Part shown: positions 1 through 64,000 of the stretch, in pieces
How positions within the stretch are numbered: position 1 is the stretch's first letter
Layout of the letters: each line of letters starts with the position of its first letter
Source of the DNA: Methylomonas sp.
GTDB lineage: Bacteria > Pseudomonadota > Gammaproteobacteria > Methylococcales > Methylomonadaceae
Length of the DNA stretch: 64,000 nucleotides
Reading direction: 5' to 3'
Assembly: GCA_002928965.1 (NCBI GenBank)
Contig: PERU01000010.1
Span: forward strand, 1-64,000
Made by a program: the position numbers and the translations under genes
The notes under the pieces: model-generated
The model's database searches: none
What the model saw: only the letters and a program-made list of their open reading frames with translations
What the model was told of the DNA's origin: nothing

Positions 1-86
1 GTAGGGTGGGCACACGCTTTTTGTGCCCACGCTGATTTAAAACTGTTGCCTTTGAAAGGTGGGCAGAAAAGCGTTGCCCACCCTAC
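1..86. repeat. GTAGGGTGGGCA palindromic repeat
   Basis: The element is bounded by a perfect 12-bp inverted repeat, GTAGGGTGGGCA at 1-12 and TGCCCACCCTAC at 75-86. A second internal hairpin pairs GTGGGCAC with GTGCCCAC. It starts exactly at the window edge, so it may be longer. It carries no coding capacity and looks like a dispersed noncoding repeat. Related GTAGG...CCTAC palindromes occur at 1594-1633, 53738-53782 and 54111-54178. Confidence 0.75.
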
Positions 87-330
87 AATATATTTTTTGA
101 CATCATCAATGATCAAAAAAAATTACTAAAACCGATATTCGATTTTATAACCCAATGACGGCAATGGCTCGGTTGCGTTGATTCTCAATTGCCTTAGATC
201 GGCAACAATCTTTTAAACACTCGGGGCTATCTGGAATTGATCAAATTTGGTTTTGGCTCTGAATGTGCCCATATTTGGGCCGGTTTTTTAAAGCCTACGC
301 CACTGATCATAAAAAAATCACTATTCATTG

Positions 331-364
331 AAAACCCAACGCTAGTGCAGCGTTGGGTTTTTTT
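331..364. terminator. Bidirectional Rho-independent terminator
   Basis: A perfect 9-bp stem (CCCAACGCT / AGCGTTGGG, 335-343 and 349-357) with a 5-nt loop is flanked by AAAA on the left and seven T on the right. It lies just downstream of the minus-strand cytochrome gene and would end that transcript. The T tract is longer on the plus strand, but no plus-strand gene precedes it in the window. Confidence 0.7.
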
Positions 365-406
365 GCGTTGTGTTTTGTATTCACACAACCCAACGTACTG
401 GAGCTG

Positions 407-664
407 TTATTTCACCAGCTCAGCTGCGGCGGCTTTCAATTTTGCTTCGTCGCCTTGAACAGCTTTCATCATAGGATTAGCTGAAGCCTTGGCACCTGCT
501 ACCAGCGCATCGGCTGTTTTAAATTTACTTTTCAGCGCATCAACAGCGGGTGCGACCGAACCATTGTGGCAACCTTTGCAAGTATCCGCTTCGCCAGCAA
601 CAGATAGGGATGGCATGGCGGCGGCTAAAGCCAATGTAGCGACTGCGAATAAAGTTTTTTTCAT
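407..664 (-). CDS. Small monohaem cytochrome c
   Basis: The protein is 85 aa, with a signal peptide (MKKTLFAVATLALAAAMPSLSVAG) followed almost at once by one haem-attachment motif, CKGCH. Met residues in the C-terminal half are candidates for the distal ligand. It is likely a periplasmic electron carrier of the cytochrome c553/c5 size class. The start at 664 is preferred over the in-frame ATG at 679 because AGGAGA lies 6 nt upstream of it. The length is typical for class I monohaem cytochromes. The exact redox partner cannot be told from the sequence. A terminator follows at 331-364 and an inverted repeat lies in the upstream region. Confidence 0.85.
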   Translation of the reverse strand: MKKTLFAVATLALAAAMPSLSVAGEADTCKGCHNGSVAPAVDALKSKFKTADALVAGAKASANPMMKAVQGDEAKLKAAAAELVK

Positions 665-688
665 GTTACTTCTCCTCATGTTAGAAAT

Positions 689-723
689 GTTTGAACATTT
701 TTAATCATTCTGTTTGTTCAAAC
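689..723. promoter_or_regulatory. Inverted repeat upstream of the cytochrome gene
   Basis: GTTTGAACA (689-697) and TGTTCAAAC (715-723) form a perfect 9-bp inverted repeat with a 17-nt spacer, 25-59 nt upstream of the cytochrome start at 664. There is no T tract, so an operator is more likely than a terminator. TTGAAC within the repeat could serve as a -35 element on the minus strand. No regulator can be assigned. Confidence 0.4.
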
Positions 724-1025
724 CATATGTGCGAAAGCTTTTAAAGCTCCGCGGAAAATTTTCTACCACAGCCCAAACCGCAAAGCAAACGCTTTCGCCA
801 TTTATGCCTATTGACCGAGTTATTGATTAGGGAAATGCGGACGGCCAAGAGCTGCCAGACGAAACCAAAGTGCCAAGGTCTACTATCCAACCGAAAGCAG
901 GCATATGCGGCGGTGAGTTTACGACCCGCGCTGATCGCGAACGATGCGGTTCACGTTGTTTACCACATCTACGGGCTGTCGATTCATAGTATGATCCACT
1001 CGGTTTTTATTTGGTTAGATTAAAC
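724..1025. other. Intergenic region with a degenerate repeat
   Basis: I see no convincing gene in this 300-bp stretch. Positions 894-929 (AGCAGGC...GGTGAGTTTACGACCCGC) closely resemble 1588-1623 on the other side of the next gene, so that gene is flanked by diverged direct repeats. A short ORF at 811-1023 has no ribosome binding site and no protein-like composition. Confidence 0.5.
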
Positions 1026-1487
1026 ATGAAAAGAAAAGCAAAAAAAATTGAGATCCCCCACGAGGCGGAATTGGCCATAGAGCGCGGTAATTTAATTGAG
1101 GCAGCCCGGTTAATTCGGATCAAGAACGGTCTTAGCCTGATTGATGCTCAGCGGGCAGTCGAATCGGTTGCACGCAAAAACAAAGCCGGCCATCAACCAG
1201 AACAGGTTGCGGCAGACGCTAGGGCCATGAATCATGTTCAAGCCTTGTTTCCGTTGATCATAGTATTGTTAGCGGTTTATCCTTTTTTGTATCAATCGCT
1301 TGCGGTTCTTGTTGCAGGTGACATGGATGGGCATTGTGTTGACTCACCTCAAGCCATTTGCCAGCTATGGCCTGTCGTTGGAAATACCTTATTTGGCTCG
1401 TCGAATGCACATATGGGCTATGCATTGCTTATGGGCTTGATTGCATCAACACTAATCGGATTGGCTTATCGGCTGTATAAGAGATAG
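1026..1487 (+). CDS. Membrane protein with L7/L12 C-terminal-like segment
   Basis: The protein is 153 aa. The basic N-terminus (MKRKAKK) is followed at about residues 15-45 by a helix-turn-helix-like stretch (GNLIEAARLIRIKNGLSLID, then AQRAVE). This resembles the ribosomal protein L7/L12 C-terminal domain, in which a basic residue run is followed by a GLGLKEAKDAVE-like helix. Two hydrophobic segments follow, at about 75-100 and 128-148, with a Cys/Asp-containing loop between them that is likely extracytoplasmic. The function is unknown. The start at 1026 avoids a short upstream extension, though neither start has a strong Shine-Dalgarno sequence. The gene is bracketed by diverged repeats, which suggests an accessory origin. 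Confidence 0.6.
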   Translation: MKRKAKKIEIPHEAELAIERGNLIEAARLIRIKNGLSLIDAQRAVESVARKNKAGHQPEQVAADARAMNHVQALFPLIIVLLAVYPFLYQSLAVLVAGDMDGHCVDSPQAICQLWPVVGNTLFGSSNAHMGYALLMGLIASTLIGLAYRLYKR

Positions 1488-1593
1488 TCGACTTGGATGT
1501 GTTAGAACGTGAAGTCCGTTGTAGGCGATAACTTATTGCAGCTGTCGGCCAAAAGAACGGGGAATGCCAATGACAGATGTCCAGCCAATAGCA

Positions 1594-1633
1594 GGCGTAG
1601 GGTGTGGTGAGTTTACGAACCGCACCCTACGCC
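1594..1633. repeat. GGCGTAGGGTG palindromic repeat
   Basis: A perfect 11-bp inverted repeat (GGCGTAGGGTG 1594-1604, CACCCTACGCC 1623-1633) has an 18-nt centre. It overlaps the point where the adjacent truncated gene on the minus strand loses its reading frame. It shares the GTAGGGTG core with the element at 1-86. Confidence 0.65.
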
Positions 1634-1716
1634 CCTTGAGTAGTGCCTGCATCCGCCGCACTGCTAACAAGTGCTGAAGCCAATAGAACAGATATCAATT
1701 GTTTTTTTATATGCAT
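1627..1716 (-). pseudogene. Truncated exported-protein gene (signal peptide only)
   Basis: A minus-strand start (GAGGAGAAATG, strong Shine-Dalgarno) opens a 29-codon frame: MHIKKQLISVLLASALVSSA, then DAGTTQGA and a stop. This is a complete Sec signal peptide with nothing after it. The frame stops inside the palindromic repeat at 1594-1633, so the repeat or an associated rearrangement appears to have removed the mature part. It could instead be a tiny secreted peptide, but I find that less likely. Confidence 0.5.
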
Positions 1717-1748
1717 TTCTCCTCTGAAGTGTTGGGTAAATGAATGAC

Positions 1749-2642
1749 TCAATCCATTCGAGTTTTGCTGGACTTGGAGCGTCCGACAGCTAAAAACCCC
1801 ACCATGCCGCTGCCGAATAACCAGATAGCACCGGGCATGGGCACTGTGGCAACATCACCATCGCGCACCGCCCAGGCCCGCATCAGGCTGCCGGCCGCCA
1901 AATGGTAATATTGCTCGCCAGTATTGAATCGAAAGGACCACGCACGATTGCCCGACTGGGCGTAGGGTGTGCCAAACCAGTAATAATCCGCCTGGAGGTT
2001 GCTGAATAACGATTCGTCGTTGGGATTGTTGGGGTCGTCGATCAAACCATGATCGAGCTGCTGTTGGCCGTTGATGTTGACTAAGCCTTTATTGCCAAGT
2101 GCGCCATAAAAGAGACGGGCCAATTCGGAACTGGCAGTGTCGACGTTATAGCCGCAATCGGTGCCGCTATAGGCATAGTTGCAGCCTAGGAGCCTGTCCG
2201 AGAATAGAGAACCTGCTACGGAAAAGCCCTTTTGGCCAGATTTCCCGCTCATTTTCGTTAAATAGCACCACTATTCGCCTCAAATGATCAAAAAATCTGG
2301 CTCAAAATAGCTTTCCCTCGCGACGATTCCTATTCTCGGACAGGCTCCTAGACTGCCTAAATCGGTGAGCATCGGCAACCGCCAATCACTGTAGGTCACG
2401 TTACGCACTATATCGTGGTATTCCAGAGCGGCAGCCCAATCGTTCGCTTCGTTCCAATTCATTCGGCCGTCGCTAGCGTAGCCGCTGGTTTACGAGTAAT
2501 TGGCGTCGGCCAGCCAGGTGACATTAAGGTCGCTGTCGTAGATCAGGCCGCCACCGCGATCAAACAATGCCGCTTCAGACGAATGGGCAATAAATGCTGT
2601 GGTGAAAGCTAGAGCAATCTTTGAGTATGCGTGTTTTTGCAT
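1749..2642 (-). pseudogene. DUF1566-like, PEP/VPLPA-CTERM exported protein, disrupted
   Basis: The pieces on the minus strand read as one protein. It has a signal peptide (MQKHAYSKIALAFTTAFIAH), a DUF1566/Lcl-type region (LIYDSDLNVTWLADANYS, then TSGYASDGRMNWNEANDW and DWRLPMLTDLGSL) and a C-terminal sorting tail (VPMPGAIWLFGSGMVGFLAV, then Arg-rich) of the PEP-CTERM/VPLPA class used by exosortase systems. Two lesions break it. One is an in-frame TAA at 2490-2492, where relatives have Lys. The other is a 158-bp element inserted at 2190-2347. Deleting the element with one CTAG copy restores the frame exactly (GGC AGT CTA GGC TGC AAC = GSLGCN). The start at 2642 has AAGGAG upstream. Both lesions suggest the gene is dead. 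Confidence 0.85.
2190..2347. mobile_element. 158-bp MITE with 18-bp terminal inverted repeats
   Basis: Perfect 18-bp terminal inverted repeats (GAGCCTGTCCGAGAATAG 2190-2207, complement at 2330-2347) are flanked by the 4-bp target duplication CTAG at 2186-2189 and 2348-2351. The interior is also partly palindromic (GGCCAGATTT against AAATCTGGCTC) and has no transposase. CTAG fits the YTAR target preference of IS5-type elements, so it is plausibly a non-autonomous IS5-family derivative. The family assignment is an inference. Confidence 0.85.
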
Positions 2643-2733
2643 AAACATTTCTCCTTGGTTCAATGGCTGCATTGCGTTTTGAAATTCGCTAATGCCAAGC
2701 ATCGAATTATCCGGACTGCGGAGAACTTGAGAA

Positions 2734-2839
2734 CCCTACTGAAGTAGGGAGTGGCGAGCTCGCGTGGCTCCGATTAGCGATAGCCTAATCGGAGGATTGT
2801 TGGCTTCTAAATGTGCGATTACACAAGCTGATCGCACAT
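2734..2839. repeat. Three consecutive hairpin palindromes upstream of the TonB receptor
   Basis: CCCTACT-GA-AGTAGGG (2734-2749), CTCCGATTAG-7 nt-CTAATCGGAG (2768-2794) and ATGTGCGAT-11-12 nt-ATCGCACAT (2811-2839) are all perfect stems. The second, with GCGATAGC in the loop, looks like an intergenic REP-type repeat. The rest of 2643-3094 has no gene. I saw no cobalamin or other riboswitch consensus before the receptor gene. Confidence 0.55.
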
Positions 2840-3094
2840 ACATTTTGACTGGCAGCTAATTTGCCATTTCTTGTCATTTCAAATCAATCTTCGTGGGCTG
2901 CTTAAGTCCGTATCGCACAACTCAACAATGCCTGACGTTGCTTCGATAAATAATATTACTTGGTGAATTCGTTAGGCTCCTTTTCGAGTAAGCTTTAGTC
3001 CATTACTGTCTATGGATACCCTTTTTTTAGACGCAATACGGCTGCCGACAGCTCATAATCAACGCTAATTTCCGCTCAACCTGATAACAATCTC

Positions 3095-4981
3095 ATGAAA
3101 ACGCCCTGCAGACGCATTACCCACAGCCTGTTGCTGATGCTCTGCAGTATTGCCAGCCAAGCCGAAGATAGTGCGCGACTACCGGCTATCACGGTGAATC
3201 CTACGTCTTCTATCAGCATTTCAGAGCAACTTGGCGCTGCGGGCGAGTTTAACCGCGCCGATCTGGCCGCAACCAACAAAGCCGATTTAAGCGGGGTATT
3301 ACGCAATTTGGCTGGCGTGAACACAGCGCAGACGGGGATCAGCAGCACAACCGGTTTGATTTTACGCGGCGCCAGCGGCGGCTTGGGTTTGGTCAATCTG
3401 GATGGTGTACCGCTGTTTAACAGTTTTACCGGGTTTTTCCCACTCAGCCACTACCCGTTGGATTTTTTTGACACCGCCCGCGTCAATCGGGGCCTGGGAG
3501 GCGAACGCAATAACAGCTATACCTTGGGTGGCTCGATTGATTTAACCAGTCGCCGCATGCTGGATGGCGAGGCGTTTTTACACACAGAAGGCGGTAGCTA
3601 CGGCACCCTGCGCACCAATCTTGGTGGAGGCTTGCACAATGCGCTCGGCAATTTTAGCGTGGCTGCCGGACGGGCCGATATTTTCGAAGGTATCAGTCAA
3701 TCCGGAACGCAAACCGGGGCGACTGAGCGAGATAGCTTTCAAATGAGCAACGCTCTGCTGCGTTGGGATCGTGAGATTGAAAATGGCAAACTGGATAGCT
3801 CGGTTTATTTCGTGCGCACCCACGAAGCCTATGACGGCCCCGGCTTAGCCAATCGTACAGCCCGCTGGATGGATGATCCAAACGGTAGCATTGTCCATGA
3901 AACTTGGGTAGGGCAAACCCACGCCAAATATCAATTATCTGACCGCTGGGAAAGCTCGTTACGGGTTGGATTTACCCATGATCAGCAACAGGGCGTAGTC
4001 GGCAATATCAGAGGCCGGCGGTTTCCGTTGGATTTGACCAGCCAGTTATGGCTCAGTCAGTGGCGAAATGCCCACAGCATACCCATCAAAAACGATTCAA
4101 TAGATACATTGCGATTAATTTGGGGTATCAACGCCCAGCAACAACACGGCTACAGCCCCTACAACCCGGTCGGCATCCAGGCGTTAACCAACACGTTGAT
4201 CAGTCCGTTGACACGTTTGGAAATGGAATGGGCGGATTGGCTGGGGGCAGCGGAAGTGCGTTTTGATCACGATGATCAATTTGGAGAACACACGGTATTT
4301 AACCTCAGCGCGGGCCGGCGACTAGGGTCCGATATGCTGATATGGGGCAAGGCCGGCACGGGTTACCGCGCGCCCGCGATGAATGAACGACTGCATCCGC
4401 TGTACGGCGATACCAATCTACTACCGGAAACAAATACCGGTGGCGAAATCGGCTGGCGCTGGCAGTTCGATGCTGGCCACGAAGTCAGTTTGACCGGTTA
4501 TTTACAGCGCTATGATCAATTGATTGTATTAAGAAAAGATGCCGCCACCGGCGCCACCCGGTCGAGCAATGTCGCTCAGGCCGATGTCTGGGGAATAGAA
4601 TTTCAAACCCAGTATCGCTGGAATGATGACTGGCGCAGCGGCCTCAGCTATGGCTTTATGGATGCGCGTAATCCACAATCCGGCAAGCAAATTGTGGCTC
4701 GTCCAACACATCAAGGCCAATTCTGGAGCGAATGGCGCCTACTTGAGCCGCTTAAACTGCGCGTCGACATCAACTACCGCGACGCCGCATGGGAGGATTT
4801 GCTCAACACCATTCGTCTGCATTCGTCCGTGCGCTTTAACGCCAACCTAAGCTATCAAATCAACCCCAAATTGCAGTTGTATGTAAGGGGAGAAAATATC
4901 AACAACGAGCGAACACCGGATTTAGCCGACTTTAACTACCCCGGCGCCGCAGTGTATGCTGGTGTCTATTTGGATTGGTAA
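3095..4981 (+). CDS. TonB-dependent outer-membrane receptor
   Basis: The protein is 628 aa. A signal peptide (cleaved near ASQAED) is followed by a TonB-box-like segment (LPAITVNP), a plug domain at about 45-160 (DLSGVLRNLAGVNTAQTGIS, LILRGASGGLGLVNLDGVPL, GGSIDLTSRR) and a beta-barrel ending in an aromatic residue (YAGVYLDW). It is shorter than most siderophore receptors (about 700 aa). The C-terminal barrel motif (NLSYQINPKLQLYVRGENI) is typical. It should import a chelated metal or another small ligand across the outer membrane, but the ligand is not evident. No TonB, ExbBD or ABC genes are adjacent. It precedes the aryl polyene cluster by about 300 bp and is probably independent of it. 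Confidence 0.88.
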   Translation: MKTPCRRITHSLLLMLCSIASQAEDSARLPAITVNPTSSISISEQLGAAGEFNRADLAATNKADLSGVLRNLAGVNTAQTGISSTTGLILRGASGGLGLVNLDGVPLFNSFTGFFPLSHYPLDFFDTARVNRGLGGERNNSYTLGGSIDLTSRRMLDGEAFLHTEGGSYGTLRTNLGGGLHNALGNFSVAAGRADIFEGISQSGTQTGATERDSFQMSNALLRWDREIENGKLDSSVYFVRTHEAYDGPGLANRTARWMDDPNGSIVHETWVGQTHAKYQLSDRWESSLRVGFTHDQQQGVVGNIRGRRFPLDLTSQLWLSQWRNAHSIPIKNDSIDTLRLIWGINAQQQHGYSPYNPVGIQALTNTLISPLTRLEMEWADWLGAAEVRFDHDDQFGEHTVFNLSAGRRLGSDMLIWGKAGTGYRAPAMNERLHPLYGDTNLLPETNTGGEIGWRWQFDAGHEVSLTGYLQRYDQLIVLRKDAATGATRSSNVAQADVWGIEFQTQYRWNDDWRSGLSYGFMDARNPQSGKQIVARPTHQGQFWSEWRLLEPLKLRVDINYRDAAWEDLLNTIRLHSSVRFNANLSYQINPKLQLYVRGENINNERTPDLADFNYPGAAVYAGVYLDW

Positions 4982-5025
4982 AATCCTTTCCTAATGATAA
5001 AGATCATGCAGCTAAATCAAAAAAA

Positions 5026-5071
5026 CGTCATCTCGGCAGGGATTGCCGAGATCCAGAAGCCATGGATGACG
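5026..5071. repeat. CGTCATC...GATGACG nested palindrome
   Basis: The outer arms CGTCATC (5026-5032) and GATGACG (5065-5071) enclose the hairpin TCTCGGCA-GGGAT-TGCCGAGA (5031-5051). This arrangement, with 'GGCAGGGATTGCCGAGATCC' in the middle, is typical of widespread intergenic repeats in Gammaproteobacteria. The following sequence to about 5277 has no gene, and a 99-aa frame across it runs through the repeat and is not credible. Confidence 0.6.
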
Positions 5072-5277
5072 AGCGCCGAACATCTCCTTGTGGCCTGGAT
5101 TCGCTTCGCAGTCTTCAGCTCCGGCAATCCCCCGCATGCCCTGACCGGGGCAGGTTCTGCCGGAAAGACGTTGTTGGAGCATCTTTATAATCAGGAAACC
5201 TTTTCAACTCTGAATGTTGTTTACTGGCGAAACAAAGCCTTTACCTTTAACGGACTTTCTCAAATATCAATAACGCA

Positions 5278-5871
5278 TTGTTGCCTGTGCTGAAGATCAA
5301 CCCACTCATTCATAGCACCCGTTTATTGATTATGTTGAGTCTTATCTCGGCCTGTGCAAACTTGCACTCAACACCCGAGTCGCCTACCGTCAAAGACTTG
5401 CATCTGGCTGCACCTTCAGGACCGGCTCGACAGGTGATGCAACAGATTCAATCCGAATGGGACGGACGCCGTGAGACTTTTCTTTGCGCATTGGAACTGG
5501 ATAGCCGGCATATCGCCATGGCCGGTTTAAGTCCGGATGGCATGAGCTTGTTTAATCTGGATTATGACGGTCAGCAACTGAGGCTGGATAAAAGTCCGTT
5601 GATGCCGGACAATCTGCAGCCGCAATTATTCATCAGCGATTTGCAATTGATCTACTGGCCACTGTCCGAACTTGAACCCAACTTGCCGATAGGCTGGCAT
5701 TTTGAAACCCGCACCAACGGTCGCAGCCTGTTTCATGGCAATGAAAAACAGGCTGACGTGCAGTATCTATCAACTGAAACGCCTTGGCCAAAAACCGTCG
5801 TATTGATTAATTACATCTACAACTACCGTTTGTATATCACCACCCTGAGTTATGACGTTTTACCTGAATGA
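5278..5871 (+). CDS. DUF3261 lipoprotein of the aryl polyene cluster
   Basis: The protein is about 197 aa, with a hydrophobic N-terminus ending in a lipobox (LISAC), so it is likely lipid-anchored. The body (ETFLCALELDSRHIAMAGLS, MSLFNLDYDGQQL, PLSELEPNLPIGWHFETR) matches the DUF3261 family that regularly accompanies aryl polyene genes, probably in envelope delivery of the lipid-linked product. The start codon is uncertain: TTG at 5278 or GTG at 5287 gives a full signal peptide, whereas ATG at 5332 would leave almost no n-region. It overlaps the next gene by 20 nt. Upstream is a repeat-bearing intergenic region, so this is probably the first gene of the operon. Confidence 0.8.
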   Translation: MLPVLKINPLIHSTRLLIMLSLISACANLHSTPESPTVKDLHLAAPSGPARQVMQQIQSEWDGRRETFLCALELDSRHIAMAGLSPDGMSLFNLDYDGQQLRLDKSPLMPDNLQPQLFISDLQLIYWPLSELEPNLPIGWHFETRTNGRSLFHGNEKQADVQYLSTETPWPKTVVLINYIYNYRLYITTLSYDVLPE

Positions 5872-7033
5872 TCTCGGCATTTTGTGCGCCAGCGGTACCG
5901 GTAAACAAAACGTTTTGCAGGCAGTTTTAAGCGGTAGTCGCGCCGGCTTGCAGGCCAGTGATGAATTCACGCCCGGCCGCGAGTTGTTTTTGGGCCGCAT
6001 CAATCAAATGCTGCCAGCTCTTCCGCAACACTGGCAGCTTTATGATTGCCGTAACAACCAACTGCTCATGGCAGCCATCACGCAAATCATGCCGACTATT
6101 GAAAGCATGCGCAATCAGTTTGGTGCGCACAGAATCGGCATGGTACTGGGCACCAGCACTTCCGGCATTCGCAACACTGAGCGGGCGTTGGCAGCCAAAG
6201 CACAAACCGGCCAAACACCCGCCACTTATCACTACAAGCAGCAGCAAATGGGGGCGGGTGTGGATTTTTTGGCGCGTTATCTGGGGATTGGCGGGCCTTG
6301 CCATACCGTTTCCACAGCCTGTTCTTCCAGCGGCAAAGCCTTTCTGTCCGCCCGGCGCTTGCTTGCATTAAAGCTATGCGATGCGGTGATAGTCGGCGGC
6401 GCGGACAGTCTGTGCAGTTTGACGGTCAACGGCTTTACAGCACTGGAATCTGTGAGTCGCAGTTTATGCAAACCCTTTGGCCAGCAGCGGGACGGTATCA
6501 ATATCGGGGAAGCGGCGGCGCTGTTTGTGATGAGCCGTCAACCCGGCCCGGTAGTATTGCGCGGCGCGGCGGCGACCAGCGATGCTCATCATTTTTCTGC
6601 CCCCGATCCGTCAGGCAAGGCGGTGATGCAAGCCATGCAATACGCTCAGCAACAGGCGGTTATTACACCCAATCAAGTGGATTATGTGAATTTACACGGC
6701 ACAGCCACCTTGCTCAACGACGCCATGGAAAGTCGGGCGTCTTTTCAGCTATTTGGCGAAAACACACCTGTCAGTTCCAGCAAAGGCATGACCGGCCACA
6801 CCTTGGGCGCAGCGGCTGCGTTGGAACTGGGCTTATGCTGGCTGTTGCTGACCAGTAACGACCCGCATGGGCAGTTGATCGCCAATATCAACGATGATCA
6901 AATCGACCCGGCATTGCCCCAGCTTCATTGGCTACACGTCGGTGAAACCCTGGGCAGACCCATCAAAGTGTGCCAAAGCAATTCGTTTGCCTTTGGCGGC
7001 AGCAATGTTTCCTTGTTGGTAGGGCAGGCATGA
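5852..7033 (+). CDS. Beta-ketoacyl-ACP synthase (APE)
   Basis: The protein is a 393-aa FabF-type thiolase-fold ketosynthase with the full Cys-His-His triad: Cys157 (HTVSTACSSSGKAF), His282 (NLHGTATLLND) and His316 (SSKGMTGHTLGA). It should catalyse decarboxylative condensation with malonyl-ACP during polyene chain growth. The Phe gate motif (FAFGGSN) is present at the C-terminus. The gene overlaps its neighbours at both ends, including an ATGA overlap with the dehydratase that follows, which indicates translational coupling. Two catalytically complete ketosynthases plus one chain-length-factor-like protein is the usual APE complement. Confidence 0.9.
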   Translation: MTFYLNDLGILCASGTGKQNVLQAVLSGSRAGLQASDEFTPGRELFLGRINQMLPALPQHWQLYDCRNNQLLMAAITQIMPTIESMRNQFGAHRIGMVLGTSTSGIRNTERALAAKAQTGQTPATYHYKQQQMGAGVDFLARYLGIGGPCHTVSTACSSSGKAFLSARRLLALKLCDAVIVGGADSLCSLTVNGFTALESVSRSLCKPFGQQRDGINIGEAAALFVMSRQPGPVVLRGAAATSDAHHFSAPDPSGKAVMQAMQYAQQQAVITPNQVDYVNLHGTATLLNDAMESRASFQLFGENTPVSSSKGMTGHTLGAAAALELGLCWLLLTSNDPHGQLIANINDDQIDPALPQLHWLHVGETLGRPIKVCQSNSFAFGGSNVSLLVGQA

Positions 7034-7482
7034 TCAGCAATGATTTTGTCATGGCCGACCTGTTACCGCATACCGGCCAGATGGTTTTGCTGGATAGCGT
7101 CACATTTGTCGATGAAACCCGCTTAACCGCGCAACTGGTCGTGCGCGGCGATGGCTTACTGCTAGGCAACGCCGAATCGGTACCCGCCTGGACAGGCATT
7201 GAGTACATGGCGCAAGCGATTGGTGCTTATGTTGGCATCCAAGCTAAACAAGCCGGTCTACCGATACAACTGGGATTTTTGCTCGGCACTCGCCGCTACG
7301 ACAGCAACGTTGACAGCTTTCCGGTCGGCAGCACGTTAAGCGTATCTGCAGAAAAAATCCTGCAGGATGGGCAATTAGGTGTTTTCGAATGTCGCATCTG
7401 CGGTGACAATGTTGCCATATCCGCTACCCTGAATGTCTATCAACCTCCCGAGTCTTTAACCCACAGGGTTCAGCATGAATAA
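7030..7482 (+). CDS. ApeP-type hotdog 3-hydroxyacyl-ACP dehydratase
   Basis: The protein is 150 aa. The motif LLPHTGQMVLLDSV near residue 10 is characteristic of ApeP-family hotdog dehydratases, in which His is catalytic, and WTGIEYMAQAIGAYVGI forms the central hotdog helix. It should dehydrate 3-hydroxyacyl-ACP intermediates to the trans-enoyl products that build the conjugated polyene. The ATG at 7030 overlaps the ketosynthase stop (ATGA). A 20-residue in-frame upstream extension lies inside the ketosynthase gene and is not used. Characterised APE systems pair ApeP with a second hotdog, ApeI. That partner appears here as the C-terminal domain of the ligase at 13269-14951. Confidence 0.85.
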   Translation: MISNDFVMADLLPHTGQMVLLDSVTFVDETRLTAQLVVRGDGLLLGNAESVPAWTGIEYMAQAIGAYVGIQAKQAGLPIQLGFLLGTRRYDSNVDSFPVGSTLSVSAEKILQDGQLGVFECRICGDNVAISATLNVYQPPESLTHRVQHE

Positions 7483-8191
7483 AACAGTTTTAGTTACCGG
7501 CTCCAGTCGCGGCATCGGCAAAGCTATCGCCTTGTATCTGGCCGGCCAAGGTTACGATTTGGTGCTGCATTGCCGCAGCCAGCTAGATCAAGCCCAAGCC
7601 GTAGCCACAGCAATCGGTCCCAGCACCCGAGTATTGCAATTTGATGTGAGCAATCGTGCGCAGTGCGCCGATGCTCTGAATGCCGATATAGAGCAACACG
7701 GCGCCTATTATGGCGTGGTCTGCAATGCCGGCATCACCGCCGATAATGCCTTCCCGGCTTTAAGTGGTGAGGAATGGGATAGCGTGATTCACACCAACCT
7801 GGACAGCTTTTACAACGTGCTGCAACCCATCGTCATGCCCATGGTCAGACGCCGCCAACCGGGCCGCATCGTGACCTTGTCGTCGGTATCCGGCATCATG
7901 GGCAATCGCGGACAGGTTAATTACAGCGCCGCCAAAGCCGGCATCATCGGTGCCAGCAAAGCCCTGGCACTGGAACTGGCCAAACGCGATATTACCGTCA
8001 ATTGCGTAGCGCCCGGCCTCATCGACACCGATATGACGCATGAACTACCGATGGATGAAATCAAACGCATGATTCCGGCTCGCCGAGTTGGCAAACCTGA
8101 AGAAGTAGCGGCTACCGTGGCGTTTTTGCTGTCCGAATCGGCAGCTTACATCACCCGCCAAGTGATTGCCGTCAATGGAGGCCTGTGTTGA
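7475..8191 (+). CDS. FabG-type 3-ketoacyl-ACP reductase (APE)
   Basis: The protein is a 238-aa short-chain dehydrogenase with the Rossmann motif TGSSRGIG (8-15), NAG (84-86) and the catalytic Ser137, Tyr150 and Lys154 (GQVNYSAAKAG). It should reduce the 3-keto group with NADPH after each condensation. The gene overlaps the dehydratase (8 nt) and the following ketosynthase, so it is part of the KS-dehydratase-KR-KS block seen in APE clusters. The length is normal for FabG. Confidence 0.93.
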   Translation: MNKTVLVTGSSRGIGKAIALYLAGQGYDLVLHCRSQLDQAQAVATAIGPSTRVLQFDVSNRAQCADALNADIEQHGAYYGVVCNAGITADNAFPALSGEEWDSVIHTNLDSFYNVLQPIVMPMVRRRQPGRIVTLSSVSGIMGNRGQVNYSAAKAGIIGASKALALELAKRDITVNCVAPGLIDTDMTHELPMDEIKRMIPARRVGKPEEVAATVAFLLSESAAYITRQVIAVNGGLC

Positions 8192-9411
8192 AACGTGTGG
8201 TCGTCACTGGCATGGCCGGTTTGTCGCCGATTGGCAATGACTGGCCCAGCATCGCCGCAAACTTGCAAAACCAGCAAACCGGCATCCGCACCATGCATGA
8301 CTGGGATAAATACCAAGGCTTGAATACCCGCTTGGCAGCGCCGGTGGATTTTGAGAAACCCGCACATTATTCCCGCAAGCAGACCCGCAGCATGGGCCGG
8401 GTGGCTTTGTTGGCAACCTATGCCAGCGAACTGGCACTAGTTGATGCGGGCTTATTGAACGATCCGTGTCTGAGCAGTGGCAACATGGGTATCGCTTACG
8501 GCAGTTGTGCCGGCAGCCTGGAAGCCATCGCCGAATTCGGCAACATGCTAATAAATCATGCGGTCGATGGCCTGAATGCTACCTCCTACATCCGCATGAT
8601 GAGCCATACCGCGCCGGTAAATATCGGTTTGTTTTTTGGCATCAATGGTCGGGTGTATACCACGTCCAGCGCCTGTACCTCCGGCAGTCAGGGCATTGGC
8701 TATGCTTACGAAGCCATCAAATATGGCCGTCAGCAACTGATGTTGGCTGGGGGTGCCGACGAATTATCGGCCTCGGAAGCGGCGGTATTCGATACCTTGT
8801 TTGCCACCAGTTTGCGCAACGATGCGCCGGATCAATCGCCACGACCATTCGACCGCGACCGCGACGGCTTAGTCATTGGCGAAGGTGCTGGCACGTTTAT
8901 TTTGGAAGAGCTGACATATGCACAAGCACGTGGAGCCAGAATTTATGCAGAAGTGGTGGGATTTGGCACCAATTCGGATGGCTTGCATGTCACCCAGCCG
9001 GATGCCAACAGCATGCAGCTTGCCATGCGACTGGCTTTGCAGGATGCACATCTACAACCGGACGCCATTGGTTATATCAGTGCCCACGGCACCGCCACCG
9101 AACACGGTGACATTGCCGAAAGCCATGCCACCCATGCGGTATTCGGCAGTCACAAACCGATCAGTTCTTTAAAAAGCTATACCGGCCATACCTTGGGAGC
9201 CTGCGGCTCATTGGAAGCTTGGGTGGCAATCATGCAAATGCGTGAAGGCTGGTTTCATCCGACAGTCAATCTACAACATCTCGACCCGGCTTGTGCCGAT
9301 CTGGAGTATATTCAATCCACTCCCCGCACGCTGGATTGCCAGTATGTGATGAGCAATAACTTTGCTTTTGGCGGCATCAATACCTCTTTGATATTTAAAC
9401 GCTGGAACTGA
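8185..9411 (+). CDS. Second beta-ketoacyl-ACP synthase (APE)
   Basis: The protein is a 408-aa ketosynthase with an intact triad: Cys164 (TTSSACTSGSQG), His301 (ISAHGTATEHGD) and His335 (KSYTGHTLGACG). The C-terminal NNFAFGGINTSL motif is present. Two adjacent starts are possible, GTG at 8185 and TTG at 8188. The GGAGG at 8177-8181 is spaced better for TTG, and the difference is one residue. It may be either the partner of the chain-length-factor-like protein or a starter-unit synthase, and sequence alone does not decide between these. Confidence 0.9.
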   Translation: MLKRVVVTGMAGLSPIGNDWPSIAANLQNQQTGIRTMHDWDKYQGLNTRLAAPVDFEKPAHYSRKQTRSMGRVALLATYASELALVDAGLLNDPCLSSGNMGIAYGSCAGSLEAIAEFGNMLINHAVDGLNATSYIRMMSHTAPVNIGLFFGINGRVYTTSSACTSGSQGIGYAYEAIKYGRQQLMLAGGADELSASEAAVFDTLFATSLRNDAPDQSPRPFDRDRDGLVIGEGAGTFILEELTYAQARGARIYAEVVGFGTNSDGLHVTQPDANSMQLAMRLALQDAHLQPDAIGYISAHGTATEHGDIAESHATHAVFGSHKPISSLKSYTGHTLGACGSLEAWVAIMQMREGWFHPTVNLQHLDPACADLEYIQSTPRTLDCQYVMSNNFAFGGINTSLIFKRWN

Positions 9412-9460
9412 ATCGCCCGATACAGAGCCGACAAAGGCTTACCCACCCAGGAGAAACGCT

Positions 9461-9820
9461 ATGAAAAAAATCTATTGTTTCCTCGCCGCGATGATCTTTA
9501 TCACTGGCTGTACCACCACAGGCCATTTCAAAGTACCCGAAGGCTCGCAGTTATATCTGTATAAACGCGCCACCCCCGAAACTATTTCTCCATCTGGCGA
9601 AGTCACCACCAAACCCTTTTTCTGGACTGCTGCCGGCGTGCCGCCAGGGGGTGGCGTACCTTATAAACTGGAAAAAGACGGCAAGGTACTAAAAGAAGGC
9701 AAATTAAGAGCCAAATTCCGGGTCGTGTCCATTTTCTGGCCACCGTTCTCGCTGATTTATTGGCCTATGGGTTTGAACCCCAATATTACTTACGACCTGA
9801 TCAACGACAAGCAGGAATAA
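9461..9820 (+). CDS. Small lipoprotein within the APE cluster
   Basis: The protein is 119 aa, with a lipobox (FITGC) at the end of a short signal peptide and a good Shine-Dalgarno (AGGAGAAACGCTATG). It has a short soluble domain with Pro/Gly-rich turns (PPGGGVPY) and an aromatic patch (SIFWPPFSLIYWPMG) that could sit at the membrane surface. I do not recognise the family. It lies between the KS block and the chain-length-factor block, all co-directional, so a role in envelope placement of the pigment is possible but not shown. Confidence 0.75.
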   Translation: MKKIYCFLAAMIFITGCTTTGHFKVPEGSQLYLYKRATPETISPSGEVTTKPFFWTAAGVPPGGGVPYKLEKDGKVLKEGKLRAKFRVVSIFWPPFSLIYWPMGLNPNITYDLINDKQE

Positions 9821-9832
9821 CCTGTATTACTA

Positions 9833-10531
9833 ATGGACTTGATAGGGTCTAAGCCGGTCGGCTTGTCTTGCATAATTCAATGCTGGTCGGCCTGGACACC
9901 AGAGATGGATCAAAAGCCCTCCACGCCTGCAGTAGCAAAAACCTTACAACGCCGCTTGAGTCCTTTGGCGAGAGCGGTGCTGCATTGCATTGGCGAATGT
10001 ATCCATCCCGCCGAACACCTGCCCACCGTGTTTTCCTCGTCTCATGGTGAAATCGGCAAATGCCTGGAGATGCTGGAAACCCTGCAAGCCGGCGAAGAGC
10101 TGTCACCCACAGCCTTTAGTTTATCGGTGCACAACGCGATTGCCGGACTGTATTCGATGGCTTATGGCAATCACGCTGAAATTACCGCTCTTGCACCAGC
10201 CGCTGCCGGTTTGGGGGCAGGATTTATTGAAGCTTTGGGTATTTTGCAGGAAGGTCAGCCGGAAGTGCTGTTAGTGTTTTATGACGAAGCGCTGCCGGAT
10301 TTTTTCCCCAGCGCTCCATTCAATATGAGTCTGACAGGTTCTTGCGTGCTGGCTTTGAAACTGGCTTTAGTCGGTGAAGGTATAAGACTCAGCTTTGGCT
10401 TGAGCCAAAACACTCGTCACGATGGCGAGCAACCGTTACAATTGTCGGCCTTAATTAAGTTCCTGAACAGCCAGCAATCTGTATTGTGCTTGGGTGATCA
10501 GGGCTGCAACTGGCAATGGCAAAAACGCTAA
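9833..10531 (+). CDS. Beta-ketoacyl synthase chain-length-factor-like protein (APE)
   Basis: The protein is about 232 aa, matching the short beta-ketoacyl-synthase-like N-terminal family (PF13723 type) annotated as chain length factor in APE clusters. It has SSSHGEIGKCLEMLETL, LSVHNAIAGLYSMAYGN and LVFYDEALPDFF. No thiolase active-site Cys or HGT/GHT histidines are present, so it cannot condense by itself. It should pair with a complete ketosynthase. The exact start is uncertain, since TTG codons near 9860 are also in frame and a WSAW motif typical of the family's N-terminus follows. The stop overlaps the acyltransferase start by 16 nt. Confidence 0.85.
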   Translation: MDLIGSKPVGLSCIIQCWSAWTPEMDQKPSTPAVAKTLQRRLSPLARAVLHCIGECIHPAEHLPTVFSSSHGEIGKCLEMLETLQAGEELSPTAFSLSVHNAIAGLYSMAYGNHAEITALAPAAAGLGAGFIEALGILQEGQPEVLLVFYDEALPDFFPSAPFNMSLTGSCVLALKLALVGEGIRLSFGLSQNTRHDGEQPLQLSALIKFLNSQQSVLCLGDQGCNWQWQKR

Positions 10532-11310
10532 AACACCTCATCAATTATGGCTGGCGCTTGCTGGCCACCGCCATCAGCTTTGCCAGTTTTGGTATCGGCG
10601 GGGTGATATTGTGGCTGGCGATTTTTCCAGTGCTGGCTATAGTGCCTGGCAAACCACACAAAAAAGCCCTGCGCGCCCAATACATGGTGCATCTGAGTTT
10701 TTACCTGTTTATTGGTCTGATGCATCGCTTGGGGGTGCTGACTTATGACATCAAAGGCCTGGAAAAACTCAACCGCCCCGGCCAATTGATCATTGCCAAT
10801 CACCCGACACTGGTGGACGTTGTCTTTCTACTCAGCCGCATCAAACACGCCAGCTGCATCGTCAAAGCCAGCCTGTTGCACAATCCGGCCATGCGCGGCT
10901 CGATTTTAAATGCCGGTTACATCAGTAATGCAGACTCGGAAACCATGATCAATGAATGCGCCGACTGGCTGAAAAGTGGCGGCAGCATGATTATTTTTCC
11001 GGAAGGCACTCGCTCCGTGTCCGGCCAGCCCTATCATTTTCAACGCGGTGCTGCGGCAATTGCCTTGCAGGCCGGCTGTATCGTCACCCCGGTAACGTTA
11101 ACGTGCCAGCCCAGCACACTGACCAAACAACTGAGCTGGTATCAAATCCCCTCGCGGCGGTTTCATCTACAAATGCGGGTCGGCAACGATATTCCACTGA
11201 CGCCCTATCAAAACCTGCAACCGCGTTCGATTGCCGTGCGCCGCTTCAATCAACATTTACAGGATTACTTTACCCAACAGCGAGAACGCTATGAGCAACA
11301 TGGAAACTGA
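10516..11310 (+). CDS. PlsC-type 1-acylglycerol-3-phosphate acyltransferase homologue (APE)
   Basis: The protein is 264 aa. An N-terminal membrane segment (about 15-40) is followed by the acyltransferase motifs NHPTLVD (HX4D) and FPEGTRS. In APE clusters this protein is thought to help attach the polyene or an acyl chain to a lipid anchor at the inner membrane. It overlaps the gene before it (16 nt) and the ACP after it (20 nt), so it is coupled in the operon. Confidence 0.9.
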   Translation: MAKTLKHLINYGWRLLATAISFASFGIGGVILWLAIFPVLAIVPGKPHKKALRAQYMVHLSFYLFIGLMHRLGVLTYDIKGLEKLNRPGQLIIANHPTLVDVVFLLSRIKHASCIVKASLLHNPAMRGSILNAGYISNADSETMINECADWLKSGGSMIIFPEGTRSVSGQPYHFQRGAAAIALQAGCIVTPVTLTCQPSTLTKQLSWYQIPSRRFHLQMRVGNDIPLTPYQNLQPRSIAVRRFNQHLQDYFTQQRERYEQHGN

Positions 11311-11548
11311 ATTAAAACGCTTGATTATCGACACGCTGGCACTGGAAGATATCGGCGTTGAGGATATAGACAGCCACGCGCCACTGTTCAACGCAGGCTT
11401 GGGGCTGGATTCCATCGATGCCCTGGAACTAGGTTTGGCCATACGCAAAACCTATCAGGTTAAAATCGATAGCGAACAACACGATGTGGTCAGCATCTTC
11501 GCCTCCGTGGCATCCTTGGCACAATTCATAGAATCCGCGCGCCCTTGA
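11291..11548 (+). CDS. Acyl carrier protein 1 (APE)
   Basis: The protein is an 85-aa ACP with the phosphopantetheine site GLGLDSIDALELG. The start ATG at 11291 lies inside the acyltransferase gene. A longer in-frame extension upstream falls wholly within that gene and is rejected. It carries starter or extender acyl groups for the type II APE synthase. No phosphopantetheinyl transferase gene is present in this window. Confidence 0.9.
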   Translation: MSNMETELKRLIIDTLALEDIGVEDIDSHAPLFNAGLGLDSIDALELGLAIRKTYQVKIDSEQHDVVSIFASVASLAQFIESARP

Positions 11549-11555
11549 GAGAGTT

Positions 11556-11804
11556 ATGAACAATCGCGAAGACATTTTGGCAGCCATTCAAGAGATCATG
11601 GTCGACATGTTCGAAATGGACCCAGCCACCATCACCCTGGAAGCCCGTCTGTATGAAGACCTGGATTTCGACAGCATCGACGCGGTCGACATGATCGTGC
11701 GCCTGAAACAAGTCACCGGCAAAATGGTCAAGCCGGAGGATTTTAAAACCGCCCGCAGCATTGGCGATGTGGTTGAGGCGATTGTTCGGTTGATGCAGGA
11801 TTGA
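11556..11804 (+). CDS. Acyl carrier protein 2 (APE)
   Basis: The protein is an 82-aa ACP, with the phosphopantetheine Ser in LDFDSIDAVDMIVRLK. It follows ACP 1 by 7 nt with a GAGAG Shine-Dalgarno. APE clusters normally carry two ACPs, one of which is thought to serve the aryl starter. The two here share only the core helix-II motif, so they are not a recent duplication. Confidence 0.92.
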   Translation: MNNREDILAAIQEIMVDMFEMDPATITLEARLYEDLDFDSIDAVDMIVRLKQVTGKMVKPEDFKTARSIGDVVEAIVRLMQD

Positions 11805-11862
11805 TTTAAATGGCTAGTTCGGCCAGAAAGAAGCTAAGTGGACCGCAGTTAAGAGTTATTTC

Positions 11863-12603
11863 ATGATGACGAAAGAAGAACGTGAGCGCTTGATCTTTCA
11901 ACTTTTCGCTGAATCATCAGATCTACTTTCTTCTGGGGACCGAGTTGAGAGTAAAAGCCCACCGGAGCCAGATGTTTTGTTAACGCAATCTGATGGTTCT
12001 AATCGTGCGTTTGAGCTAGTTGAAATTCTAGATCAAGACTACTCCAGCTTAACTCAGAGTCAACTTACTACAAAGAGTGACTGTTATGTATACCTTAATG
12101 CAATGCAAGAACCTTCTCAAACGCAGTTCATTAAGAAGTACGCCAACGCAGATATTCATATTGAGTTCGAGGATTCCCTAACTCGTCGCCGTCGACAACA
12201 GTCGCTAGAACAAGTATTCGATTTTTTATTGAGGTTACCCGAAGAGGCTTCTGGAGAAGTGTCTCTTGAAGGAGAGTCAGTTCAGAACCTAATCAAATAT
12301 CTAAACATTAGCCGGAGTAACCTGGTTGGTCCACTATTCGACATTCAATCCCTTGTTTGGGTTGGTGATCCGACCATAGATTTGATTCGAAAAAAGCTTG
12401 AAAAGAACTATAAGACAAGCTATCCGATTTCATTGCTGGCATACATTGAGACCAATCCAATGTATCCGGATGACGTCTGGCTTGCCGAGCTCGATACATT
12501 TTTATGTGAATTAAAAAATAATTGCCAATTTGAGTTCATCTACATTTTTGATTGCGCATCCAAGACAATCAAGCGTTCCTGGTGTAGGGACTCCCAGTCC
12601 TGA
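11863..12603 (+). CDS. Unknown protein, possible PD-(D/E)XK-like fold, inserted in the APE operon
   Basis: The protein is 246 aa, soluble, with no signal peptide or membrane segment. The N-terminal third has a pattern (SPPEPDVLL, 14 residues, AFELVEIL) like the E...D...ExE strand pairs of restriction-endonuclease-like nucleases, but a convincing catalytic Lys is not obvious. An Arg-rich run (LTRRRRQQSLEQVFDF) follows. Base composition is clearly more AT-rich than in the flanking biosynthetic genes. The gene sits between ACP 2 and the COG4648-type protein, which are normally adjacent. The noncoding flanks (11805-11862, 12604-12730) share short motifs with the flanks of the accessory gene at 1026. 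The function is unknown. Confidence 0.7.
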   Translation: MMTKEERERLIFQLFAESSDLLSSGDRVESKSPPEPDVLLTQSDGSNRAFELVEILDQDYSSLTQSQLTTKSDCYVYLNAMQEPSQTQFIKKYANADIHIEFEDSLTRRRRQQSLEQVFDFLLRLPEEASGEVSLEGESVQNLIKYLNISRSNLVGPLFDIQSLVWVGDPTIDLIRKKLEKNYKTSYPISLLAYIETNPMYPDDVWLAELDTFLCELKNNCQFEFIYIFDCASKTIKRSWCRDSQS

Positions 12604-12730
12604 CACCAATAGAGCTTTATCCAGCTGGCAACGCATGGACGGAAGATCGTAACTTATTGCCAAGTGATGAGCTGTAAAATAATACGATTTTTAATATACA
12701 ACCCGTCTGAATCTCAAACCTCCATACACC

Positions 12731-13276
12731 ATGCATCGCCTCCTAAACCCACTTCTGGGCATCCTAACGTTACTGTATCCGGCAGCGGTTTACTTTGGTC
12801 TTCAATACTTGCAACCGTGGTCGATTGCAGCATTACTGGCAGGGGTTTTGGCGATCAAGTTATTGCTTTCCGGGCAGTCGTGGGCACGGCCAGTGCTGGT
12901 ATGTGGGCTTTTGTTTACCGGGTTTGCAGTCTGGCGTAATGACTTTTTGTCGCTACGTTTTTATCCGGTGCTGGTGAATGCTGTAATGCTGCTGATTTTT
13001 GCCGGCAGTCTGTTTTATCCGCCCAGCGTGGTAGAAAGACTGGCGCGTTTGCAGCAACCAGACTTAACGCCGCAAGGCATTCGTTATACCCGCCGGGTGA
13101 CTCAAGTTTGGTGCGGCTTTTTTATTATTAATGGCAGCATCGCACTGGTCACCGCGCTGTGGAGCAGTATTGAATGGTGGAGTTTGTATAACGGCCTGAT
13201 TGCCTATGTTTTGATGGGCTTGTTGTTTGCCGGTGAATTTCTGATCCGCCGCCGCACCCAAAAGCAGGATGGTTAA
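12731..13276 (+). CDS. COG4648-type membrane protein (APE)
   Basis: The protein is 181 aa with about five hydrophobic helices and a conserved soluble stretch (SLFYPPSVVERLARLQQPDL, TPQGIRYTRRVTQVWCGFF). This matches the integral-membrane protein found beside the ACPs and AMP ligase in APE clusters, whose biochemical role is unknown. The gene ends 8 nt inside the ligase gene. The preceding 127 nt carry no clear promoter, although the AT-rich stretch near 12665-12700 could hold one after the upstream insertion. Confidence 0.8.
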   Translation: MHRLLNPLLGILTLLYPAAVYFGLQYLQPWSIAALLAGVLAIKLLLSGQSWARPVLVCGLLFTGFAVWRNDFLSLRFYPVLVNAVMLLIFAGSLFYPPSVVERLARLQQPDLTPQGIRYTRRVTQVWCGFFIINGSIALVTALWSSIEWWSLYNGLIAYVLMGLLFAGEFLIRRRTQKQDG

Positions 13277-14951
13277 GGTGTGCGAACTTGCCCATTTACT
13301 TCCATTTGCTGATGCTGATCAAATTGTTGTCAGGCATCGTGGTTTCGACATCAACGCGGCGCAATTTCAACAGGCGGTAGCACATTGGCGCGACTGTCTG
13401 GCTGCTGAACCGGAAACCAAGGTAGCGTTATATTGCCACGATGCCTACCCGTTTGCGGTGCTGCTGTTTGCCGCCTGGCACGCTGGCAAAAAAGTCTGGC
13501 TACCGGCCAACAACGCTGCCGGTACTGCAGCCCAATTGACCCAAAATCAATGCCGTCTATTAGGTGATTGGCAAACGCATAGCGATAATGTGCTTACAGA
13601 ATATGCGACAGCTGCAGCGACATTTAGCCCATTGCATCCACAGCAAACCGAGCTGGTGATTTTTACCTCCGGTTCCACCGGTGCAGCCAAAGCCGTACCC
13701 AAAACCTTGCAGCAGTTACAAACGGAAATCAACACTTTGGAGCAGTGCTGGGGCATGCAGCTTGGCGACAGCACTGTGCTAGGCACGGTCAGCCAGCAAC
13801 ACATTTATGGTTTGCTATTTCGGGTGCTGTGGCCGTTGGCGGCAGGACGCAGTTTTCACAGCGAGGCGGCGTTATCGCCGGAGGTTTTGGTCAAGCAAGC
13901 ATCTCACGCCTGCTGGATCGCCAGCCCAGCACATTTGAAACGTCTGGATGACGATTCGCCTTGGGATGAGCTGGCGAACTTATCGCTTATTTTTAGTTCC
14001 GGCGGCGTTTTACCAGCGGCTGCCGCGACGCAACTTGCTGAGCAGGGTAGGCAAGCGGTGATAGAGATCTACGGCAGCAGCGAAACCGGCGGTATCGGCT
14101 GGCGGCAGTATCCGGCACAAAACTGGACGCTGTTTCCCGGCATGCAGCTGAGTAAGCGGGGCGACAGCTGGTATCTGGATTCGCCGTATCTGCCCGACCA
14201 ACCTGATTTTGAACTGGACGATTGTTTGAGCTTACAAGCCAACGGCCAATTTTTATTGCTCGGCCGCCGTGACCGTACCGTTAAAATCGAGGAAAAGCGG
14301 CTGTCGTTATGCGAATTGGAGCGCCGCCTAACCGATACCGACTGGCTGTATGAAGCCGCTGCACTCGTTATAAATCATCATCGCGATACCGTCGCCATCT
14401 CCGCCGTATTGTCAGAGGAAGGCAAACACTGCCTGCACAGTGAAGGTCGTTCAGGCATCATCAAGTTGCTGCGAGCCGAGCTGGCCAATTGGTTTGAGGC
14501 AGTATTGCTGCCCCGCAAATGGCTGTTTTTATCGCAGTTACCGCTCACGCCTCAAGGCAAACTCGACAATGGCCTGCTGCGCCAATTACTAGCGCCAGCC
14601 GGCGATAAACTGCCACAGTTGCAATCGGTAGATTTGCTCGATAACCGGGCAGAGTTAGAGCTGAAGGTGCCGGCCAGTCTGGCGTATTTTCCGGATCATT
14701 TTCCGCAGTACCCGATATTGCCGGGCGTGGTACAAATCGGTTGGGCTGAACATTTCGCTAAAATTCTGTTCCCGATTGATCAGCCCTTTTGCCGGATGGA
14801 AGTCATTAAATTTATCAAGCCTATCCTGCCGGACTGCGAATTAACCTTGCAACTAACCTGGAAAGCCGACAGCGGCAAGCTGCATTTTCAGTTTAAAGCC
14901 CATGAATACAGCTATAGCTCCGGGCGACTGGTGTATGGTGTCTCGGTATGA
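13269..14951 (+). CDS. AMP-forming aryl/acyl ligase fused to ApeI-type dehydratase
   Basis: The protein is 560 aa. Residues 1 to about 440 form an ANL-superfamily ligase with the P-loop FTSGSTGAAKAVPKT near 132, the YGSSETGGIG motif and GRRDRTVKIEEKRLS at the hinge. It should activate an aromatic acid and load an ACP. Residues from about 455 to 560 form a separate hotdog domain (ASLAYFPDHFPQYPILPGVV, FIKPILPDCELTL) of the ApeI dehydratase family. In characterised systems these are separate genes (ApeH and ApeI). Here they lie in one frame with no stop or restart between them. The gene overlaps both neighbours. Confidence 0.9.
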   Translation: MVKVCELAHLLPFADADQIVVRHRGFDINAAQFQQAVAHWRDCLAAEPETKVALYCHDAYPFAVLLFAAWHAGKKVWLPANNAAGTAAQLTQNQCRLLGDWQTHSDNVLTEYATAAATFSPLHPQQTELVIFTSGSTGAAKAVPKTLQQLQTEINTLEQCWGMQLGDSTVLGTVSQQHIYGLLFRVLWPLAAGRSFHSEAALSPEVLVKQASHACWIASPAHLKRLDDDSPWDELANLSLIFSSGGVLPAAAATQLAEQGRQAVIEIYGSSETGGIGWRQYPAQNWTLFPGMQLSKRGDSWYLDSPYLPDQPDFELDDCLSLQANGQFLLLGRRDRTVKIEEKRLSLCELERRLTDTDWLYEAAALVINHHRDTVAISAVLSEEGKHCLHSEGRSGIIKLLRAELANWFEAVLLPRKWLFLSQLPLTPQGKLDNGLLRQLLAPAGDKLPQLQSVDLLDNRAELELKVPASLAYFPDHFPQYPILPGVVQIGWAEHFAKILFPIDQPFCRMEVIKFIKPILPDCELTLQLTWKADSGKLHFQFKAHEYSYSSGRLVYGVSV

Positions 14952-15682
14952 AAAGCTGCTTGATTATTCCGTTCTACAACCACCAAGCCGCCATCCCGCT
15001 TTTGCTGGCCAAACTGCAGCCCTTGGGCTTGCCGTGCCTTCTGATCAACGATGGCAGTTCTGTGCCATGCAGCAAGGTGTTACGGGATTGCACCCAGCAA
15101 CATGCCGCGTGGCTAACGCTGATTGAAAGGCCGCAAAATGGCGGCAAGGGTGCAGCAGTGATTGATGGTTTTAAACAAGCGATTGCTTTAGGCTATAGCC
15201 ACGCGATCCAAATCGATGCCGATGGTCAGCATGATGTGGCTGATATTCCGCGCATGCTGCAACGCAGCCAAAACCAGCCAGCTGCGATGATACTAGGTAA
15301 GCCGCAGTACGCAGCCGATGCACCGAAAAGTCGGGTGTATGGTCGGCAATTCACTAATCTATGGATTTACATCAATACCTTGTCGTTTGCTATCGCCGAT
15401 GGCATGTGCGGCTTGCGTGTATATCCGCTGACTGCCGTTGTTGAATTGCTTAAATCCAGTGCGTTGGCGAAGGGCATGGCTTTTGACATCGATATTGTGG
15501 TGCGGTTGTACTGGCTGGGTACACCCGCCATCAATCACCCTACCCAGGTCAGTTACCCGTTGGATGGGGTGTCGCATTTTGATATGTGGCGGGATAATCT
15601 GCAGATTTCCAAAACCCATGCCCGGCTGTTTTTCGGCATGCTGCCGCGTATCCCCAAACTGTTATACAGACACTTTAGATGA
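14948..15682 (+). CDS. Family 2 glycosyltransferase (APE)
   Basis: The protein is 244 aa with a GT-A fold: IIPFYNHQAAIPLLLAKL and LINDGSS at the N-terminus, and the metal-binding QIDADGQHD. The GMAFDIDIVVRLYWLG segment resembles dolichol-phosphate-mannose-synthase-type enzymes. No C-terminal membrane helices are evident. In APE clusters this enzyme probably adds a sugar or decorates the lipid anchor. ATGA overlaps at both ends indicate coupling. Confidence 0.88.
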   Translation: MKSCLIIPFYNHQAAIPLLLAKLQPLGLPCLLINDGSSVPCSKVLRDCTQQHAAWLTLIERPQNGGKGAAVIDGFKQAIALGYSHAIQIDADGQHDVADIPRMLQRSQNQPAAMILGKPQYAADAPKSRVYGRQFTNLWIYINTLSFAIADGMCGLRVYPLTAVVELLKSSALAKGMAFDIDIVVRLYWLGTPAINHPTQVSYPLDGVSHFDMWRDNLQISKTHARLFFGMLPRIPKLLYRHFR

Positions 15683-16602
15683 AGCCATCGCCGCATTGGT
15701 CCGAGATACAGGAGCAGAGTCTTGTTTGGGGTATGCAACTACTGTTTGCTGTGTATCGGTTGTGCGGACGTTGGCTGTTACAGGTGTTTTTATATCCGGT
15801 GGTGCTGTATTACTGGCTGAGTAATCGTGCTGCCCGGCAGGCTAGTTGTGATTATCTTCGGAGAATAAACCGCATCGCGCCGCAACTGGGTTTATCCGGC
15901 AGTTTATGGTGCAGTTATCGACACTTCATCAGCTTTGCCAATGCCATCATCGACAAACTGGCGGCTTGGGCTGGCGCGCTATCTTTTACAGAGATTGACT
16001 TTAGCGGTCGCGAAGCCTTATTGACTGATTTGCAAAGCGGTCGCGGCGCCTTGCTGCTGGCCTGTCATCTCGGCAACCCGGAAGTCTGCCGGGTCATAGC
16101 CAGTCAGGATGCCAGCATTAAAATCAATGTGCTGGTGCACACCAAGCACGCGGAGCATTTCAATCGTTTATTAAAGCGCTATAACCCTGCCAGCGGCTTA
16201 AATCTGCTGCAAGTCGCCGACATCAATGCCGCCACCGCCATGTTACTGGCCGAAAAAATTGAGCAGGGTGAACTGGTCATCATCGCTGCCGACCGCACGC
16301 CGGTAGGTCAAAGCCAACGAGTCAGCCAGGTAAACTTTCTGGGTGCGGCTGCATTACTGCCACAAGGCCCGTTCATCCTGGCCGGCTTGCTGAAATGTCC
16401 GGTTTACAGTCTGTTTTGCCTGAAACACGCGGAGAAACACCGGATTATTTTCGAATCCTTTGGCAGTAACCTGAGTTGGTCACGTCAAGAACGCGAAACA
16501 GCCATACAACAAGCTGCCCAACATTATGCTAATCAATTGCAACAACATTGCCTGCAGGCACCACTGCAATGGTTTAATTTTTATGATTTTTGGCGGGTAT
16601 AA
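15679..16602 (+). CDS. LpxL/HtrB-like acyltransferase (APE)
   Basis: The protein is a 307-aa member of the lipid A lauroyl-acyltransferase-like family. It has an N-terminal membrane helix (about 18-38) and the HX4E motif in LLACHLGNPEVCR, with RTPVGQSQRVSQVNFLGAAA and LPQGPFILAGLLKCPVYSLF following. It likely transfers an acyl or polyenoyl chain to a lipid in the inner leaflet. It is the last gene of a coupled block and is followed by a 127-bp gap with a possible internal promoter. Confidence 0.88.
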   Translation: MKPSPHWSEIQEQSLVWGMQLLFAVYRLCGRWLLQVFLYPVVLYYWLSNRAARQASCDYLRRINRIAPQLGLSGSLWCSYRHFISFANAIIDKLAAWAGALSFTEIDFSGREALLTDLQSGRGALLLACHLGNPEVCRVIASQDASIKINVLVHTKHAEHFNRLLKRYNPASGLNLLQVADINAATAMLLAEKIEQGELVIIAADRTPVGQSQRVSQVNFLGAAALLPQGPFILAGLLKCPVYSLFCLKHAEKHRIIFESFGSNLSWSRQERETAIQQAAQHYANQLQQHCLQAPLQWFNFYDFWRV

Positions 16603-16631
16603 GCACCGAAAAAAGCCAACCGCATTGGCCC

Positions 16632-16659
16632 TCAACGCATCATCAGAGCCATGTATAAT
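16632..16659 (+). promoter_or_regulatory. Possible internal sigma70 promoter
   Basis: A consensus -10 hexamer, TATAAT (16654-16659), lies 16 nt after a weak -35 (TCAACG, 16632-16637) in the only sizeable gap of the second half of the APE cluster, upstream of the ammonia lyase. The weak -35 makes this tentative. Confidence 0.35.
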
Positions 16660-16729
16660 TTAACCTCCCGAAACTGCAAAACGCCCGCTGATAAATGCCT
16701 GCTTCAAAATTCCTCTGGCTGGACATGCT

Positions 16730-18265
16730 TTGACGACGCAGACTAGACCTGTGCTGTTCGACGGCTCGGCGTTGACCATCGAAGATATTGTGGCCTTGGC
16801 CCACCAGCAAGCTACGCCGCGGTTAAGTGAACAAGCCGAATTCATCACCCGCATCGACAAGGGCGCGTCTTTTGTCGATAGGTTGTTAAAGGAAGAAGGC
16901 TGTGTCTATGGTGTAACCACGGGCTATGGTGACTCCTGTACCGTTGCAGTGCCGTTAGCATTGGTTGAGCAATTACCGGTTCATCTTTACAGCTTTCATG
17001 GCTGCGGTTTAGGTGATTATTTTTCTGCGGTGCAAACGCGGGCTATTCTGGCGACACGACTCACTAGCTTGGCGCTGGGTTATTCCGGTGTGCGTTATCG
17101 ACTGCTACAACACCTGATGATATTGCTGCAGCAGGATATTCTGCCGTTGATACCGCAAGAAGGTTCGGTCGGTGCCAGCGGTGATTTAACGCCGCTGTCG
17201 TATCTGGCGGCGGTTTTGGCAGGTGAGCGCGAGGTGCTGTATCAACAAAAACGCCAGCCAGCGGCAGCCGTTTTTAAAGCCTTGCAGATTAAGCCGTTAC
17301 ATTTTAAACCTAAGGAAGCACTGGCGATCATGAACGGCACGGCGGCGATGACCGGTCTAGCCTGTTTGGCTTGGCAACGGGCAGCGTATTTATCGCAGTT
17401 GACCACTCGCATCAGCAGTCTGGCGGTGATCGCGTTGCAAGGTAACGCCTATCATTTTGACGAAAAACTGTTTTCCTTGAAGCCGCATCCCGGGCAGATG
17501 CGGGTAGCCGCACGAATGCGTGACGATTTGCAATGTCATGAGCAGGCGCCGCGCAATGACAGCCGCTTGCAGGATCGTTATTCCTTACGTTGTGCGCCTC
17601 ATGTAATCGGTGCACTGGAAGATGCTTTGCCCTGGCTACGGCAACTGATCGAAACCGAGCTGAACAGCGCCAACGATAATCCGTTGATTGATGCGGAAGG
17701 CGAGCATGTTCTACATGGCGGACATTTTTACGGTGGCCATATCGCCATGGCCATGGACACCCTCAAAACCACTGTGGCCAATCTGGCCGATTTGCTGGAC
17801 CGGCAACTGGCGCAGTTAGTCGACCCTAAATTCAACCACGGCTTGCCGGCCAATTTATCCGGTGCGCCAGCCGAACAAGCCATGCTGAATCACGGTTTCA
17901 AAGCCGTGCAAATCGCCGTATCGGCCTGGACTGCAGAAGCCTTGAAACTGACCATGCCAGCCAGCGTGTTTTCGCGCTCCACCGAATGCCACAACCAGGA
18001 CAAAGTCAGTATGGGCACCATCGCTGCCCGCGATTGCCTGCGTATTCTTGAATTGACCGAACAGGTCGCCGCTGCTTGTCTTCTGGCTTGCGTGCAGGCT
18101 GTGGAATTACGCGGCGGCTTGGTTGAGTTAGGTACTAACATGCAGAAAACCATCACGGATTTACGCGAACATGTTGCTGCATTAACCAGCGATCGAGCCA
18201 TGGAAGCCGACTTGCGCGTTTGCCTGGAGTTGATCCGCCAGCAGCATTGGCAGCTATATGACTAA
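16730..18265 (+). CDS. MIO aromatic amino acid ammonia lyase (HAL/PAL/TAL family, APE)
   Basis: The protein is 511 aa, normal for the family. The Ala149-Ser150-Gly151 tripeptide in GSVGASGDLTPL forms the MIO electrophile, and Tyr60 in YGVTTGYGD is the catalytic-loop Tyr. NSANDNPLID and FNHGLPANLSG complete the active site. It probably deaminates tyrosine or phenylalanine to supply the aryl head group. The start is TTG at 16730, and no in-frame ATG with a ribosome site precedes it. The gene overlaps the thioesterase by 8 nt. Confidence 0.92.
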   Translation: MTTQTRPVLFDGSALTIEDIVALAHQQATPRLSEQAEFITRIDKGASFVDRLLKEEGCVYGVTTGYGDSCTVAVPLALVEQLPVHLYSFHGCGLGDYFSAVQTRAILATRLTSLALGYSGVRYRLLQHLMILLQQDILPLIPQEGSVGASGDLTPLSYLAAVLAGEREVLYQQKRQPAAAVFKALQIKPLHFKPKEALAIMNGTAAMTGLACLAWQRAAYLSQLTTRISSLAVIALQGNAYHFDEKLFSLKPHPGQMRVAARMRDDLQCHEQAPRNDSRLQDRYSLRCAPHVIGALEDALPWLRQLIETELNSANDNPLIDAEGEHVLHGGHFYGGHIAMAMDTLKTTVANLADLLDRQLAQLVDPKFNHGLPANLSGAPAEQAMLNHGFKAVQIAVSAWTAEALKLTMPASVFSRSTECHNQDKVSMGTIAARDCLRILELTEQVAAACLLACVQAVELRGGLVELGTNMQKTITDLREHVAALTSDRAMEADLRVCLELIRQQHWQLYD

Positions 18266-18677
18266 CGCTTTGGTTCAGGCCAATGTCGAAATCCAGATTC
18301 CCTTCCATGATGTGGACATGATGGAAGTGGTCTGGCATGGTCATTATTGCAAATATGTGGAAATTGCCCGCTGCGCCTTGCTGGATAACATTGATTACAA
18401 CTACCGGCAAATGCGCGAGTCAGGTTACTTTTGGCCCATCATTGATTTACGCTTGCGTTACGTTAAACCGGCCCGTTTCGGGCAAATCATCTGCGTCACA
18501 GCCAGCTTGGTGGAATGGGAGAATCGCCTGAAAATCGATTATCTGATTACCGACCAGCAACAGCAGCGCTTAACCAAAGGCTACAGCGTGCAGGTCGCAG
18601 TGAATATGCAAACTCAGGAAATGTGCTTTGAATCGCCGGCGGTGTTATTTGAAAAACTGGGGTTAGAAAAATCATGA
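18258..18677 (+). CDS. Hotdog acyl-CoA/ACP thioesterase (APE)
   Basis: The protein is a 139-aa 4-hydroxybenzoyl-CoA-thioesterase/YbgC-type single hotdog. The active-site Asp lies in FHDVDMMEVVWHGHYCKYVE. It may edit stalled or mis-primed ACP intermediates or release the product. ATG overlaps link it to the ammonia lyase (8 nt) and the LolA-like gene (ATGA). Confidence 0.9.
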   Translation: MTNALVQANVEIQIPFHDVDMMEVVWHGHYCKYVEIARCALLDNIDYNYRQMRESGYFWPIIDLRLRYVKPARFGQIICVTASLVEWENRLKIDYLITDQQQQRLTKGYSVQVAVNMQTQEMCFESPAVLFEKLGLEKS

Positions 18678-19255
18678 TCGGGTGGCTCGGTCTGCTTTTG
18701 TTTGTCTCGAGTGAGTTGGCGCTGGCCGAAGATACATTGACGCAAATCCGTGCCCGTTTGCCGCAAACCGAAATCGTACAAGGCCATTTCTCGCAACAAA
18801 AACAGCTTAAATTTTTAAGTAAACCGCTGGTTTCGCAAGGCGAATTTGTGTTCTGGCAAAACCACGGCGTGCTCTGGAAAACGCTCTCACCTGTGGCATC
18901 GACTTTGCTGATTAACAATTCCCGCTTGTTGAGCAGTCAGGGTGAACAAGCCATTCCTGCCAGTTTTGGGCGGATTTTTCCGGCGCTGTTGGGCGGTGAC
19001 TGGACGCAGTTGCAAGCCGATTTTAATCTCAGCGCTACCCTGCAAGCCCAAAGCTGGCAGATTGAATTACGACCCAAAGCCCCCCTGCTCGCCAAAGTCA
19101 TAGCCCTTATTTATCTCAGCGGCGACAGCGAATTACGCCAGCTGGACATTCATGAAGTCAGCGGCAATCAGTCCGTCATCCGCTTTGATGGCATTGACCA
19201 TCCCGACCAATTACCGCCTGCGCAGCTCAGCGAATTTGAACGTTTATTACCCTAA
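18674..19255 (+). CDS. LolA-like outer-membrane lipoprotein carrier (APE)
   Basis: The protein is 193 aa with a signal peptide ending near LALAED. The LolA-type features are QGHFSQQKQLKFLSKPL and a repeated beta-strand pattern (GEFVFWQNHGVLWKT). It is periplasmic and likely shuttles the lipidated product, delivered by the MMPL exporter, toward the outer membrane. It overlaps the MMPL start by 20 nt. Confidence 0.88.
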   Translation: MIGWLGLLLFVSSELALAEDTLTQIRARLPQTEIVQGHFSQQKQLKFLSKPLVSQGEFVFWQNHGVLWKTLSPVASTLLINNSRLLSSQGEQAIPASFGRIFPALLGGDWTQLQADFNLSATLQAQSWQIELRPKAPLLAKVIALIYLSGDSELRQLDIHEVSGNQSVIRFDGIDHPDQLPPAQLSEFERLLP

Positions 19256-21578
19256 ACTGTATGCCTTGCTATGGCTGCTGGGCATGCTGCTGATCGGCGG
19301 TCTTGGTATGCAACATTACCAACGCAACTGGCTGGAAACCGGCTTTCTGGCCTTGCTGCCGGCCACCGAGCAACGTCCGGAAGTCGGCAAAGCCATTCAG
19401 CAACAGACCCAAACCATTAATCGCAAAGTGGTCTGGCTGGTCGGCGCCGAGTCGGCTCAACAAGCCATTGATTTAGCCAAACAGCTGCAACAACCGTTGC
19501 ACGAAAGTGGTTTGTTTGCGCCGTTACAGTTGCAAATTCCTGTGCAGGATTATCAACAGCGCTATCAGCAGCTGTTTGACTATCGCTACCAACTGCTGGA
19601 CGAACGTACCCGCCAGTTACTGCAACACAACCCGCAGCAAATCAGTCAGGACAATCTGCAACAACTTTACGGCCCGATGGGGCAATTACAGGCTGCCAAT
19701 CTTGAGCAGGATCCGTTACTGCTGTTTGCACGTTATTTTCAGGCTCAAAATCCATCGCAATTGAATTTCGAACAAGGTGTAGTTGTGCTGCAGGATGGTG
19801 AGAGACATTGGGCATTATTGTTATCCGAATTGCAGGATAGCGATTTGAAATTGGACAAATTGGCGGTGTTGCGGGATTTATCTGAGGCAGCAAAACAGTT
19901 GATAAAAAATCAGGGCGGGGAGTTATTGGTCAGCGGTTTACCACTCTTTACCGCGCACGGTGCACACACAGCGCAACAGGAAATATCCACCATCGGCGTG
20001 GGATCATCCATTGGTGTGGTGCTGTTATTGTTTTTAACCTTTCGTTCACCACGTCCCTTATTGCTGTGTGGTCTGGCGGTAGCCAGCGGCTTGCTGGCGG
20101 CCTGGCTGCTAAGTCTGGTGTTGTTCGGCAAAATCCATATGCTGACACTGGTGTTTGGTTCCAGTTTGATCGGTGTGGTGGTGGATTATGCCTTACATTT
20201 TTTTTGTGACGGCATTGGCTTGCCGCATTGGACGCCGCGCGAGGGTTTGCGCTACGTGTTACCTGGACTGGCTTTCGGTTTACTGACCAGTTTGCTCGGC
20301 TACGCCGGCTTGGGCTTTTCACCGTTTCCGGGGCTGCAACACATTGCGGTATTTTCTGCCATCGGTTTGGTGGTGGCTTGGCTGACGGTGGTATTGCTGT
20401 TTCCATTTCTGTTGCAGGGCTTTCAGTTATCGCATCAGGCCGGCATATTTAATTTGACGCGCTATTGGCAACAATACTGGCCGAATTGGCTGTTCAAGCA
20501 TCGACCTGTGGCTGTTTGTACATTGGCTGTATTGGTTGGCGGTGGATTGTGGCAACTGGATGCCAAAGATGATGTGCGGCTGTTACAAACCCCACCGCTG
20601 GCCTTGGTCGCCAGCGATGCCAAAATCAAACAATTACTGCCGTTTGGTCGGGACAATCAGTTTTTTGTGGTCACAGGCAACAGCGAAGCGCAGTGGTATG
20701 AAAACGAACACCGCTTAACGACAGAACTGGCCAGACTGCAACTACAAAACCAGCTAAAAAGCCATACCGCCATCAGCGACTTTTGGCCGGATACAGCCCG
20801 CCAACAGGAAAATTATCACCTGCTTAAAAATACTGTCTATGCTGCGGGCCATTTACGTCAGTACATGGCTGAGTTGGGATTTAGTGAAACAGCAATTGCT
20901 CAAGAGCTTGCACAGTTCGAGATGGCCGAAACGCAGTCTTTGTCATTGAATGACTGGTTAAACACCACGGATGAAAGCAAGCGGCTCTTGTGGCTGGGCG
21001 ATGACCAGCAAGCCTTCCAAAGCATTGTCACCTTGAATGGCGTGCATGATGTTCAGGCCTTGGCCCAACTGGCCATAATGCCGGGTGTCAGTTGGGTAGA
21101 TTCAGCGGGTCAAATGTCCGAGTTGTTTCAGCGCTACCGGCTCAGGGTTTCGATATTGCTGCTGGGCATTTGCGGACTAATTTTAGCATTGTTAGTTGTC
21201 AAATTAGGCTGGCGACAAGGTATGCAAGTCATGACAGTACCCATTTTGGCCATGCTGTCGGCTTTGGCGGTATTGGGCTGGCTGCAGGAATTGTTCACGC
21301 TGTTTAATGTGTTTGCCTTGCTGTTGGTGCTGGAAGTGTCGCTGGACTATGCAGTGTTTTTTCATATGGCCAACGGTCAAGCTGACGCCATGGACAAACG
21401 CAACAGCACCTCGCTAGCCGTTACCTTGTCGGCACTGACCACACTATTGGCCTATGGTTTGTTGGCAACCAGTTCAACGGCCATCGTGCATGCTTTTGGC
21501 ATTACCCTGGCGGTGGGCGTTTTCAGCGCCTTTTTGTTGGCGCCCTTGATCGGCTTTAGCGATTTGGCTGAAAAATAA
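19236..21578 (+). CDS. MMPL/RND-type exporter (APE)
   Basis: The protein is about 780 aa. One N-terminal helix is followed by a periplasmic loop, a five- to six-helix block (about residues 245-410), a second loop, and a second block (about 640-775) with the repeated GDxxLDY/F-like motif (FGSSLIGVVVDYALHFF and VLEVSLDYAVFFH). It is likely the proton-driven extractor of the aryl polyene lipid. The best start is TTG at 19236 within the LolA-like gene. An in-frame ATG at 19152 would add 28 out-of-character residues. It is the last cluster gene. Confidence 0.9.
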   Translation: MNVYYPKLYALLWLLGMLLIGGLGMQHYQRNWLETGFLALLPATEQRPEVGKAIQQQTQTINRKVVWLVGAESAQQAIDLAKQLQQPLHESGLFAPLQLQIPVQDYQQRYQQLFDYRYQLLDERTRQLLQHNPQQISQDNLQQLYGPMGQLQAANLEQDPLLLFARYFQAQNPSQLNFEQGVVVLQDGERHWALLLSELQDSDLKLDKLAVLRDLSEAAKQLIKNQGGELLVSGLPLFTAHGAHTAQQEISTIGVGSSIGVVLLLFLTFRSPRPLLLCGLAVASGLLAAWLLSLVLFGKIHMLTLVFGSSLIGVVVDYALHFFCDGIGLPHWTPREGLRYVLPGLAFGLLTSLLGYAGLGFSPFPGLQHIAVFSAIGLVVAWLTVVLLFPFLLQGFQLSHQAGIFNLTRYWQQYWPNWLFKHRPVAVCTLAVLVGGGLWQLDAKDDVRLLQTPPLALVASDAKIKQLLPFGRDNQFFVVTGNSEAQWYENEHRLTTELARLQLQNQLKSHTAISDFWPDTARQQENYHLLKNTVYAAGHLRQYMAELGFSETAIAQELAQFEMAETQSLSLNDWLNTTDESKRLLWLGDDQQAFQSIVTLNGVHDVQALAQLAIMPGVSWVDSAGQMSELFQRYRLRVSILLLGICGLILALLVVKLGWRQGMQVMTVPILAMLSALAVLGWLQELFTLFNVFALLLVLEVSLDYAVFFHMANGQADAMDKRNSTSLAVTLSALTTLLAYGLLATSSTAIVHAFGITLAVGVFSAFLLAPLIGFSDLAEK

Positions 21579-21635
21579 GCATAGTCTGATATGCTATGAG
21601 CCAGTCCAAACCTATTTACAAGCCTGTGTGCCATC

Positions 21636-23516
21636 ATGAAATCTGCCTATTTTTTCGGTCTGCTGTGCAGCTTAGTCAGTTTTTGTGGCTCGGCAGAAAC
21701 CACGCCCGCGCCGCTGGCCCCAGGCTATAACCAGCTGCCATTTCAATTGGCCGCGCCCGCCAGTTATCGGTTGCCGGTGATCGGAGCCGCTGCAAATGGC
21801 GACGTATTGACCAGTCAAAATCAGCCCAAACAGTTACATGAATTAATGGGCGACAGGCTGGTCTTGCTGAGCTTTATTTACGCCACCTGCAGCGATGTGA
21901 ATGGCTGCCCGCTGGCGACGCAGGTGCTGCATAAAATCAGCCGCCAATTGCAGCAGCAACCTGAACTGGCAAGCAAACTGCGTTTGTTGACCTTGAGTTT
22001 TAACCCGGCCCACGACACCCCGGACATGATGCGTCAATACGGCGAAGGCTTTAAAACAGGTGCGTTTGACTGGCAGTTTTTGACCACGCGTGACGAAGCA
22101 TCCCTGAAACCGATATTGGATGGCTATCAACAAAACGTGCAGAAAATTTACGATGAACAGGGCCAGTTTACCGGCACCTTTTCGCATCTGTTACGGGTGT
22201 ATCTGATCGACACCGACAAACACATCCGCAATATTTACAACGTGGATTTTCTGCATGCCGATACCGTGATCAACGACGTAAAATCCTTGCTGACGACCAG
22301 CCCAAAATCCGAAACGCCGCAATCCGTTGCCGATGACAGGTTCTATCAGGCCGGTGATAACAAACAACAGTATCAACAAGCCGATTATCAAACCCGTTCG
22401 TTGTCCTTGGCGCAACGCACGGGCAAAGCCGCCAACTTGATCCATTTTGCCCAAAACCCGCCGCTGGGTTTGCCCAAGCTACCGCAGCCTAAAAATAATC
22501 CGCTCACACCGGCTAAAATCGAACTGGGCCGCAAACTGTTTTATGACCGCAGGTTGTCTTTCAATAACACCTTCTCCTGCGCGATTTGTCATATTCCGGA
22601 ACAGGGCTTTAGCAACAATGAAATGACCACCGCAGTGGGCATCGAAGGCCGTAGCGTCAGGCGCAATTCGCCATCGCTGTATAACGTCGGCTATGCGCAA
22701 TTGCTGTTTCATGACGGCCGGGAGAACAGTCTAGAACAACAGGTGTGGGGACCGTTGCTGGCACATAACGAAATGGGTAATCCTTCGATTGGGTATGTGG
22801 TGGATGAAATCAAGGCCAGCGCCGATTACCGCGGCCGGTTTGAAAAAGCCTTTAACAAAGGCCCCGGCATGGAGACCATCGGCCAAGCGCTGGCCAGTTT
22901 CCAGCGTACGCTGAGTTCGGCGGATTCAGGCTTTGACCAGTGGTATTTCGGCAAGCACCCGCAAGCCATCAATGAGGCGGCGAAACGCGGCTTTACCTTA
23001 TTTACCGGCAAGGCGGCCTGTAACAGTTGTCACATTATTGATGCTAAAACCGCGCTGTTTACCGACCAAAAACGTCATAACACCGGCATTGGGTATGCCG
23101 ATTCCATGCAAAAAACACCCGAAAAGCAGCGGGTGCAAGTCGCTCCTGGGGTGTTTGTCGATGTGGCTCAGGACAGCCTCAAAGGCGTAACCGACAGCAA
23201 ACCCAATGATTTAGGCTATTACGAAATCAGCCAGAATCCGGCTGATCGCTGGGCGTATAAAACCCCATCATTGCGTAATGTCGCACTCAGCGCGCCTTAC
23301 ATGCACAACGGCTCTCTGGCGTCATTGAAAGAGGTTGTGCAGTTTTATAACCAAGGCGGCATCGTCAATGAAAACCTGTCGCCACTGATCAAGCCATTGG
23401 GCTTAACCGATGCGGAAATCGATGATTTGGTGGCTTTTTTACAGACACTTACCGGCAGTAATGTGGAATCGTTGGTATCGGATGGTTTTGCCGCGCCAAT
23501 AGGTGACGTACAGTAG
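21636..23516 (+). CDS. SCO-like domain fused to di-haem cytochrome c peroxidase
   Basis: The protein is 626 aa with a signal peptide. Residues from about 40 to 220 form a SCO1/SenC-like thioredoxin fold with Cys85, Cys91-Pro (ATCSDVNGCPLA) and His184 (FSHLLRVYLID), the usual copper-site residues, although the Cys spacing is longer than the common CxxxC. Residues from about 285 to 610 form a MauG/CcpA-type di-haem peroxidase with CAICH (315-319) and CNSCH (462-466). Fusing copper delivery or redox sensing to a peroxidase fits a copper-dependent methanotroph. The gene converges with the kinase at 23519 with only 2 bp between them. Confidence 0.9.
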   Translation: MKSAYFFGLLCSLVSFCGSAETTPAPLAPGYNQLPFQLAAPASYRLPVIGAAANGDVLTSQNQPKQLHELMGDRLVLLSFIYATCSDVNGCPLATQVLHKISRQLQQQPELASKLRLLTLSFNPAHDTPDMMRQYGEGFKTGAFDWQFLTTRDEASLKPILDGYQQNVQKIYDEQGQFTGTFSHLLRVYLIDTDKHIRNIYNVDFLHADTVINDVKSLLTTSPKSETPQSVADDRFYQAGDNKQQYQQADYQTRSLSLAQRTGKAANLIHFAQNPPLGLPKLPQPKNNPLTPAKIELGRKLFYDRRLSFNNTFSCAICHIPEQGFSNNEMTTAVGIEGRSVRRNSPSLYNVGYAQLLFHDGRENSLEQQVWGPLLAHNEMGNPSIGYVVDEIKASADYRGRFEKAFNKGPGMETIGQALASFQRTLSSADSGFDQWYFGKHPQAINEAAKRGFTLFTGKAACNSCHIIDAKTALFTDQKRHNTGIGYADSMQKTPEKQRVQVAPGVFVDVAQDSLKGVTDSKPNDLGYYEISQNPADRWAYKTPSLRNVALSAPYMHNGSLASLKEVVQFYNQGGIVNENLSPLIKPLGLTDAEIDDLVAFLQTLTGSNVESLVSDGFAAPIGDVQ

Positions 23517-23518
23517 AT

Positions 23519-24406
23519 TCAAATCCACTGTCGGGTAAAGTGTTGATAAAAGCTGAGATCGTTTACGGTAGCGCCGCGTCTGCCGACTAATGCACCGGCA
23601 AATGCCTGCGCGCGTTCCAACGTAATGGGCAAAGGCCATTGCTGGCTTAAACCCAACAGCAAAACGGCGGAAAAAGCATCGCCGGCACCCACGGTATCTA
23701 TAACAGCAAGGCTCGAGGATGGCTTGACGCTCTCAAATTGATGATTACCGGCGTATGCTACAGCACCGTTTTCTCCACAGGTGACGAACAGGATTTCCAG
23801 ATTGAAACGGTCATATAGCAATCGCATGGCAGTTTGTAAATCTGCGCCATCAGGACTGAGTTGAAACAGTTCGTCTTGGTTGAGTTTGAGCCAATCGGCA
23901 TCGTGTAATAACGGCAATAGGCTTTCCGGCTGCCACCACGGCGAACGCAAATTTACATCGACAAAAATCCTGCCTTGATGACTGGCTTTAATGGCGCGTA
24001 ACGCCGCCAGTGACACAGGGTTACGAACCGCCAGCGAGCCGTGATAGAGAATGCCCTGAGTGTTTGGCTGGGTAAGCAAGGCCGTATCGATAAAGTCATA
24101 CGCACTGTCTTTCACAATGTCATACGACGGTTCGCCGTTATCAATCCTGACTTGTACACTGCCAGTTGCATGATGCGCATCGGTTTGCAGCCAATCACGA
24201 CACATGCCCCAAGCAATCATCAAGTCGGCAATTTCACGCCCGGCAACATCATCGCCGACTCGACTGATGAAGTAAGGCGAGTGCCCGAAAGCCTGCAAAT
24301 GCCAGGCGACATTAAATGGCGCACCGCCCAGCACCCGACTGCCATCAGGAAAATTATCAAACAGCACCTCACCAAAAATAAACTGCGGGGTGATTTGTGC
24401 ATTCAT
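23519..24406 (-). CDS. PfkB-family carbohydrate kinase (fructokinase-like)
   Basis: The protein is 295 aa. The N-terminal sugar-binding region is FIFGEVLFDNFPDGSRVLGG, then APFNVAWHLQAFG. The C-terminal catalytic motif is DTVGAGDAFSAVLLLG, with the Asp as base. It phosphorylates a sugar with ATP, and fructose is the best guess. Type I methanotrophs use fructokinase in sucrose recycling, but no sucrose genes are adjacent here. It follows ydbL by 21 bp and may be cotranscribed. Confidence 0.88.
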   Translation of the reverse strand: MNAQITPQFIFGEVLFDNFPDGSRVLGGAPFNVAWHLQAFGHSPYFISRVGDDVAGREIADLMIAWGMCRDWLQTDAHHATGSVQVRIDNGEPSYDIVKDSAYDFIDTALLTQPNTQGILYHGSLAVRNPVSLAALRAIKASHQGRIFVDVNLRSPWWQPESLLPLLHDADWLKLNQDELFQLSPDGADLQTAMRLLYDRFNLEILFVTCGENGAVAYAGNHQFESVKPSSSLAVIDTVGAGDAFSAVLLLGLSQQWPLPITLERAQAFAGALVGRRGATVNDLSFYQHFTRQWI

Positions 24407-24427
24407 TATGTGGATAAACGTTGCTTG

Positions 24428-24763
24428 TTAACGCTTTTGCCAGCCGGAAGCGGTTTGCACATAATGACCTGCCGCCGCCTGACCGATGACTTTTTGCGCT
24501 GTCAGTCGCGCCACTTCCTCAGCCGGCACACCGTTTTTAGCGGCAATACGCTTATACTCAGCCAGACGCTGGGCATTGATGCTGTCCACCAAGGCTCTTA
24601 CATCTGCCGGTGCGCTGCTATCCACAACCCCCAATAAGCCGTTCAACTGCTCGCCTATCAGACCGGCCGCTTTGGCCTGCGCCAGATCGGCAGCGGCAAC
24701 CGGCATCGCCAGCAACCATAAGCCTAAAAACAATCCGGCCAACCTTAATACTATATTTTTCAT
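24428..24763 (-). CDS. ydbL: YdbL family (DUF1318) periplasmic protein
   Basis: The protein is 111 aa with a signal peptide cleaved after VAAA. The mature part (AKAAGLIGEQLNGLLGVVDS, INAQRLAEYKRIAAKNGVPA, QKVIGQAAAGHYVQTASGWQ) is diagnostic of DUF1318. In E. coli YdbL works with YdbH and YnbE in an AsmA-like intermembrane bridge. The gene order ydbH-ynbE-ydbL is kept here, with a 10-bp gap to ynbE. Confidence 0.92.
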   Translation of the reverse strand: MKNIVLRLAGLFLGLWLLAMPVAAADLAQAKAAGLIGEQLNGLLGVVDSSAPADVRALVDSINAQRLAEYKRIAAKNGVPAEEVARLTAQKVIGQAAAGHYVQTASGWQKR

Positions 24764-24773
24764 TGCATGCTCC

Positions 24774-24971
24774 TTAAAACAGGCCTTTATTACTGGTAAT
24801 CAGTTCATCCACATCTTTTTCCACTTTCAATCTGATCTCATGTTCGATTTTGACATTCATATTGATTTCGATGGGTTTTTCCGGTGCTTCGAGTCTGACG
24901 GATGGCGAGCATCCCGGCAGAAACAAAGCACTGCATAAGATGCCTGCGGTAAATGCGACACGCCACTTCAT
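24774..24971 (-). CDS. ynbE: YnbE family lipoprotein
   Basis: The protein is 66 aa with a lipobox (LFLPGC) followed by a short beta-strand-rich tail (INMNVKIEHEIRLKVEKDVD). This fits YnbE, an outer-membrane lipoprotein that caps the YdbH bridge by beta-strand augmentation. The ATG at 24971 has GGAG upstream. A TTG four codons earlier overlaps that site and is rejected. Confidence 0.88.
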   Translation of the reverse strand: MKWRVAFTAGILCSALFLPGCSPSVRLEAPEKPIEINMNVKIEHEIRLKVEKDVDELITSNKGLF

Positions 24972-25025
24972 TGTTTTCTCCAATCCGCCTGTAGACGGTA
25001 TAAATTGCTAAAGCCTTTGATCGCT

Positions 25026-26795
25026 TTAAGGTTGAGCATTTTTGATCTGCTCCAGTATCGGTTTGTTAAAATCACCCGTCATAATGCCTTTTTTGATCAG
25101 TTCAGGCAGGCTGCCCGTCAGATTCAGATTAAACGCCACCAGATGACCGGACAATACTTGCGGATTTTTGCCTTCCAAACGCAATCCTACCCGATAATCG
25201 CCGCTAGGTTGGTAATTCAGTTTGGCTTGCAGACTATGGTAGCGCATATTGCTGAGCGTCTTGAGTGCCAGATTATCCTCTGTCGCCCCCGGCGCTTGAT
25301 AACGCAAAACACCGGGCTGAGTAGCGGTCAACTCGCCATCACGCACTTCAATACTATCCGCAGACAGGCTTAATGGCAGCTTACCATTGAGTCTGCCGGT
25401 TCCGGATAATGGCGGGTAATTAAGACTGGCTAATAATTGCTGTAAATCCAGATCATGCACACTGAGTGTCAACAACACCGGCTGTTGGCTGATGTCGATC
25501 CTGTCTGGCAAGACTTCCAGCAAACCGCCGAAAGCTGGCAGCGTCGCACGTTCCAGCAGCAAGATCCGATTGTTGAACCCTGCATTGATTTGCAGCTGTT
25601 TGATCACAGTTTTTTCGCCTAACTGCAGGGTAGGGAAGTCAGCTTCCATTACCATGACCAACGGAACAAAATTGCTGACATCCAGCCGCAGATAGCCGTC
25701 TGAGGCTTTGACCGGGCCGGTTATCACCCCCAAATGGTGGGCTTTTAAATACACTTCGCCGACTATCGGCTGTTTAGGCTGCCCCTGTAACCGCACAGTC
25801 CCCATCACATTTCCAGCGGGATATTGCCAGCCATTCATGGCTCCAGGTAACCAAGACTTGAGTAATGCCATCAACTCAGCTGCAGCTAAATCCAGATGCG
25901 CATCGACCTGCCAGTGAGATTTTGCCGGTTTTACAACCATATCCGCACTGGCCAGATAGGCTTGAGCCCGGGTCAATAACAATCGACCTTTTAGGTTGTT
26001 CAAATTATCTGCAGATGTCGCCGTCAGCTTGAATTGCATGCCGGCGATATTGGGGTTGGCCTGCATGAATGCAGCCGTCTTTATTTCCGTGCGCAGCTGA
26101 TTGGGTATCAATTCTGAGTTAGTCAGCCATTGCCATAAAGCGCTGGCATCGGCCTGCAGATTGATGTGCCAGTCATTTGGGGTTGGTCGATCTACCTGCA
26201 ACCCCAGAATTTGCGCCCCAGATGCCTGCATAACGGTTAAGGTGGCGTGGCTGAGATCCGCTTTGATCTGTAAGGCAAGCGTCTGCGCCGTATCTTTCAC
26301 TGTAATCGATATTGGTTTGGTCGGCACAGCGTCAAACTGGAATTGCCCTGAGATTTGACTTACACCCCATGGGGTAGCAACTTCTAATGTCAGTTTATCG
26401 ATAACCGCCTGCGGTAAGGGTAGCACTGGAGTAGCGGCAGTACTTTTATCGTCGTTAGGCCTATCTTCCGGTTGATAATCAAAGTCCAGCGTGGCTTGGT
26501 CAATATGTAAAGACTGCAGATTGACTGGCTGTAACTCATACGCCAAACTGATACCTTGCAACTGCGCCGCCAATAACCCGCTAGCGGTTTGCAGATTAAA
26601 CTGCATTTGCTCTAACTGAGCCTGTTTCAAATCCAGATAAAAACCAGAAAACCGGGTTTGCGTCAATGGGGTTTGTTGCAAGATACGATTTAATCCCCAT
26701 TGCAAAACAATGCCTCGCTGCCACCATAGTCCTATCACCATTAACAGCATCAGACAAACCAACACACCACTCCGCTTCATGCGTAAGCGATGCAT
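25026..26795 (-). CDS. ydbH: YdbH family AsmA-like intermembrane bridge protein
   Basis: The protein is about 590 aa. One N-terminal membrane anchor (SGVLVCLMLLMVIGLWW) is followed by a long beta-rich periplasmic part with a C-terminal DUF748/AsmA-like region (GRLNGKLPLSLSADSIEVRD, YQAPGATEDNLALKTLSNMR). It is shorter than the E. coli protein (about 880 aa). It should span the periplasm and move phospholipid to the outer membrane with YnbE and YdbL. The ATG at 26795 is chosen because a longer frame to 26981 runs into the neighbouring oxidoreductase gene. The true start could also be the ATG at 26780. Confidence 0.85.
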   Translation of the reverse strand: MHRLRMKRSGVLVCLMLLMVIGLWWQRGIVLQWGLNRILQQTPLTQTRFSGFYLDLKQAQLEQMQFNLQTASGLLAAQLQGISLAYELQPVNLQSLHIDQATLDFDYQPEDRPNDDKSTAATPVLPLPQAVIDKLTLEVATPWGVSQISGQFQFDAVPTKPISITVKDTAQTLALQIKADLSHATLTVMQASGAQILGLQVDRPTPNDWHINLQADASALWQWLTNSELIPNQLRTEIKTAAFMQANPNIAGMQFKLTATSADNLNNLKGRLLLTRAQAYLASADMVVKPAKSHWQVDAHLDLAAAELMALLKSWLPGAMNGWQYPAGNVMGTVRLQGQPKQPIVGEVYLKAHHLGVITGPVKASDGYLRLDVSNFVPLVMVMEADFPTLQLGEKTVIKQLQINAGFNNRILLLERATLPAFGGLLEVLPDRIDISQQPVLLTLSVHDLDLQQLLASLNYPPLSGTGRLNGKLPLSLSADSIEVRDGELTATQPGVLRYQAPGATEDNLALKTLSNMRYHSLQAKLNYQPSGDYRVGLRLEGKNPQVLSGHLVAFNLNLTGSLPELIKKGIMTGDFNKPILEQIKNAQP

Positions 26796-26877
26796 CAAAT
26801 TTTTATCCGCTGGAATAGGCTGCGGTTCAGTCAAAAACCTAGCTCCGTATCCATCAATGACATACAAACTACCCTGG

Positions 26878-27888
26878 CTAAATTTTAACGACTTGCCCGC
26901 TAGCTGCAGATTCGAGTGCAGCAACGATAACCCGGCAGTTATCGCGGGCGTCATCCAAAGAAAGCAGCGGAGCTTTATCATTCAACACGCAATTGCTGAA
27001 ATGCTCGATCTCCAGATTGAAATGATTTGATGCCGGCAGACGCTCTTCGCCCTGCCGGCCATCTTCCGTCCACCAGGAAATCACCGGCACATCGCCCGGC
27101 AACTGCCAGACCACATGACATTTCAAGCCGCCTTGGGTGCCGACGATTTCATATTCGCAGCGTCTGGCCCGCTCGAAGCTGAAATCGAACTGGGCAAATT
27201 TGCCGTCGCCATAATCCAGTACCCCGCTGCTAGAAATATCCGCTCCGCTTTCAACGTACTTGGACATGGCAGTCACGGACAACGGCAACTGCTCGAAAAA
27301 CATCCGCAAGGAATGAATGGCATAACAACCAATATCCCACATCGCACCGCCGCCACGTTCGATATTTTCTGCCAGACGATACATTCTGGCGGGTTTCATC
27401 ATGAAAGAAAAACAACTCCGCACCGAGCGAATTTCCCCAATCAACCCGGAATTGATGATCTCCATCACCCTGGCATGTTGCGGATGGAAGCGATACATAA
27501 AACCTTCCATCACTTTAACGTTGTGATCACGCGCGGCTGCTTCAATCGCATCAATATCAGCTACTTTCAAGGCCATGGGTTTTTCACATAACACATGTTT
27601 CCCCTGCTCAATTGCCCGCAAAGCCCATTCAGCGTGTTCACCATTGGCCATGGGCAAATAGACCGCTTGAACATCCGGGCTATTCAGCAAGATGTCCAGA
27701 TCGTCATAGGCAAGAATGTTGGGGTAGCAGGGCGCATATTTAGATAATGTGGCTGCGGCCGCGCCGGGTCTGCGACTGGCAATGCCCACAAGTTCAGCAT
27801 TTGGTGCCGCGATAATGGCAGGCAACAGCCGTTCGTTAATACGTGCTGCACCCAATATGCCCCAACGTAATTTGGTTTGTTCACTCAT
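26878..27888 (-). CDS. Gfo/Idh/MocA family NAD(P)-dependent oxidoreductase
   Basis: The protein is 336 aa. The Rossmann start is RWGILGAARINERLLPAI. The CEKPMAL motif holds the catalytic Lys, and a C-terminal alpha/beta substrate domain follows (GGGAMWDIGCYAIHSLRMFF). It likely acts on a sugar or sugar derivative such as a trans-dihydrodiol or glucose-fructose-type substrate, but the substrate is unknown. It lies 82 bp before ydbH on the same strand. Confidence 0.88.
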   Translation of the reverse strand: MSEQTKLRWGILGAARINERLLPAIIAAPNAELVGIASRRPGAAAATLSKYAPCYPNILAYDDLDILLNSPDVQAVYLPMANGEHAEWALRAIEQGKHVLCEKPMALKVADIDAIEAAARDHNVKVMEGFMYRFHPQHARVMEIINSGLIGEIRSVRSCFSFMMKPARMYRLAENIERGGGAMWDIGCYAIHSLRMFFEQLPLSVTAMSKYVESGADISSSGVLDYGDGKFAQFDFSFERARRCEYEIVGTQGGLKCHVVWQLPGDVPVISWWTEDGRQGEERLPASNHFNLEIEHFSNCVLNDKAPLLSLDDARDNCRVIVAALESAASGQVVKI

Positions 27889-28031
27889 GACGGTATTCTC
27901 CCGATAGTTATTGATTGTTCCGCCTCTGAGTTTGCAACCTTGTTAGCAGCGAGTCAAACCTAAATCCGGCTTGTGACTGCATTTTAGTGGGCTATTTTCC
28001 GTAGACGGGCATCGAGGGATTGGCTGGCCGT

Positions 28032-28943
28032 TTACAGCTTGTTCAAAAAGGGCAACAGTACACCAAACAGTAAAATCAGCAGAGAACCTAATAACGCATT
28101 TTGCCCGGGTATCTGGGTAAAAAACATCACGCCCCATGTCAGGCTTAATACCGGAGCCAGATACCCCACCGCGCTTACCAATGCTGCCGGGGAAAGTTGA
28201 TAGGCTCGGGTCATAAAATATTGCGCACCACTACCTAAAAAACCGGTTAGCACTAATAAGCTCCATACTTCTGGCTGCAGAGGGATCTGAAACTCATATA
28301 TAGCGAAATACATCCCATGCAATACGAAAGCTACCAAACAAAAATAAAAGATAACGGATTGCGGAGAATTACTCCGTCCGGCTCTGGCGACCATCAGATA
28401 GGCCAGTGCCGACAAAAAACCTGACAATAACGCCATTGCCCGCCCAACTAAATCAACACTGTGTCCATCAGGCTTGAATAACAAACTTATGCCTGCAAAT
28501 GAGCCAAAAATAGCCAGCCACACTAGCCAGGAGTTTTTCTGCCCCAATACGAATGGCCCAAGCAGGGCAACAAACACCGCGCTAGTTGCGGTTAGAAAAG
28601 CACTTTCCCCTGGGCCGATGCGCGTAATGGCGGTAAATGACAACATTAATGCTATAGAACCAAATACCCCACGCCACCATAACGAAGGCCTTTTATCGCC
28701 AAACAATTGTCCGACTTGGTTACGGCACAATGCCGGTATCAGCAAGATAGCCAGATTGCTAACTACCCGCACAAAACTGATCAGGGTTGGCGGTATATCG
28801 GTCTCAAGCAGTTTGATGGCGAATACCGAAGCGTTCATCCATGAAAACAACAAACAGGCTAATAACATATCCAACAGACCTCGCCGACTAACGGCTAAAC
28901 GTCGGCTTTGTGTCGGTTCATTGCTAGGAGTGGTACTTTTCAC
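28032..28943 (-). CDS. EamA/DMT-superfamily transporter
   Basis: The protein is about 303 aa with ten predicted membrane helices in two EamA repeats (first from LLDMLLACLLFSWMNASVFA, second from SVDLVGRAMALLSGFLSALA). It likely exports an amino acid or other metabolite. The start is uncertain: GTG at 28943 is proposed because the open frame to 29099 would run into the divergent permease gene. No good ribosome site is visible for any of the candidates. Confidence 0.85.
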   Translation of the reverse strand: MKSTTPSNEPTQSRRLAVSRRGLLDMLLACLLFSWMNASVFAIKLLETDIPPTLISFVRVVSNLAILLIPALCRNQVGQLFGDKRPSLWWRGVFGSIALMLSFTAITRIGPGESAFLTATSAVFVALLGPFVLGQKNSWLVWLAIFGSFAGISLLFKPDGHSVDLVGRAMALLSGFLSALAYLMVARAGRSNSPQSVIFYFCLVAFVLHGMYFAIYEFQIPLQPEVWSLLVLTGFLGSGAQYFMTRAYQLSPAALVSAVGYLAPVLSLTWGVMFFTQIPGQNALLGSLLILLFGVLLPFLNKL

Positions 28944-29065
28944 GAATTGTTGACTTTTTGAATGTGTCGCGAGGTCTGTTACATAAGGACTTAGTTTAAC
29001 TGCTTTGCTTATGACTTTGAGCGTTATCGGCGTTACACTGCCGATATGTATACTTATTATTGCCA

Positions 29066-30271
29066 ATGCACATTCAAGATCTTTTATTCCAAGCTGCAAA
29101 GTCTGTCAAAACACAACCCGTCCGAGCCAGCTTGATTGTATTGGCCATGAGCATTGGTGTGGCTTCTGTGAACGTTTTGACAGCATTGGGTGATAGTGCA
29201 CGCACTTATGTGATCAACGAGTTTCAAGCACTTGGCACTCACTTGATTATCGTGCTGCCTGGACGCACCGAAACCACTGGAGGTCATCCTCCACTTTTCG
29301 GTGAAACGCCGCGGGACCTTACGCTTGATGATGCCAATGCCTTACTGAGAAGCCGAAATATCGCGGCTATCGCACCGATTAGCATTGGTTCTGCACCGAT
29401 TTCTGTAGCTGGCCTTGAGCGTGATACCAACATCATGGGTTCAACATCTGCTTTATTGCAAGTTCGCCACTTGAGCATAGAACAAGGACAATTCCTACCC
29501 ATAGCCGATGCCGATAAGGAAATTTCCGTGTGTGTCATTGGTCGAACCATTCGGGAACAATTATTTCCGCAGCAACAGGCCGTCGGCCAATGGTTACGTA
29601 TCAATGACCGACGTTTCCGAGTGATCGGTGTTCTTGCCAAACAAGGTCAATCCATTGGTGTTGCCTTTGATGAAATAGTGATTGTGCCTGTTGGCTCGGC
29701 GTTTTCATTATTTGACAGCCATTCACTATTTCGCATCCTGGTCGAATCCCATTCAAAAGCAGCGATGTTGAAAGCAGTTGATGAAATCAAACGCATTATC
29801 AAGTTACGCCATGAGGGTGAGGATGATGTAACCGTTATTACGCAGGACAGTGTGATTAACACTTTCGACAAAATACTTAGTGCTTTGACTTATTCGGTAG
29901 CGGGTATTGCCGCCGTAAGCCTAGCTGTTGCCGGCGTTTTGGTGATGAATGTCATGTTAGTCAGTGTTAGTCAACGTACGGCTGAAATAGGCCTGCTTAA
30001 AGCAATTGGCGCCACTCAGAGCCAGTTGCATGGATTGTTTTTATCAGAAGCAGCCATATTATCTTTAATTGGTGCCTTGTTTGGCAGCTTGTTAGGTAAA
30101 ACCGGGATTTGGATTTTACAGCGGTTTTATCCCAATTTTCCATTGAGCTTACCATCCTGGGCCTTGATAGCGTCGCTACTGGTCGCTTTGTGCACTGGTA
30201 TTATTTTCGGATTATTGCCCGCCAGAAAAGCTGCCCGCCTGGATCCGATCGCCTCCCTGTCGCGGCGATAA
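29066..30271 (+). CDS. MacB/FtsX-type ABC transporter permease 1
   Basis: The protein is 401 aa. Its first membrane helix (about 20-42) is followed by a large MacB-like periplasmic core, three C-terminal helices and the FtsX motif (QRTAEIGLLKAIGATQSQLH). This is the mechanotransmission type of ABC subunit. The second permease follows after 2 bp. No ATP-binding protein or membrane-fusion protein is encoded in the window nearby, so the partner must lie elsewhere. Start at 29066 (MHIQDLL). Confidence 0.9.
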   Translation: MHIQDLLFQAAKSVKTQPVRASLIVLAMSIGVASVNVLTALGDSARTYVINEFQALGTHLIIVLPGRTETTGGHPPLFGETPRDLTLDDANALLRSRNIAAIAPISIGSAPISVAGLERDTNIMGSTSALLQVRHLSIEQGQFLPIADADKEISVCVIGRTIREQLFPQQQAVGQWLRINDRRFRVIGVLAKQGQSIGVAFDEIVIVPVGSAFSLFDSHSLFRILVESHSKAAMLKAVDEIKRIIKLRHEGEDDVTVITQDSVINTFDKILSALTYSVAGIAAVSLAVAGVLVMNVMLVSVSQRTAEIGLLKAIGATQSQLHGLFLSEAAILSLIGALFGSLLGKTGIWILQRFYPNFPLSLPSWALIASLLVALCTGIIFGLLPARKAARLDPIASLSRR

Positions 30272-30273
30272 CT

Positions 30274-31473
30274 ATGCTTTGGCCTGATGTTTTGACTCTT
30301 GCGTTGCGGAGTATCAGCAGTCACAAACAACGCTCGCTGTTAACGGCGCTGGGTTTAATCATTGGTATTGCTGCTGTCGTTATACTGACATCAATCGGAC
30401 GCGGTATACATCATTATGTATTAGCCGAATTCACCCAGTTCGGTACACATTTGATCGCTGTTTACCCTTGTAAAACGACTACATTCGGTGTTTCTGGCTC
30501 CACCATCAGTACGGTCAGGCCCTTATCCATTAATGACACTATCAGTATGCAACGCCTCGATTATGTCATTGCAGTTATGCCTGTCGTGCAAGGCAATGCC
30601 CTCATTGAAGCCGGCAATAAACAACGACGCGCCAATGTATTTGGTATCAGTGCTGCCCTGCCTCAAGTTTGGCAATTCAAGGTTAACTCCGGTCATTTTT
30701 TACCCGATGACAGTTTGGAAAACCCACGGGCATTTGCTGTGTTGGGTAGTAAAATGCATACCGAACTTTTTGGCGCTTCATCGGCTATTGGGCAGCGTAT
30801 CCGTATTGGTAATGACCGATTTAGAGTGGTTGGCACGATGGAAGCCAAAGGTCAAATGTTAGGTTTTGATTTAGACGACTGCGTCTATATACCCAGCGGC
30901 AAAGCGATGGAAATGTTCGATAGACAGAGTCTTATGGAAATTGATGTACTTTATGATAGCCAATCTTCCAGTGAACGGGTTGAACAGAATATTAAACGAC
31001 ATTTGATTTTGCGTCACGGTTCTGAAGACTTTACGATCATTACTCAAAACCAGATGTTAAAAAAAATGGATTCGGTTTTAAGTGTTTTAACCATGGCAGT
31101 AGGTGCGTTAGGCAGCATTTCATTATTGGTGGGCTCTGTTGGTATTTTCACCATCATGACTATTGCCGTCTCGGAGCGTGTTACTGAAATTGGTTTATTA
31201 CGCGCCATAGGCGCTGAACGCTATGTGGTTTTTAAACTATTTTTATCTGAAGCTTTATTGCTGAGTTTATTTGGTGGCAGTGTCGGAGTGGGTTTTGGCA
31301 TCCTGATCGTGCAAATACTAAACTCTTTATTGCCCGAATTACCCGTGCAATTCGCCTGGAATTACATTGTTCTCGCTTTTTTTATATCTTTTATAATCGG
31401 TATTTCAACCGGTGTTTTACCTGCAGTTAAAGCAGCTAAATTAAACCCATTAGAGGCCCTTCGTGCAGAATAA
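30274..31473 (+). CDS. MacB/FtsX-type ABC transporter permease 2
   Basis: The protein is 399 aa, paralogous to the gene just upstream: the same fold order, and SERVTEIGLLRAIGAERYVV and PAVKAAKLNPLEALR match the corresponding segments there. The two probably form a heterodimer. The ATG at 30274 is chosen. The longer frame from 30109 lies within the first permease and reads as non-protein-like sequence. Confidence 0.9.
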   Translation: MLWPDVLTLALRSISSHKQRSLLTALGLIIGIAAVVILTSIGRGIHHYVLAEFTQFGTHLIAVYPCKTTTFGVSGSTISTVRPLSINDTISMQRLDYVIAVMPVVQGNALIEAGNKQRRANVFGISAALPQVWQFKVNSGHFLPDDSLENPRAFAVLGSKMHTELFGASSAIGQRIRIGNDRFRVVGTMEAKGQMLGFDLDDCVYIPSGKAMEMFDRQSLMEIDVLYDSQSSSERVEQNIKRHLILRHGSEDFTIITQNQMLKKMDSVLSVLTMAVGALGSISLLVGSVGIFTIMTIAVSERVTEIGLLRAIGAERYVVFKLFLSEALLLSLFGGSVGVGFGILIVQILNSLLPELPVQFAWNYIVLAFFISFIIGISTGVLPAVKAAKLNPLEALRAE

Positions 31474-31529
31474 CTTGTATCGAATTAACGTTTGTATCTT
31501 TATCTTATTTTTTGGAATCCGGTTAAATC

Positions 31530-31805
31530 ATGTTTGATATTACTAACTATTATGAACAATTAGTAACAGATCATCTCTGGCAATTGAAGGAGAACACCAC
31601 AGAACCATTGACCCAGTCATTTCTGGATGATGTAGCTTGTTTGGCACTCAACTCACTACCTCCCTGTTATGTGCGCAATACAATCGATAAAAGCGCCGCT
31701 ATTTCTGAAAATGATTACCAGGATATGCGTAACGAAACGAGCATTGCAATTGAAAAAGCCATTTTAAAAGTGAAGTTACATCCACATGATGAACGGCCTG
31801 CTTAA
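31530..31805 (+). CDS. ComFB-family protein
   Basis: The protein is a 91-aa small soluble protein with the late-competence ComFB pattern (DVACLALNSLPPCYVRNTID). ComFB domains in other bacteria bind cyclic dinucleotides or take part in competence-related regulation. In Gammaproteobacteria the role is unproven. It follows the permease pair by 56 bp on the same strand and ends just before a shared hairpin with gltA. Confidence 0.8.
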   Translation: MFDITNYYEQLVTDHLWQLKENTTEPLTQSFLDDVACLALNSLPPCYVRNTIDKSAAISENDYQDMRNETSIAIEKAILKVKLHPHDERPA

Positions 31806-31818
31806 AAATATATAGTCA

Positions 31819-31847
31819 GGAATTTGAAAGATTAAATTTCAAATTCC
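31819..31847. terminator. Hairpin between convergent genes
   Basis: The perfect 11-bp stem GGAATTTGAAA / TTTCAAATTCC (31819-31829, 31837-31847) with a 7-nt loop lies between the ends of the ComFB gene and gltA. It lacks a long T tract, so it may be a weak terminator or a transcript-end protector for both. Confidence 0.5.
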
Positions 31848-31860
31848 TATACTATTTGTA

Positions 31861-33156
31861 TTATCTGCTAGATATTGGTTTTACGTCTCTTTTTGCTACA
31901 CCACGATACAATTGTCGTGGTCTGCCTATTTTCAGCTCCGGATCTGAGATCATTTCATCCCATTGTGCGATCCAGCCAACTGATCTTGATAATGCAAATA
32001 TAGCAGTGAACATTTCAGTGGGTATACCCAGTGCTCTCAAGACGATTCCAGAATAAAAGTCGACATTTGGGTATAACTTCTTCTCTACAAAGTAGGGGTC
32101 TTCTAATGCGATCCTTTCCAACTCCATCGCCAATTTAAACATGGGATCGTTATTCAGGTTCAATTCATCCAAAACTTCGTGGCACGTTTGCCTCATGAGT
32201 TTTGCACGTGGATCATAATTTTTATACACCCGGTGCCCAAATCCCATTAACCGGAATGGATCATTTTTATCTTTTGCTTTTGCCACATACTCTGGAATTT
32301 TTGAAACATCACCAATTTCTTCCAGCATATTCAAAACAGCTTCATTTGCTCCACCGTGTGCCGCCCCCCATAAACAAGCAATACCTGCTGCTACACATGC
32401 ATATGGATTAGCGCCACTTGAACCTGCCAATCTCACCGTTGAGGTTGACGCATTTTGCTCATGATCGGCATGTAATATTAGAATTCTATCCAAAGCCCTG
32501 ATTAACACAGGGTTAGCAACATATTCATCGCATGGATCACCCATCATCATGCGCATAAAGTTTTCTGCGTAGCCTAATTTTCTTTTTGGATAAATGAATG
32601 GTAGCCCAGTGCTGTACTTATGACACATTGCCACTATGTTTGGCATCTTGGCAATCAAACGAATCGCTGCTTTATAACGATCTTTATGACACGTTACATC
32701 TGTTACATCATGATAAAAAGCTGAAAGCGCTCCTACCACACCAACCAATACCGCCATAGGATGGGCATCTCGCCTAAATCCACTATAAAATTTGGTTAGT
32801 TGCTCATGAACCATCACGTGTTTGCTAATCGTAGTGACGAATTCCCTCATTTCCGAACCATTAGGCAGGTCACCTTTTAACAAAAGATAACAAACCTCAA
32901 GAAAATCACATTTCTCGGCTAATTGTTCAATTGGATAACCTCTATACAACAAAATCCCATTGTCACCATCAATATAAGTAATTTTTGATGAGCAACTTGC
33001 TGTTGATGTAAACCCTGGATCATATGTGAAATAGCCTGTTTGTGCATATAGACCTCTTATATCCACTACAGAAGGACCTAAAGTACCGTGAATTAACGGT
33101 AATTGCGACACTTTATCTTGATTATCCCCAGTTAAGGATAAGATTTCCTCTGCCAT
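31861..33156 (-). CDS. gltA: Citrate synthase (type II)
   Basis: The protein is 431 aa, the usual length of the hexameric NADH-sensitive type found in Gram-negative bacteria. Active-site motifs are present ([47 protein letters not shown]). It condenses acetyl-CoA and oxaloacetate, the entry step of the TCA cycle. A good Shine-Dalgarno (AGGAGAACTTTAATG) precedes the start. Confidence 0.97.
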
Positions 33157-33288
33157 TAAAGTTCTCCTAAAGTGGATTATTCTGCATCATTACAGTTTCA
33201 AGTATTCTATTTGATGTCCACAAAGGCTATTAACCATTATTGTCAACCAACTGTTACTTAACTGTTTCATTTAGCGATAACAATTAAA

Positions 33289-33690
33289 TCATTGCTGTTT
33301 TATGTTCTCTTCTTCACCAGTCACCAAACCGGATAAACACTCTACTACGCTTTCTGCATAATTAGCGTGCGCCTCAGCCAATGCTTTTGCTGAACCGAAT
33401 TGATCCCTTAGATTTTCCAATGTTTTCTTTGGATCTTCAGCAGCATTCAATCTAAGCATTTTTGTATAGTTAATATAGGCTTGTCTTCTTTGTGGATCGA
33501 TAGGAACCATCCCCGGCATATCCTTGGACGAAGTCGCAACTACACATTGAACCATTTTCTGTGGGTCAATTTTATAGTCTTTAATGTCTTTTTCTTTGGT
33601 CATTTCTTCAAGCACGGCTTGCTCATATTCTGCCTTTTCAGCACATCCAAACATAAACAATACTACGGATATAACTAGAATTTTTTTCAT
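33289..33690 (-). CDS. Lipoprotein of unknown function downstream of pmoB
   Basis: The protein is 133 aa with a lipobox (FMFGC) after a short signal peptide. The mature part is charged and helical (AEYEQAVLEEMTKEKD) with two more Cys residues (QCVVAT, VECLSGL) that could form a disulfide. I do not recognise the family. It lies downstream of the pmoCAB terminator and on the same strand, so it is probably transcribed separately, with some read-through possible. Confidence 0.75.
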   Translation of the reverse strand: MKKILVISVVLFMFGCAEKAEYEQAVLEEMTKEKDIKDYKIDPQKMVQCVVATSSKDMPGMVPIDPQRRQAYINYTKMLRLNAAEDPKKTLENLRDQFGSAKALAEAHANYAESVVECLSGLVTGEEENIKQQ

Positions 33691-33751
33691 TTTTTTACTT
33701 TCACATTCTCATTTACTTAGATTCAGGCTTATATGACAGCATATTCTGCCT

Positions 33752-33787
33752 AAAAAAAAGCCCCCGTTACCCTAAGGTAACGGAGGC
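33752..33787 (-). terminator. pmoCAB Rho-independent terminator
   Basis: A GC-rich stem (CCGTTACC 33764-33771 with GGTAACGG 33776-33783, extended past one mismatch to 33760/33787) is followed on the minus strand by eight T residues (A run at 33752-33759). It sits 44 nt after the pmoB stop. Confidence 0.88.
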
Positions 33788-33830
33788 CTTTCCTCCTATC
33801 AGCCTAAGATTAGATCCTAGACTACTTTCA

Positions 33831-35075
33831 TTAGATGAAAGTTGGAATCAATGGAGCATCAACTGTTACCAATTGACGGTTACCATTTTCGTCCCAGAAG
33901 AACAACAAACCTGCGAAGCGGCTGTCTGGATCGTAGATCAAGTCAGCTAAACGATATACTTCCCAAGCAGCGTCAGAAGCGGTAACTTCAACAGTACGGG
34001 TCTCACCTGGAGCCAGTGGGCTGTTGTCGCTAACAGTCAAACCTTCTTCTGCCAACAAGTCATCTGGATATGCAGTTTCATCTTCATGAACTGCTGGATC
34101 CAAGAAGCGTACGCCAGCTGTGTTGAACTCACCCAAACGAACAGCTGAATCACCATTGTTGGTAATGGTCAGTGTCATTTGCATTGCACGACCTGGTACA
34201 CGGTATGTAGCGTCATCAACTTTTACAGAAACAGTTGCTTCTGGCATTTGATAAGTTTTCATACCACGCAACAAACCAGCTTGCAATGGAGTGGTTACAG
34301 GGTATTTTTCGTTGGTTGCGCCCATAGAAGCAGCAACGATTACCATAGTACCAACAGCAAACAACATACCAACTTTTTTGTCGCCAGCAGAGATCAAAGA
34401 GTCAGCTTTGCCAGTTGATACAGCGATGTGACGTGGAACGAACAATGGACGTTTGATCCAGAACAACAACCATGCGAACGCAATTGCGAACCATACAGCG
34501 TGCCAGAAGTAAACGTTATCCAGTGCATAGGTTTCCAAGTTGATTGTTTGACCAGTCAAAGTTGTAACTGGGTTAACAAACTCGCTCATAGAACCAGTAA
34601 TGGTTACCCATTTGCCTGGGCCGATGATTGGACCACCGCCTTGAACGTTCATCATTGAATGAACGTGCCAGTCGCCTGGGCGACGTGCTTTCAACAGAAC
34701 TTTGAACTCATAAACTTCGCCCAGTTCCAAAGAAACTGAACGAGGAACCAACTGACCACCAATCCAAGAACCAGCACGAATAAATACTGGGCCAGGAATA
34801 CCAATGTTCAGGAACGATACTTCTGGCTTATCAACAGTTTCAGGCCATCCCGCGAATACCAGGAATTTACCAGAAATGGTCATTGTTTCGTTGACTGGCA
34901 CTTCTTCTTTAGACCAGTTCAAGTCAAACCAGTGAATAGTACGCATACGCATGAACGCAGCCTGTGACTTTTCACCATGAGCAGATGCTGTTGGAGCATA
35001 GAACATCGCTGCTGTCATTGTGATCAGCAGTGCGACAAAGGACAGTTTTGCAACTTTGTCTTTAATTATTTTCAT
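33831..35075 (-). CDS. pmoB: Particulate methane monooxygenase subunit B
   Basis: The protein is 414 aa. A signal peptide is cleaved before His33, giving a mature N-terminal His. The copper site His33, His137 and His139 (GDWHVHS) is intact and at the same numbering as in Methylococcus capsulatus, and His48 of the second described site is also present. Two cupredoxin-like periplasmic domains are joined by two membrane helices (about 185-203 and 232-250). It is part of the alpha3beta3gamma3 membrane enzyme oxidising methane to methanol. Strong Shine-Dalgarno AGAGGAGG. Confidence 0.98.
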   Translation of the reverse strand: MKIIKDKVAKLSFVALLITMTAAMFYAPTASAHGEKSQAAFMRMRTIHWFDLNWSKEEVPVNETMTISGKFLVFAGWPETVDKPEVSFLNIGIPGPVFIRAGSWIGGQLVPRSVSLELGEVYEFKVLLKARRPGDWHVHSMMNVQGGGPIIGPGKWVTITGSMSEFVNPVTTLTGQTINLETYALDNVYFWHAVWFAIAFAWLLFWIKRPLFVPRHIAVSTGKADSLISAGDKKVGMLFAVGTMVIVAASMGATNEKYPVTTPLQAGLLRGMKTYQMPEATVSVKVDDATYRVPGRAMQMTLTITNNGDSAVRLGEFNTAGVRFLDPAVHEDETAYPDDLLAEEGLTVSDNSPLAPGETRTVEVTASDAAWEVYRLADLIYDPDSRFAGLLFFWDENGNRQLVTVDAPLIPTFI

Positions 35076-35170
35076 ATTTCCTCCTCTATTACTAGAGAAT
35101 CTTGTAATTAAGATCTACTGGCACTTTATATACAGCTGCACCAGCTTGCATTTTCAATCAAAACTTCAGA

Positions 35171-35920
35171 TTAAGACGCGTCGTCGGCGATGAAGTCAGT
35201 TTTTGCAAACCAACGGCCGAAGAAATGCCACAAGAAGTAAATAATGATAGAAACGAATCCAGAGAAGAACGCTGATACAGGAGCAACGTCTTTACCGAAA
35301 GTTCTTAATGTACCTTTCTCTACCATACGGATGTACTCAGGTGTACCTGTACGAACATAGTGGTAACCTTGTAAGTCAGCCAAAGTCATCATCATGCCGT
35401 TGTATTCTACAGGCACGTGCAATGGAGCGATAACAGGCCAGTTACCTGGATAGAACAACAAGCCATAAGCCAATCCACCTAATACAGCAGTCAAAGTCAT
35501 GCTGTTACCCAACATCAGGATAACGTCAAGAACGATAGCGCCTGGCAGCAGGTTAGATGGGAAGCAGATGTTAACTGGGAAGTATGTCCAGCCCCAGAAG
35601 TTCATGTAACGGTTGATCCACTCACCAACCATCAGAGCAACAACAGACAGAGTTGCGCCGATTGGCAAACGGTATCTCCACCACAAGCACGCTTGAACAG
35701 CCGCAGGGAATGTAATAGAAACGATAGGTGCTACGGTTACCCATAGACGTCTATCTTTCCAGTCGGTCCAGAAGTCCCAGTCACCACCAGTCAACATATA
35801 GTGAATGTGGTAACCGCCTAGAACGGCTGTGAACAGTGTAAAAAGAATCATCCAGTCAAACGTACGGGAAACTTGTACCGCTTCCGCACGAGAACGTACA
35901 GCTGATTGAGATGCGCTCAT
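35171..35920 (-). CDS. pmoA: Particulate methane monooxygenase subunit A
   Basis: The protein is 249 aa with about seven membrane helices. The diagnostic segments are GGDWDFWTDWKDRRLWVTV (the forward marker-primer region), GEWINRYMNFWGWTYFPVN and YVRTGTPEYIRMVEKGTLRT. The sequence is clearly pmoA rather than amoA or pxmA and belongs to a type I methanotroph. Shine-Dalgarno AGGAGGT precedes the start. It lies between pmoC and pmoB with about 100-bp spacers on each side. Confidence 0.98.
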   Translation of the reverse strand: MSASQSAVRSRAEAVQVSRTFDWMILFTLFTAVLGGYHIHYMLTGGDWDFWTDWKDRRLWVTVAPIVSITFPAAVQACLWWRYRLPIGATLSVVALMVGEWINRYMNFWGWTYFPVNICFPSNLLPGAIVLDVILMLGNSMTLTAVLGGLAYGLLFYPGNWPVIAPLHVPVEYNGMMMTLADLQGYHYVRTGTPEYIRMVEKGTLRTFGKDVAPVSAFFSGFVSIIIYFLWHFFGRWFAKTDFIADDAS

Positions 35921-35971
35921 TAGCTTACCTCCTAAAGAATTAAAATTATATTTTTTTACTTTCTCTCTTAT

Positions 35972-35995
35972 CTTGCCCTGCCTAAACAGGGCAAG
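35972..35995 (-). promoter_or_regulatory. pmoC-pmoA intercistronic stem-loop
   Basis: The perfect 9-bp stem CTTGCCCTG / CAGGGCAAG with a 6-nt loop sits in the 110-bp spacer between pmoC and pmoA. No T tract follows on the minus strand, so it is more likely an mRNA processing or stabilising structure that sets subunit transcript levels than a terminator. Confidence 0.65.
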
Positions 35996-36030
35996 AAAGG
36001 AGATAGTATTTTACTTTTAAAGACTAGCGA

Positions 36031-36783
36031 TTAAGCCAGATCTTTTTTCAGCAATTTGGTAATTGCCATTACTTCGGTGTTCACAACACCCATTATAGCC
36101 AGAGCAGCCCAACCAAAGAATACGAAACCGTAATGCAATGGAGCAACGAACAACTCTTCCATAAACCAGAATGTGTGACCCCATTCGTTCAAACCTACGT
36201 TAGGCAGAATCATGAAAGGACCGATAACTGCGATCAAGTACATCAAGTGCAGACCTTCTTGGTATGTAGGCAGTCTTGTTTTTGCATACATGAAAGAAGC
36301 AGAGCCAGTAATGATGTAGATTGGGTACGACAAGTAGAATTCGATGATGTGACTTGGAGTAAAGTCAGTATCACGAACGATAGTTTGATGCCATGTACCA
36401 TCTTGCTCGGTGAAATAAGAAGCACCCCAGTAGATTGCCCAGCCGTAGCAGACCAACCAGATCCAGTGTGTAAAATGTCTTCTCAGTTCTTCACGTGGAG
36501 TGATTGACATCACTTTACGATCACGAGTTTTCCAGATATAGCCGTTAATACCAGCAAACAACAATACTTCGAGTACCAACTCGATGTACAGCATGTTCAT
36601 CCAGTATGTTTCAAACTCTGGAGCAAATGAGTCAAGACCAGCGGACCAGCCGTAAACACCTTCGTACCAACGAATGAAAGAATAAAAAACCAGATACAGC
36701 ATAATGCCTAGTGTCAGGTTTCTTCTATTTAAAAGCGGTGCTTCCGCAGCATCAGCCTTAACTGATTCAGTTGTAGCAGCCAT
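36031..36783 (-). CDS. pmoC: Particulate methane monooxygenase subunit C
   Basis: The protein is 250 aa, integral membrane. The metal-binding residues equivalent to Asp156, His160 and His173 of M. capsulatus are present as Asp128, His132 and His145 (EQDGTWH, then 12 residues, then SHIIEFY). The N-terminal region is soluble and about six helices follow. It is the first gene of the operon, with AGGAGGT 5 nt before the ATG and a leader of about 110 nt. Confidence 0.98.
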   Translation of the reverse strand: MAATTESVKADAAEAPLLNRRNLTLGIMLYLVFYSFIRWYEGVYGWSAGLDSFAPEFETYWMNMLYIELVLEVLLFAGINGYIWKTRDRKVMSITPREELRRHFTHWIWLVCYGWAIYWGASYFTEQDGTWHQTIVRDTDFTPSHIIEFYLSYPIYIITGSASFMYAKTRLPTYQEGLHLMYLIAVIGPFMILPNVGLNEWGHTFWFMEELFVAPLHYGFVFFGWAALAIMGVVNTEVMAITKLLKKDLA

Positions 36784-36811
36784 TTCTACCTCCTAAAAGA
36801 TTTTTAAATCC

Positions 36812-36929
36812 CCGGAAAAACCGGGAGTTCTTTGTTTTTCCTGTTACACAAAACTTATTCATGATCTGAATAAATCACTCACATCCCTGAGAGTGCTGGG
36901 CAGTCTACCACCTCGACTATTCATGTCAA
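36812..36929 (-). promoter_or_regulatory. pmoCAB sigma70 promoter and leader
   Basis: The consensus -35 TTGACA (36924-36929) and -10 TAGACT (36902-36907), on the minus strand with a 16-nt spacer, should start transcription near 36895. The leader of about 110 nt holds two small hairpins: CACTC...GAGTG around 36880-36900 and CCCGG-TTTTT-CCGGG around 36812-36827. I saw no obvious activator palindrome upstream to 37020. Confidence 0.75.
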
Positions 36930-37060
36930 GACAATATTCCAGTTTTTTATCAATTGCCTTAAACCCAACCTCATTCACCGCAATCACTTAACGCGGGCAA
37001 TATTTTTTTGCTAGAATTCTCGCGGAGTTAGCTCACTTAACAACTACAACACCACTAGCC

Positions 37061-37498
37061 ATGAATAAGAAAAAAATAATCCTGTTTGCCGTTTGTTTAG
37101 CACTGTTGCTTGCACTACAAATCAAATTTTTATTGCCCCTCATGACCAACATTGCTGCCTCCGACTTGTTTTTGGTTGAAAGCAACGATGACGCCAGTTC
37201 GATGCCAATATCGAATGACATGACGGCGATTGCATTCAGCCAGTGCAACAATTACATCAGCACCAAAATTGATTCCGATAGCACAGCTTCTTTCACCAAC
37301 CAGCCTACTAATGCCTGGAGCATTGGCAATTACGAATACATCATTAATGCGGAAGTTGATGTAGCAACCAAAGAGACACCTAGCACTATTTATCACTATG
37401 TGTGCCGCATTCAATATTCGATGGGGGACGACCTTTCAGGTGCTAATGACATCAATAACTGGTCAATTGCCGGTATAACTGGCTTACCTGACCTTTAA
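37061..37498 (+). CDS. Membrane-anchored hypothetical protein upstream of pmoC
   Basis: The protein is 145 aa. One N-terminal membrane helix (LFAVCLALLLALQIKFLLPL) is followed by an extracytoplasmic domain of about 115 residues, with Cys in FSQCNNYIST and YHYVCRIQYS that may be disulfide-linked. Family unknown. It is divergent from pmoCAB and convergent with the gene at 37571. No link to pMMO can be shown. Confidence 0.65.
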   Translation: MNKKKIILFAVCLALLLALQIKFLLPLMTNIAASDLFLVESNDDASSMPISNDMTAIAFSQCNNYISTKIDSDSTASFTNQPTNAWSIGNYEYIINAEVDVATKETPSTIYHYVCRIQYSMGDDLSGANDINNWSIAGITGLPDL

Positions 37499-37511
37499 AT
37501 TCGGAAATAAA

Positions 37512-37553
37512 TTAGGCAAAGACAACGCTTGAAATGATCATGTCTTTGCCTAA
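37512..37553. terminator. Hairpin between convergent genes
   Basis: A perfect 13-bp stem, TTAGGCAAAGACA / TGTCTTTGCCTAA (37512-37524, 37541-37553), with a 16-nt loop lies between the two convergent hypothetical genes. It is placed to end transcripts from both sides although T tracts are short. Confidence 0.6.
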
Positions 37554-37570
37554 GAACACCCTGCAAACTA

Positions 37571-38104
37571 TCACCGAGATCGCTTGGATCTTTCCTGTTC
37601 CAATGACTTGTGTCTTAGGTCTACATAATTTCCACCAACCCACTGCCAAAACGTTGCTGCGGCTTCAGGGCTATTGCTTATTAACTTAACAGCAATTGCC
37701 CCATTTGAACTGATGTCGGTAATTTCAGCGTCAATATCTATCGTGGCTTTGTTAGCCACAACCCGCCTATCTGTGTCAAAGCGAAACGTGACGGCCTCCC
37801 CCACTTTAAACAGCAAATCCTGTTTAAAACCACCCAAAAACTTCAATCTATATTCAGAAACGGACTGAAATGGCACAACGAACTCAGAATGCCAGCGAAA
37901 AGGCGGACACTGAATAGGTCCACTACCTTTAGGGAAATGCACTGTATATCCATCATCCACCTTGGCCTTAACCATGCCTTTGGTATAAATATCATGACAG
38001 TTGGTCAACACCTGTTCACCAGGCTCTATGTTATATTTCTTCGCTGCCTCTGCGGTGCTACAAGCTATGATCCAACCTATAAACAAAAATTGTAACGGTC
38101 TCAT
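37571..38104 (-). CDS. Exported hypothetical protein at the end of the HupE-TonB operon
   Basis: The protein is 177 aa with a signal peptide cleaved near AEAA. The beta-rich mature part contains Cys pairs (LTNCHDIY, PIQCPPFRWHSEF) and a basic C-terminus (HKSLEQERSKRSR). Family not recognised. It follows the HupE/UreJ-2 gene by 23 bp with Shine-Dalgarno AAGGAG, so it is likely the last gene of the operon that starts at 43009. Confidence 0.7.
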   Translation of the reverse strand: MRPLQFLFIGWIIACSTAEAAKKYNIEPGEQVLTNCHDIYTKGMVKAKVDDGYTVHFPKGSGPIQCPPFRWHSEFVVPFQSVSEYRLKFLGGFKQDLLFKVGEAVTFRFDTDRRVVANKATIDIDAEITDISSNGAIAVKLISNSPEAAATFWQWVGGNYVDLRHKSLEQERSKRSR

Positions 38105-38127
38105 GATGCACTCCTTATAGTTATTTT

Positions 38128-39225
38128 TTACTGCAAAACTGTTCTTTCCAACAGCCAGTATATCCCCATCAAGCTAACCACGAACGAACAGCCCTTTAAG
38201 AATTTTTCCGCAGTTTCAACTCTGCTGTTTAACCACCATATCATCGGCAATACAATCGATGCCACGACAATTTGCCCAGTCTCAATACCTAGATTGAAGG
38301 ACAGTAAAGGCATCAAAATCCCTGCCTCGCCCGAACTAATATCCAGTTCCCGCAACACCCCGGCAAAACCAAAACCATGCACCAAGCCAAAACCGAAGGT
38401 CAGCCAATGCCGCCCTTTGGGATGATCACCACGAATTATATTTTCCACAGCGACGTAAACAATGGTGGCGGCAATAAACGGCTCTACGAAGCTGCTGGGT
38501 AGTTCGACGAGATTTAAACCCGCACAAGCCAGGGTAATCGAATGGGCGACTGTAAAAAAAGTAATGATTTTTATAGCCGGCCAAAAGCTATGAGTGACCG
38601 CCAATAACGCAAACAGAAACAGCAAATGATCGTAACCAGTAACAATATGCTCCACACCCAGCTTAAAAAAATCACTAAATGTTGCAAACAACGACACCGA
38701 TGATCCTTCAATCGTCTCGCTTACACCCATTTCTAAATCCGCCTGAACACTCTGCTTACCCAGCATTTTCTCCTGCAACACACGCCCCTCTGCTGCACGT
38801 ATGGTCAGATACTGCTGATGACCATCCGGTAACAAACTCAGAAAATTTGATTGAATCTGCAGCTTTTTTTGTGGCGCTGCAGCATAGCTGAAAATTACCT
38901 GAGCATTATTCTGATGATCAAAATTCACCCCCCCGAACTCAACCGGCTTGACTTCCTGACCATCAATGACAAGCTTTAGCTGTTCGGCCATCAGTTTGAC
39001 AATGGCCGGCTTGGCTGACTCCCGCTCAGCATCACTGACTTCCGCATCCAAATCGCTATCCATTGGTAAAAATGCCTCAATGTCCTGTAAAGCGAAGGTT
39101 ACCTTAACCTCCACTTGCGCGTCTTTAATCAACACATCCAGCGAACTAAGTCCCGGCGGATGCGCATAGCACCAAGTCGAATACAGCACTAACAGCGTTA
39201 CAATTACCGATCTGCAAATCAACAT
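38128..39225 (-). CDS. HupE/UreJ-2 family membrane protein with EF-hand-like loop (copy 1)
   Basis: The protein is 365 aa. A signal peptide ends before His22 (AHPPGLSS), giving a predicted mature N-terminal His. The extracytoplasmic domain contains a canonical 12-residue EF-hand-type loop, D-S-D-L-D-A-E-V-S-D-A-E (56-67). The C-terminal half is the HupE/UreJ-2 membrane domain with HIVTGYDHLLFLFALLAVTH and a His-rich HGFGFAGVL helix. HupE-type proteins are secondary metal carriers, classically for nickel. The metal here is unproven. It is 9 bp downstream of the TonB receptor and paralogous to 44098-45213. Confidence 0.85.
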   Translation of the reverse strand: MLICRSVIVTLLVLYSTWCYAHPPGLSSLDVLIKDAQVEVKVTFALQDIEAFLPMDSDLDAEVSDAERESAKPAIVKLMAEQLKLVIDGQEVKPVEFGGVNFDHQNNAQVIFSYAAAPQKKLQIQSNFLSLLPDGHQQYLTIRAAEGRVLQEKMLGKQSVQADLEMGVSETIEGSSVSLFATFSDFFKLGVEHIVTGYDHLLFLFALLAVTHSFWPAIKIITFFTVAHSITLACAGLNLVELPSSFVEPFIAATIVYVAVENIIRGDHPKGRHWLTFGFGLVHGFGFAGVLRELDISSGEAGILMPLLSFNLGIETGQIVVASIVLPMIWWLNSRVETAEKFLKGCSFVVSLMGIYWLLERTVLQ

Positions 39226-39234
39226 ACTCTATCC

Positions 39235-41445
39235 TTAAAAATTGACAGTGATGGTGCCACGCACCATGCGCGGCTCAACCGGATGCCTCAAAACACCATC
39301 CACTGTATTAGCGCCATTCGGGTAAGCAGATCCGTAGGCATAGGCAATATCACTGCTTTGCGAACCCAGGATATTGAAAACGTTGATTTCAAATTTATAT
39401 TGCTTTTGTTTGATACCTGCCCCCAAATTGACGATATTGGTGTCACCGGACCAAAAATTACCTGACTCGTCAAGCGGCACATGACCGAAATGGCGCAATC
39501 GCAGCGTACCAAACAGACCGGTACTACCGGTAGGGTCTTCGACCAGAATGCCGGTGCTGATAACCCGTCCTACCGAATTGGGAACAAAATTATCAGTAGC
39601 GCCTTCAGGTGTGTCAGCAAAACGCGCCGTGGTGATGGCGTAGTCTGCATCCAAGGTCAGCCAATCCATAGGCTTATAGTAGTTGGTCCATTCAATACCG
39701 TACCTATCTGAAGCCCCATTGACTTCTGTGGTACCAGCGTCGCCGACGAATACCAATTCTTGACTGGAGTTTAACCACCACGCCGCAACTGTGGTATTCA
39801 AACCGGGTATAAAGTTACTGCGCACCCCAACTTCTGCACCGCGCGACCATGCGGCTGGATTAATCATTGACTCAGCTGGATTTAGAGATCTTCCATCAGT
39901 CTGGTCACGCCGTATGGTTGTACCCCGAGCATCGTTTGAATGGTAGCCATAACCAGCGTTAACAAAATACTCGGTGTCATACCAAGGACCAACAACCAAA
40001 CTGATTTTTGGGCTCAACATGACTTTGCCGCGATTTCCCGAGTTGGCTGCACTGATCGCTGCATTGTTTAACATATTGTCACGCACCCGCACATCGTTAT
40101 TGATGAAATCAGCCCGTAACCCGGTAATGGTGCGCACTTTTTCGTGCCAATGTGTGTGATTTTTGAAATACGTGCCGATGGTCGTGACACCGACATCACT
40201 TTTACTGACGGTATCCATAATCTGTCTGCCACTGGTTTGATACAACCCCAAATCCATGATCTGATCGTTACGGAATTGCACGCCGACAGTGTTGTCCATT
40301 TCCAAACCGAAGATTTTGTTGTAGCGAGTGTGATCGAAATTGGCTCCAGTTTGCACCCTCCGCTCAGTTTGCAGAATTTGATCCGATGGATAAAATTTAT
40401 TAGGGACCTCATAGCCATCGCCACAATTTGCACCGTTGTTACATGGATTATCAGGGCTTAATACATGACCGCTAAAATTGGAATACAACGCCAGATCGGT
40501 ATACAAAGCATAAATATTGGCGTCGTTTTTCCAATTGCTGCCGGTTTGCCAGAAATTGCCGGACAAACTATAGCGATTGGTTGTGCCGCCGTCGGTTGGG
40601 TCCATCGAACCATACAACCCTAAAGAGCCGTTATCAATGGCATACTGCGGAATCTGACCAGTCGCTGTCCAACTATTGCTGTAAGCCTTACCGTTGATCG
40701 ACATCCCCCAGTCATGCTCATCCAGCGTGTATTTCAGCATGCCGTTAAATTTTTTGGAGTCTTCCGGCACGTCCCAAACCCCGTTGTACAAATTGAACTC
40801 GGCCGCATAGAGCAAATCACCATCACCCAGCTTGTTCGAATTTGCCGCCAGCGTCCGGTAAAAATCGAATTCGCCAGCGGTAAACTTGACCATACCTTCC
40901 TTCAAGCGATTCATGGTATGCATTTTGGCATAGCCCGCTGCTGAAAAATCGCCTACTTCCGCATAATACGGTCCTTTGCCATACTCAATTTTACTGACCA
41001 ACTCAGGAATCACACTGCTAATGTCCATATAACCCTGTCCGTGAGCATGAGTTGTCATATTCATCGGAATGCCATCAACAAAGGTCGTAAAGTCTGTACC
41101 ATGATCCAGATTAAAGCCGCGCAAGAAGTATTGATTCGCCTTGCCGGAACCACTGTGCTGGGTTGCCACGGCCCCCGGAATAACCTCTATAAGTTCCCCA
41201 CCCCGCGAAAGAGGACGATGCTCAAACTGCTTTTGACTCACCTCGCCTTGTGAGGCTGTCTCTGCCAAACCGATCAGATCCTTACCTCGCCCATCTTCCT
41301 CAACCTCCACGCTCTCAAGCTCCTCGGCTTTATCCGAATCAACCGAATGAGCTTGAGCCAAGTGATAACTTAGCCCCATGGCCATACCCAAGCCTATAAC
41401 TAGCGGTTTAAGAATGAATTTTTTGTTTTTATTTGGGTTTGGCAT
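39235..41445 (-). CDS. TonB-dependent receptor, metal-region member
   Basis: The protein is 736 aa. The signal peptide ends before His33 (AQAHSVDSD), again a predicted N-terminal His. The plug motif FLRGFNLDHGTDFTTFVDGI is followed by a His/Met patch (PMNMTTHAHGQGYMD), and the barrel ends in Phe (RGTITVNF). This plug signature marks a receptor subfamily distinct from the one at 3095. Tight packing with HupE genes on both sides (9 bp and 28 bp) suggests it takes up the same metal. The His/Met patch would suit copper, which is an inference. Confidence 0.87.
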   Translation of the reverse strand: MPNPNKNKKFILKPLVIGLGMAMGLSYHLAQAHSVDSDKAEELESVEVEEDGRGKDLIGLAETASQGEVSQKQFEHRPLSRGGELIEVIPGAVATQHSGSGKANQYFLRGFNLDHGTDFTTFVDGIPMNMTTHAHGQGYMDISSVIPELVSKIEYGKGPYYAEVGDFSAAGYAKMHTMNRLKEGMVKFTAGEFDFYRTLAANSNKLGDGDLLYAAEFNLYNGVWDVPEDSKKFNGMLKYTLDEHDWGMSINGKAYSNSWTATGQIPQYAIDNGSLGLYGSMDPTDGGTTNRYSLSGNFWQTGSNWKNDANIYALYTDLALYSNFSGHVLSPDNPCNNGANCGDGYEVPNKFYPSDQILQTERRVQTGANFDHTRYNKIFGLEMDNTVGVQFRNDQIMDLGLYQTSGRQIMDTVSKSDVGVTTIGTYFKNHTHWHEKVRTITGLRADFINNDVRVRDNMLNNAAISAANSGNRGKVMLSPKISLVVGPWYDTEYFVNAGYGYHSNDARGTTIRRDQTDGRSLNPAESMINPAAWSRGAEVGVRSNFIPGLNTTVAAWWLNSSQELVFVGDAGTTEVNGASDRYGIEWTNYYKPMDWLTLDADYAITTARFADTPEGATDNFVPNSVGRVISTGILVEDPTGSTGLFGTLRLRHFGHVPLDESGNFWSGDTNIVNLGAGIKQKQYKFEINVFNILGSQSSDIAYAYGSAYPNGANTVDGVLRHPVEPRMVRGTITVNF

Positions 41446-41473
41446 GATTTCTCCTCTTTTATCATTTAATTAT

Positions 41474-43009
41474 TTAGGAATGACTGGCCTGATTGAATTG
41501 GACCGGTGGGGTGCTTGAACTTTGGTGTAGTAAGTCGGGTTGGGATGTGGCGACCTGCATGCCATCTCTTGCCGGCGCTAAAACCTGGATCACATTCTTA
41601 GCCACCCGATCACGAATCAGATTGCTCGACGGTAAAGCGGTCTTTAGACAAATCGCGTAAACAGAGCTTAAATCGCTTCCCGCCAAAAGGCAGACATAGT
41701 TACCTTGCAACAATCCCTCCAAACAAGATTGTTGAGATGAACGTACAAATGAAGTACGCAAGACCCACTCTGACCCATGAATGCTGTCAAATTGGCTATC
41801 TTTGCGTGAGGCTTTAGATGAAATTGTGCCAATATCAAAATTGGCAAACATCATGTGAAGATGTTTATCTTCAATGACTTGATGAATGGTTTTGCGGAAA
41901 TCGGGGAATTTGGGCTGAGCGTAAACAGGGCTATTTTCAACAGGAGGAGAGGTCAAGCCCACACCGTTGCTGAGCAAGCGCATCCCTGGGGTATGATTGA
42001 TATCCGGATACTGTTGCTTGAAACCTAAATCGGCTTGATTGTCAGAGTTTTCCGGGCACAACAAGAGCTGCCAGTCAATGAATGCATTCGCAGCACATAC
42101 ATTGGGTGCTAGCGCAGAATAATTGAGTGTCGACTTAAGTTTTCCACTGCCAATGAAACGAACTAAAGTCAGAAAATCAACAAAATTTGGCTTCGATATA
42201 CTCACTCCAAAATCTAACTGCCGGTGATGTGCTGAAAAACTCTTGCCGGTTACAGCTCCTGGAACGTCCATATAGCTGACGCCATAATTTAGCAATCCCC
42301 CTGTATTTGATGATGGCAATACAGTCGAAAAAACACTGCTGTCTTGGCTTGAAGTTACCGTATATTCAGCCAGAGCCGAGCCGGGAAACATCGCTGCCAG
42401 TAGACAGGTTACGCTCAACACCACCAGCTTAGCCACCAAAAAACCAGTGCCATGCAACAATAACGTTGCAAACATAAAACCCAAGAAATACGAGATCAAA
42501 CTGGCTGATGCCGAAATTTCTTGCCCATGGGCGAAGCCGTGAAAAAACGCAAAAAACGCCACAATCATGACATTTATCTTGCTGCTAAAACGGATTTTTC
42601 GGGTTATCAACACGCTGAAAACGGCGCAAGATAGCAAAATTATCCCTTCCACACTTGGAATCGAAACACCTGCTGCGCCAGCCAATCCACCTAGACTCAT
42701 CATGCCGACAAAAGCCAAGGGCAACATCCAAAATGCTTTGCCACGCAACTGTGCAGCCCAAACACCAACCGCCAGCATGGTAACCAAATGATCCCAACCA
42801 GTCAGTGGGTGACTAAAACCATGACTCCAGCCAATATTATCAAAATCGATAATTTGCTGAGTGACAAACGCCAAAAACAGCAGTATTGGCAAACCAACGG
42901 TAAGCATTAGCCTGCATGGACCGAGTCCTGCATCAGATGGTGTGCTTGAAATACTGGGTTGCATGAGATTTATAGCGATTAAAGCTGCCTGTTTAACGGG
43001 ATTTAGCAA
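41474..43009 (-). CDS. HupE-type membrane protein with a long unknown C-terminal extension
   Basis: The protein is 511 aa. Residues from about 30 to 215 are a HupE/UreJ domain (GFSHPLTGWDHLVTMLAVGV, FHGFAHGQEISA). HupE proteins are usually near 200 aa. The remaining ~290 residues, starting around SALAEYTVTSSQ, have no membrane helices, contain several Cys (NVCAANAF, LLLCPEN, QSCLEGLLQGNYVCLL) and match nothing I recognise. The helical part should transport metal, and the tail could be a periplasmic binding or docking domain. It is the first gene of the operon ending at 37571. Confidence 0.75.
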   Translation of the reverse strand: MLNPVKQAALIAINLMQPSISSTPSDAGLGPCRLMLTVGLPILLFLAFVTQQIIDFDNIGWSHGFSHPLTGWDHLVTMLAVGVWAAQLRGKAFWMLPLAFVGMMSLGGLAGAAGVSIPSVEGIILLSCAVFSVLITRKIRFSSKINVMIVAFFAFFHGFAHGQEISASASLISYFLGFMFATLLLHGTGFLVAKLVVLSVTCLLAAMFPGSALAEYTVTSSQDSSVFSTVLPSSNTGGLLNYGVSYMDVPGAVTGKSFSAHHRQLDFGVSISKPNFVDFLTLVRFIGSGKLKSTLNYSALAPNVCAANAFIDWQLLLCPENSDNQADLGFKQQYPDINHTPGMRLLSNGVGLTSPPVENSPVYAQPKFPDFRKTIHQVIEDKHLHMMFANFDIGTISSKASRKDSQFDSIHGSEWVLRTSFVRSSQQSCLEGLLQGNYVCLLAGSDLSSVYAICLKTALPSSNLIRDRVAKNVIQVLAPARDGMQVATSQPDLLHQSSSTPPVQFNQASHS

Positions 43010-43213
43010 ATGAATAAAAAACAGCTGCGTCTGATAGCGAATTGCTAACGCCTGCCCTCAATATTCAAAGGATTGTACTGCAAAATAATAAACTTTAGAA
43101 ATTCCCTGTCGATCTCAAGGAATAAACAGCTCTAAAAGCTATTAATCAGGACTCTGTCACGAGGAGTTTAAGCCGCTCTCAACAAGGGCTAAGAGATTTG
43201 ATTATTGAGATAG

Positions 43214-43233
43214 ACTGAGATCAAGGTCTCAGT
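43214..43233. repeat. ACTGAGA palindrome
   Basis: ACTGAGA-TCAAGG-TCTCAGT is a perfect 7-bp inverted repeat about 205 bp upstream of the HupE-extension gene. It may be an operator or a second hairpin of the adjacent terminator. The rest of 43010-43250 shows no gene. Confidence 0.4.
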
Positions 43234-43251
43234 GGATTTGATAAATTGCTC

Positions 43252-43288
43252 TTGGAAAAAACATGTTCCCCAAAAAAGGGGAACATGT
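43252..43288 (-). terminator. Rho-independent terminator of the 43303 gene
   Basis: A perfect 11-bp stem, ACATGTTCCCC / GGGGAACATGT (43261-43271, 43278-43288), with an A6 loop is followed on the minus strand by TTTTT. It lies 14 nt after the stop of the small secreted-protein gene, and it insulates that gene from the HupE-TonB operon downstream. Confidence 0.88.
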
Positions 43289-43302
43289 TAATCGGGCGTG
43301 TT

Positions 43303-43683
43303 TTAATGCGCCGCGTTGTACAGCTTCATCATTTCTTTATACATTGCCACCAATTCATTCAAGCTAGACGTTGCTGCTGCATCGCCAGACTCAACTTGTT
43401 CTTTGACAACTCTAAATTTTTCACCAGCTTTTTGACGTAAACGCTCGGTACCTTCGAAACGAAATTCTTTTTGCAATTGGCGAACTTCGCCCAGTGCAGC
43501 AATAATTTCCGCTTTATCAGCACCTTTAGCCTGCAAGCTTGCTGCTTCTTCGATTTTAGCCAACGCACCTTCGCCAGCTGCTCTCACTTTTGCGTCAGTA
43601 GCACCTGCAGCAAATGCAGATGAAGACATGACTAAAGCGGTTGTCATAACCAAAGAAACCAAAGCTTTTTTAATTTTTACCAT
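43303..43683 (-). CDS. Small helical secreted protein
   Basis: The protein is 126 aa with a clear signal peptide ending near SSAFAAG. The mature ~100 residues are Ala/Glu/Lys-rich and almost entirely helical (GEGALAKIEEAASLQAKGAD, LRQKAGEKFRVVKEQVESGD), ending in LYNAAH. There is no Cys, and the single His is C-terminal. The likely fold is a small four-helix bundle; function unknown. The ATG at 43683 is the start, since the upstream extension has no signal character. It has its own strong terminator and about 410 bp of upstream noncoding sequence, so it is probably a highly and separately expressed gene. Confidence 0.78.
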   Translation of the reverse strand: MVKIKKALVSLVMTTALVMSSSAFAAGATDAKVRAAGEGALAKIEEAASLQAKGADKAEIIAALGEVRQLQKEFRFEGTERLRQKAGEKFRVVKEQVESGDAAATSSLNELVAMYKEMMKLYNAAH

Positions 43684-44097
43684 TTGATAAATCCAATTGT
43701 TAGGGGGTGTTGTAATACTAATCAGCAATTTGATTGTGATAAGTTGTAATTTTATTAGCTGCCTCTATGCAGCAAATTTATCCTACCATAGTCAGCCAAA
43801 TATTACCGCGAATACCACAATTTATTTTTACCGGCAGGTATTTTCATATTACACGAAAAATTAAAATCCCACTGCGTATCAAATTCAGAATATAAAATAA
43901 ATAACCCTTTTAAAACAAAGCCTTATTTGGCTTTAACTAATTTTAAACCCGTTTCAATTTTGATTTCTGAAGTCTAAGCAATTTTCTGATAATAACCATA
44001 ATTTAATCAAGGTAAATTAACACTGGGCTGATTGCGTTTAAAATCAATAATCCGGGCAAACAACAGACCCTAAACCAGAAACAGTTAAAGGGATTTT
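43684..44097. other. AT-rich noncoding region
   Basis: These 414 bp upstream of the small secreted-protein gene contain no credible ORF. A small hairpin (GCTGC-CTCTAT-GCAGC) lies near 43757-43772. The region probably holds the minus-strand promoter of the 43303 gene, but I could not fix a convincing -35/-10 pair. No RNA gene was recognised. Confidence 0.4.
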
Positions 44098-45213
44098 TTA
44101 TAAGATGGTGCGCTCCAAGAACCAATAAGCACCCACGAAACAGATCAACAACGAAATCGCCCTGAGGAATTTTGTAGCGAATTTCGGCCTACTGTTCAAC
44201 CACCAAATCATCGGCAGCACCAAAGCGGCCATAACAACCTGCCCAATCTCTATTCCAAGATTAAACGACAACAAGGGCAAAACAATGCCGGTATTGCCGC
44301 TGGAAATATTCAATTCCTGCAACACGCTGGCAAATCCAAAACCATGCACCAAACCAAATACGAAGGTCAGCCAATGCCGCCCTTTGGGATGATCGCCTCG
44401 TATCAAGTTTTCAGTTGCGACGTAGACAATACTGGCTGCAATAAACGGTTCAATAAAATCACTGGGTAACTCAACCAGATTCATGACTGCCATCCCCAAA
44501 GTAACTGAATGGGCAATGGTAAAAAAAGTGATGATTTTGATAGCAGGCCAGAAGCTATGGGTAACTGCGAGTAAGGCAAACAAAAATAACAAGTGGTCAT
44601 ACCCGGTAACGATATGCTCTAATCCCAGCTTTAAAAAATCAATAAAGGCAGGCACCCAAGAATTGCTTTTGGCCTGAGATTTACCGTCAACAAGCGAAAA
44701 ATCCAGTTGCAGCTGGTTATCAAATTTATTTAACACCTTCTCCTGCAAAGCATTGCCATCAACCCCGATAATTTTGACAAATTGCTGATGACCATCTGGC
44801 AATAACCCCAAAAAATGGGAATGAAAAGCCAGTCGCTGTTGCGGCGAAGAGACAAATCGATACTTGATGTGTGAATTATTCTGTCCATCAAAGTCAACAT
44901 GACCCGGTGACTCGGGCTTCACTTGATGACCATCGATCTCAATACCAATGTTTTCCGACATAAATCCAGCTATCAGCGGCTTTGCGGCTTCCCGTTCAGC
45001 GTCAGTGACATCTGCATCCAGGTCACTATCCATCGGCACGAATGCTTCAACGTCTTGCATTGAGAACGTCACATTTACAAGCAAATGCTCGGGTTTAATC
45101 ACTATATCGACCGAACTAAGCCCTGGTGGATGAGCGAATACCCCATGCAGTTGAAACAACAAACCAAATAGCAGCAGACTTTTCGCAAGTACCATTGCTG
45201 GCACATGCTTCAT
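44098..45213 (-). CDS. HupE/UreJ-2 family membrane protein with EF-hand-like loop (copy 2)
   Basis: The protein is 371 aa and closely similar to the copy at 38128-39225. It has a predicted mature N-terminal His28 (AHPPGLSS), an EF-hand-type loop D-S-D-L-D-A-D-V-T-D-A-E (62-73) and a membrane half with the same HIVTGYDHLLFLFALLAVTH stretch. It overlaps the upstream lipoprotein gene by 4 nt, so it is coupled to it and belongs to the operon with copC. Two copies in two neighbouring operons point to a local duplication. Confidence 0.85.
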   Translation of the reverse strand: MKHVPAMVLAKSLLLFGLLFQLHGVFAHPPGLSSVDIVIKPEHLLVNVTFSMQDVEAFVPMDSDLDADVTDAEREAAKPLIAGFMSENIGIEIDGHQVKPESPGHVDFDGQNNSHIKYRFVSSPQQRLAFHSHFLGLLPDGHQQFVKIIGVDGNALQEKVLNKFDNQLQLDFSLVDGKSQAKSNSWVPAFIDFLKLGLEHIVTGYDHLLFLFALLAVTHSFWPAIKIITFFTIAHSVTLGMAVMNLVELPSDFIEPFIAASIVYVATENLIRGDHPKGRHWLTFVFGLVHGFGFASVLQELNISSGNTGIVLPLLSFNLGIEIGQVVMAALVLPMIWWLNSRPKFATKFLRAISLLICFVGAYWFLERTIL

Positions 45214-45872
45214 GCCTGACTATCCTGGCCCTGCATTTTCGACTTTCTTTTATACACATAGGTCAGAAAACCCAGTATTAGCAATACCCCCCCACCTAAA
45301 GAAATAACCGCGATGACAGGCAGCGTGGACCCGCTGGGTTCTACGCCAACCTCAAGCATGACCCTAAATTTATCGTCCTCTTCGATCGCATCACCGATTA
45401 AAAAATACAAAACATAGTCGCCGTTTTTATCGACTTCCGCCTGTGCTTCAACTGCTCCGCGCGGATAAAGCTGGCTGGCAATTTCAGTAATCGTGCGAAT
45501 TTCGCGAATATCGTTCGGTGCTTTCTCACCGGTTTTTTCTACTTCAACCAAACGAATGCCTATAGGCGTGGTGCGGATATCTCGATCGATCAAATCGGCA
45601 GTAAAAAACATTTTGCCGGCCCGTGGAATTTGCTGACAAAAAGGCACAAACGCCGCTTTAGAATCTGCACTGACATCCTCCTTGGACGGTTGCAAATAAG
45701 TACTGAAATGCACCGCATAAAAATCGTTGGCAATAATACAATCCAGATCGGGCCGATTACCCAGCGCATTGGATTGCTTGGTACCGAAACCCAGTTTCTC
45801 GCAACCCGTCAGAAAAACCGTGCTGAGCATTAAAACTAAAACAATAAAAATAGAGAGTCGCTGAATTTTCAT
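45210..45872 (-). CDS. Lipoprotein with C-terminal membrane helix
   Basis: The protein is 220 aa. An N-terminal lipobox (FLTGC) is followed by an extracytoplasmic domain with CIIANDFYAVHFSTYL and FVPFCQQIPRAGKMFF, then a C-terminal hydrophobic helix (LPVIAVISLGGGVLLILGF) and basic tail. The two Cys and a nearby His could bind metal or form a disulfide. Family not recognised. It lies between copC (31 bp) and the HupE copy 2 gene (overlapping). Confidence 0.72.
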   Translation of the reverse strand: MKIQRLSIFIVLVLMLSTVFLTGCEKLGFGTKQSNALGNRPDLDCIIANDFYAVHFSTYLQPSKEDVSADSKAAFVPFCQQIPRAGKMFFTADLIDRDIRTTPIGIRLVEVEKTGEKAPNDIREIRTITEIASQLYPRGAVEAQAEVDKNGDYVLYFLIGDAIEEDDKFRVMLEVGVEPSGSTLPVIAVISLGGGVLLILGFLTYVYKRKSKMQGQDSQA

Positions 45873-45903
45873 AAGGTTTAGGCGATTTAGAATCGAGGCT
45901 GAA

Positions 45904-46275
45904 TTAAGGCTTTACGGTGAATTGAAATTTACCGGTGACAATATGGGTATCCTGAGATACCACCCGATAACGCACGGTATAGATACCCGCAGGCAAATCC
46001 CCAACCGTGGCATGAATATGCGAGCCATCAGTCAAGGCCTGTTCGACGTCGTGGTTATCAACTCGCTTGCCTTCGCTATCAATCACAGCCAAAGCCTTAT
46101 ATTCACTTTTTACCGGATCGTTAAACCATAGATCGATTTGTTTGGGCGCAACCGTGACGGTTTCGTCTTTGGTGGGTTGGGATTTGACCAAAATTGCATG
46201 CGCTGATGCCGACATTGGTGTTAATGCCACAGCCAGCAAAACTACTGATGAAAAAAATATTGTTGATTTACGCAT
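45904..46275 (-). CDS. copC: CopC-family copper-binding protein
   Basis: The protein is 123 aa. The signal peptide is cleaved before His (SASAHAILVKSQP), giving the N-terminal His of the type II copper site. A C-terminal DTHIVTGKFQFTV segment supplies the Asp/His ligands known for Cu(II)-only CopC proteins. The Met-rich loop of the Cu(I)-type is absent. It is a periplasmic copper carrier. No CopD is adjacent; HupE copy 2 is the membrane partner candidate. Confidence 0.9.
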   Translation of the reverse strand: MRKSTIFFSSVVLLAVALTPMSASAHAILVKSQPTKDETVTVAPKQIDLWFNDPVKSEYKALAVIDSEGKRVDNHDVEQALTDGSHIHATVGDLPAGIYTVRYRVVSQDTHIVTGKFQFTVKP

Positions 46276-46305
46276 ATCACTGTCTCGTTATGGTTATAGT
46301 TTTAG

Positions 46306-47544
46306 TTATTCAAGAATCGCTGTCATCCATTGTTTAAAGCCGCCCGGCTTTTGTTCCAGCCACATTGCCAAAAATCCGCCATCAGTGGCAACAATCCGAG
46401 GAAAGCTCGCGGAACTGCCGGGAGATGAAAGCTGTTTGGATACTGACCATTGGCTACCACTATCAAGCGATTCGCTCATCATCACGCGTGAGCCATCCGC
46501 CCCTGTCGCGTCCCAAACTGCCAGTACACGTTTAGATCCCAACGCGGCAATATCGCTATGAAACGCCAGTGTTCCAGCCCCCATGGCTTGCGGTGCCGAC
46601 CAGTGTTTGCCATTGTCAGCGGACTGCAAATAATACAAGCCGGATTTATTTTCCACGCCAGTCCACACCAATGCGTGTAGATTTACGTCATTGCCAGCCA
46701 ATCCCCCACCATTGTGCGGACAGCCATCAAACGTCCAATTAAATTCACCGACCGAACCAATGCGCTGCCAGCTTTTTCCACTATCAGCCGACTGAGCCAA
46801 CGCCATATCCCGCGGCTGCATATCCCGATAGAGCAGATTGACATTTCCAGCCCAATCGAGCCACAAGCGATTCCAACAGCAAGAACAACTAGAATCATCG
46901 ATCGTTTGCGCCAGCTCCCAATGCTTTCCGACATCCGCACTACGCGCATATCGAACACCCTGGTAACCATTTTCGTCACGATCATCCAGCCAGACCAGAT
47001 GAAAATGACCTTGCGGATCCGCAATCAATTCGGGGTGCGATTGATCAATGGTACTGACGGTTGGATTGCTGCCGGTGTACCACGATTTCCCGTCATCTTC
47101 AGAATATAGGACCATTAAAGGCCCCATGCCCGGAATTTCACCGGTTTGTTGCAAAACGGCCATCAACGAATCAGCGCTTGCCGCAATTTGCACTTCATTT
47201 CCCAGTGTTGATTCCAATCCAGCCGCCGCAACATTAGGGATTTCCACTGGGACTGACCAACTGCGACCCTTGTCAACGGAATGCAGATAGCCGATACAAG
47301 GTTGATCTGAGCCAATTTTTTTCGCCGCAAACAATCCATGCAATTTAAAGCCTTGCGAATACACGTCATAGCTAAGTAAGCCTTGACAATTAAGTGCCGC
47401 AAAATCTATCGATCTGATTGCTGTAATGTCTATCGGCTGAAGATTCCGATCGGCTAACCCCCCCCACTGTGAGCAAGCTGACAATTGCATCCCAACTATC
47501 AACAACATTCCTTTAGAGAGTATCTTCGCTATAAAATCTGGCAT
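46306..47544 (-). CDS. Asp-box (BNR) beta-propeller lipoprotein with CSCC motif
   Basis: The protein is 412 aa with a lipobox (LSACSQW). Six Asp-box repeats of the form S-x-D-x-G-x-x-W are visible (SVDKGRSW, SEDDGKSW, SADVGKHW, SADSGKSW, SADNGKHW, SLDSGSQW), indicating a six-bladed propeller of the sialidase type. The sialidase catalytic residues are not evident. One inter-blade loop holds SSCSCCWNRLW, a Cys cluster suited to thiol metal binding. It lies between the sensor kinase and copC, so it may be a surface metal-binding protein. Confidence 0.85.
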   Translation of the reverse strand: MPDFIAKILSKGMLLIVGMQLSACSQWGGLADRNLQPIDITAIRSIDFAALNCQGLLSYDVYSQGFKLHGLFAAKKIGSDQPCIGYLHSVDKGRSWSVPVEIPNVAAAGLESTLGNEVQIAASADSLMAVLQQTGEIPGMGPLMVLYSEDDGKSWYTGSNPTVSTIDQSHPELIADPQGHFHLVWLDDRDENGYQGVRYARSADVGKHWELAQTIDDSSCSCCWNRLWLDWAGNVNLLYRDMQPRDMALAQSADSGKSWQRIGSVGEFNWTFDGCPHNGGGLAGNDVNLHALVWTGVENKSGLYYLQSADNGKHWSAPQAMGAGTLAFHSDIAALGSKRVLAVWDATGADGSRVMMSESLDSGSQWSVSKQLSSPGSSASFPRIVATDGGFLAMWLEQKPGGFKQWMTAILE

Positions 47545-47614
47545 ACAAACTAGCTCTTCAAAAACGACCGATGATTACAACACACTGAAACTAAAAGCTG
47601 AACCCTATTTGCAT

Positions 47615-49015
47615 TCAATCGGATAAATCCGCCAAATCAAACCACAGCGTCGCGTTCAAACCACCCAATCCCGACTTTGAGAAACGGATACTTGCAGCGT
47701 GTAATCGGATAATTCTCTGCACAATAGACAATCCCAAACCACTACCTTCCGCAGATTGAGCGGTTTCGACACAGCGATAAAAGCGTTGGCTGATCCGTTC
47801 ATAATCCTGATCGGCAACGCCGGGCCCACTATCTTCGACAATAAAACATACCCGTTGCAAGTCTTGCTGCACAATGACGTTAACTTTGCCATCTGCCGGC
47901 GTGTACTTGATGGCATTATCCAGCAAATTCCGCAACAGGATACTGAGTAACTGAGGGTTAGCCTCAATCGCCAAACCATCCTGCCCGCTTAATTCGATCT
48001 CGATATTTTTTTCATGCGCGGAAAACTCGATCTCGGCAATCACCGCGATCACCGCCTGATTGATATCCACCTTTTGTTTGCTGAGTTGCACGTTATGATG
48101 CTGGACCCTGGACAAGGTCAAAAGTTGCTGCACCATATGTGTCATACGCATTACAGCTTGCTGACATTTTTGCAGCGCCTGATTACGCATGCCTTCATCC
48201 TGCGCCTTTTGAGCCACTTGTAACTGTGTCATCATGCCCGCCAGCGGGGTTTTTAATTCATGCGAGGCATCCGAGGTGAAATTTCGCTCATTGGCAAAAG
48301 CCTGCTCCAACAACTCAAATAGGGCATTGATCTGTTGAACCATGGGCACCACTTCCTCCGGTAACCTGTTTAGCGGTAAAGGTTTCAAATGCCCCACTTG
48401 GCGTGATGCCAATTGCTCCTTGAGCCTGTTTACCGGTTTAAGCGTTCGGCTGACTATCACACCAATCACCACGCCGAGTACCGGAAGCGCCAGAAGCATG
48501 GCCAATACTTGCTGATTAGCCAGCGACGCTACTAATTCATGACGAATATCATCGCGCTGACCCACATGAATGATGTAGTCGCCATTTTCGCTACTGATAC
48601 TAAACACATGCCAAAGTTGATTGTTGATCGAAGTTTCGCTGTAACCATTGCGAGTCAATGACAAAGCAAACTCCGGTGCGCTTTCCGAGCGAAGCACCAC
48701 ACCTTCTTTGACTGAACGCAATTGAAAGGCAATTTTGCGCTCATATTTTTGCCCCAAAATGGGCATGGAAAACAAATCAGGGGATTTTTCCTGATCCCAT
48801 AATTTAGTCAATCGGCGTTGCTGTAACAAATTTTCGACAAAGGCATGCACCACGCGGGCAGACTGCGCCAGTTCGGCATTAAATAATTGGGTGATTTGAT
48901 CGCGGGTTTGCTGGTAACTGGCATAGACCATCAAGCCCCAAACCATCAATAAGGCAGATAGCAGCGACAGCAGCAGCTGCTTTTTTAACGAACGCGGACG
49001 CAGCCTGAGCTTCAT
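47615..49015 (-). CDS. Sensor histidine kinase
   Basis: The protein is 466 aa. The first membrane helix (about 13-33), a periplasmic sensor domain (about 34-168), the second helix (about 169-190), HAMP, a dimerisation domain with phosphoacceptor His252 (SDASHELKTPLAG) and an ATPase domain (NLLDNAIKY, DSGPGV, GSGLGLSI) are all present. The class is that of QseC/PmrB/CusS-type kinases. The sensor domain has no obvious metal-ligand cluster. It follows the response regulator by 2 bp. Confidence 0.94.
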   Translation of the reverse strand: MKLRLRPRSLKKQLLLSLLSALLMVWGLMVYASYQQTRDQITQLFNAELAQSARVVHAFVENLLQQRRLTKLWDQEKSPDLFSMPILGQKYERKIAFQLRSVKEGVVLRSESAPEFALSLTRNGYSETSINNQLWHVFSISSENGDYIIHVGQRDDIRHELVASLANQQVLAMLLALPVLGVVIGVIVSRTLKPVNRLKEQLASRQVGHLKPLPLNRLPEEVVPMVQQINALFELLEQAFANERNFTSDASHELKTPLAGMMTQLQVAQKAQDEGMRNQALQKCQQAVMRMTHMVQQLLTLSRVQHHNVQLSKQKVDINQAVIAVIAEIEFSAHEKNIEIELSGQDGLAIEANPQLLSILLRNLLDNAIKYTPADGKVNVIVQQDLQRVCFIVEDSGPGVADQDYERISQRFYRCVETAQSAEGSGLGLSIVQRIIRLHAASIRFSKSGLGGLNATLWFDLADLSD

Positions 49016-49017
49016 AC

Positions 49018-49677
49018 TCAGAGATCGTCAATGATGTAACCCACTCCTCGAATGGTGCGGATCAGATTGGCATCCAGTTTTTTGCGCAAATGGTGAATGT
49101 GTACTTCGACTGCATTGCTTTCAACTTCCGAGCCCCAAGCATACAAAGCCTCTTCAAGCCGCGCGCGCGAAGTGACGTGACCAATATGATTCATCAGATA
49201 ATTAAGAATTTCATATTCTTTTTGCGACAGATCGACTGTCGCGCCGTTGTAAAACACCTGATGCGCCGCAGGATCAATGGTTACGCCTTTATGTTCAATC
49301 ACTGGCAGCCCGTGACCTTCATTACGTCGAGCCAAGGCACGTAAGCGGGCACAAATTTCTGTCAAATCGAAGGGTTTACAGACGAAGTCGTCAGCGCCAC
49401 TATCCAATCCTGCCACTCGTTCAGTTACACCATCACGGGCAGTCAACACCAGTACAGGCGTATTATCTTTGCGCTTGCGCAGGTTTTTTAAAACAGTCAT
49501 GCCATCCATGCGCGGCAGATTCAAATCCAGCACGATCAAATCGTAGTGATTCAATCTCAGCGCCTCATCAGCCTGCGCACCGTCGGTCAGCCAATCCACC
49601 GCATAACCTTCCAGACTCAAGCCAGTTTTCAAACCATCACCGAGAATGGCGTCATCTTCTACCAATAACAATCGCAT
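49018..49677 (-). CDS. OmpR/PhoB-family response regulator
   Basis: The protein is 219 aa. The receiver domain has the acidic pocket (VEDD) and phospho-Asp51 (DLIVLDLNLPRMDG), followed by a winged-helix DNA-binding domain (KEYEILNYLMNH, EVHIHHLRKKL). It is the first gene of the run leading through the kinase, the Asp-box lipoprotein, copC and HupE, and so a natural regulator of these genes. The metal signal is inferred, not shown. Confidence 0.95.
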   Translation of the reverse strand: MRLLLVEDDAILGDGLKTGLSLEGYAVDWLTDGAQADEALRLNHYDLIVLDLNLPRMDGMTVLKNLRKRKDNTPVLVLTARDGVTERVAGLDSGADDFVCKPFDLTEICARLRALARRNEGHGLPVIEHKGVTIDPAAHQVFYNGATVDLSQKEYEILNYLMNHIGHVTSRARLEEALYAWGSEVESNAVEVHIHHLRKKLDANLIRTIRGVGYIIDDL

Positions 49678-49748
49678 CGCGTTAAGCCAGATAATTTATG
49701 TGCGGGGCATTTTAGCAAGTAAGCCAAACTTCAGCGCGGCAAAGCATT

Positions 49749-50192
49749 TCATGGACAGGTTTCCACTTCAAACACAGTACCTTTCACTGATACGACCTTG
49801 ACCTTGCTGCCGATCGGGCAATCTTCACCCTCAACCATCCAAATACTATCACCGACCTTGATCTTACCCTGACCATTTTCGATAGCAACCACTACATTGA
49901 AAGTACGTCCGATATATTGCGCACCACGTTGATTTAACAGCGGCTGATCGCTTTCCTGCGATTTGGCACTGACATAGCGCCGCCATACCAAAATCGAAAT
50001 AACGGCCAAAATTGAGAACAACAGTAACTGCACCTCAAATGACAGACTCGGAAGCATCAGTAGAATCGATCCAACCACAAACGCTGATACTGACAGCCAC
50101 AGAAAAAAGAAGCCGGGTGCCAACAGTTCAACGGCTAAAAAGCCCACTGCCAACACCCACCAATACCAAAACTCGATCATCAGTTCATTCAT
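49749..50192 (-). CDS. NfeD-family membrane protein
   Basis: The protein is a 147-aa short-type NfeD with three to four N-terminal membrane helices and a C-terminal OB-fold (GRTFNVVVAIENGQGKIKVG, VEGEDCPIGSKVKVV). These proteins pair with SPFH proteins in membrane microdomains and quality control. It is 3 bp downstream of the SPFH gene, an operon found in most bacteria. Confidence 0.93.
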   Translation of the reverse strand: MNELMIEFWYWWVLAVGFLAVELLAPGFFFLWLSVSAFVVGSILLMLPSLSFEVQLLLFSILAVISILVWRRYVSAKSQESDQPLLNQRGAQYIGRTFNVVVAIENGQGKIKVGDSIWMVEGEDCPIGSKVKVVSVKGTVFEVETCP

Positions 50193-50195
50193 GGC

Positions 50196-51116
50196 TTATG
50201 CCTTTTTGTTCAAGGCTTCCTTGGCCAATTCACCGATACCGCCCAAAGCACCGATCACACTGGAAGCTTCCAGCGGCATGAAGATCAGTTTACTGTTGTT
50301 GGCCGAGGCAACTTCTTTTAAGGATTCAATGTATTTTTGCGCCACAAAATAGTTGATGGCTTGAACGTCACCTTTGGAAATTGCTTCTGAAACCATCATG
50401 GTGGCGCGCGCTTCCGCTTCGGCCAGACGTTCGCGGGCTTCGGCATCGCGGAACGCGGCTTCTTTACGGCCTTCCGCATCCAGAATCGCCCCTTGTTTCA
50501 AACCTTCGGCTTTCAAAATTTCCGCTTGCCGCATGCCTTCTGCTTCCAGAATTTGCGCGCGTTTCTCCCGTTCCGCTTTCATTTGCCGAGCCATGGAATC
50601 CACCAGATCTTTGGGCGGCGAAATATCCTTGATTTCGATACGGGTGACTTTGATCCCCCAAGGCGAGGTGGCCTCGTCAACCACGCTCAACAAGCGGGCA
50701 TTGATTTCATCACGCCGCGACAACAATTCGTCCAGATCCATCGAACCCATCACAGTACGGATGTTGGTCATCACCAGATTGATGGTGGCCAAGTCCAAAT
50801 ACGTAATTTCATAGGCTGCCTTGGCGGCATCCATGACTTGGTAAAACACCACCCCATCGACCCGAACCATGGCGTTGTCTTTGGTGATGACTTCCTGTGA
50901 AGGCACGTCCAGCACCTGTTCCATCATATTCAGTTTACGGCCGATGCGGTCGATGATCGGCATGATGATATTCAAGCCAGGAGTCAGGGTATTGGTGTAT
51001 TTGCCAAATCGTTCGACGGTATATTCCATGCCCTGGGGAACTGATTTGACGCTCATAAAGACTAACATTATTGCAAACATAAACAGCATGGTTACAAACA
51101 AGCCAAAGCCGCCCAT
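50196..51116 (-). CDS. SPFH/stomatin-family protein (QmcA-like)
   Basis: The protein is 306 aa. One N-terminal membrane segment is followed by a band-7 domain ([40 protein letters not shown]) and a long charged coiled coil with a repeated EA-rich pattern ([20 protein letters not shown]). Strong Shine-Dalgarno GAGGAGG. It forms oligomeric membrane scaffolds with NfeD. Confidence 0.95.
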
Positions 51117-51220
51117 AGCGCCTCCTCAAATAGTGGTTAGAAAATATTGTGTATTGCAAACTGACACATGACTAATAATAATGCATCCCTCTTAAACTTG
51201 CTGGTTATAGGACTGGTTTC

Positions 51221-51484
51221 ATGAATACTTTGATTTACTACTCTTTCAATATCTTTGGTCTTTCCCTGATCGTTCTGGGGGTAGGCATGTACAAACCCAA
51301 ATGGATTTTGTTATGGATGGACAAACCCGGTCGTTTTCCGATAGCTATGATCGCCAGTATCTTATTTATGGCAGCTGCTGTGATGTTTGGTGAAGGTAAT
51401 AAACAGTTACAACAGGAAAGAGCCCAAATCAGCAAACAAAAAGCCGCAGAAAATCCTGGCTCAGAAGTGCCGGATTTGCATTAA
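51221..51484 (+). CDS. Small membrane protein of unknown function
   Basis: The protein is 87 aa with two hydrophobic helices (about 4-24 and 38-55) and a charged C-terminal tail (NKQLQQERAQISKQKAAENP). It is divergent from the SPFH gene and ends 7 bp before the convergent transglutaminase gene. Family not recognised, but length, composition and placement look like a real gene. Confidence 0.65.
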   Translation: MNTLIYYSFNIFGLSLIVLGVGMYKPKWILLWMDKPGRFPIAMIASILFMAAAVMFGEGNKQLQQERAQISKQKAAENPGSEVPDLH

Positions 51485-51491
51485 CACTCCG

Positions 51492-53444
51492 CTAAGAGCC
51501 TAACTTCCTGACTTGTTTCTTCAATTCAATGAAGTCACTTGGCTGAGCATTGGCTTGATAGCGTAATCTGATAAAAAGGGCGGTGATGTGTTCAATCTGA
51601 TCCGCCAAATCAGGATGCTGATTTTTAGCCCGTTCTGCGAATGCTCGAGCACCTTCGCCAATGTGGATTTTGGTACCTGCTTTGGCCAATTTGGCGCAAA
51701 AACGTAGATAATACTTAAGCGCCTTATCTTTAACTGGCAGCTTTTGCCTTAACAGCAACCAAGCCAAAGGCAAGGTAATTACCAAGACACCCCCAATCAA
51801 CCATTTCAACAACGCATTGGCACCCTCAATGCCCAACCTCTGCAAAAATTGTGTTTGGTTAGCGCTGTTGTAATTAATTACCCAACGCTGCCAACTGTAA
51901 TCGACACTTTGCCATAATTGCCTCCCACGTTTTAGCCAATTCAATGTCACCGACTCACCCATCAACGGACCGAAATAGACTGCGCCGCTGGCAACCTGCA
52001 AATCCACATTGACCCCGCGTTCGATACGCTCTGGCGCGATTGCAGCAGTCGGATCGAATCGCACCCAGCCTTTATTTTCCAGCCAGACTTCCGCCCAGGC
52101 ATGCGCATCCGCTTGGCGAACTTCCAGAAAACCGCCGACTTTATTGAATTCTCCGCCTTGGTACCCACCCACCACGCGGGCGGGTATCTTGGCAATTCTC
52201 AATAAATACACAAAGGCCGTGGCGTAATGACTACAAAAGCCGCTACGGGTTTCGAATAAAAACGTATCAATCGGGTTATTCGGCATTAAAGGCGGGGTGA
52301 GAGTGTAGTAAAACATCTCCTGGCGAAAATGATTCATCAGATTCTGGATGAATTGCTCCGGGCTAACCTCGAAACCTTGCAGTGTCTTAATCAGCTCCAA
52401 CTGTTTTGAAGACGGTTCGACGGGCAACTGTAGATTATCCTGATAATCAGCTGGGGTAATAGCCGTTGTTTTATATTGCGTTCTGGAGGTTAAGCGGTAT
52501 TCAGCCCGTTCAGAAAAGCGTTTATTAGTCCGCAACAGATGCCACGCATCCGTCGTCAAACTATCATCAAATCGCTCTGCCATCTCCAACGCAAACACCC
52601 AGTCTTGTGCTTGCGGCTCCATCAGCAAGGTGTAGCTATAAGTTTCCCCGCTGAACTCTGGCTGAACCAGCAATTGACTGTTTTTGCCGGCAACAAACCA
52701 GCGCACACCATCGGTTTTTGTGTAAACAGGACCACGCCAATAACGCAAAGCCGGCGGCGGCAGTTCCCCCTGAAACCGCACTCGAAATACCAGCTCATCG
52801 GATAAACTCAAATCACTGATTAACCCTGGCTCCAAGGTTTTACTCAGACCCGACAGGGCTTTATTATTGTCTTGCAACCACATCCAGCGAGGCGCCTCAA
52901 CCCTTGGAAACAATAGAAAAACAACCAATGCCAGTGGCAGGGCCTGCAAAATAATGCTGACTGATGTTTTTAGTGCTGTGTAGGTTTGGACCTGATTAGC
53001 GGTTTGGATGATCAACGTAGCTAGCAACGCGGCACAAACCAACAGGATATAGCCGGCCATTAAAATACTCTGTTCGTACAAAAATTGCGAGGCAGCGACA
53101 ATAAATGCCAAATACACGATTAAAAACACCTCGCGCTTACCCTGAATTTCAAACAGTTTCAAACTCAATGCCACGACAAATAAAGCTGTGCCGGCATCTC
53201 TTCCAAATAATCCGCGATGTTGAGTAATCAGTAATGCAATCCCCAGCATTGTCAGGACAAACAACAGCCATCGCTTCGGCAAGTATTGTTTTTGCCAAAC
53301 AGCGACAAATCGCCAAAACCACAGTAGCAAGAAAAAACTGACTATTGGCAGAGGCATGTGCCAAGCATGCGGCAAGGTAATCAAGCCGATGGAGCCAAGC
53401 AGAAATATCAGGCTACGCTGATGCACGCTAAGGTCAGCAATCAA
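51492..53444 (-). CDS. TgpA-like membrane transglutaminase (DUF3488/DUF4129)
   Basis: The protein is 650 aa. The N-terminal DUF3488 membrane block (about five to six helices) is followed by a periplasmic transglutaminase core with the Cys-His-Asp triad in RSGFCSHYATAFVYLLR, ADAHAWAEVWL and WVRFDPTAA. One further helix and a DUF4129-like tail complete it. TTG is the start, supported by AAGGAG 8 nt upstream. Its usual partners, the DUF58 and MoxR genes, lie 3.4 kb away at 56890-58745 rather than adjacent. Confidence 0.93.
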   Translation of the reverse strand: MIADLSVHQRSLIFLLGSIGLITLPHAWHMPLPIVSFFLLLWFWRFVAVWQKQYLPKRWLLFVLTMLGIALLITQHRGLFGRDAGTALFVVALSLKLFEIQGKREVFLIVYLAFIVAASQFLYEQSILMAGYILLVCAALLATLIIQTANQVQTYTALKTSVSIILQALPLALVVFLLFPRVEAPRWMWLQDNNKALSGLSKTLEPGLISDLSLSDELVFRVRFQGELPPPALRYWRGPVYTKTDGVRWFVAGKNSQLLVQPEFSGETYSYTLLMEPQAQDWVFALEMAERFDDSLTTDAWHLLRTNKRFSERAEYRLTSRTQYKTTAITPADYQDNLQLPVEPSSKQLELIKTLQGFEVSPEQFIQNLMNHFRQEMFYYTLTPPLMPNNPIDTFLFETRSGFCSHYATAFVYLLRIAKIPARVVGGYQGGEFNKVGGFLEVRQADAHAWAEVWLENKGWVRFDPTAAIAPERIERGVNVDLQVASGAVYFGPLMGESVTLNWLKRGRQLWQSVDYSWQRWVINYNSANQTQFLQRLGIEGANALLKWLIGGVLVITLPLAWLLLRQKLPVKDKALKYYLRFCAKLAKAGTKIHIGEGARAFAERAKNQHPDLADQIEHITALFIRLRYQANAQPSDFIELKKQVRKLGS

Positions 53445-53530
53445 GCGGCAAACTCCTTACCTGGGTATGTCAATGATCCATAAGGCTACAACCTTTAGTT
53501 TCATAGAACAATGACATTAACATTCGCCAC

Positions 53531-53566
53531 AAAAAAACCCGTTGGCTGTTACAGCCAACGGGTTTT
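53531..53566. terminator. Strong bidirectional terminator
   Basis: A near-perfect palindrome, CCCGTTGGCTGT-T-ACAGCCAACGGG (53538-53562), is flanked by seven A on the left and TTTT on the right. It would stop minus-strand transcripts from the pseudogene region, separating the transglutaminase gene from everything upstream. Confidence 0.8.
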
Positions 53567-53610
53567 CGAAGCGGAATTGCTTCCGTTATTAAAAAACAAC
53601 CTCATCCGCC

Positions 53611-54082
53611 TTAAACTGTTCGCTTGTAACCGATTCGAACCAATCCCCATAATGCTGTAGCAAACAGCACAGAAGGTCTTGGCACAGGACGAAAGCATAA
53701 TATCGGCTAAGGAATACGTGAGAAATAAGTTTGGCAAGGAGGTGCGAATTCATTCGCATTGTGCGGATACATCCGCACCTACGCCGAACTCTTATTAGTT
53801 TATTTCATGGTCATTCCCAAGCCTTCTTTGGTCTCGATCAGGAAATCGGCCGTATGATGCTGGCGCCCCAAACCCCTCGGCAGCAAACAAATTAAACGCC
53901 CCGGTTAATCCTTCTAAACTTGTACCCTTTCCCCAAGGGCCGTCTGTAGTCGCTTGATCTAAAAGCTCCTCGGTCAAATCCAATGGCCATTCATCGTTTG
54001 TCTTGCTATTAACATTATGAAGCCAGAATCCGACAACCTGAAGCTACCATTTCCTGATGCCGCACCTGAAACAGTCACTGTA
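53611..54082 (-). pseudogene. Remnants of exported PEP-CTERM-type protein gene(s)
   Basis: Minus-strand fragments read as protein but in shifting frames. First comes GAASGNGSFRLSDSG. Next, after a shift, is WLHNVNSKTNDEWPLDLTEE, continuing LLDQATTDGPWGKGTSLEGL and TGAFNLFAAEGFGAPASYG. Then, after another shift, comes HHTADFLIETKEGLGMTMK and a stop near 53800. Separately, 53611 to about 53695 ends in PVPRPSVLFATALWGLVRIG plus basic residues, a PEP-CTERM-like tail. The pieces are interrupted by the palindrome at 53738-53782. No intact gene remains. Whether this was one gene or two is unclear. Confidence 0.55.
53738..53782. repeat. AGGTGCGAATNNATTCGCA-type palindrome
   Basis: The outer arms AGGTGCG (53740-53746) and CGCACCT (53774-53780) enclose GCGAATTCATTCGC and TGCGGATACATCCGCA. 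It resembles the element at 54111-54178 in its CGAAT..ATTCG core and GTAGG...CCTAC-type ends. Confidence 0.55.
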
Positions 54083-54090
54083 AAAGCAAC

Positions 54091-54231
54091 GTAACTATTC
54101 AGCGTCCGTTGTAGGGTCGAATTTATTCGATCCGTGGGCTTCGATACAAACCAATGGGCGAATGAATTCTCCCCCTACACCTAATCTTGTTTGCCTGAAC
54201 TCATAAAAATCAATGCGCGCTGAATAGTTAC
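54091..54231. mobile_element. 141-bp IS66-like MITE with 8-bp target duplication
   Basis: Perfect 14-bp terminal inverted repeats (GTAACTATTCAGCG 54091-54104, CGCTGAATAGTTAC 54218-54231) are flanked by the 8-bp direct repeat AAAGCAAC at 54083-54090 and 54232-54239. Ends starting GTAA together with 8-bp duplications are the signature of the IS66 family, so this is likely a non-autonomous IS66 relative. It carries a GTAGGG...CCCTAC palindrome inside (54111-54178) and no ORF. Confidence 0.85.
54111..54178. repeat. GTAGGG palindrome nested in the MITE
   Basis: GTAGGG (54111-54116) and CCCTAC (54173-54178) bound a segment containing the perfect palindrome TCGAATTTATTCGA (54117-54130) and GGGCGAATGAATTC. 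It is either cargo of the MITE or a second element that inserted into it. Confidence 0.5.
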
Positions 54232-54252
54232 AAAGCAACCACAATTGGAAAA

Positions 54253-56430
54253 TTACAAACCAATTTCCCGACAGGTGTATTGTAATTCAGCGGGTGGCAC
54301 CACAACTGTGGCAGCAGGGATTGCGCTTGGGTCACAACTTGCGATTAATTCCCTCGCCTGTTTTTTCTGTGCCATGGCTTGGTTTAACATGCTGTTGCGT
54401 AAGGCCCTGACAGGAGCAAGTTGTGCCAGATTCTGAAAATACGCCGCTCTTTCCAGCCTTAGCACGGCTTGCCAGCTATTACCCAAAACACCTTCTTTCA
54501 GCACCTGAATCGCGTCTTGATTTTCCTCTCTACCCAATCTGGCAATCTCACGCGCGGTGGCATTGTTATTGATTTGCCTGGCTTGATTATCCAATTGATC
54601 TGACATGCGGATGTTTTCCAAAGCATTTATCGCCCGCAGGAATGAAGCCACGGCCACTACCTGGGTAGAATCCAGCTTAACGGTCCTGTCGGTACCTTTA
54701 GACAAATGTCCCGGTGAGGTATTGAAAGCATCGCTGTTATAAGCTGCAATGGCTTCTTCCAAGGTACTGACCGCATTATTATGGAAATAGGGCGCTGTAT
54801 CGGCCGCTTCGATCAAAGGCGTGGTATTGAAACGTCCGTCTCCGAAGCAATTTGCTTCGTCAGGCGCATCCGCTCCGCAGAATGCAGGGCTTGTACCAAA
54901 CCCACCGTCATAAGCCATATCCGGTTTTAACAAACGTGCCGGATGAATTTTCATCTGCTCGATGCCTGTATTCCGGGTCGGATTGGCTTTTGTGGAAGAG
55001 CTACGCCCTCCAGCATTCTGGTGACAGCCATTACAATTTGCAGTCTTGCCAAGTATGGGCGCTCCACTTGCGTCCTTGGGATTGGTTTTGGTATCGAATA
55101 AATCCTTTCCAGCTTCAGTGAGGGGGTCGTTGAAAGTCAGTTGATAGACGGGATAATCTTTGCTGCGTCCCAACGACAGCATATAGGCTTCGACCGCATC
55201 CAACTCGGCTTCGGTGGGCAAACGAAAATCGACACCCGCGTTCCGGGCCATGGTTTTGGGCATGTGCTGCGCCACTGCGCCTAAAGTAAATTCCCGCAGA
55301 GATCCTGAGCCAGGCGCACCATCACCGCTCCAACCGGTCGCATTGGCCATGGTCTCATCCGCAGCAAACTCACCGCCATCGGCAAGTAATTCAGATTTAA
55401 TTGTTGTTGCCATGGCTAAAGTATGTGAAACACTGCGGAATACATCAATACCCGGCCCATCGACATTCGTGAGTATTAATCCATGCTTGCGCATCAGCAC
55501 TGGATTTTCCAGATCAGCTAGAGCCGGATTGGTTTCCGCCACAAACAATGGATCGTTTGGCGGTAACTTCATGATGTAATTCGGATCTATAGTGAAATTA
55601 TTGTCCGCACGATGGCAAGTTTCACAGGTCCGGCCATTACCATTGAATGTTTCTTTGTGGAAAATTTGCCTGCCCTGGGCTACCAAAGCTCCAAGCACCG
55701 GGGTTAAATCAGACAAGGTGTCGGCATGTGCGGCCTTGGGCAGTAAAAAATCAAAGGGCATGGAGGCATCGGGTTTAATGTCCTTGAAATCGCCCATAGC
55801 CGTTGTAAGCCAGGGTTTGTCGGCATAGTACAGTTTGTGCATTAAATCAGGCGCGCCGGTGATAACAGTGTTTTCTAAGGGTGATTGACCTGCTTTGGAA
55901 ACCACGATCGAATTCAACGTAAACCCCAACAGTTTGCTGCGTTCCAGTTGAGCCTCCAAGCCTCCCTTGCCATTCTCAACGGCAAAGCTGCCAATTTTCA
56001 AGGCATTGTCGTCAACCTTGGACTGGATAGGCTGATCCAAACTATCGATCAACCAAAGGTCATATTGACCGGCATCCAAACCTTTCGTTTGAAAAATCAC
56101 TTCGCCCGTTTTCAGGTTTAATTGAAACTGAGCATGGCCCTGTGTATACAAACTCGATTGAGCTTTCGAATAGCCTAACAAAAGCCTCAACACTTCGGCA
56201 TTTCCGCCCTTGGCCTCATAGTTTTCCCGCCACGCATCCAGTGCGGTTTTTAATGTGTTCACATCCCCGTGACCCACGCTGCTTACTGTACTGTCGGGTT
56301 GATTGTCGCTATTCAGTGAACCAATGTAATTAGCAGTTAATAGCATTCCCAATACGGATGCCATGGCAAATATTGCAGATAGCTTGATAACCTTTTTCCT
56401 GGCAACGCTGAGGCTGATTATTCGTCTCAT
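54253..56430 (-). CDS. Large di-haem cytochrome, c peroxidase family
   Basis: The protein is 725 aa. A membrane anchor or signal (about 14-34) is followed by an N-terminal beta-rich domain (FQLNLKTGEVIFQTKGLDAG, QYDLWLIDSLDQP) resembling the anti-sigma-K-type C-terminal fold, then a di-haem domain with CETCH near 269-273 and CNGCH near 475 (TANCNGCHQNAGG). It is about twice the size of ordinary di-haem peroxidases. Methylococcus capsulatus has large surface-associated di-haem peroxidase-like proteins whose levels follow copper, and this may be related. It interrupts the usual MoxR-DUF58-transglutaminase gene set. Confidence 0.82.
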   Translation of the reverse strand: MRRIISLSVARKKVIKLSAIFAMASVLGMLLTANYIGSLNSDNQPDSTVSSVGHGDVNTLKTALDAWRENYEAKGGNAEVLRLLLGYSKAQSSLYTQGHAQFQLNLKTGEVIFQTKGLDAGQYDLWLIDSLDQPIQSKVDDNALKIGSFAVENGKGGLEAQLERSKLLGFTLNSIVVSKAGQSPLENTVITGAPDLMHKLYYADKPWLTTAMGDFKDIKPDASMPFDFLLPKAAHADTLSDLTPVLGALVAQGRQIFHKETFNGNGRTCETCHRADNNFTIDPNYIMKLPPNDPLFVAETNPALADLENPVLMRKHGLILTNVDGPGIDVFRSVSHTLAMATTIKSELLADGGEFAADETMANATGWSGDGAPGSGSLREFTLGAVAQHMPKTMARNAGVDFRLPTEAELDAVEAYMLSLGRSKDYPVYQLTFNDPLTEAGKDLFDTKTNPKDASGAPILGKTANCNGCHQNAGGRSSSTKANPTRNTGIEQMKIHPARLLKPDMAYDGGFGTSPAFCGADAPDEANCFGDGRFNTTPLIEAADTAPYFHNNAVSTLEEAIAAYNSDAFNTSPGHLSKGTDRTVKLDSTQVVAVASFLRAINALENIRMSDQLDNQARQINNNATAREIARLGREENQDAIQVLKEGVLGNSWQAVLRLERAAYFQNLAQLAPVRALRNSMLNQAMAQKKQARELIASCDPSAIPAATVVVPPAELQYTCREIGL

Positions 56431-56740
56431 CTATGTCTCCTGATAAGTTGCGGGTTTTTAGGTAAAAACAACCGGCAAAACTTGATCGGCCTTCCGATAT
56501 TTGCGTTGTTCAAAACCTTTCGCCTTAAATCTCGACGTTGAATCGTATTCTCCCTGAATGAGGGCCGCCGCCAACTGCATAATGCAGTCCGGTTACGCAT
56601 TTAACGTATCTAAATTAATTGGAATTTAGAGCAATCCAGCTCCAACAGCATGATTAATGCAAAAGGCAGGCCAATCAGCGAAATCCTGATAAATCAGCGC
56701 CTGATAAACCATATTTTTATTATGTCTACTAATGTTGCTG
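56431..56740. other. Noncoding region upstream of the di-haem cytochrome gene
   Basis: There is no credible gene in these 310 bp. The stretch should hold the minus-strand promoter of the 54253-56430 gene. A 62-aa plus-strand frame at 56650-56838 runs through the terminator hairpin and is rejected. Confidence 0.4.
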
Positions 56741-56786
56741 AAAAAAATAGGGCATTTAACACAGTTAGCGCTAAATGCCCTATTTT
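56741..56786. terminator. Bidirectional Rho-independent terminator after the DUF58 gene
   Basis: The perfect 15-bp stem AAAATAGGGCATTTA / TAAATGCCCTATTTT (56744-56758, 56772-56786) with a 13-nt loop is preceded by further A residues. It lies 104 bp past the DUF58 stop and separates that operon from the di-haem cytochrome gene. Confidence 0.85.
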
Positions 56787-56889
56787 CATCTTGGCTTTAT
56801 TGCACCCTGTTTGTAGGCGAATTTTTAGTTTGTTTTAAGAGAATGCTGACATAAAGGCTTAGCTATTATTTAAGGCGCGTGCAGACATC

Positions 56890-57843
56890 TCAAAACAAAG
56901 CTAACGCCCGCAAACACGCTTGATAGTGTTCACGTCCGTTATTGGGGATGAGTTTGATCCCAGGTAACAACAACCCATAATTCAACCCCGCCTGCTCCGC
57001 CTCAATAACCCAGCGACACAGCATGCTCAAGCGCTCTTCTACATCGCTTCCCGGTGTTTGCGCATAATCCAACCAAAATTCATGACTGCCTGAACCAATG
57101 TATTGCTTGCTATGCAAACCCCGACCTTTGGCGTAAGCACGCCAATGTATTTGTCTTATGGCATCGCCAGCTTGGTAGGTTTTAAGGCCATAAAACTCAT
57201 CACCATTGCGCAAGTTTTGGTTCTGAATACCTGCATTTGCATCCCCTGTATCCGGAAATGCCGGAACCAAGCTGGCTGGTCGAGGATAAACCAAAACCCG
57301 GCTATCAAACCGAAGTGGCGACCACGCCCTAAATAATCCAAGCGGGTAGCTGCTGAATACCGTTACCTTATCACACGCCAGCCAACCACGCTTTGTTGCA
57401 TCGGCATTCAACACCACATTCTGACTTTGAAACGGCTCAATGCTGATTTCGCGAATGCCTCGTAATTTAATGCTTACTGCAAGACGCTGCTGATTAACAG
57501 GATTTTGCAAAATAAAATTGAAGCCAACCTGATCGCCAACAAACACAGCCTGATTATGTCCTGCTTGAATAACCAGCCCGGCCAGGGCTTTGAAACTATG
57601 TAAAATGGACACAAAAAAAATGCTGGCTAGTAAAAAACCCAGCATGTAAGCCAAATTATTGTTGTAAATAAAGGCTATCAGCAACACGATGACAATTAAC
57701 AGCACAAACCCCAGACCTCGCTGAGTCGGCAGGATAAACACACGACGCTGATTCAAGATAATCGGTCCGCTTGAAGGTGGCTCGCCTCGGATGAATCGAC
57801 TCACGCTGAATCGCTGCTTAAGCGATAACCACTTGCGCTTCAA
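56890..57843 (-). CDS. DUF58 protein (MoxR-associated)
   Basis: The protein is 317 aa. Two N-terminal membrane helices (about 35-75) are followed by the DUF58 signature (NGDEFYGLKTYQAGDAIRQI, HWRAYAKGRGLHSKQYIGSG) near 210-250, within a vWA-like fold. It works with MoxR AAA+ ATPases in the assembly or maturation of envelope proteins. It overlaps the MoxR gene by 4 nt. Confidence 0.93.
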   Translation of the reverse strand: MKRKWLSLKQRFSVSRFIRGEPPSSGPIILNQRRVFILPTQRGLGFVLLIVIVLLIAFIYNNNLAYMLGFLLASIFFVSILHSFKALAGLVIQAGHNQAVFVGDQVGFNFILQNPVNQQRLAVSIKLRGIREISIEPFQSQNVVLNADATKRGWLACDKVTVFSSYPLGLFRAWSPLRFDSRVLVYPRPASLVPAFPDTGDANAGIQNQNLRNGDEFYGLKTYQAGDAIRQIHWRAYAKGRGLHSKQYIGSGSHEFWLDYAQTPGSDVEERLSMLCRWVIEAEQAGLNYGLLLPGIKLIPNNGREHYQACLRALALF

Positions 57844-58745
57844 AATACCGACACGTGCTGAAGAATAGGCGCAACAATCGTGACTGAATCATGACAGCCG
57901 GCACGCAAACGATGCCCGGCAACTGCAGGCAATACTGCCTGTACATCCTCGGGCAATGCTGCCTGTCGCCTGTCCATGAATGCCCATACCTTGGCTGCGG
58001 CTAACAGTGACAATCCTGCTCGCGGCGACAAGCCACAAGGATACTGCTCTGTTTGCCGGGTAAAGTTGATAATATCTTGCACATAATCCAGCAATGCAGT
58101 CGAGACAAACGTGCGACTGGCAACTGCTTGTAAATCAGCTAATTGATCTGCCGGCAACATAATTGGCAGTTCATTTATCAAGCTATGTCTTGATTGACCT
58201 GTTAATAATTCACGTTCGGCTTCTCGGCTTGGATACCCTAGCTCAATTCGCATCAAAAACCGATCCAGTTGCGACTCCGGCAACGGAAATGTGCCGATTT
58301 GATAAGACGGATTTTGAGTCGCTATGACAAAAAAGGGCTCGGGCAGTTGGTAAGTATGCCCCTCGACGGTGACCTGTTTTTCTTCCATCGCTTCCAGCAA
58401 GGCACTTTGCGCTTTCGGCGTCGCGCGATTGATTTCATCAGCCAACACCATTTGTTTGAACAGCGGCCCTGCATGAAAACTAAATTTAGTTTGTTGAGCA
58501 TCAAATACGGAGGAGCCGATGATGTCAGCCGGCAAAAGATCGCTCGTAAACTGGATACGCTGATAAGCCAGCCCAAACAACCTTGCCAAGGTATGTGCAA
58601 GCGTGGTTTTGCCTACCCCCGGAATATCTTCGATAAGCAAATGTCCCTTTGCCAGCAAACAACACACAGCCAAACGAATTTGCAAGGGCTTACCCAGAAT
58701 GACGTTATCAGCCGCTACGAGCAATTGATTGAGCGCATGGTTCAT
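57840..58745 (-). CDS. MoxR-family AAA+ ATPase
   Basis: The protein is about 301 aa with Walker A (EDIPGVGKTTLAHTLA), Walker B (QMVLADEINRATPKAQSALL), sensor 1 (FFVIATQNP) and sensor 2 (LSPRAGLSLLAAAKVWA). It is chaperone-like. ATG at 58745 has AAGG upstream, and a TTG three codons earlier is also possible. First gene of the MoxR-DUF58 pair. Confidence 0.94.
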   Translation of the reverse strand: MNHALNQLLVAADNVILGKPLQIRLAVCCLLAKGHLLIEDIPGVGKTTLAHTLARLFGLAYQRIQFTSDLLPADIIGSSVFDAQQTKFSFHAGPLFKQMVLADEINRATPKAQSALLEAMEEKQVTVEGHTYQLPEPFFVIATQNPSYQIGTFPLPESQLDRFLMRIELGYPSREAERELLTGQSRHSLINELPIMLPADQLADLQAVASRTFVSTALLDYVQDIINFTRQTEQYPCGLSPRAGLSLLAAAKVWAFMDRRQAALPEDVQAVLPAVAGHRLRAGCHDSVTIVAPILQHVSVF

Positions 58746-58858
58746 ACATTTCAACCTTTAGAATAATCACTCATTGTGCCCTGACAGCGTTACGGCGCGC
58801 AAATACCAAATCCTAAGCATACAAAGTATTGTCTGATGCTTGTGCTAAAATCTCGGTT

Positions 58859-59443
58859 ATGCACGAATTAGAAACGTTTAAGTTGATCGAACGGATTAGC
58901 GCTTTACTCCGTTCGGAAGAACGAAAAAAGTATGCAGCTATAGGTTTACAGCCTGTTCACGGCCAAGTACTGGAATATCTGGGTAAATGTAATAAATACA
59001 GCAACACTCACGCATCTGTTGCGGAATATCTGGGCTTGACCAAAGGCACGGTATCTCAAAGCATTCAAATTCTGGAGCGAAAGCGTTATTTACAAAAATG
59101 CCCCGATCCGATTGATGGGCGCGTTATACATTTAAGTTTAACCGAGTCAGGCAAGGCTTTAATCGAAGAATTGAAGCCTTTAGATATATTTAAACAAGCC
59201 GAACAAAAAGTTAGTCATCAGGAATTCGATAACATCGAAAACGCGTTACAGGTGACTTTGAGCGTTTTACAAAAAGCCAACCAAGGCAAAAGTTTTGGTC
59301 AGTGCCGAACGTGCCATCATTTTTCAATTGTGCAACACCATTATCGCTGCGGCATAACGGACGAAAACCTGGAACGTGATGATACTGATAAAATATGTCG
59401 CGACCACATTCCTAAACCCAATTCTTTCATAGACCAAGAGTAA
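58859..59443 (+). CDS. MarR-family regulator with C-terminal Cys cluster
   Basis: The protein is about 194 aa. A winged-helix MarR domain occupies about residues 1-140 (HASVAEYLGLTKGTVSQSIQ, DGRVIHLSLTESG). A tail follows with CRTCHHF, YRCGIT and KICRDH, four Cys plus His that could form a zinc or iron-sulfur site. Classical MarR proteins are about 140-160 aa and lack this. The ATG at 58859 is preferred; the upstream extension is non-canonical. It is divergent from moxR and 4 bp before ubiK. Confidence 0.82.
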   Translation: MHELETFKLIERISALLRSEERKKYAAIGLQPVHGQVLEYLGKCNKYSNTHASVAEYLGLTKGTVSQSIQILERKRYLQKCPDPIDGRVIHLSLTESGKALIEELKPLDIFKQAEQKVSHQEFDNIENALQVTLSVLQKANQGKSFGQCRTCHHFSIVQHHYRCGITDENLERDDTDKICRDHIPKPNSFIDQE

Positions 59444-59447
59444 TTAT

Positions 59448-59699
59448 ATGTTTGATCCAAAATCCATTGACAATATTGCAGACCGCATTTCAAACGCCAT
59501 TCCACCAAGCCTGAATAACTTTAAAGATGACATGGAAAAACACATTCACGCTTTATTGCAAAGCGCGCTTTCCAAGTTGGATTTGGTAAGCCGAGAAGAG
59601 TTTGAGGTTCAAAAAGCCGTGCTGGCCAAAACCCGCTCCAAACTGGAAGATCTCGAAAAACGCGTCGCCGAACTCGAAAAGCACATCGCACCCGAGTAA
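59448..59699 (+). CDS. ubiK: UbiK family accessory factor
   Basis: The protein is 83 aa with an N-terminal amphipathic region (DNIADRISNAIPPSL) and a C-terminal coiled coil (EFEVQKAVLAKTRSKLEDLE, KRVAELEKH). It is the UbiK/YqiC family, which supports ubiquinone biosynthesis under aerobic conditions through UbiJ. It lies directly before comM with a 6-bp gap. Confidence 0.92.
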   Translation: MFDPKSIDNIADRISNAIPPSLNNFKDDMEKHIHALLQSALSKLDLVSREEFEVQKAVLAKTRSKLEDLEKRVAELEKHIAPE

Positions 59700-59705
59700 T
59701 TGCTC

Positions 59706-61214
59706 ATGTCGCTGGCTGTGGTTTACAGTCGAGGGCGTACAGGTATTGAAGCACCGTTAGTGACCGTAGAAGTCCACGTCAGCAATGGACTTCCGGCGCT
59801 CAATATTGTCGGCTTACCTGAGGCCGCGGTAAAAGAGAGCAAAGACAGAGTCCGAGGCGCCTTAATTAATTCACACTTTGAATTTCCTTTTCAGCGCATC
59901 ACTATTAATCTGGCTCCAGCTGACTTACCCAAAGAGGGTGGACGCTTTGATCTGGCAATTGCTTTGGGTATTTTGGCCGCATCCGGACAGATACCCAAAG
60001 ATAAATTGGCCGAGTACGAATGCATCGGAGAACTATCACTGGGTGGTGAACTTAGGCCAATACCAGGCGCGCTACCGGTAGCCATTCATTGCCGCAACGC
60101 CTCTAGGCGACTGATCCTGCCTGTTGGTTGCGCTCATGAAGCCGCCCTTATCAACGATGCCCAGCTAATCCCAGCAGAAAACTTGTTACAAGTCTGCGCT
60201 CACTTAACTGGACAATGTTTAATTTCGTCCTCTATTGCTTCTCTTGACCGCGAAGCATCAAGTTTTGATATTGACTTTGCCGATGTACATGGTCAATTTC
60301 ACGTCAAACGCGCCTTTGAAATTGCAGCAGCTGGCGCACACAACATACTGCTGCTTGGTCCACCCGGCACAGGCAAATCCATGCTGGCCGCCAGACTACC
60401 AACCATCTTACCCGAACTTACTGAGCAACAAGCCCAGGAAACCGCCGCCATTGCCTCAATCAGCGACCAAGGCTTGGATGTCAGCAGATGGCGCCAACCA
60501 CCCTTTCGTGCACCACACCACACTGCCTCTGCTGCTGCCTTGGTCGGCGGCGGCAGCAATCCCAAGCCAGGCGAAATTTCGTTATCGCATCATGGCGCGT
60601 TGTTTTTGGATGAATTACCCGAATTCGATCGTAAGGTTTTGGAAGTATTACGCGAGCCACTTGAAACCGGGCATATCACTATTTCCCGAGCCAATCGCCA
60701 GGCCGACTTCCCTGCACGCTTTCAGCTGATTGCAGCCATGAACCCTTGCCCTTGCGGCTATTTGGGCGATGCCTCCGGCCGCTGTCGCTGCACATCCGAA
60801 CAAGTAGCCCGTTATCGAAATCGTATTTCCGGGCCTTTATTGGATCGGATAGACATGCATTTGGAAGTACCACGCGTCCCGGTGGAGGTATTAAGAAAAG
60901 GCAGCAAGGAAGGGGAGGAGAGTAGTCTTGATATTCGTAAACGCGTCATTGCCGCCAGACTAATTGCTTTTAACCGCCAAGGCAAAACCAATTCAGAATT
61001 GTATGCCAAGGAAGTCAAGGCCTTTTGTGAGCTTACAGAAGCTGGACATATGCTATTGGAACAGGCTCTTGAAAAACTTGGCCTTTCGCACCGTGCCTAT
61101 CATCGCATCTTAAAACTGGCTCGGACTATCGCCGACTTGGCCGACGCCAAAACTATCGAAATAACCCATTTAAGTGAGGCCATTAGCTACAGAAAACTGG
61201 ACCGAACCCGCTAA
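59706..61214 (+). CDS. comM: ComM/YifB-family AAA+ ATPase (Mg-chelatase-like)
   Basis: The protein is 502 aa. The N-terminal domain (MSLAVVYSRGRTGIEAPLVT, NLAPADLPKEGGRFDLAIAL) is typical of YifB/ComM. Walker A is LLLGPPGTGKSMLAARL, Walker B is GALFLDELPEF, and the C-terminal Mg-chelatase domain has MNPCPCGYLGD with its Cys pair. ComM is a hexameric helicase that promotes branch migration during natural transformation. The ATG at 59706 is used, and a TTG two codons upstream is unlikely. The neighbouring pil genes also serve DNA uptake. Confidence 0.96.
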   Translation: MSLAVVYSRGRTGIEAPLVTVEVHVSNGLPALNIVGLPEAAVKESKDRVRGALINSHFEFPFQRITINLAPADLPKEGGRFDLAIALGILAASGQIPKDKLAEYECIGELSLGGELRPIPGALPVAIHCRNASRRLILPVGCAHEAALINDAQLIPAENLLQVCAHLTGQCLISSSIASLDREASSFDIDFADVHGQFHVKRAFEIAAAGAHNILLLGPPGTGKSMLAARLPTILPELTEQQAQETAAIASISDQGLDVSRWRQPPFRAPHHTASAAALVGGGSNPKPGEISLSHHGALFLDELPEFDRKVLEVLREPLETGHITISRANRQADFPARFQLIAAMNPCPCGYLGDASGRCRCTSEQVARYRNRISGPLLDRIDMHLEVPRVPVEVLRKGSKEGEESSLDIRKRVIAARLIAFNRQGKTNSELYAKEVKAFCELTEAGHMLLEQALEKLGLSHRAYHRILKLARTIADLADAKTIEITHLSEAISYRKLDRTR

Positions 61215-61239
61215 AGGAATCCGGTCCATATCAAGCCTT

Positions 61240-63564
61240 CTAATGTGAAGCCAAAGTATCTTTCACTACTTTTGGAGTAATAAAGATCAATAACTCCCGC
61301 TTAGTTTCATCTTTTTGAGTCTGTTTGAACATCCAGCCAACCAAAGGTAAATCGGAGATCCATGGAATGGTATTCACGACCTGAACATTATCAGCTTCGT
61401 ACACGCCACCCAAAACCAAGGTTTCTCCATCTTCCACTTGTACCATGGTTTCAACTTCGCGCTTATCAATAGCCGTGGTATTTTGGCCACCAGTGGTAAC
61501 CGGAATACCTTGAGAGTCCCGCTTGATATTCAATGACATAATTACACTGCCAGTTGGGGTAATTTGCGGAATCACTTTCAGCTCCAGAACCGCTTCTTTA
61601 AATTCTGTCTGGGTACCATTCATGCTGACCGTGGTATACGGAATCTCCAAACCTTGTTTAATGGTTGCTGGTACCCGGTCTTGCGTCATTACCCGAGGAT
61701 TGGAAACCAACTCACCTTTGCTATCTTCCTGCAAAGCAGTAATTTCAAGATTTAACAAATAATCAGCACCGCGCGCCAGTGTCAACGCTAACGACCCTCC
61801 GCTGGATGCAGCTAGCGCTGAACCTAAATCCTGTAATATTTCGGCATCCGTGATGGTTTCAGGTCCTGCCCCTCTCAAGCCAAATTCGCCACCATTACTT
61901 AAATTAGCTCTTTTGACGACACCGAACTTGGTACCAATATCCTGTGCGAATGCAGTGGTAGCGATGACGATCCGTGACTCAATCAAAACCTGCCTCACAG
62001 GAACGTCCAGTTTGGCAATCATGGCATGGATTTCTTCCAACTGCTTGGCCGTATCTTTGATTATGAGAGTATTGGTCCTGGCATCCACAATCACTGCGCC
62101 TCGGGCTGAAATCAGCCTCAGATCACCCTGTTGAGGGGCGCCAGCACCACCAACCCCGCCACCGACCTGCGCGCCGCCTAAACCTTGTGCGCCTCCAACA
62201 TTGCTGCTACACCCACCAGCCATGCCTCCGGCCATACCTCCTCCGCCAGCCATGCCGCCCCCTGCCATACCGCCTCCAGCCATGCCACCGCCTTGTGAAA
62301 CGGGCCCGCCACCTTGATTAAAATTACCTCTTCCCAACAAGACATTACATATATCGGTTGCGCGTGCGTAATTAATCTGGATATTTTCTGTTTTCAGCGG
62401 TTCCAACTGCTCGTAAATGCGTCTAGCTTCCAATTCTTTTTCTTCAAGTACCTTTATCTCTTCGGTCGGCCCAACCAGAATCACATTGCCATTTTCCCTT
62501 TTGGAAAGGCCACGCAATTTCATCACTACATCCAGAACCTGATCCCAAGGCACATCGTTGACGTGTAAGGCTATGGAACCACTCACTGAATCGGTGGTGA
62601 TAATGTTAACTTCTTTGCCTTCCTGGGTTTTGATGTGATCGGCAAGAATCATCAATACCGCTTTGACATCGATTTCCTGAAAATTCAATGACAACTTGCT
62701 ACCCACATAAGGGGTTTTTTCTTTGAGTTGCGCCTCTTTTTCTGCTGGCGTCATAGGTCTGAACTCAACCGTCAGCAAGTTATCAGCCTGATACGATGAA
62801 TAATCATAATTGGGATTATTCGGCGTGATGGTCACGGTGACGCTTTCACCATGAGGCACCGCCTCAATGAATTGAACGGGTGTGGCAAAGTCAGCCACAT
62901 CAAAGTTTTTGATTAACGATTCGGGAATATTGGTATTCAGAAAATTCAAAACCACTTTGCCGCCACTTTGCTTGGCGTCTACTACGGTATTCGGTGTTGA
63001 AAGTCCCAGTAACAGGCGACCTTCCCCATTGGGACCACGTCTGAAATCAATACTTTTGATGGCTTGTTCCGGTAGGAATTTGCTCAAAGCCGTTTGTTTT
63101 GCACTACTGCTCTGCACGATAGTATTCACGGTCGCCAATGCGCCTGCAGATTTCAGCACCACATAAAACTTGTTGCCATCGACCTTGGTTTCGTAAGGTA
63201 CTTTTTCTGTGAGATTAATCACCACCCGGGTACGTCCCGAAGCTTCCACAACATAAACGGTATTGGCAGCGCCTTGATTAATGGGAAAACTTTTTTTGGC
63301 CAGATTGCTTTTCACCCCATCAAAATCCAAAGCAATTCGGGAAGGGTTATCGGTCTGGAAAATTTTAGGCTGTACAACCGTACCGCTCATTTCCAGCTGG
63401 ATTTGTAATTGATTGCCAGCCAAAGTCGAAAATTCCAGATGGTTTATTGCCATTTCATCAGCTGAAACAGAAAAAATCTGCACGGACAAAATCAGCATTA
63501 ACAGCCACTGGTGAGCAATCTGGCCCTGTAAATATCTCATCAAATTGTTTTGCTTAGTACTCAT
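61240..63564 (-). CDS. pilQ: Type IV pilus secretin PilQ
   Basis: The protein is 774 aa. The signal peptide is followed by an AMIN domain (about 40-140), a second AMIN-like region, secretin N domains (SKLSLNFQEIDVKAVLMILA, VNDVPWDQVLDVVMKLRGLS) and a C-terminal secretin barrel (VPATIKQGLEIPYTT, ETMVQVEDGETLVLGGVYEA). It is the outer-membrane pore for type IV pili. A glycine-methionine-alanine repeat of about 35 residues (GGGMAGGGMAGGGMAGG and on) lies in an N-domain loop. It follows pilP by 13 bp. Confidence 0.96.
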   Translation of the reverse strand: MSTKQNNLMRYLQGQIAHQWLLMLILSVQIFSVSADEMAINHLEFSTLAGNQLQIQLEMSGTVVQPKIFQTDNPSRIALDFDGVKSNLAKKSFPINQGAANTVYVVEASGRTRVVINLTEKVPYETKVDGNKFYVVLKSAGALATVNTIVQSSSAKQTALSKFLPEQAIKSIDFRRGPNGEGRLLLGLSTPNTVVDAKQSGGKVVLNFLNTNIPESLIKNFDVADFATPVQFIEAVPHGESVTVTITPNNPNYDYSSYQADNLLTVEFRPMTPAEKEAQLKEKTPYVGSKLSLNFQEIDVKAVLMILADHIKTQEGKEVNIITTDSVSGSIALHVNDVPWDQVLDVVMKLRGLSKRENGNVILVGPTEEIKVLEEKELEARRIYEQLEPLKTENIQINYARATDICNVLLGRGNFNQGGGPVSQGGGMAGGGMAGGGMAGGGGMAGGMAGGCSSNVGGAQGLGGAQVGGGVGGAGAPQQGDLRLISARGAVIVDARTNTLIIKDTAKQLEEIHAMIAKLDVPVRQVLIESRIVIATTAFAQDIGTKFGVVKRANLSNGGEFGLRGAGPETITDAEILQDLGSALAASSGGSLALTLARGADYLLNLEITALQEDSKGELVSNPRVMTQDRVPATIKQGLEIPYTTVSMNGTQTEFKEAVLELKVIPQITPTGSVIMSLNIKRDSQGIPVTTGGQNTTAIDKREVETMVQVEDGETLVLGGVYEADNVQVVNTIPWISDLPLVGWMFKQTQKDETKRELLIFITPKVVKDTLASH

Positions 63565-63577
63565 GTCTATAACCTAT

Positions 63578-64000
63578 TTACTCAGCCAATGCTAACGTTG
63601 CTTGTTGTTCGCGCCAGGTACCCGGCTTGTCAGGTACGATTTCCATCAATTCAATTTTATCTTCGAGAATACGAATGATTTTGCCGTAATTTTGTCCCAT
63701 GTGATTGCCAACCTGAACACTATGGACTGTGCCATTTTTTGTCCGAATCAGTCCCCATAAGCCATTAGCATCCTTCAAAGTCCCCATCATGCGTAACGAA
63801 TCAAGTGAAAAAGCTTCCAGTTCTTCTTTTCTGCGATCGGTATCCGGCCTGATGCCACCTACGCCCGACACATCCAGTCCTTTATCGTCCTGATCTTTTT
63901 CTATGGGTTGAAATGGATCACGCAAACCTTCAGGCTGAAACACAAAGCTCTCGACAATTTTCTTCTCGGGCAAAGGTTGTATCGCAGCTTTGGGCCTTGC
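63578..64000 (-). CDS. pilP: Type IV pilus assembly protein PilP (5' end outside window)
   Basis: Only the last 141 codons are inside the window, and the frame is open to the edge. The pattern FQPEGLRDPFQPIEKD, then LRMMGTLKDANGLWGLIRTK and GNHMGQNYGKIIRI, is typical of PilP's periplasmic beta domain, which links the inner-membrane PilNO complex to PilQ. The lipoprotein signal peptide must lie beyond 64000. It is directly upstream of pilQ, the usual pilMNOPQ order. Confidence 0.94.
   Translation of the reverse strand, partial: ARPKAAIQPLPEKKIVESFVFQPEGLRDPFQPIEKDQDDKGLDVSGVGGIRPDTDRRKEELEAFSLDSLRMMGTLKDANGLWGLIRTKNGTVHSVQVGNHMGQNYGKIIRILEDKIELMEIVPDKPGTWREQQATLALAE

Follow-up and report, generated by a model that had tools for sequence, protein, structure and literature searches.

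Two gene runs with candidate metal-handling roles beside pmoCAB in a Methylomonas genome

Gene content and layout

The window, a 64,000-nucleotide stretch of a Methylomonas sp. contig, has in its ORF listing eleven reading frames at 37571-49677, all on the minus strand, confirming the genes and coordinates of a preliminary description of this DNA. The last gene (37571) lies 788 bases from the pmoC start at 36783, in agreement with the ~0.8 kb given previously, and a 145-aa gene occupies the opposite strand (37061-37498) between pmoC and the exported-protein gene. The genes form two tightly packed runs, A and B, separated by a small gene and a hairpin resembling a terminator:

49018-49677, minus: response regulator (RR), OmpR type, first in run A
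47615-49015, minus: sensor histidine kinase (HK), run A, starting 2 bases past RR
46306-47544, minus: Asp-box (BNR) exported protein with CSCCW and GCPH, run A (Pfam BNR_2)
45904-46275, minus: CopC with mature His1 and DxH (Cu(II) brace type), run A (Pfam CopC)
45210-45872, minus: PmoD homologue, Cx9HxnC class, run A (profile versus PDB)
44098-45213, minus: HupE/UreJ-2 (HupE2) anglerase, PmoD-linked, N-terminal His domain and membrane permease, end of run A (PF13795)
43303-43728, minus: small helical exported protein between the runs (9-member family)
43260-43289, minus: terminator-like hairpin between the small-protein gene and HupE
41474-43009, minus: HupE, nickel-permease-like, with a ~300-residue C-terminal extension, run B (PF04955)
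39235-41445, minus: TonB-dependent receptor, run B (Plug domain)
38128-39225, minus: second HupE/UreJ-2 anglerase, immediately past the TonB receptor, run B (HupE_UreJ_2)
37571-38104, minus: exported protein without a Pfam family, end of run B

The hairpin, of 12 pairs with a T tail, directly follows the stop of the small gene (43289-43260), and the region is therefore probably not one transcription unit. Scores above the Pfam cut-offs uphold the identities proposed earlier for the Asp-box protein with CSCC (BNR_2, 58.4 versus 31.4 bits), CopC (87.6 versus 23.3), the TonB receptor (Plug, 49.6 versus 23.9), both HupE/UreJ-2 copies (157.5 and 157.3 versus 24.5) and HupE (HupE_UreJ, 148 versus 23). 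No Pfam family exceeded its cut-off for the receptor barrel, the small protein or the exported protein. The exported-protein family also occurs near TonB or HupE2 genes in several genera.

The response regulator fell below the cut-off of all 25 families listed, among which a QseB-like model ranked first and heavy-metal CopR fifth. The copper CusRS/CopRS models scored 199.8 versus a cut-off of 292.6 (TIGR01386) and 189.3 versus 279.2 (TIGR01387), and neither HK nor RR reached the cut-off of any metal-specific model. All 11 Methylomonas-titled Asp-box loci that extend 2.8 kb upstream have counterparts of RR (at least 60% identity) and HK (at least 50%).

Run A: candidate copper proteins

The Asp-box protein carries BNR/Asp-box repeats of the sialidase GH33 type (PF13088), and its match to PDB sialidases is weak (E=0.0014). 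Residues C220, C222, C223, W224, C275, P276 and H277 are invariant in 20 of 20 aligned sequences, and the CSCCW and GCPH motifs are both present in 76 of 80 relatives; it is a candidate copper-binding protein of methane and ammonia oxidisers. CopC matches the PDB CopC 5icu (E=4e-13) in an alignment that begins with H26 at residue 1; it has both features of a Cu(II) brace, the mature N-terminal His (ASA/HAILVKSQP) and DxH (SQDTHIVTG), the latter lacking in the CopC of the corresponding run at locus L070.

The next gene, labelled only "a lipoprotein" in the preliminary description, instead encodes a PmoD homologue: a profile of 34 homologues had PmoD (6cpd, E=4e-13) as its sole PDB match up to E=10. 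C45 and C79 are conserved in 44 of 44 sequences within the motif C45-x9-H55-xn-C79, and a hydrophobic C-terminal stretch, read by eye from the alignment, corresponds to a membrane helix. The motif of the CuA-forming subclass (Cx7MxHxnC) is absent, and a tested member of the Cx9HxnC class is reported to bind copper without CuA (PMC6189053).

Both HupE/UreJ-2 copies resemble anglerases, in which an Ang-1 domain is fused to HupE/UreJ-2 (PMC12537917; PDB 9gce). In addition to PF13795 (157 bits), they have an Ig-like periplasmic domain resembling 9gce and a mature N-terminal His (H22 in 46 of 46) that falls on residue 1 of the Cu-bound structure. The fold search with the second copy also returned the zinc proteins ZrgA and PA4063, so the fold does not prove copper; the Ang-1 domain of 9gce has a reported Kd of 74 nM for Cu and 220 nM for Ni (PMC12537917). 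In the tree, copies beside TonB and copies beside PmoD group primarily by genus, and four PmoD- or CopC-linked Methylomonas copies, including that of the window, cluster together (90/86). The grouping by genus first hints that both runs may share one metal.

The order Asp-box, CopC, PmoD recurs in many genomes and exceeds chance: all 13 testable Methylomonas-titled loci keep it, as do all 9 Nitrosomonas-titled ones. Where flanks sufficed, the Methylomonas-titled loci contained CopC in 13/13, PmoD in 13/13, HupE2 in 10/11 and HK with RR in 11/11 cases, and the Nitrosomonas-titled loci contained CopC in 10/10 and PmoD in 9/9. Other genera also have similar gene sets close to their pmo genes. Of the 8 Methylomonas-titled loci with 9 kb of flank at either end, 1 has a TonB gene near the copper run, and NikR is there too. 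Further cases of TonB near a copper run are the window, L043 and L046.

Run B: extended HupE and TonB receptor

HupE belongs to the nickel-permease family by PF04955, and we take two stretches, recognised by eye, to be its HX5DH and FHGxxHGxE-like motifs. Its last helix ends in an AxA site. The tail of ~300 residues is hypervariable and contains one fixed motif, F[KR]xYYPDINHTPGxxLLSNGVGLTSPP (HupE residues 327-356). The motif occurs in 37 of 37 extended HupEs (at least 300 aa) of the genus set and in extended HupEs of further genera; three same-genus genomes (G015, G020 and G027) gave no match to it, and a match at L144, a locus without HupE, looks spurious. A misread frame was rejected as the source of the extension, which is open and motif-bearing in all 37 genus-set copies and in the further genera. 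An RNA or DNA element was likewise rejected: synonymous positions vary freely and residues are fixed, indicating a protein motif. In Rfam, the two matches within 33000-50500 (E up to 1) scored below gathering and lay outside the HupE gene, so the motif does not correspond to any known RNA element. Genes following related HupEs encode CobN, an ExbB-like protein and DUF2149.

With weak matches counted, 52 of 61 genomes have a receptor homologue at E<=0.001. Five His residues (H97, H115, H135, H502 and H721) are conserved in 123 of 123 aligned rows and H133 in 116 of 123, and no Cys or Met in this alignment exceeds 90% conservation, a pattern unlike the motif of the copper receptor OprC. No PDB chain was similar in sequence to the receptor at E<=0.001.

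The receptor of the window is sister to the NikR-adjacent receptor of L042 (97 SH-aLRT), within a clade of 31 rows (support 100) in which NikR lies within 3.5 kb in 19 of the 30 other rows. Judged by this tree, it shares common descent with NikR-linked receptors. Linkage to copper proteins occurs in both receptor clades and linkage to NikR in one. A homologous receptor can head the run TonB-Trx-Asp-CopC-PmoD, as it does in Methyloglobulus and in Nitrosomonas, which contributes 5 receptor rows to the tree; Trx denotes a candidate thioredoxin-like protein recognised by eye from a CSSC motif; no NikR was seen at these runs, and copper fits their receptor better.

Of 57 loci scanned for a NikR box (GTATGA-N15-TCATAC, also with N16 spacing), 9 have one with 0-1 mismatch ahead of HupE, HoxN or TonB, and the other 48 lack one. 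Boxes with N15 precede HupE or TonB at L046, L050, L051, L052, L057, L070 and L092, and boxes with N16 precede HupE or TonB at L048 and HoxN-TonB at L040. At L042, where nikR adjoins the receptor, the best box has 3 mismatches. The window has no box above chance: all 21 matches have 3 mismatches (20.5 expected), and the best N16 site, with 2 mismatches, lies at 36262 inside pmoC. The host genome (G000) has urease and carries its NikR gene on another contig (C1), with none adjoining the receptor.

Competing readings and known systems

The region is probably a real and testable metal-supply region, and probably not one single copper route. We give about even weight to its being two modules placed end to end beside pmoCAB, a copper relay (A) and what looks like the nickel-type importer known across the genus (B). 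Copper is the probable metal of run A; for run B, nickel has an even chance, copper is possible, and another metal is improbable. Observed directly are the gene identities, their conservation, the ligand residues, the phylogeny and the NikR boxes, present in some relatives and absent from the window; transport direction, metal identity, two-component control and partner contacts are all inferred. The two-component pair would control run A as an envelope copper relay, in which the Asp-box protein (CSCC and CPH), CopC and the membrane-anchored PmoD may bind periplasmic copper and hand it on near pMMO, and the anglerase-type HupE/UreJ-2 may provide a way into the membrane or cytoplasm. In run B, the TonB receptor would carry a metal or metal complex across the outer membrane, from where the HupE permease and second anglerase would move it inward; this run would be nickel by ancestry, without a NikR box in this lineage and now beside a copper relay. 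Counting against nickel, 19 of the 92 family genomes that carry the receptor encode neither urease nor, at the threshold chosen here, a true NiFe hydrogenase.

The copper route of the preliminary description survives as a conserved metal-handling region with CopC bearing Cu ligands, PmoD and an anglerase-type HupE/UreJ-2, but not as a single route, given a receptor sister to a NikR-adjacent one and the NikR boxes of its relatives. Nickel, raised there as an alternative, is slightly favoured for run B by the same two observations; for run A, copper is well supported. One copper route serving pMMO, with TonB admitting a copper complex that is relayed by the Asp-box protein, CopC and PmoD and moved inward by the HupE types, is unlikely, although homologous receptors lead the Nitrosomonas and Methyloglobulus runs and 8 of 22 "other" loci have pmo genes no more than 9 kb from an Asp-box set. 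In addition, 10 Nitrosomonas loci, several of them short, have no HupE or HupE2 match, so that the route can end in the periplasm. Against it stand the NikR linkage and boxes within the receptor's own subclade, the rarity of TonB within 9 kb of Methylomonas-titled copper runs (1/8, with NikR there too), the five His common to 123 receptors with no Cys or Met above 90%, and four non-methanotroph plasmid loci, in three of which the receptor neighbours nikR, or HoxN together with NiFe hydrogenase genes, and in the fourth a HupE/UreJ gene only.

A receptor admitting both Cu(II) and Ni(II), with CopC, PmoD and the Asp-box protein stripping copper and so unblocking HupE for nickel, is quite improbable. 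It would suit the binding of both metals by the Ang-1 domain and the copper-protein linkage of both receptor clades alongside NikR linkage in one. Receptor presence also tracks Ni enzymes (odds ratio 5.3, p 1.4e-6, kinship uncorrected), but this association is confounded by kinship and genome size. Least probable is that the entire region handles only nickel or cobalt, CopC and PmoD having drifted to these metals. Type-2 CopC-PmoD pairs, which have lost the copper ligands in both proteins, do have NikR no more than 4.5 kb away in 16 of 19 cases, and the genes after related HupEs point the same way; the CopC and PmoD of the window, however, retain their copper ligands, and run A is found next to pmo genes as well as in ammonia oxidisers. 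Novel, but rather unlikely, is the reading that TonB-Trx-Asp(CSCC)-CopC-PmoD(-anglerase) forms a dedicated system of copper acquisition and delivery common to methane and ammonia oxidisers, whose outer gate in Methylomonas was swapped for a nickel-type receptor-HupE pair (one Cu/Ni gate, separate exits), with the HupE tail, released at the last helix and fixed only around L[TS]NGVGxTSPP, coupling permease to receptor in the form of a soluble peptide or a tether.

To our knowledge, copper delivery to pMMO/AMO in gammaproteobacterial methanotrophs and ammonia oxidisers is an open question, for which the region offers a concrete, genetically testable gene set. New here are the PmoD identity of the "lipoprotein" and the succession of Asp-box CSCC protein, CopC and PmoD in both methane oxidisers and ammonia oxidisers; TonB and HupE genes paired next to pmoCAB do not alone signify a copper importer. 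A literature search by titles and abstract openings returned no description of this cluster; papers on PmoD and on anglerases cover parts of it, and the matches in PMC13108547, within its accessible text, are confined to the reference list.

Copper genes linked to pmo/amo (pmoD, copC, copD and pCuAC) are described in alphaproteobacterial methanotrophs and betaproteobacterial ammonia oxidisers (Fisher 2018, PMC6189053). As in those systems, so far as the main text presents them, CopC adjoins a PmoD of the Cx9HxnC type, which has a pair of invariant Cys and a helix at its C-terminus, in an organism with a CuMMO; unlike them, the run of the window has no CopD or PCuAC recognised by Pfam and has instead the Asp-box CSCC protein, an anglerase HupE/UreJ-2 and a two-component pair. 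That main text does not mention TonB, HupE or sialidase. The HupE/UreJ-2 proteins share with the anglerases, as presented in the accessible text of PMC12537917, the mature N-terminal His, the Ig-like periplasmic domain and the PF13795 membrane domain, but differ in being present twice, once following PmoD and once following TonB, and in a conserved EF-hand-like acidic stretch, D-x-D-x-D...E. For DUF4198, a different family with an N-terminal His, neighbouring TonB and NikR genes are already reported in PMC12537917. NikR-regulated or Ni(II) TonB receptors include FrpB4, FecA3, Bll6948, Daro_3944 and others (PMC11247825); relatives of the window receptor resemble them in lying near nikR, HoxN and hydrogenase genes, some preceded by NikR boxes, whereas the receptor of the window has neither NikR box nor adjacent nikR and sits with copper genes. 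Like the rhizobial HupE nickel permease (reference 26 in PMC12537917), the HupE of run B scores above the PF04955 cut-off, and it differs in its ~300-residue C-terminal extension with one conserved motif.

Two gene runs beside pmoC

The eleven minus-strand genes at 37571..49677, proposed in the preliminary description as a single copper route, are present among the window's gene calls. The set stops 788 bases from pmoC, as described, and Pfam supports the families assigned (BNR, CopC, HupE_UreJ, HupE_UreJ_2 twice and the TonB plug). One further gene lies between it and pmoC:

37061-37498, + strand, 145-aa protein with a hydrophobic N-terminus

This protein has no Pfam match and is conserved (62-80% identity in relatives), and its gene's counterpart also adjoins pmoC in three other loci (L042, L050 and L070).

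The region comprises two runs rather than one. In run A, from the response regulator through the kinase, the exported Asp-box protein, CopC and the PmoD homologue to the first HupE/UreJ-2 (HupE2), genes are separated by 2, 70, 30, 31, and -4 bases; in run B, from the extended HupE through the TonB receptor and second HupE2 to the exported protein, by 28, 9, and 23 bases. The small helical gene sits between the runs, 369 bases from run A and 293 from run B, and directly 3' of it lies a T-tailed hairpin of 12 pairs. The terminator scan overall yielded about the number expected by chance (17 sites versus 13.5, standard deviation 3.5), so the argument from this hairpin rests on its length and position. 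Just 3' of pmoB (33748-33809, minus strand), sub-threshold Rfam matches to NsiR1 and ctRNA are probably due to chance.

Conservation of run A and two kinds of CopC-PmoD pair

An Asp-box alignment scan with one genome per species yielded 188 relatives. Both search patterns contain GCPH, so the scan may pass over family members lacking this motif, and it may also exclude records from the window's own genome or from very close ones. The 80 best-scoring loci were retained for reading; by title, 14 belong to Methylomonas and 10 to Nitrosomonas, and most of the other 56 belong to Methylococcales or to proteobacteria with loose names.

Genes accompanying the Asp-box gene among the best 80 of 188 loci (Methylomonas-titled; Nitrosomonas-titled; others)
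CopC within 500 bases after, enough flank: 13/13; 10/10; 34/53
PmoD after, enough flank: 13/13; 9/9; 38/50
HupE2 after, enough flank: 10/11; 0/8; 24/42
Kinase and regulator counterparts: 11/11; 0/7; 3/46
TonB gene, 9 kb on both sides: 1/8; 3/4; 15/22
pmo genes, 9 kb on both sides: 1/8; 0/4; 8/22
NikR, 9 kb on both sides: 1/8; 0/4; 0/22

The metal region is real and conserved. Its reading as a copper system holds in part: a copper relay (run A) is supported, a nickel-type importer (run B) is joined to it, and the single copper route is not supported. Five Nitrosomonas loci (L265, L272, L281, L283, and L292) have TonB, thioredoxin-like, Asp-box, CopC, and PmoD genes in a row, with an amoC-like gene close by in L292.

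Sorting 44 PmoD loci gave 25 of type 1 and 19 of type 2. In type 1, CopC has DxH in all 24 loci having CopC, and PmoD has Cx9H in 22 of 25, with tyrosine at that position in 3. In type 2, DxH occurs in 0 of 19 CopC proteins, the histidine that would follow signal cleavage is replaced by glutamate in 18 (all but L204, which was left out), and PmoD has Cx9N in 19/19; all 19 pairs lie near a c6 or c14 membrane gene, and 16 lie near NikR. The joint loss of copper ligands from CopC and PmoD suggests that the metal may have changed. Two such sets have no NikR in view (L204 and, provisionally, L254), and in L070 a CopC without adjoining PmoD keeps His1 and lacks DxH. The window's own genome carries both types, the window holding a type 1 pair and another contig, C1, a type 2 pair together with NikR (L100).

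L100 (C1:393000-412000) holds a second metal island at 3651-13872, with a small helical protein, response regulator and kinase, TonB, a short HupE, a cytochrome c'-like protein, PmoD, CopC (copper ligands absent from both), two membrane proteins, and NikR. The HupE-TonB pair seen 3' of NikR in many relatives is absent here.

The metal of run B

Several associations point to a nickel ancestry for run B. Of 61 genomes, 52 carry a receptor homologue when weak matches are counted; of 161 family genomes, 103 carry one at E ≤ 0.001, with 92 judged strong. NikR lies within 3.5 kb of the receptor in 20 of 44 genus rows of the tree, and the window receptor is sister (support 97) to that of L042, beside which lie NikR and pmoCAB. 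Five of 52 plasmid records with a receptor relative were read: nikR adjoins it in Comamonadaceae and Methylomagnum, HoxN and hydrogenase genes are near it in Cupriavidus pHG1, HoxN adjoins it with hydrogenase nearby in Bradyrhizobium, and a HupE/UreJ gene is near it in Indioceanicola, where neither nikR nor hydrogenase is listed. The box GTATGA-N15-TCATAC (N16 in two), with 0 or 1 mismatch, precedes HupE, HoxN, or TonB in 9 of 57 scanned loci, the remainder having weaker or no sites; the window has none above chance, its best N16 site having two mismatches and lying inside pmoC. The own-genome NikR is at C1:406419. NikR occurs in 14 of 161 family genomes, so most family receptors do without it. 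Urease is found in the own genome, in which a NiFe-type hydrogenase model gave weak split matches only (best E 6.9e-16), read as Nuo-like. Nickel enzymes occur in 73 of 92 receptor-bearing versus 29 of 69 receptor-less genomes (odds ratio 5.3, P = 1.4e-6, kinship uncorrected).

On the copper side, the Nitrosomonas order places the receptor first (TonB-Trx-Asp-CopC-PmoD, Trx being thioredoxin-like) with no HupE match, and this receptor shares a clade with that of Methyloglobulus. HupE2 copies from both contexts cluster by genus first, and four PmoD- or CopC-linked Methylomonas copies, including the window's, cluster together (90/86). Both nickel enzymes are missing from 19 of the 92 receptor-bearing genomes, of which several are drafts. 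On this evidence we give nickel an even chance of being the metal of run B and copper a lesser, though appreciable, one.

The extended HupE tail

The HupE tail is strongly linked to outer-membrane import. The last helix ends at an AxA-like site in most copies, and the variable stretch after it carries F[KR]xYYPDINHTPGxxLLSNGVGLTSPP, or a sequence close to it, in 37/37 extended HupEs of the genus set. Third codon positions vary freely, indicating that the motif is constrained as protein. A profile of the motif matches 37 of the order's 201 genomes, spread over 8 of its 48 genera, some weakly, and the core is doubled in copies from two genera (g20 and g24). Outside the genus, HupE is followed by a TonB gene in 11 of 12 motif-fetched loci (HupE2 lying between in L145); the twelfth, L144, looks spurious. 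Ten further genus copies include six preceding another TonB family, two preceding ExbB-like, DUF2149, and CobN genes, and two without an adjoining receptor.

The motif recurs in two other extended HupEs of the own genome (L098:6159-10168 and L099:2123-10858), one before a different TonB receptor and one before ExbB-like, DUF2149, CobN-like, and TonB genes. At L138:3289-6048, a 919-aa open frame scores as a TonB receptor, and its first residues resemble a HupE N-terminus by eye; it is possibly a HupE-TonB fusion or a missed start.
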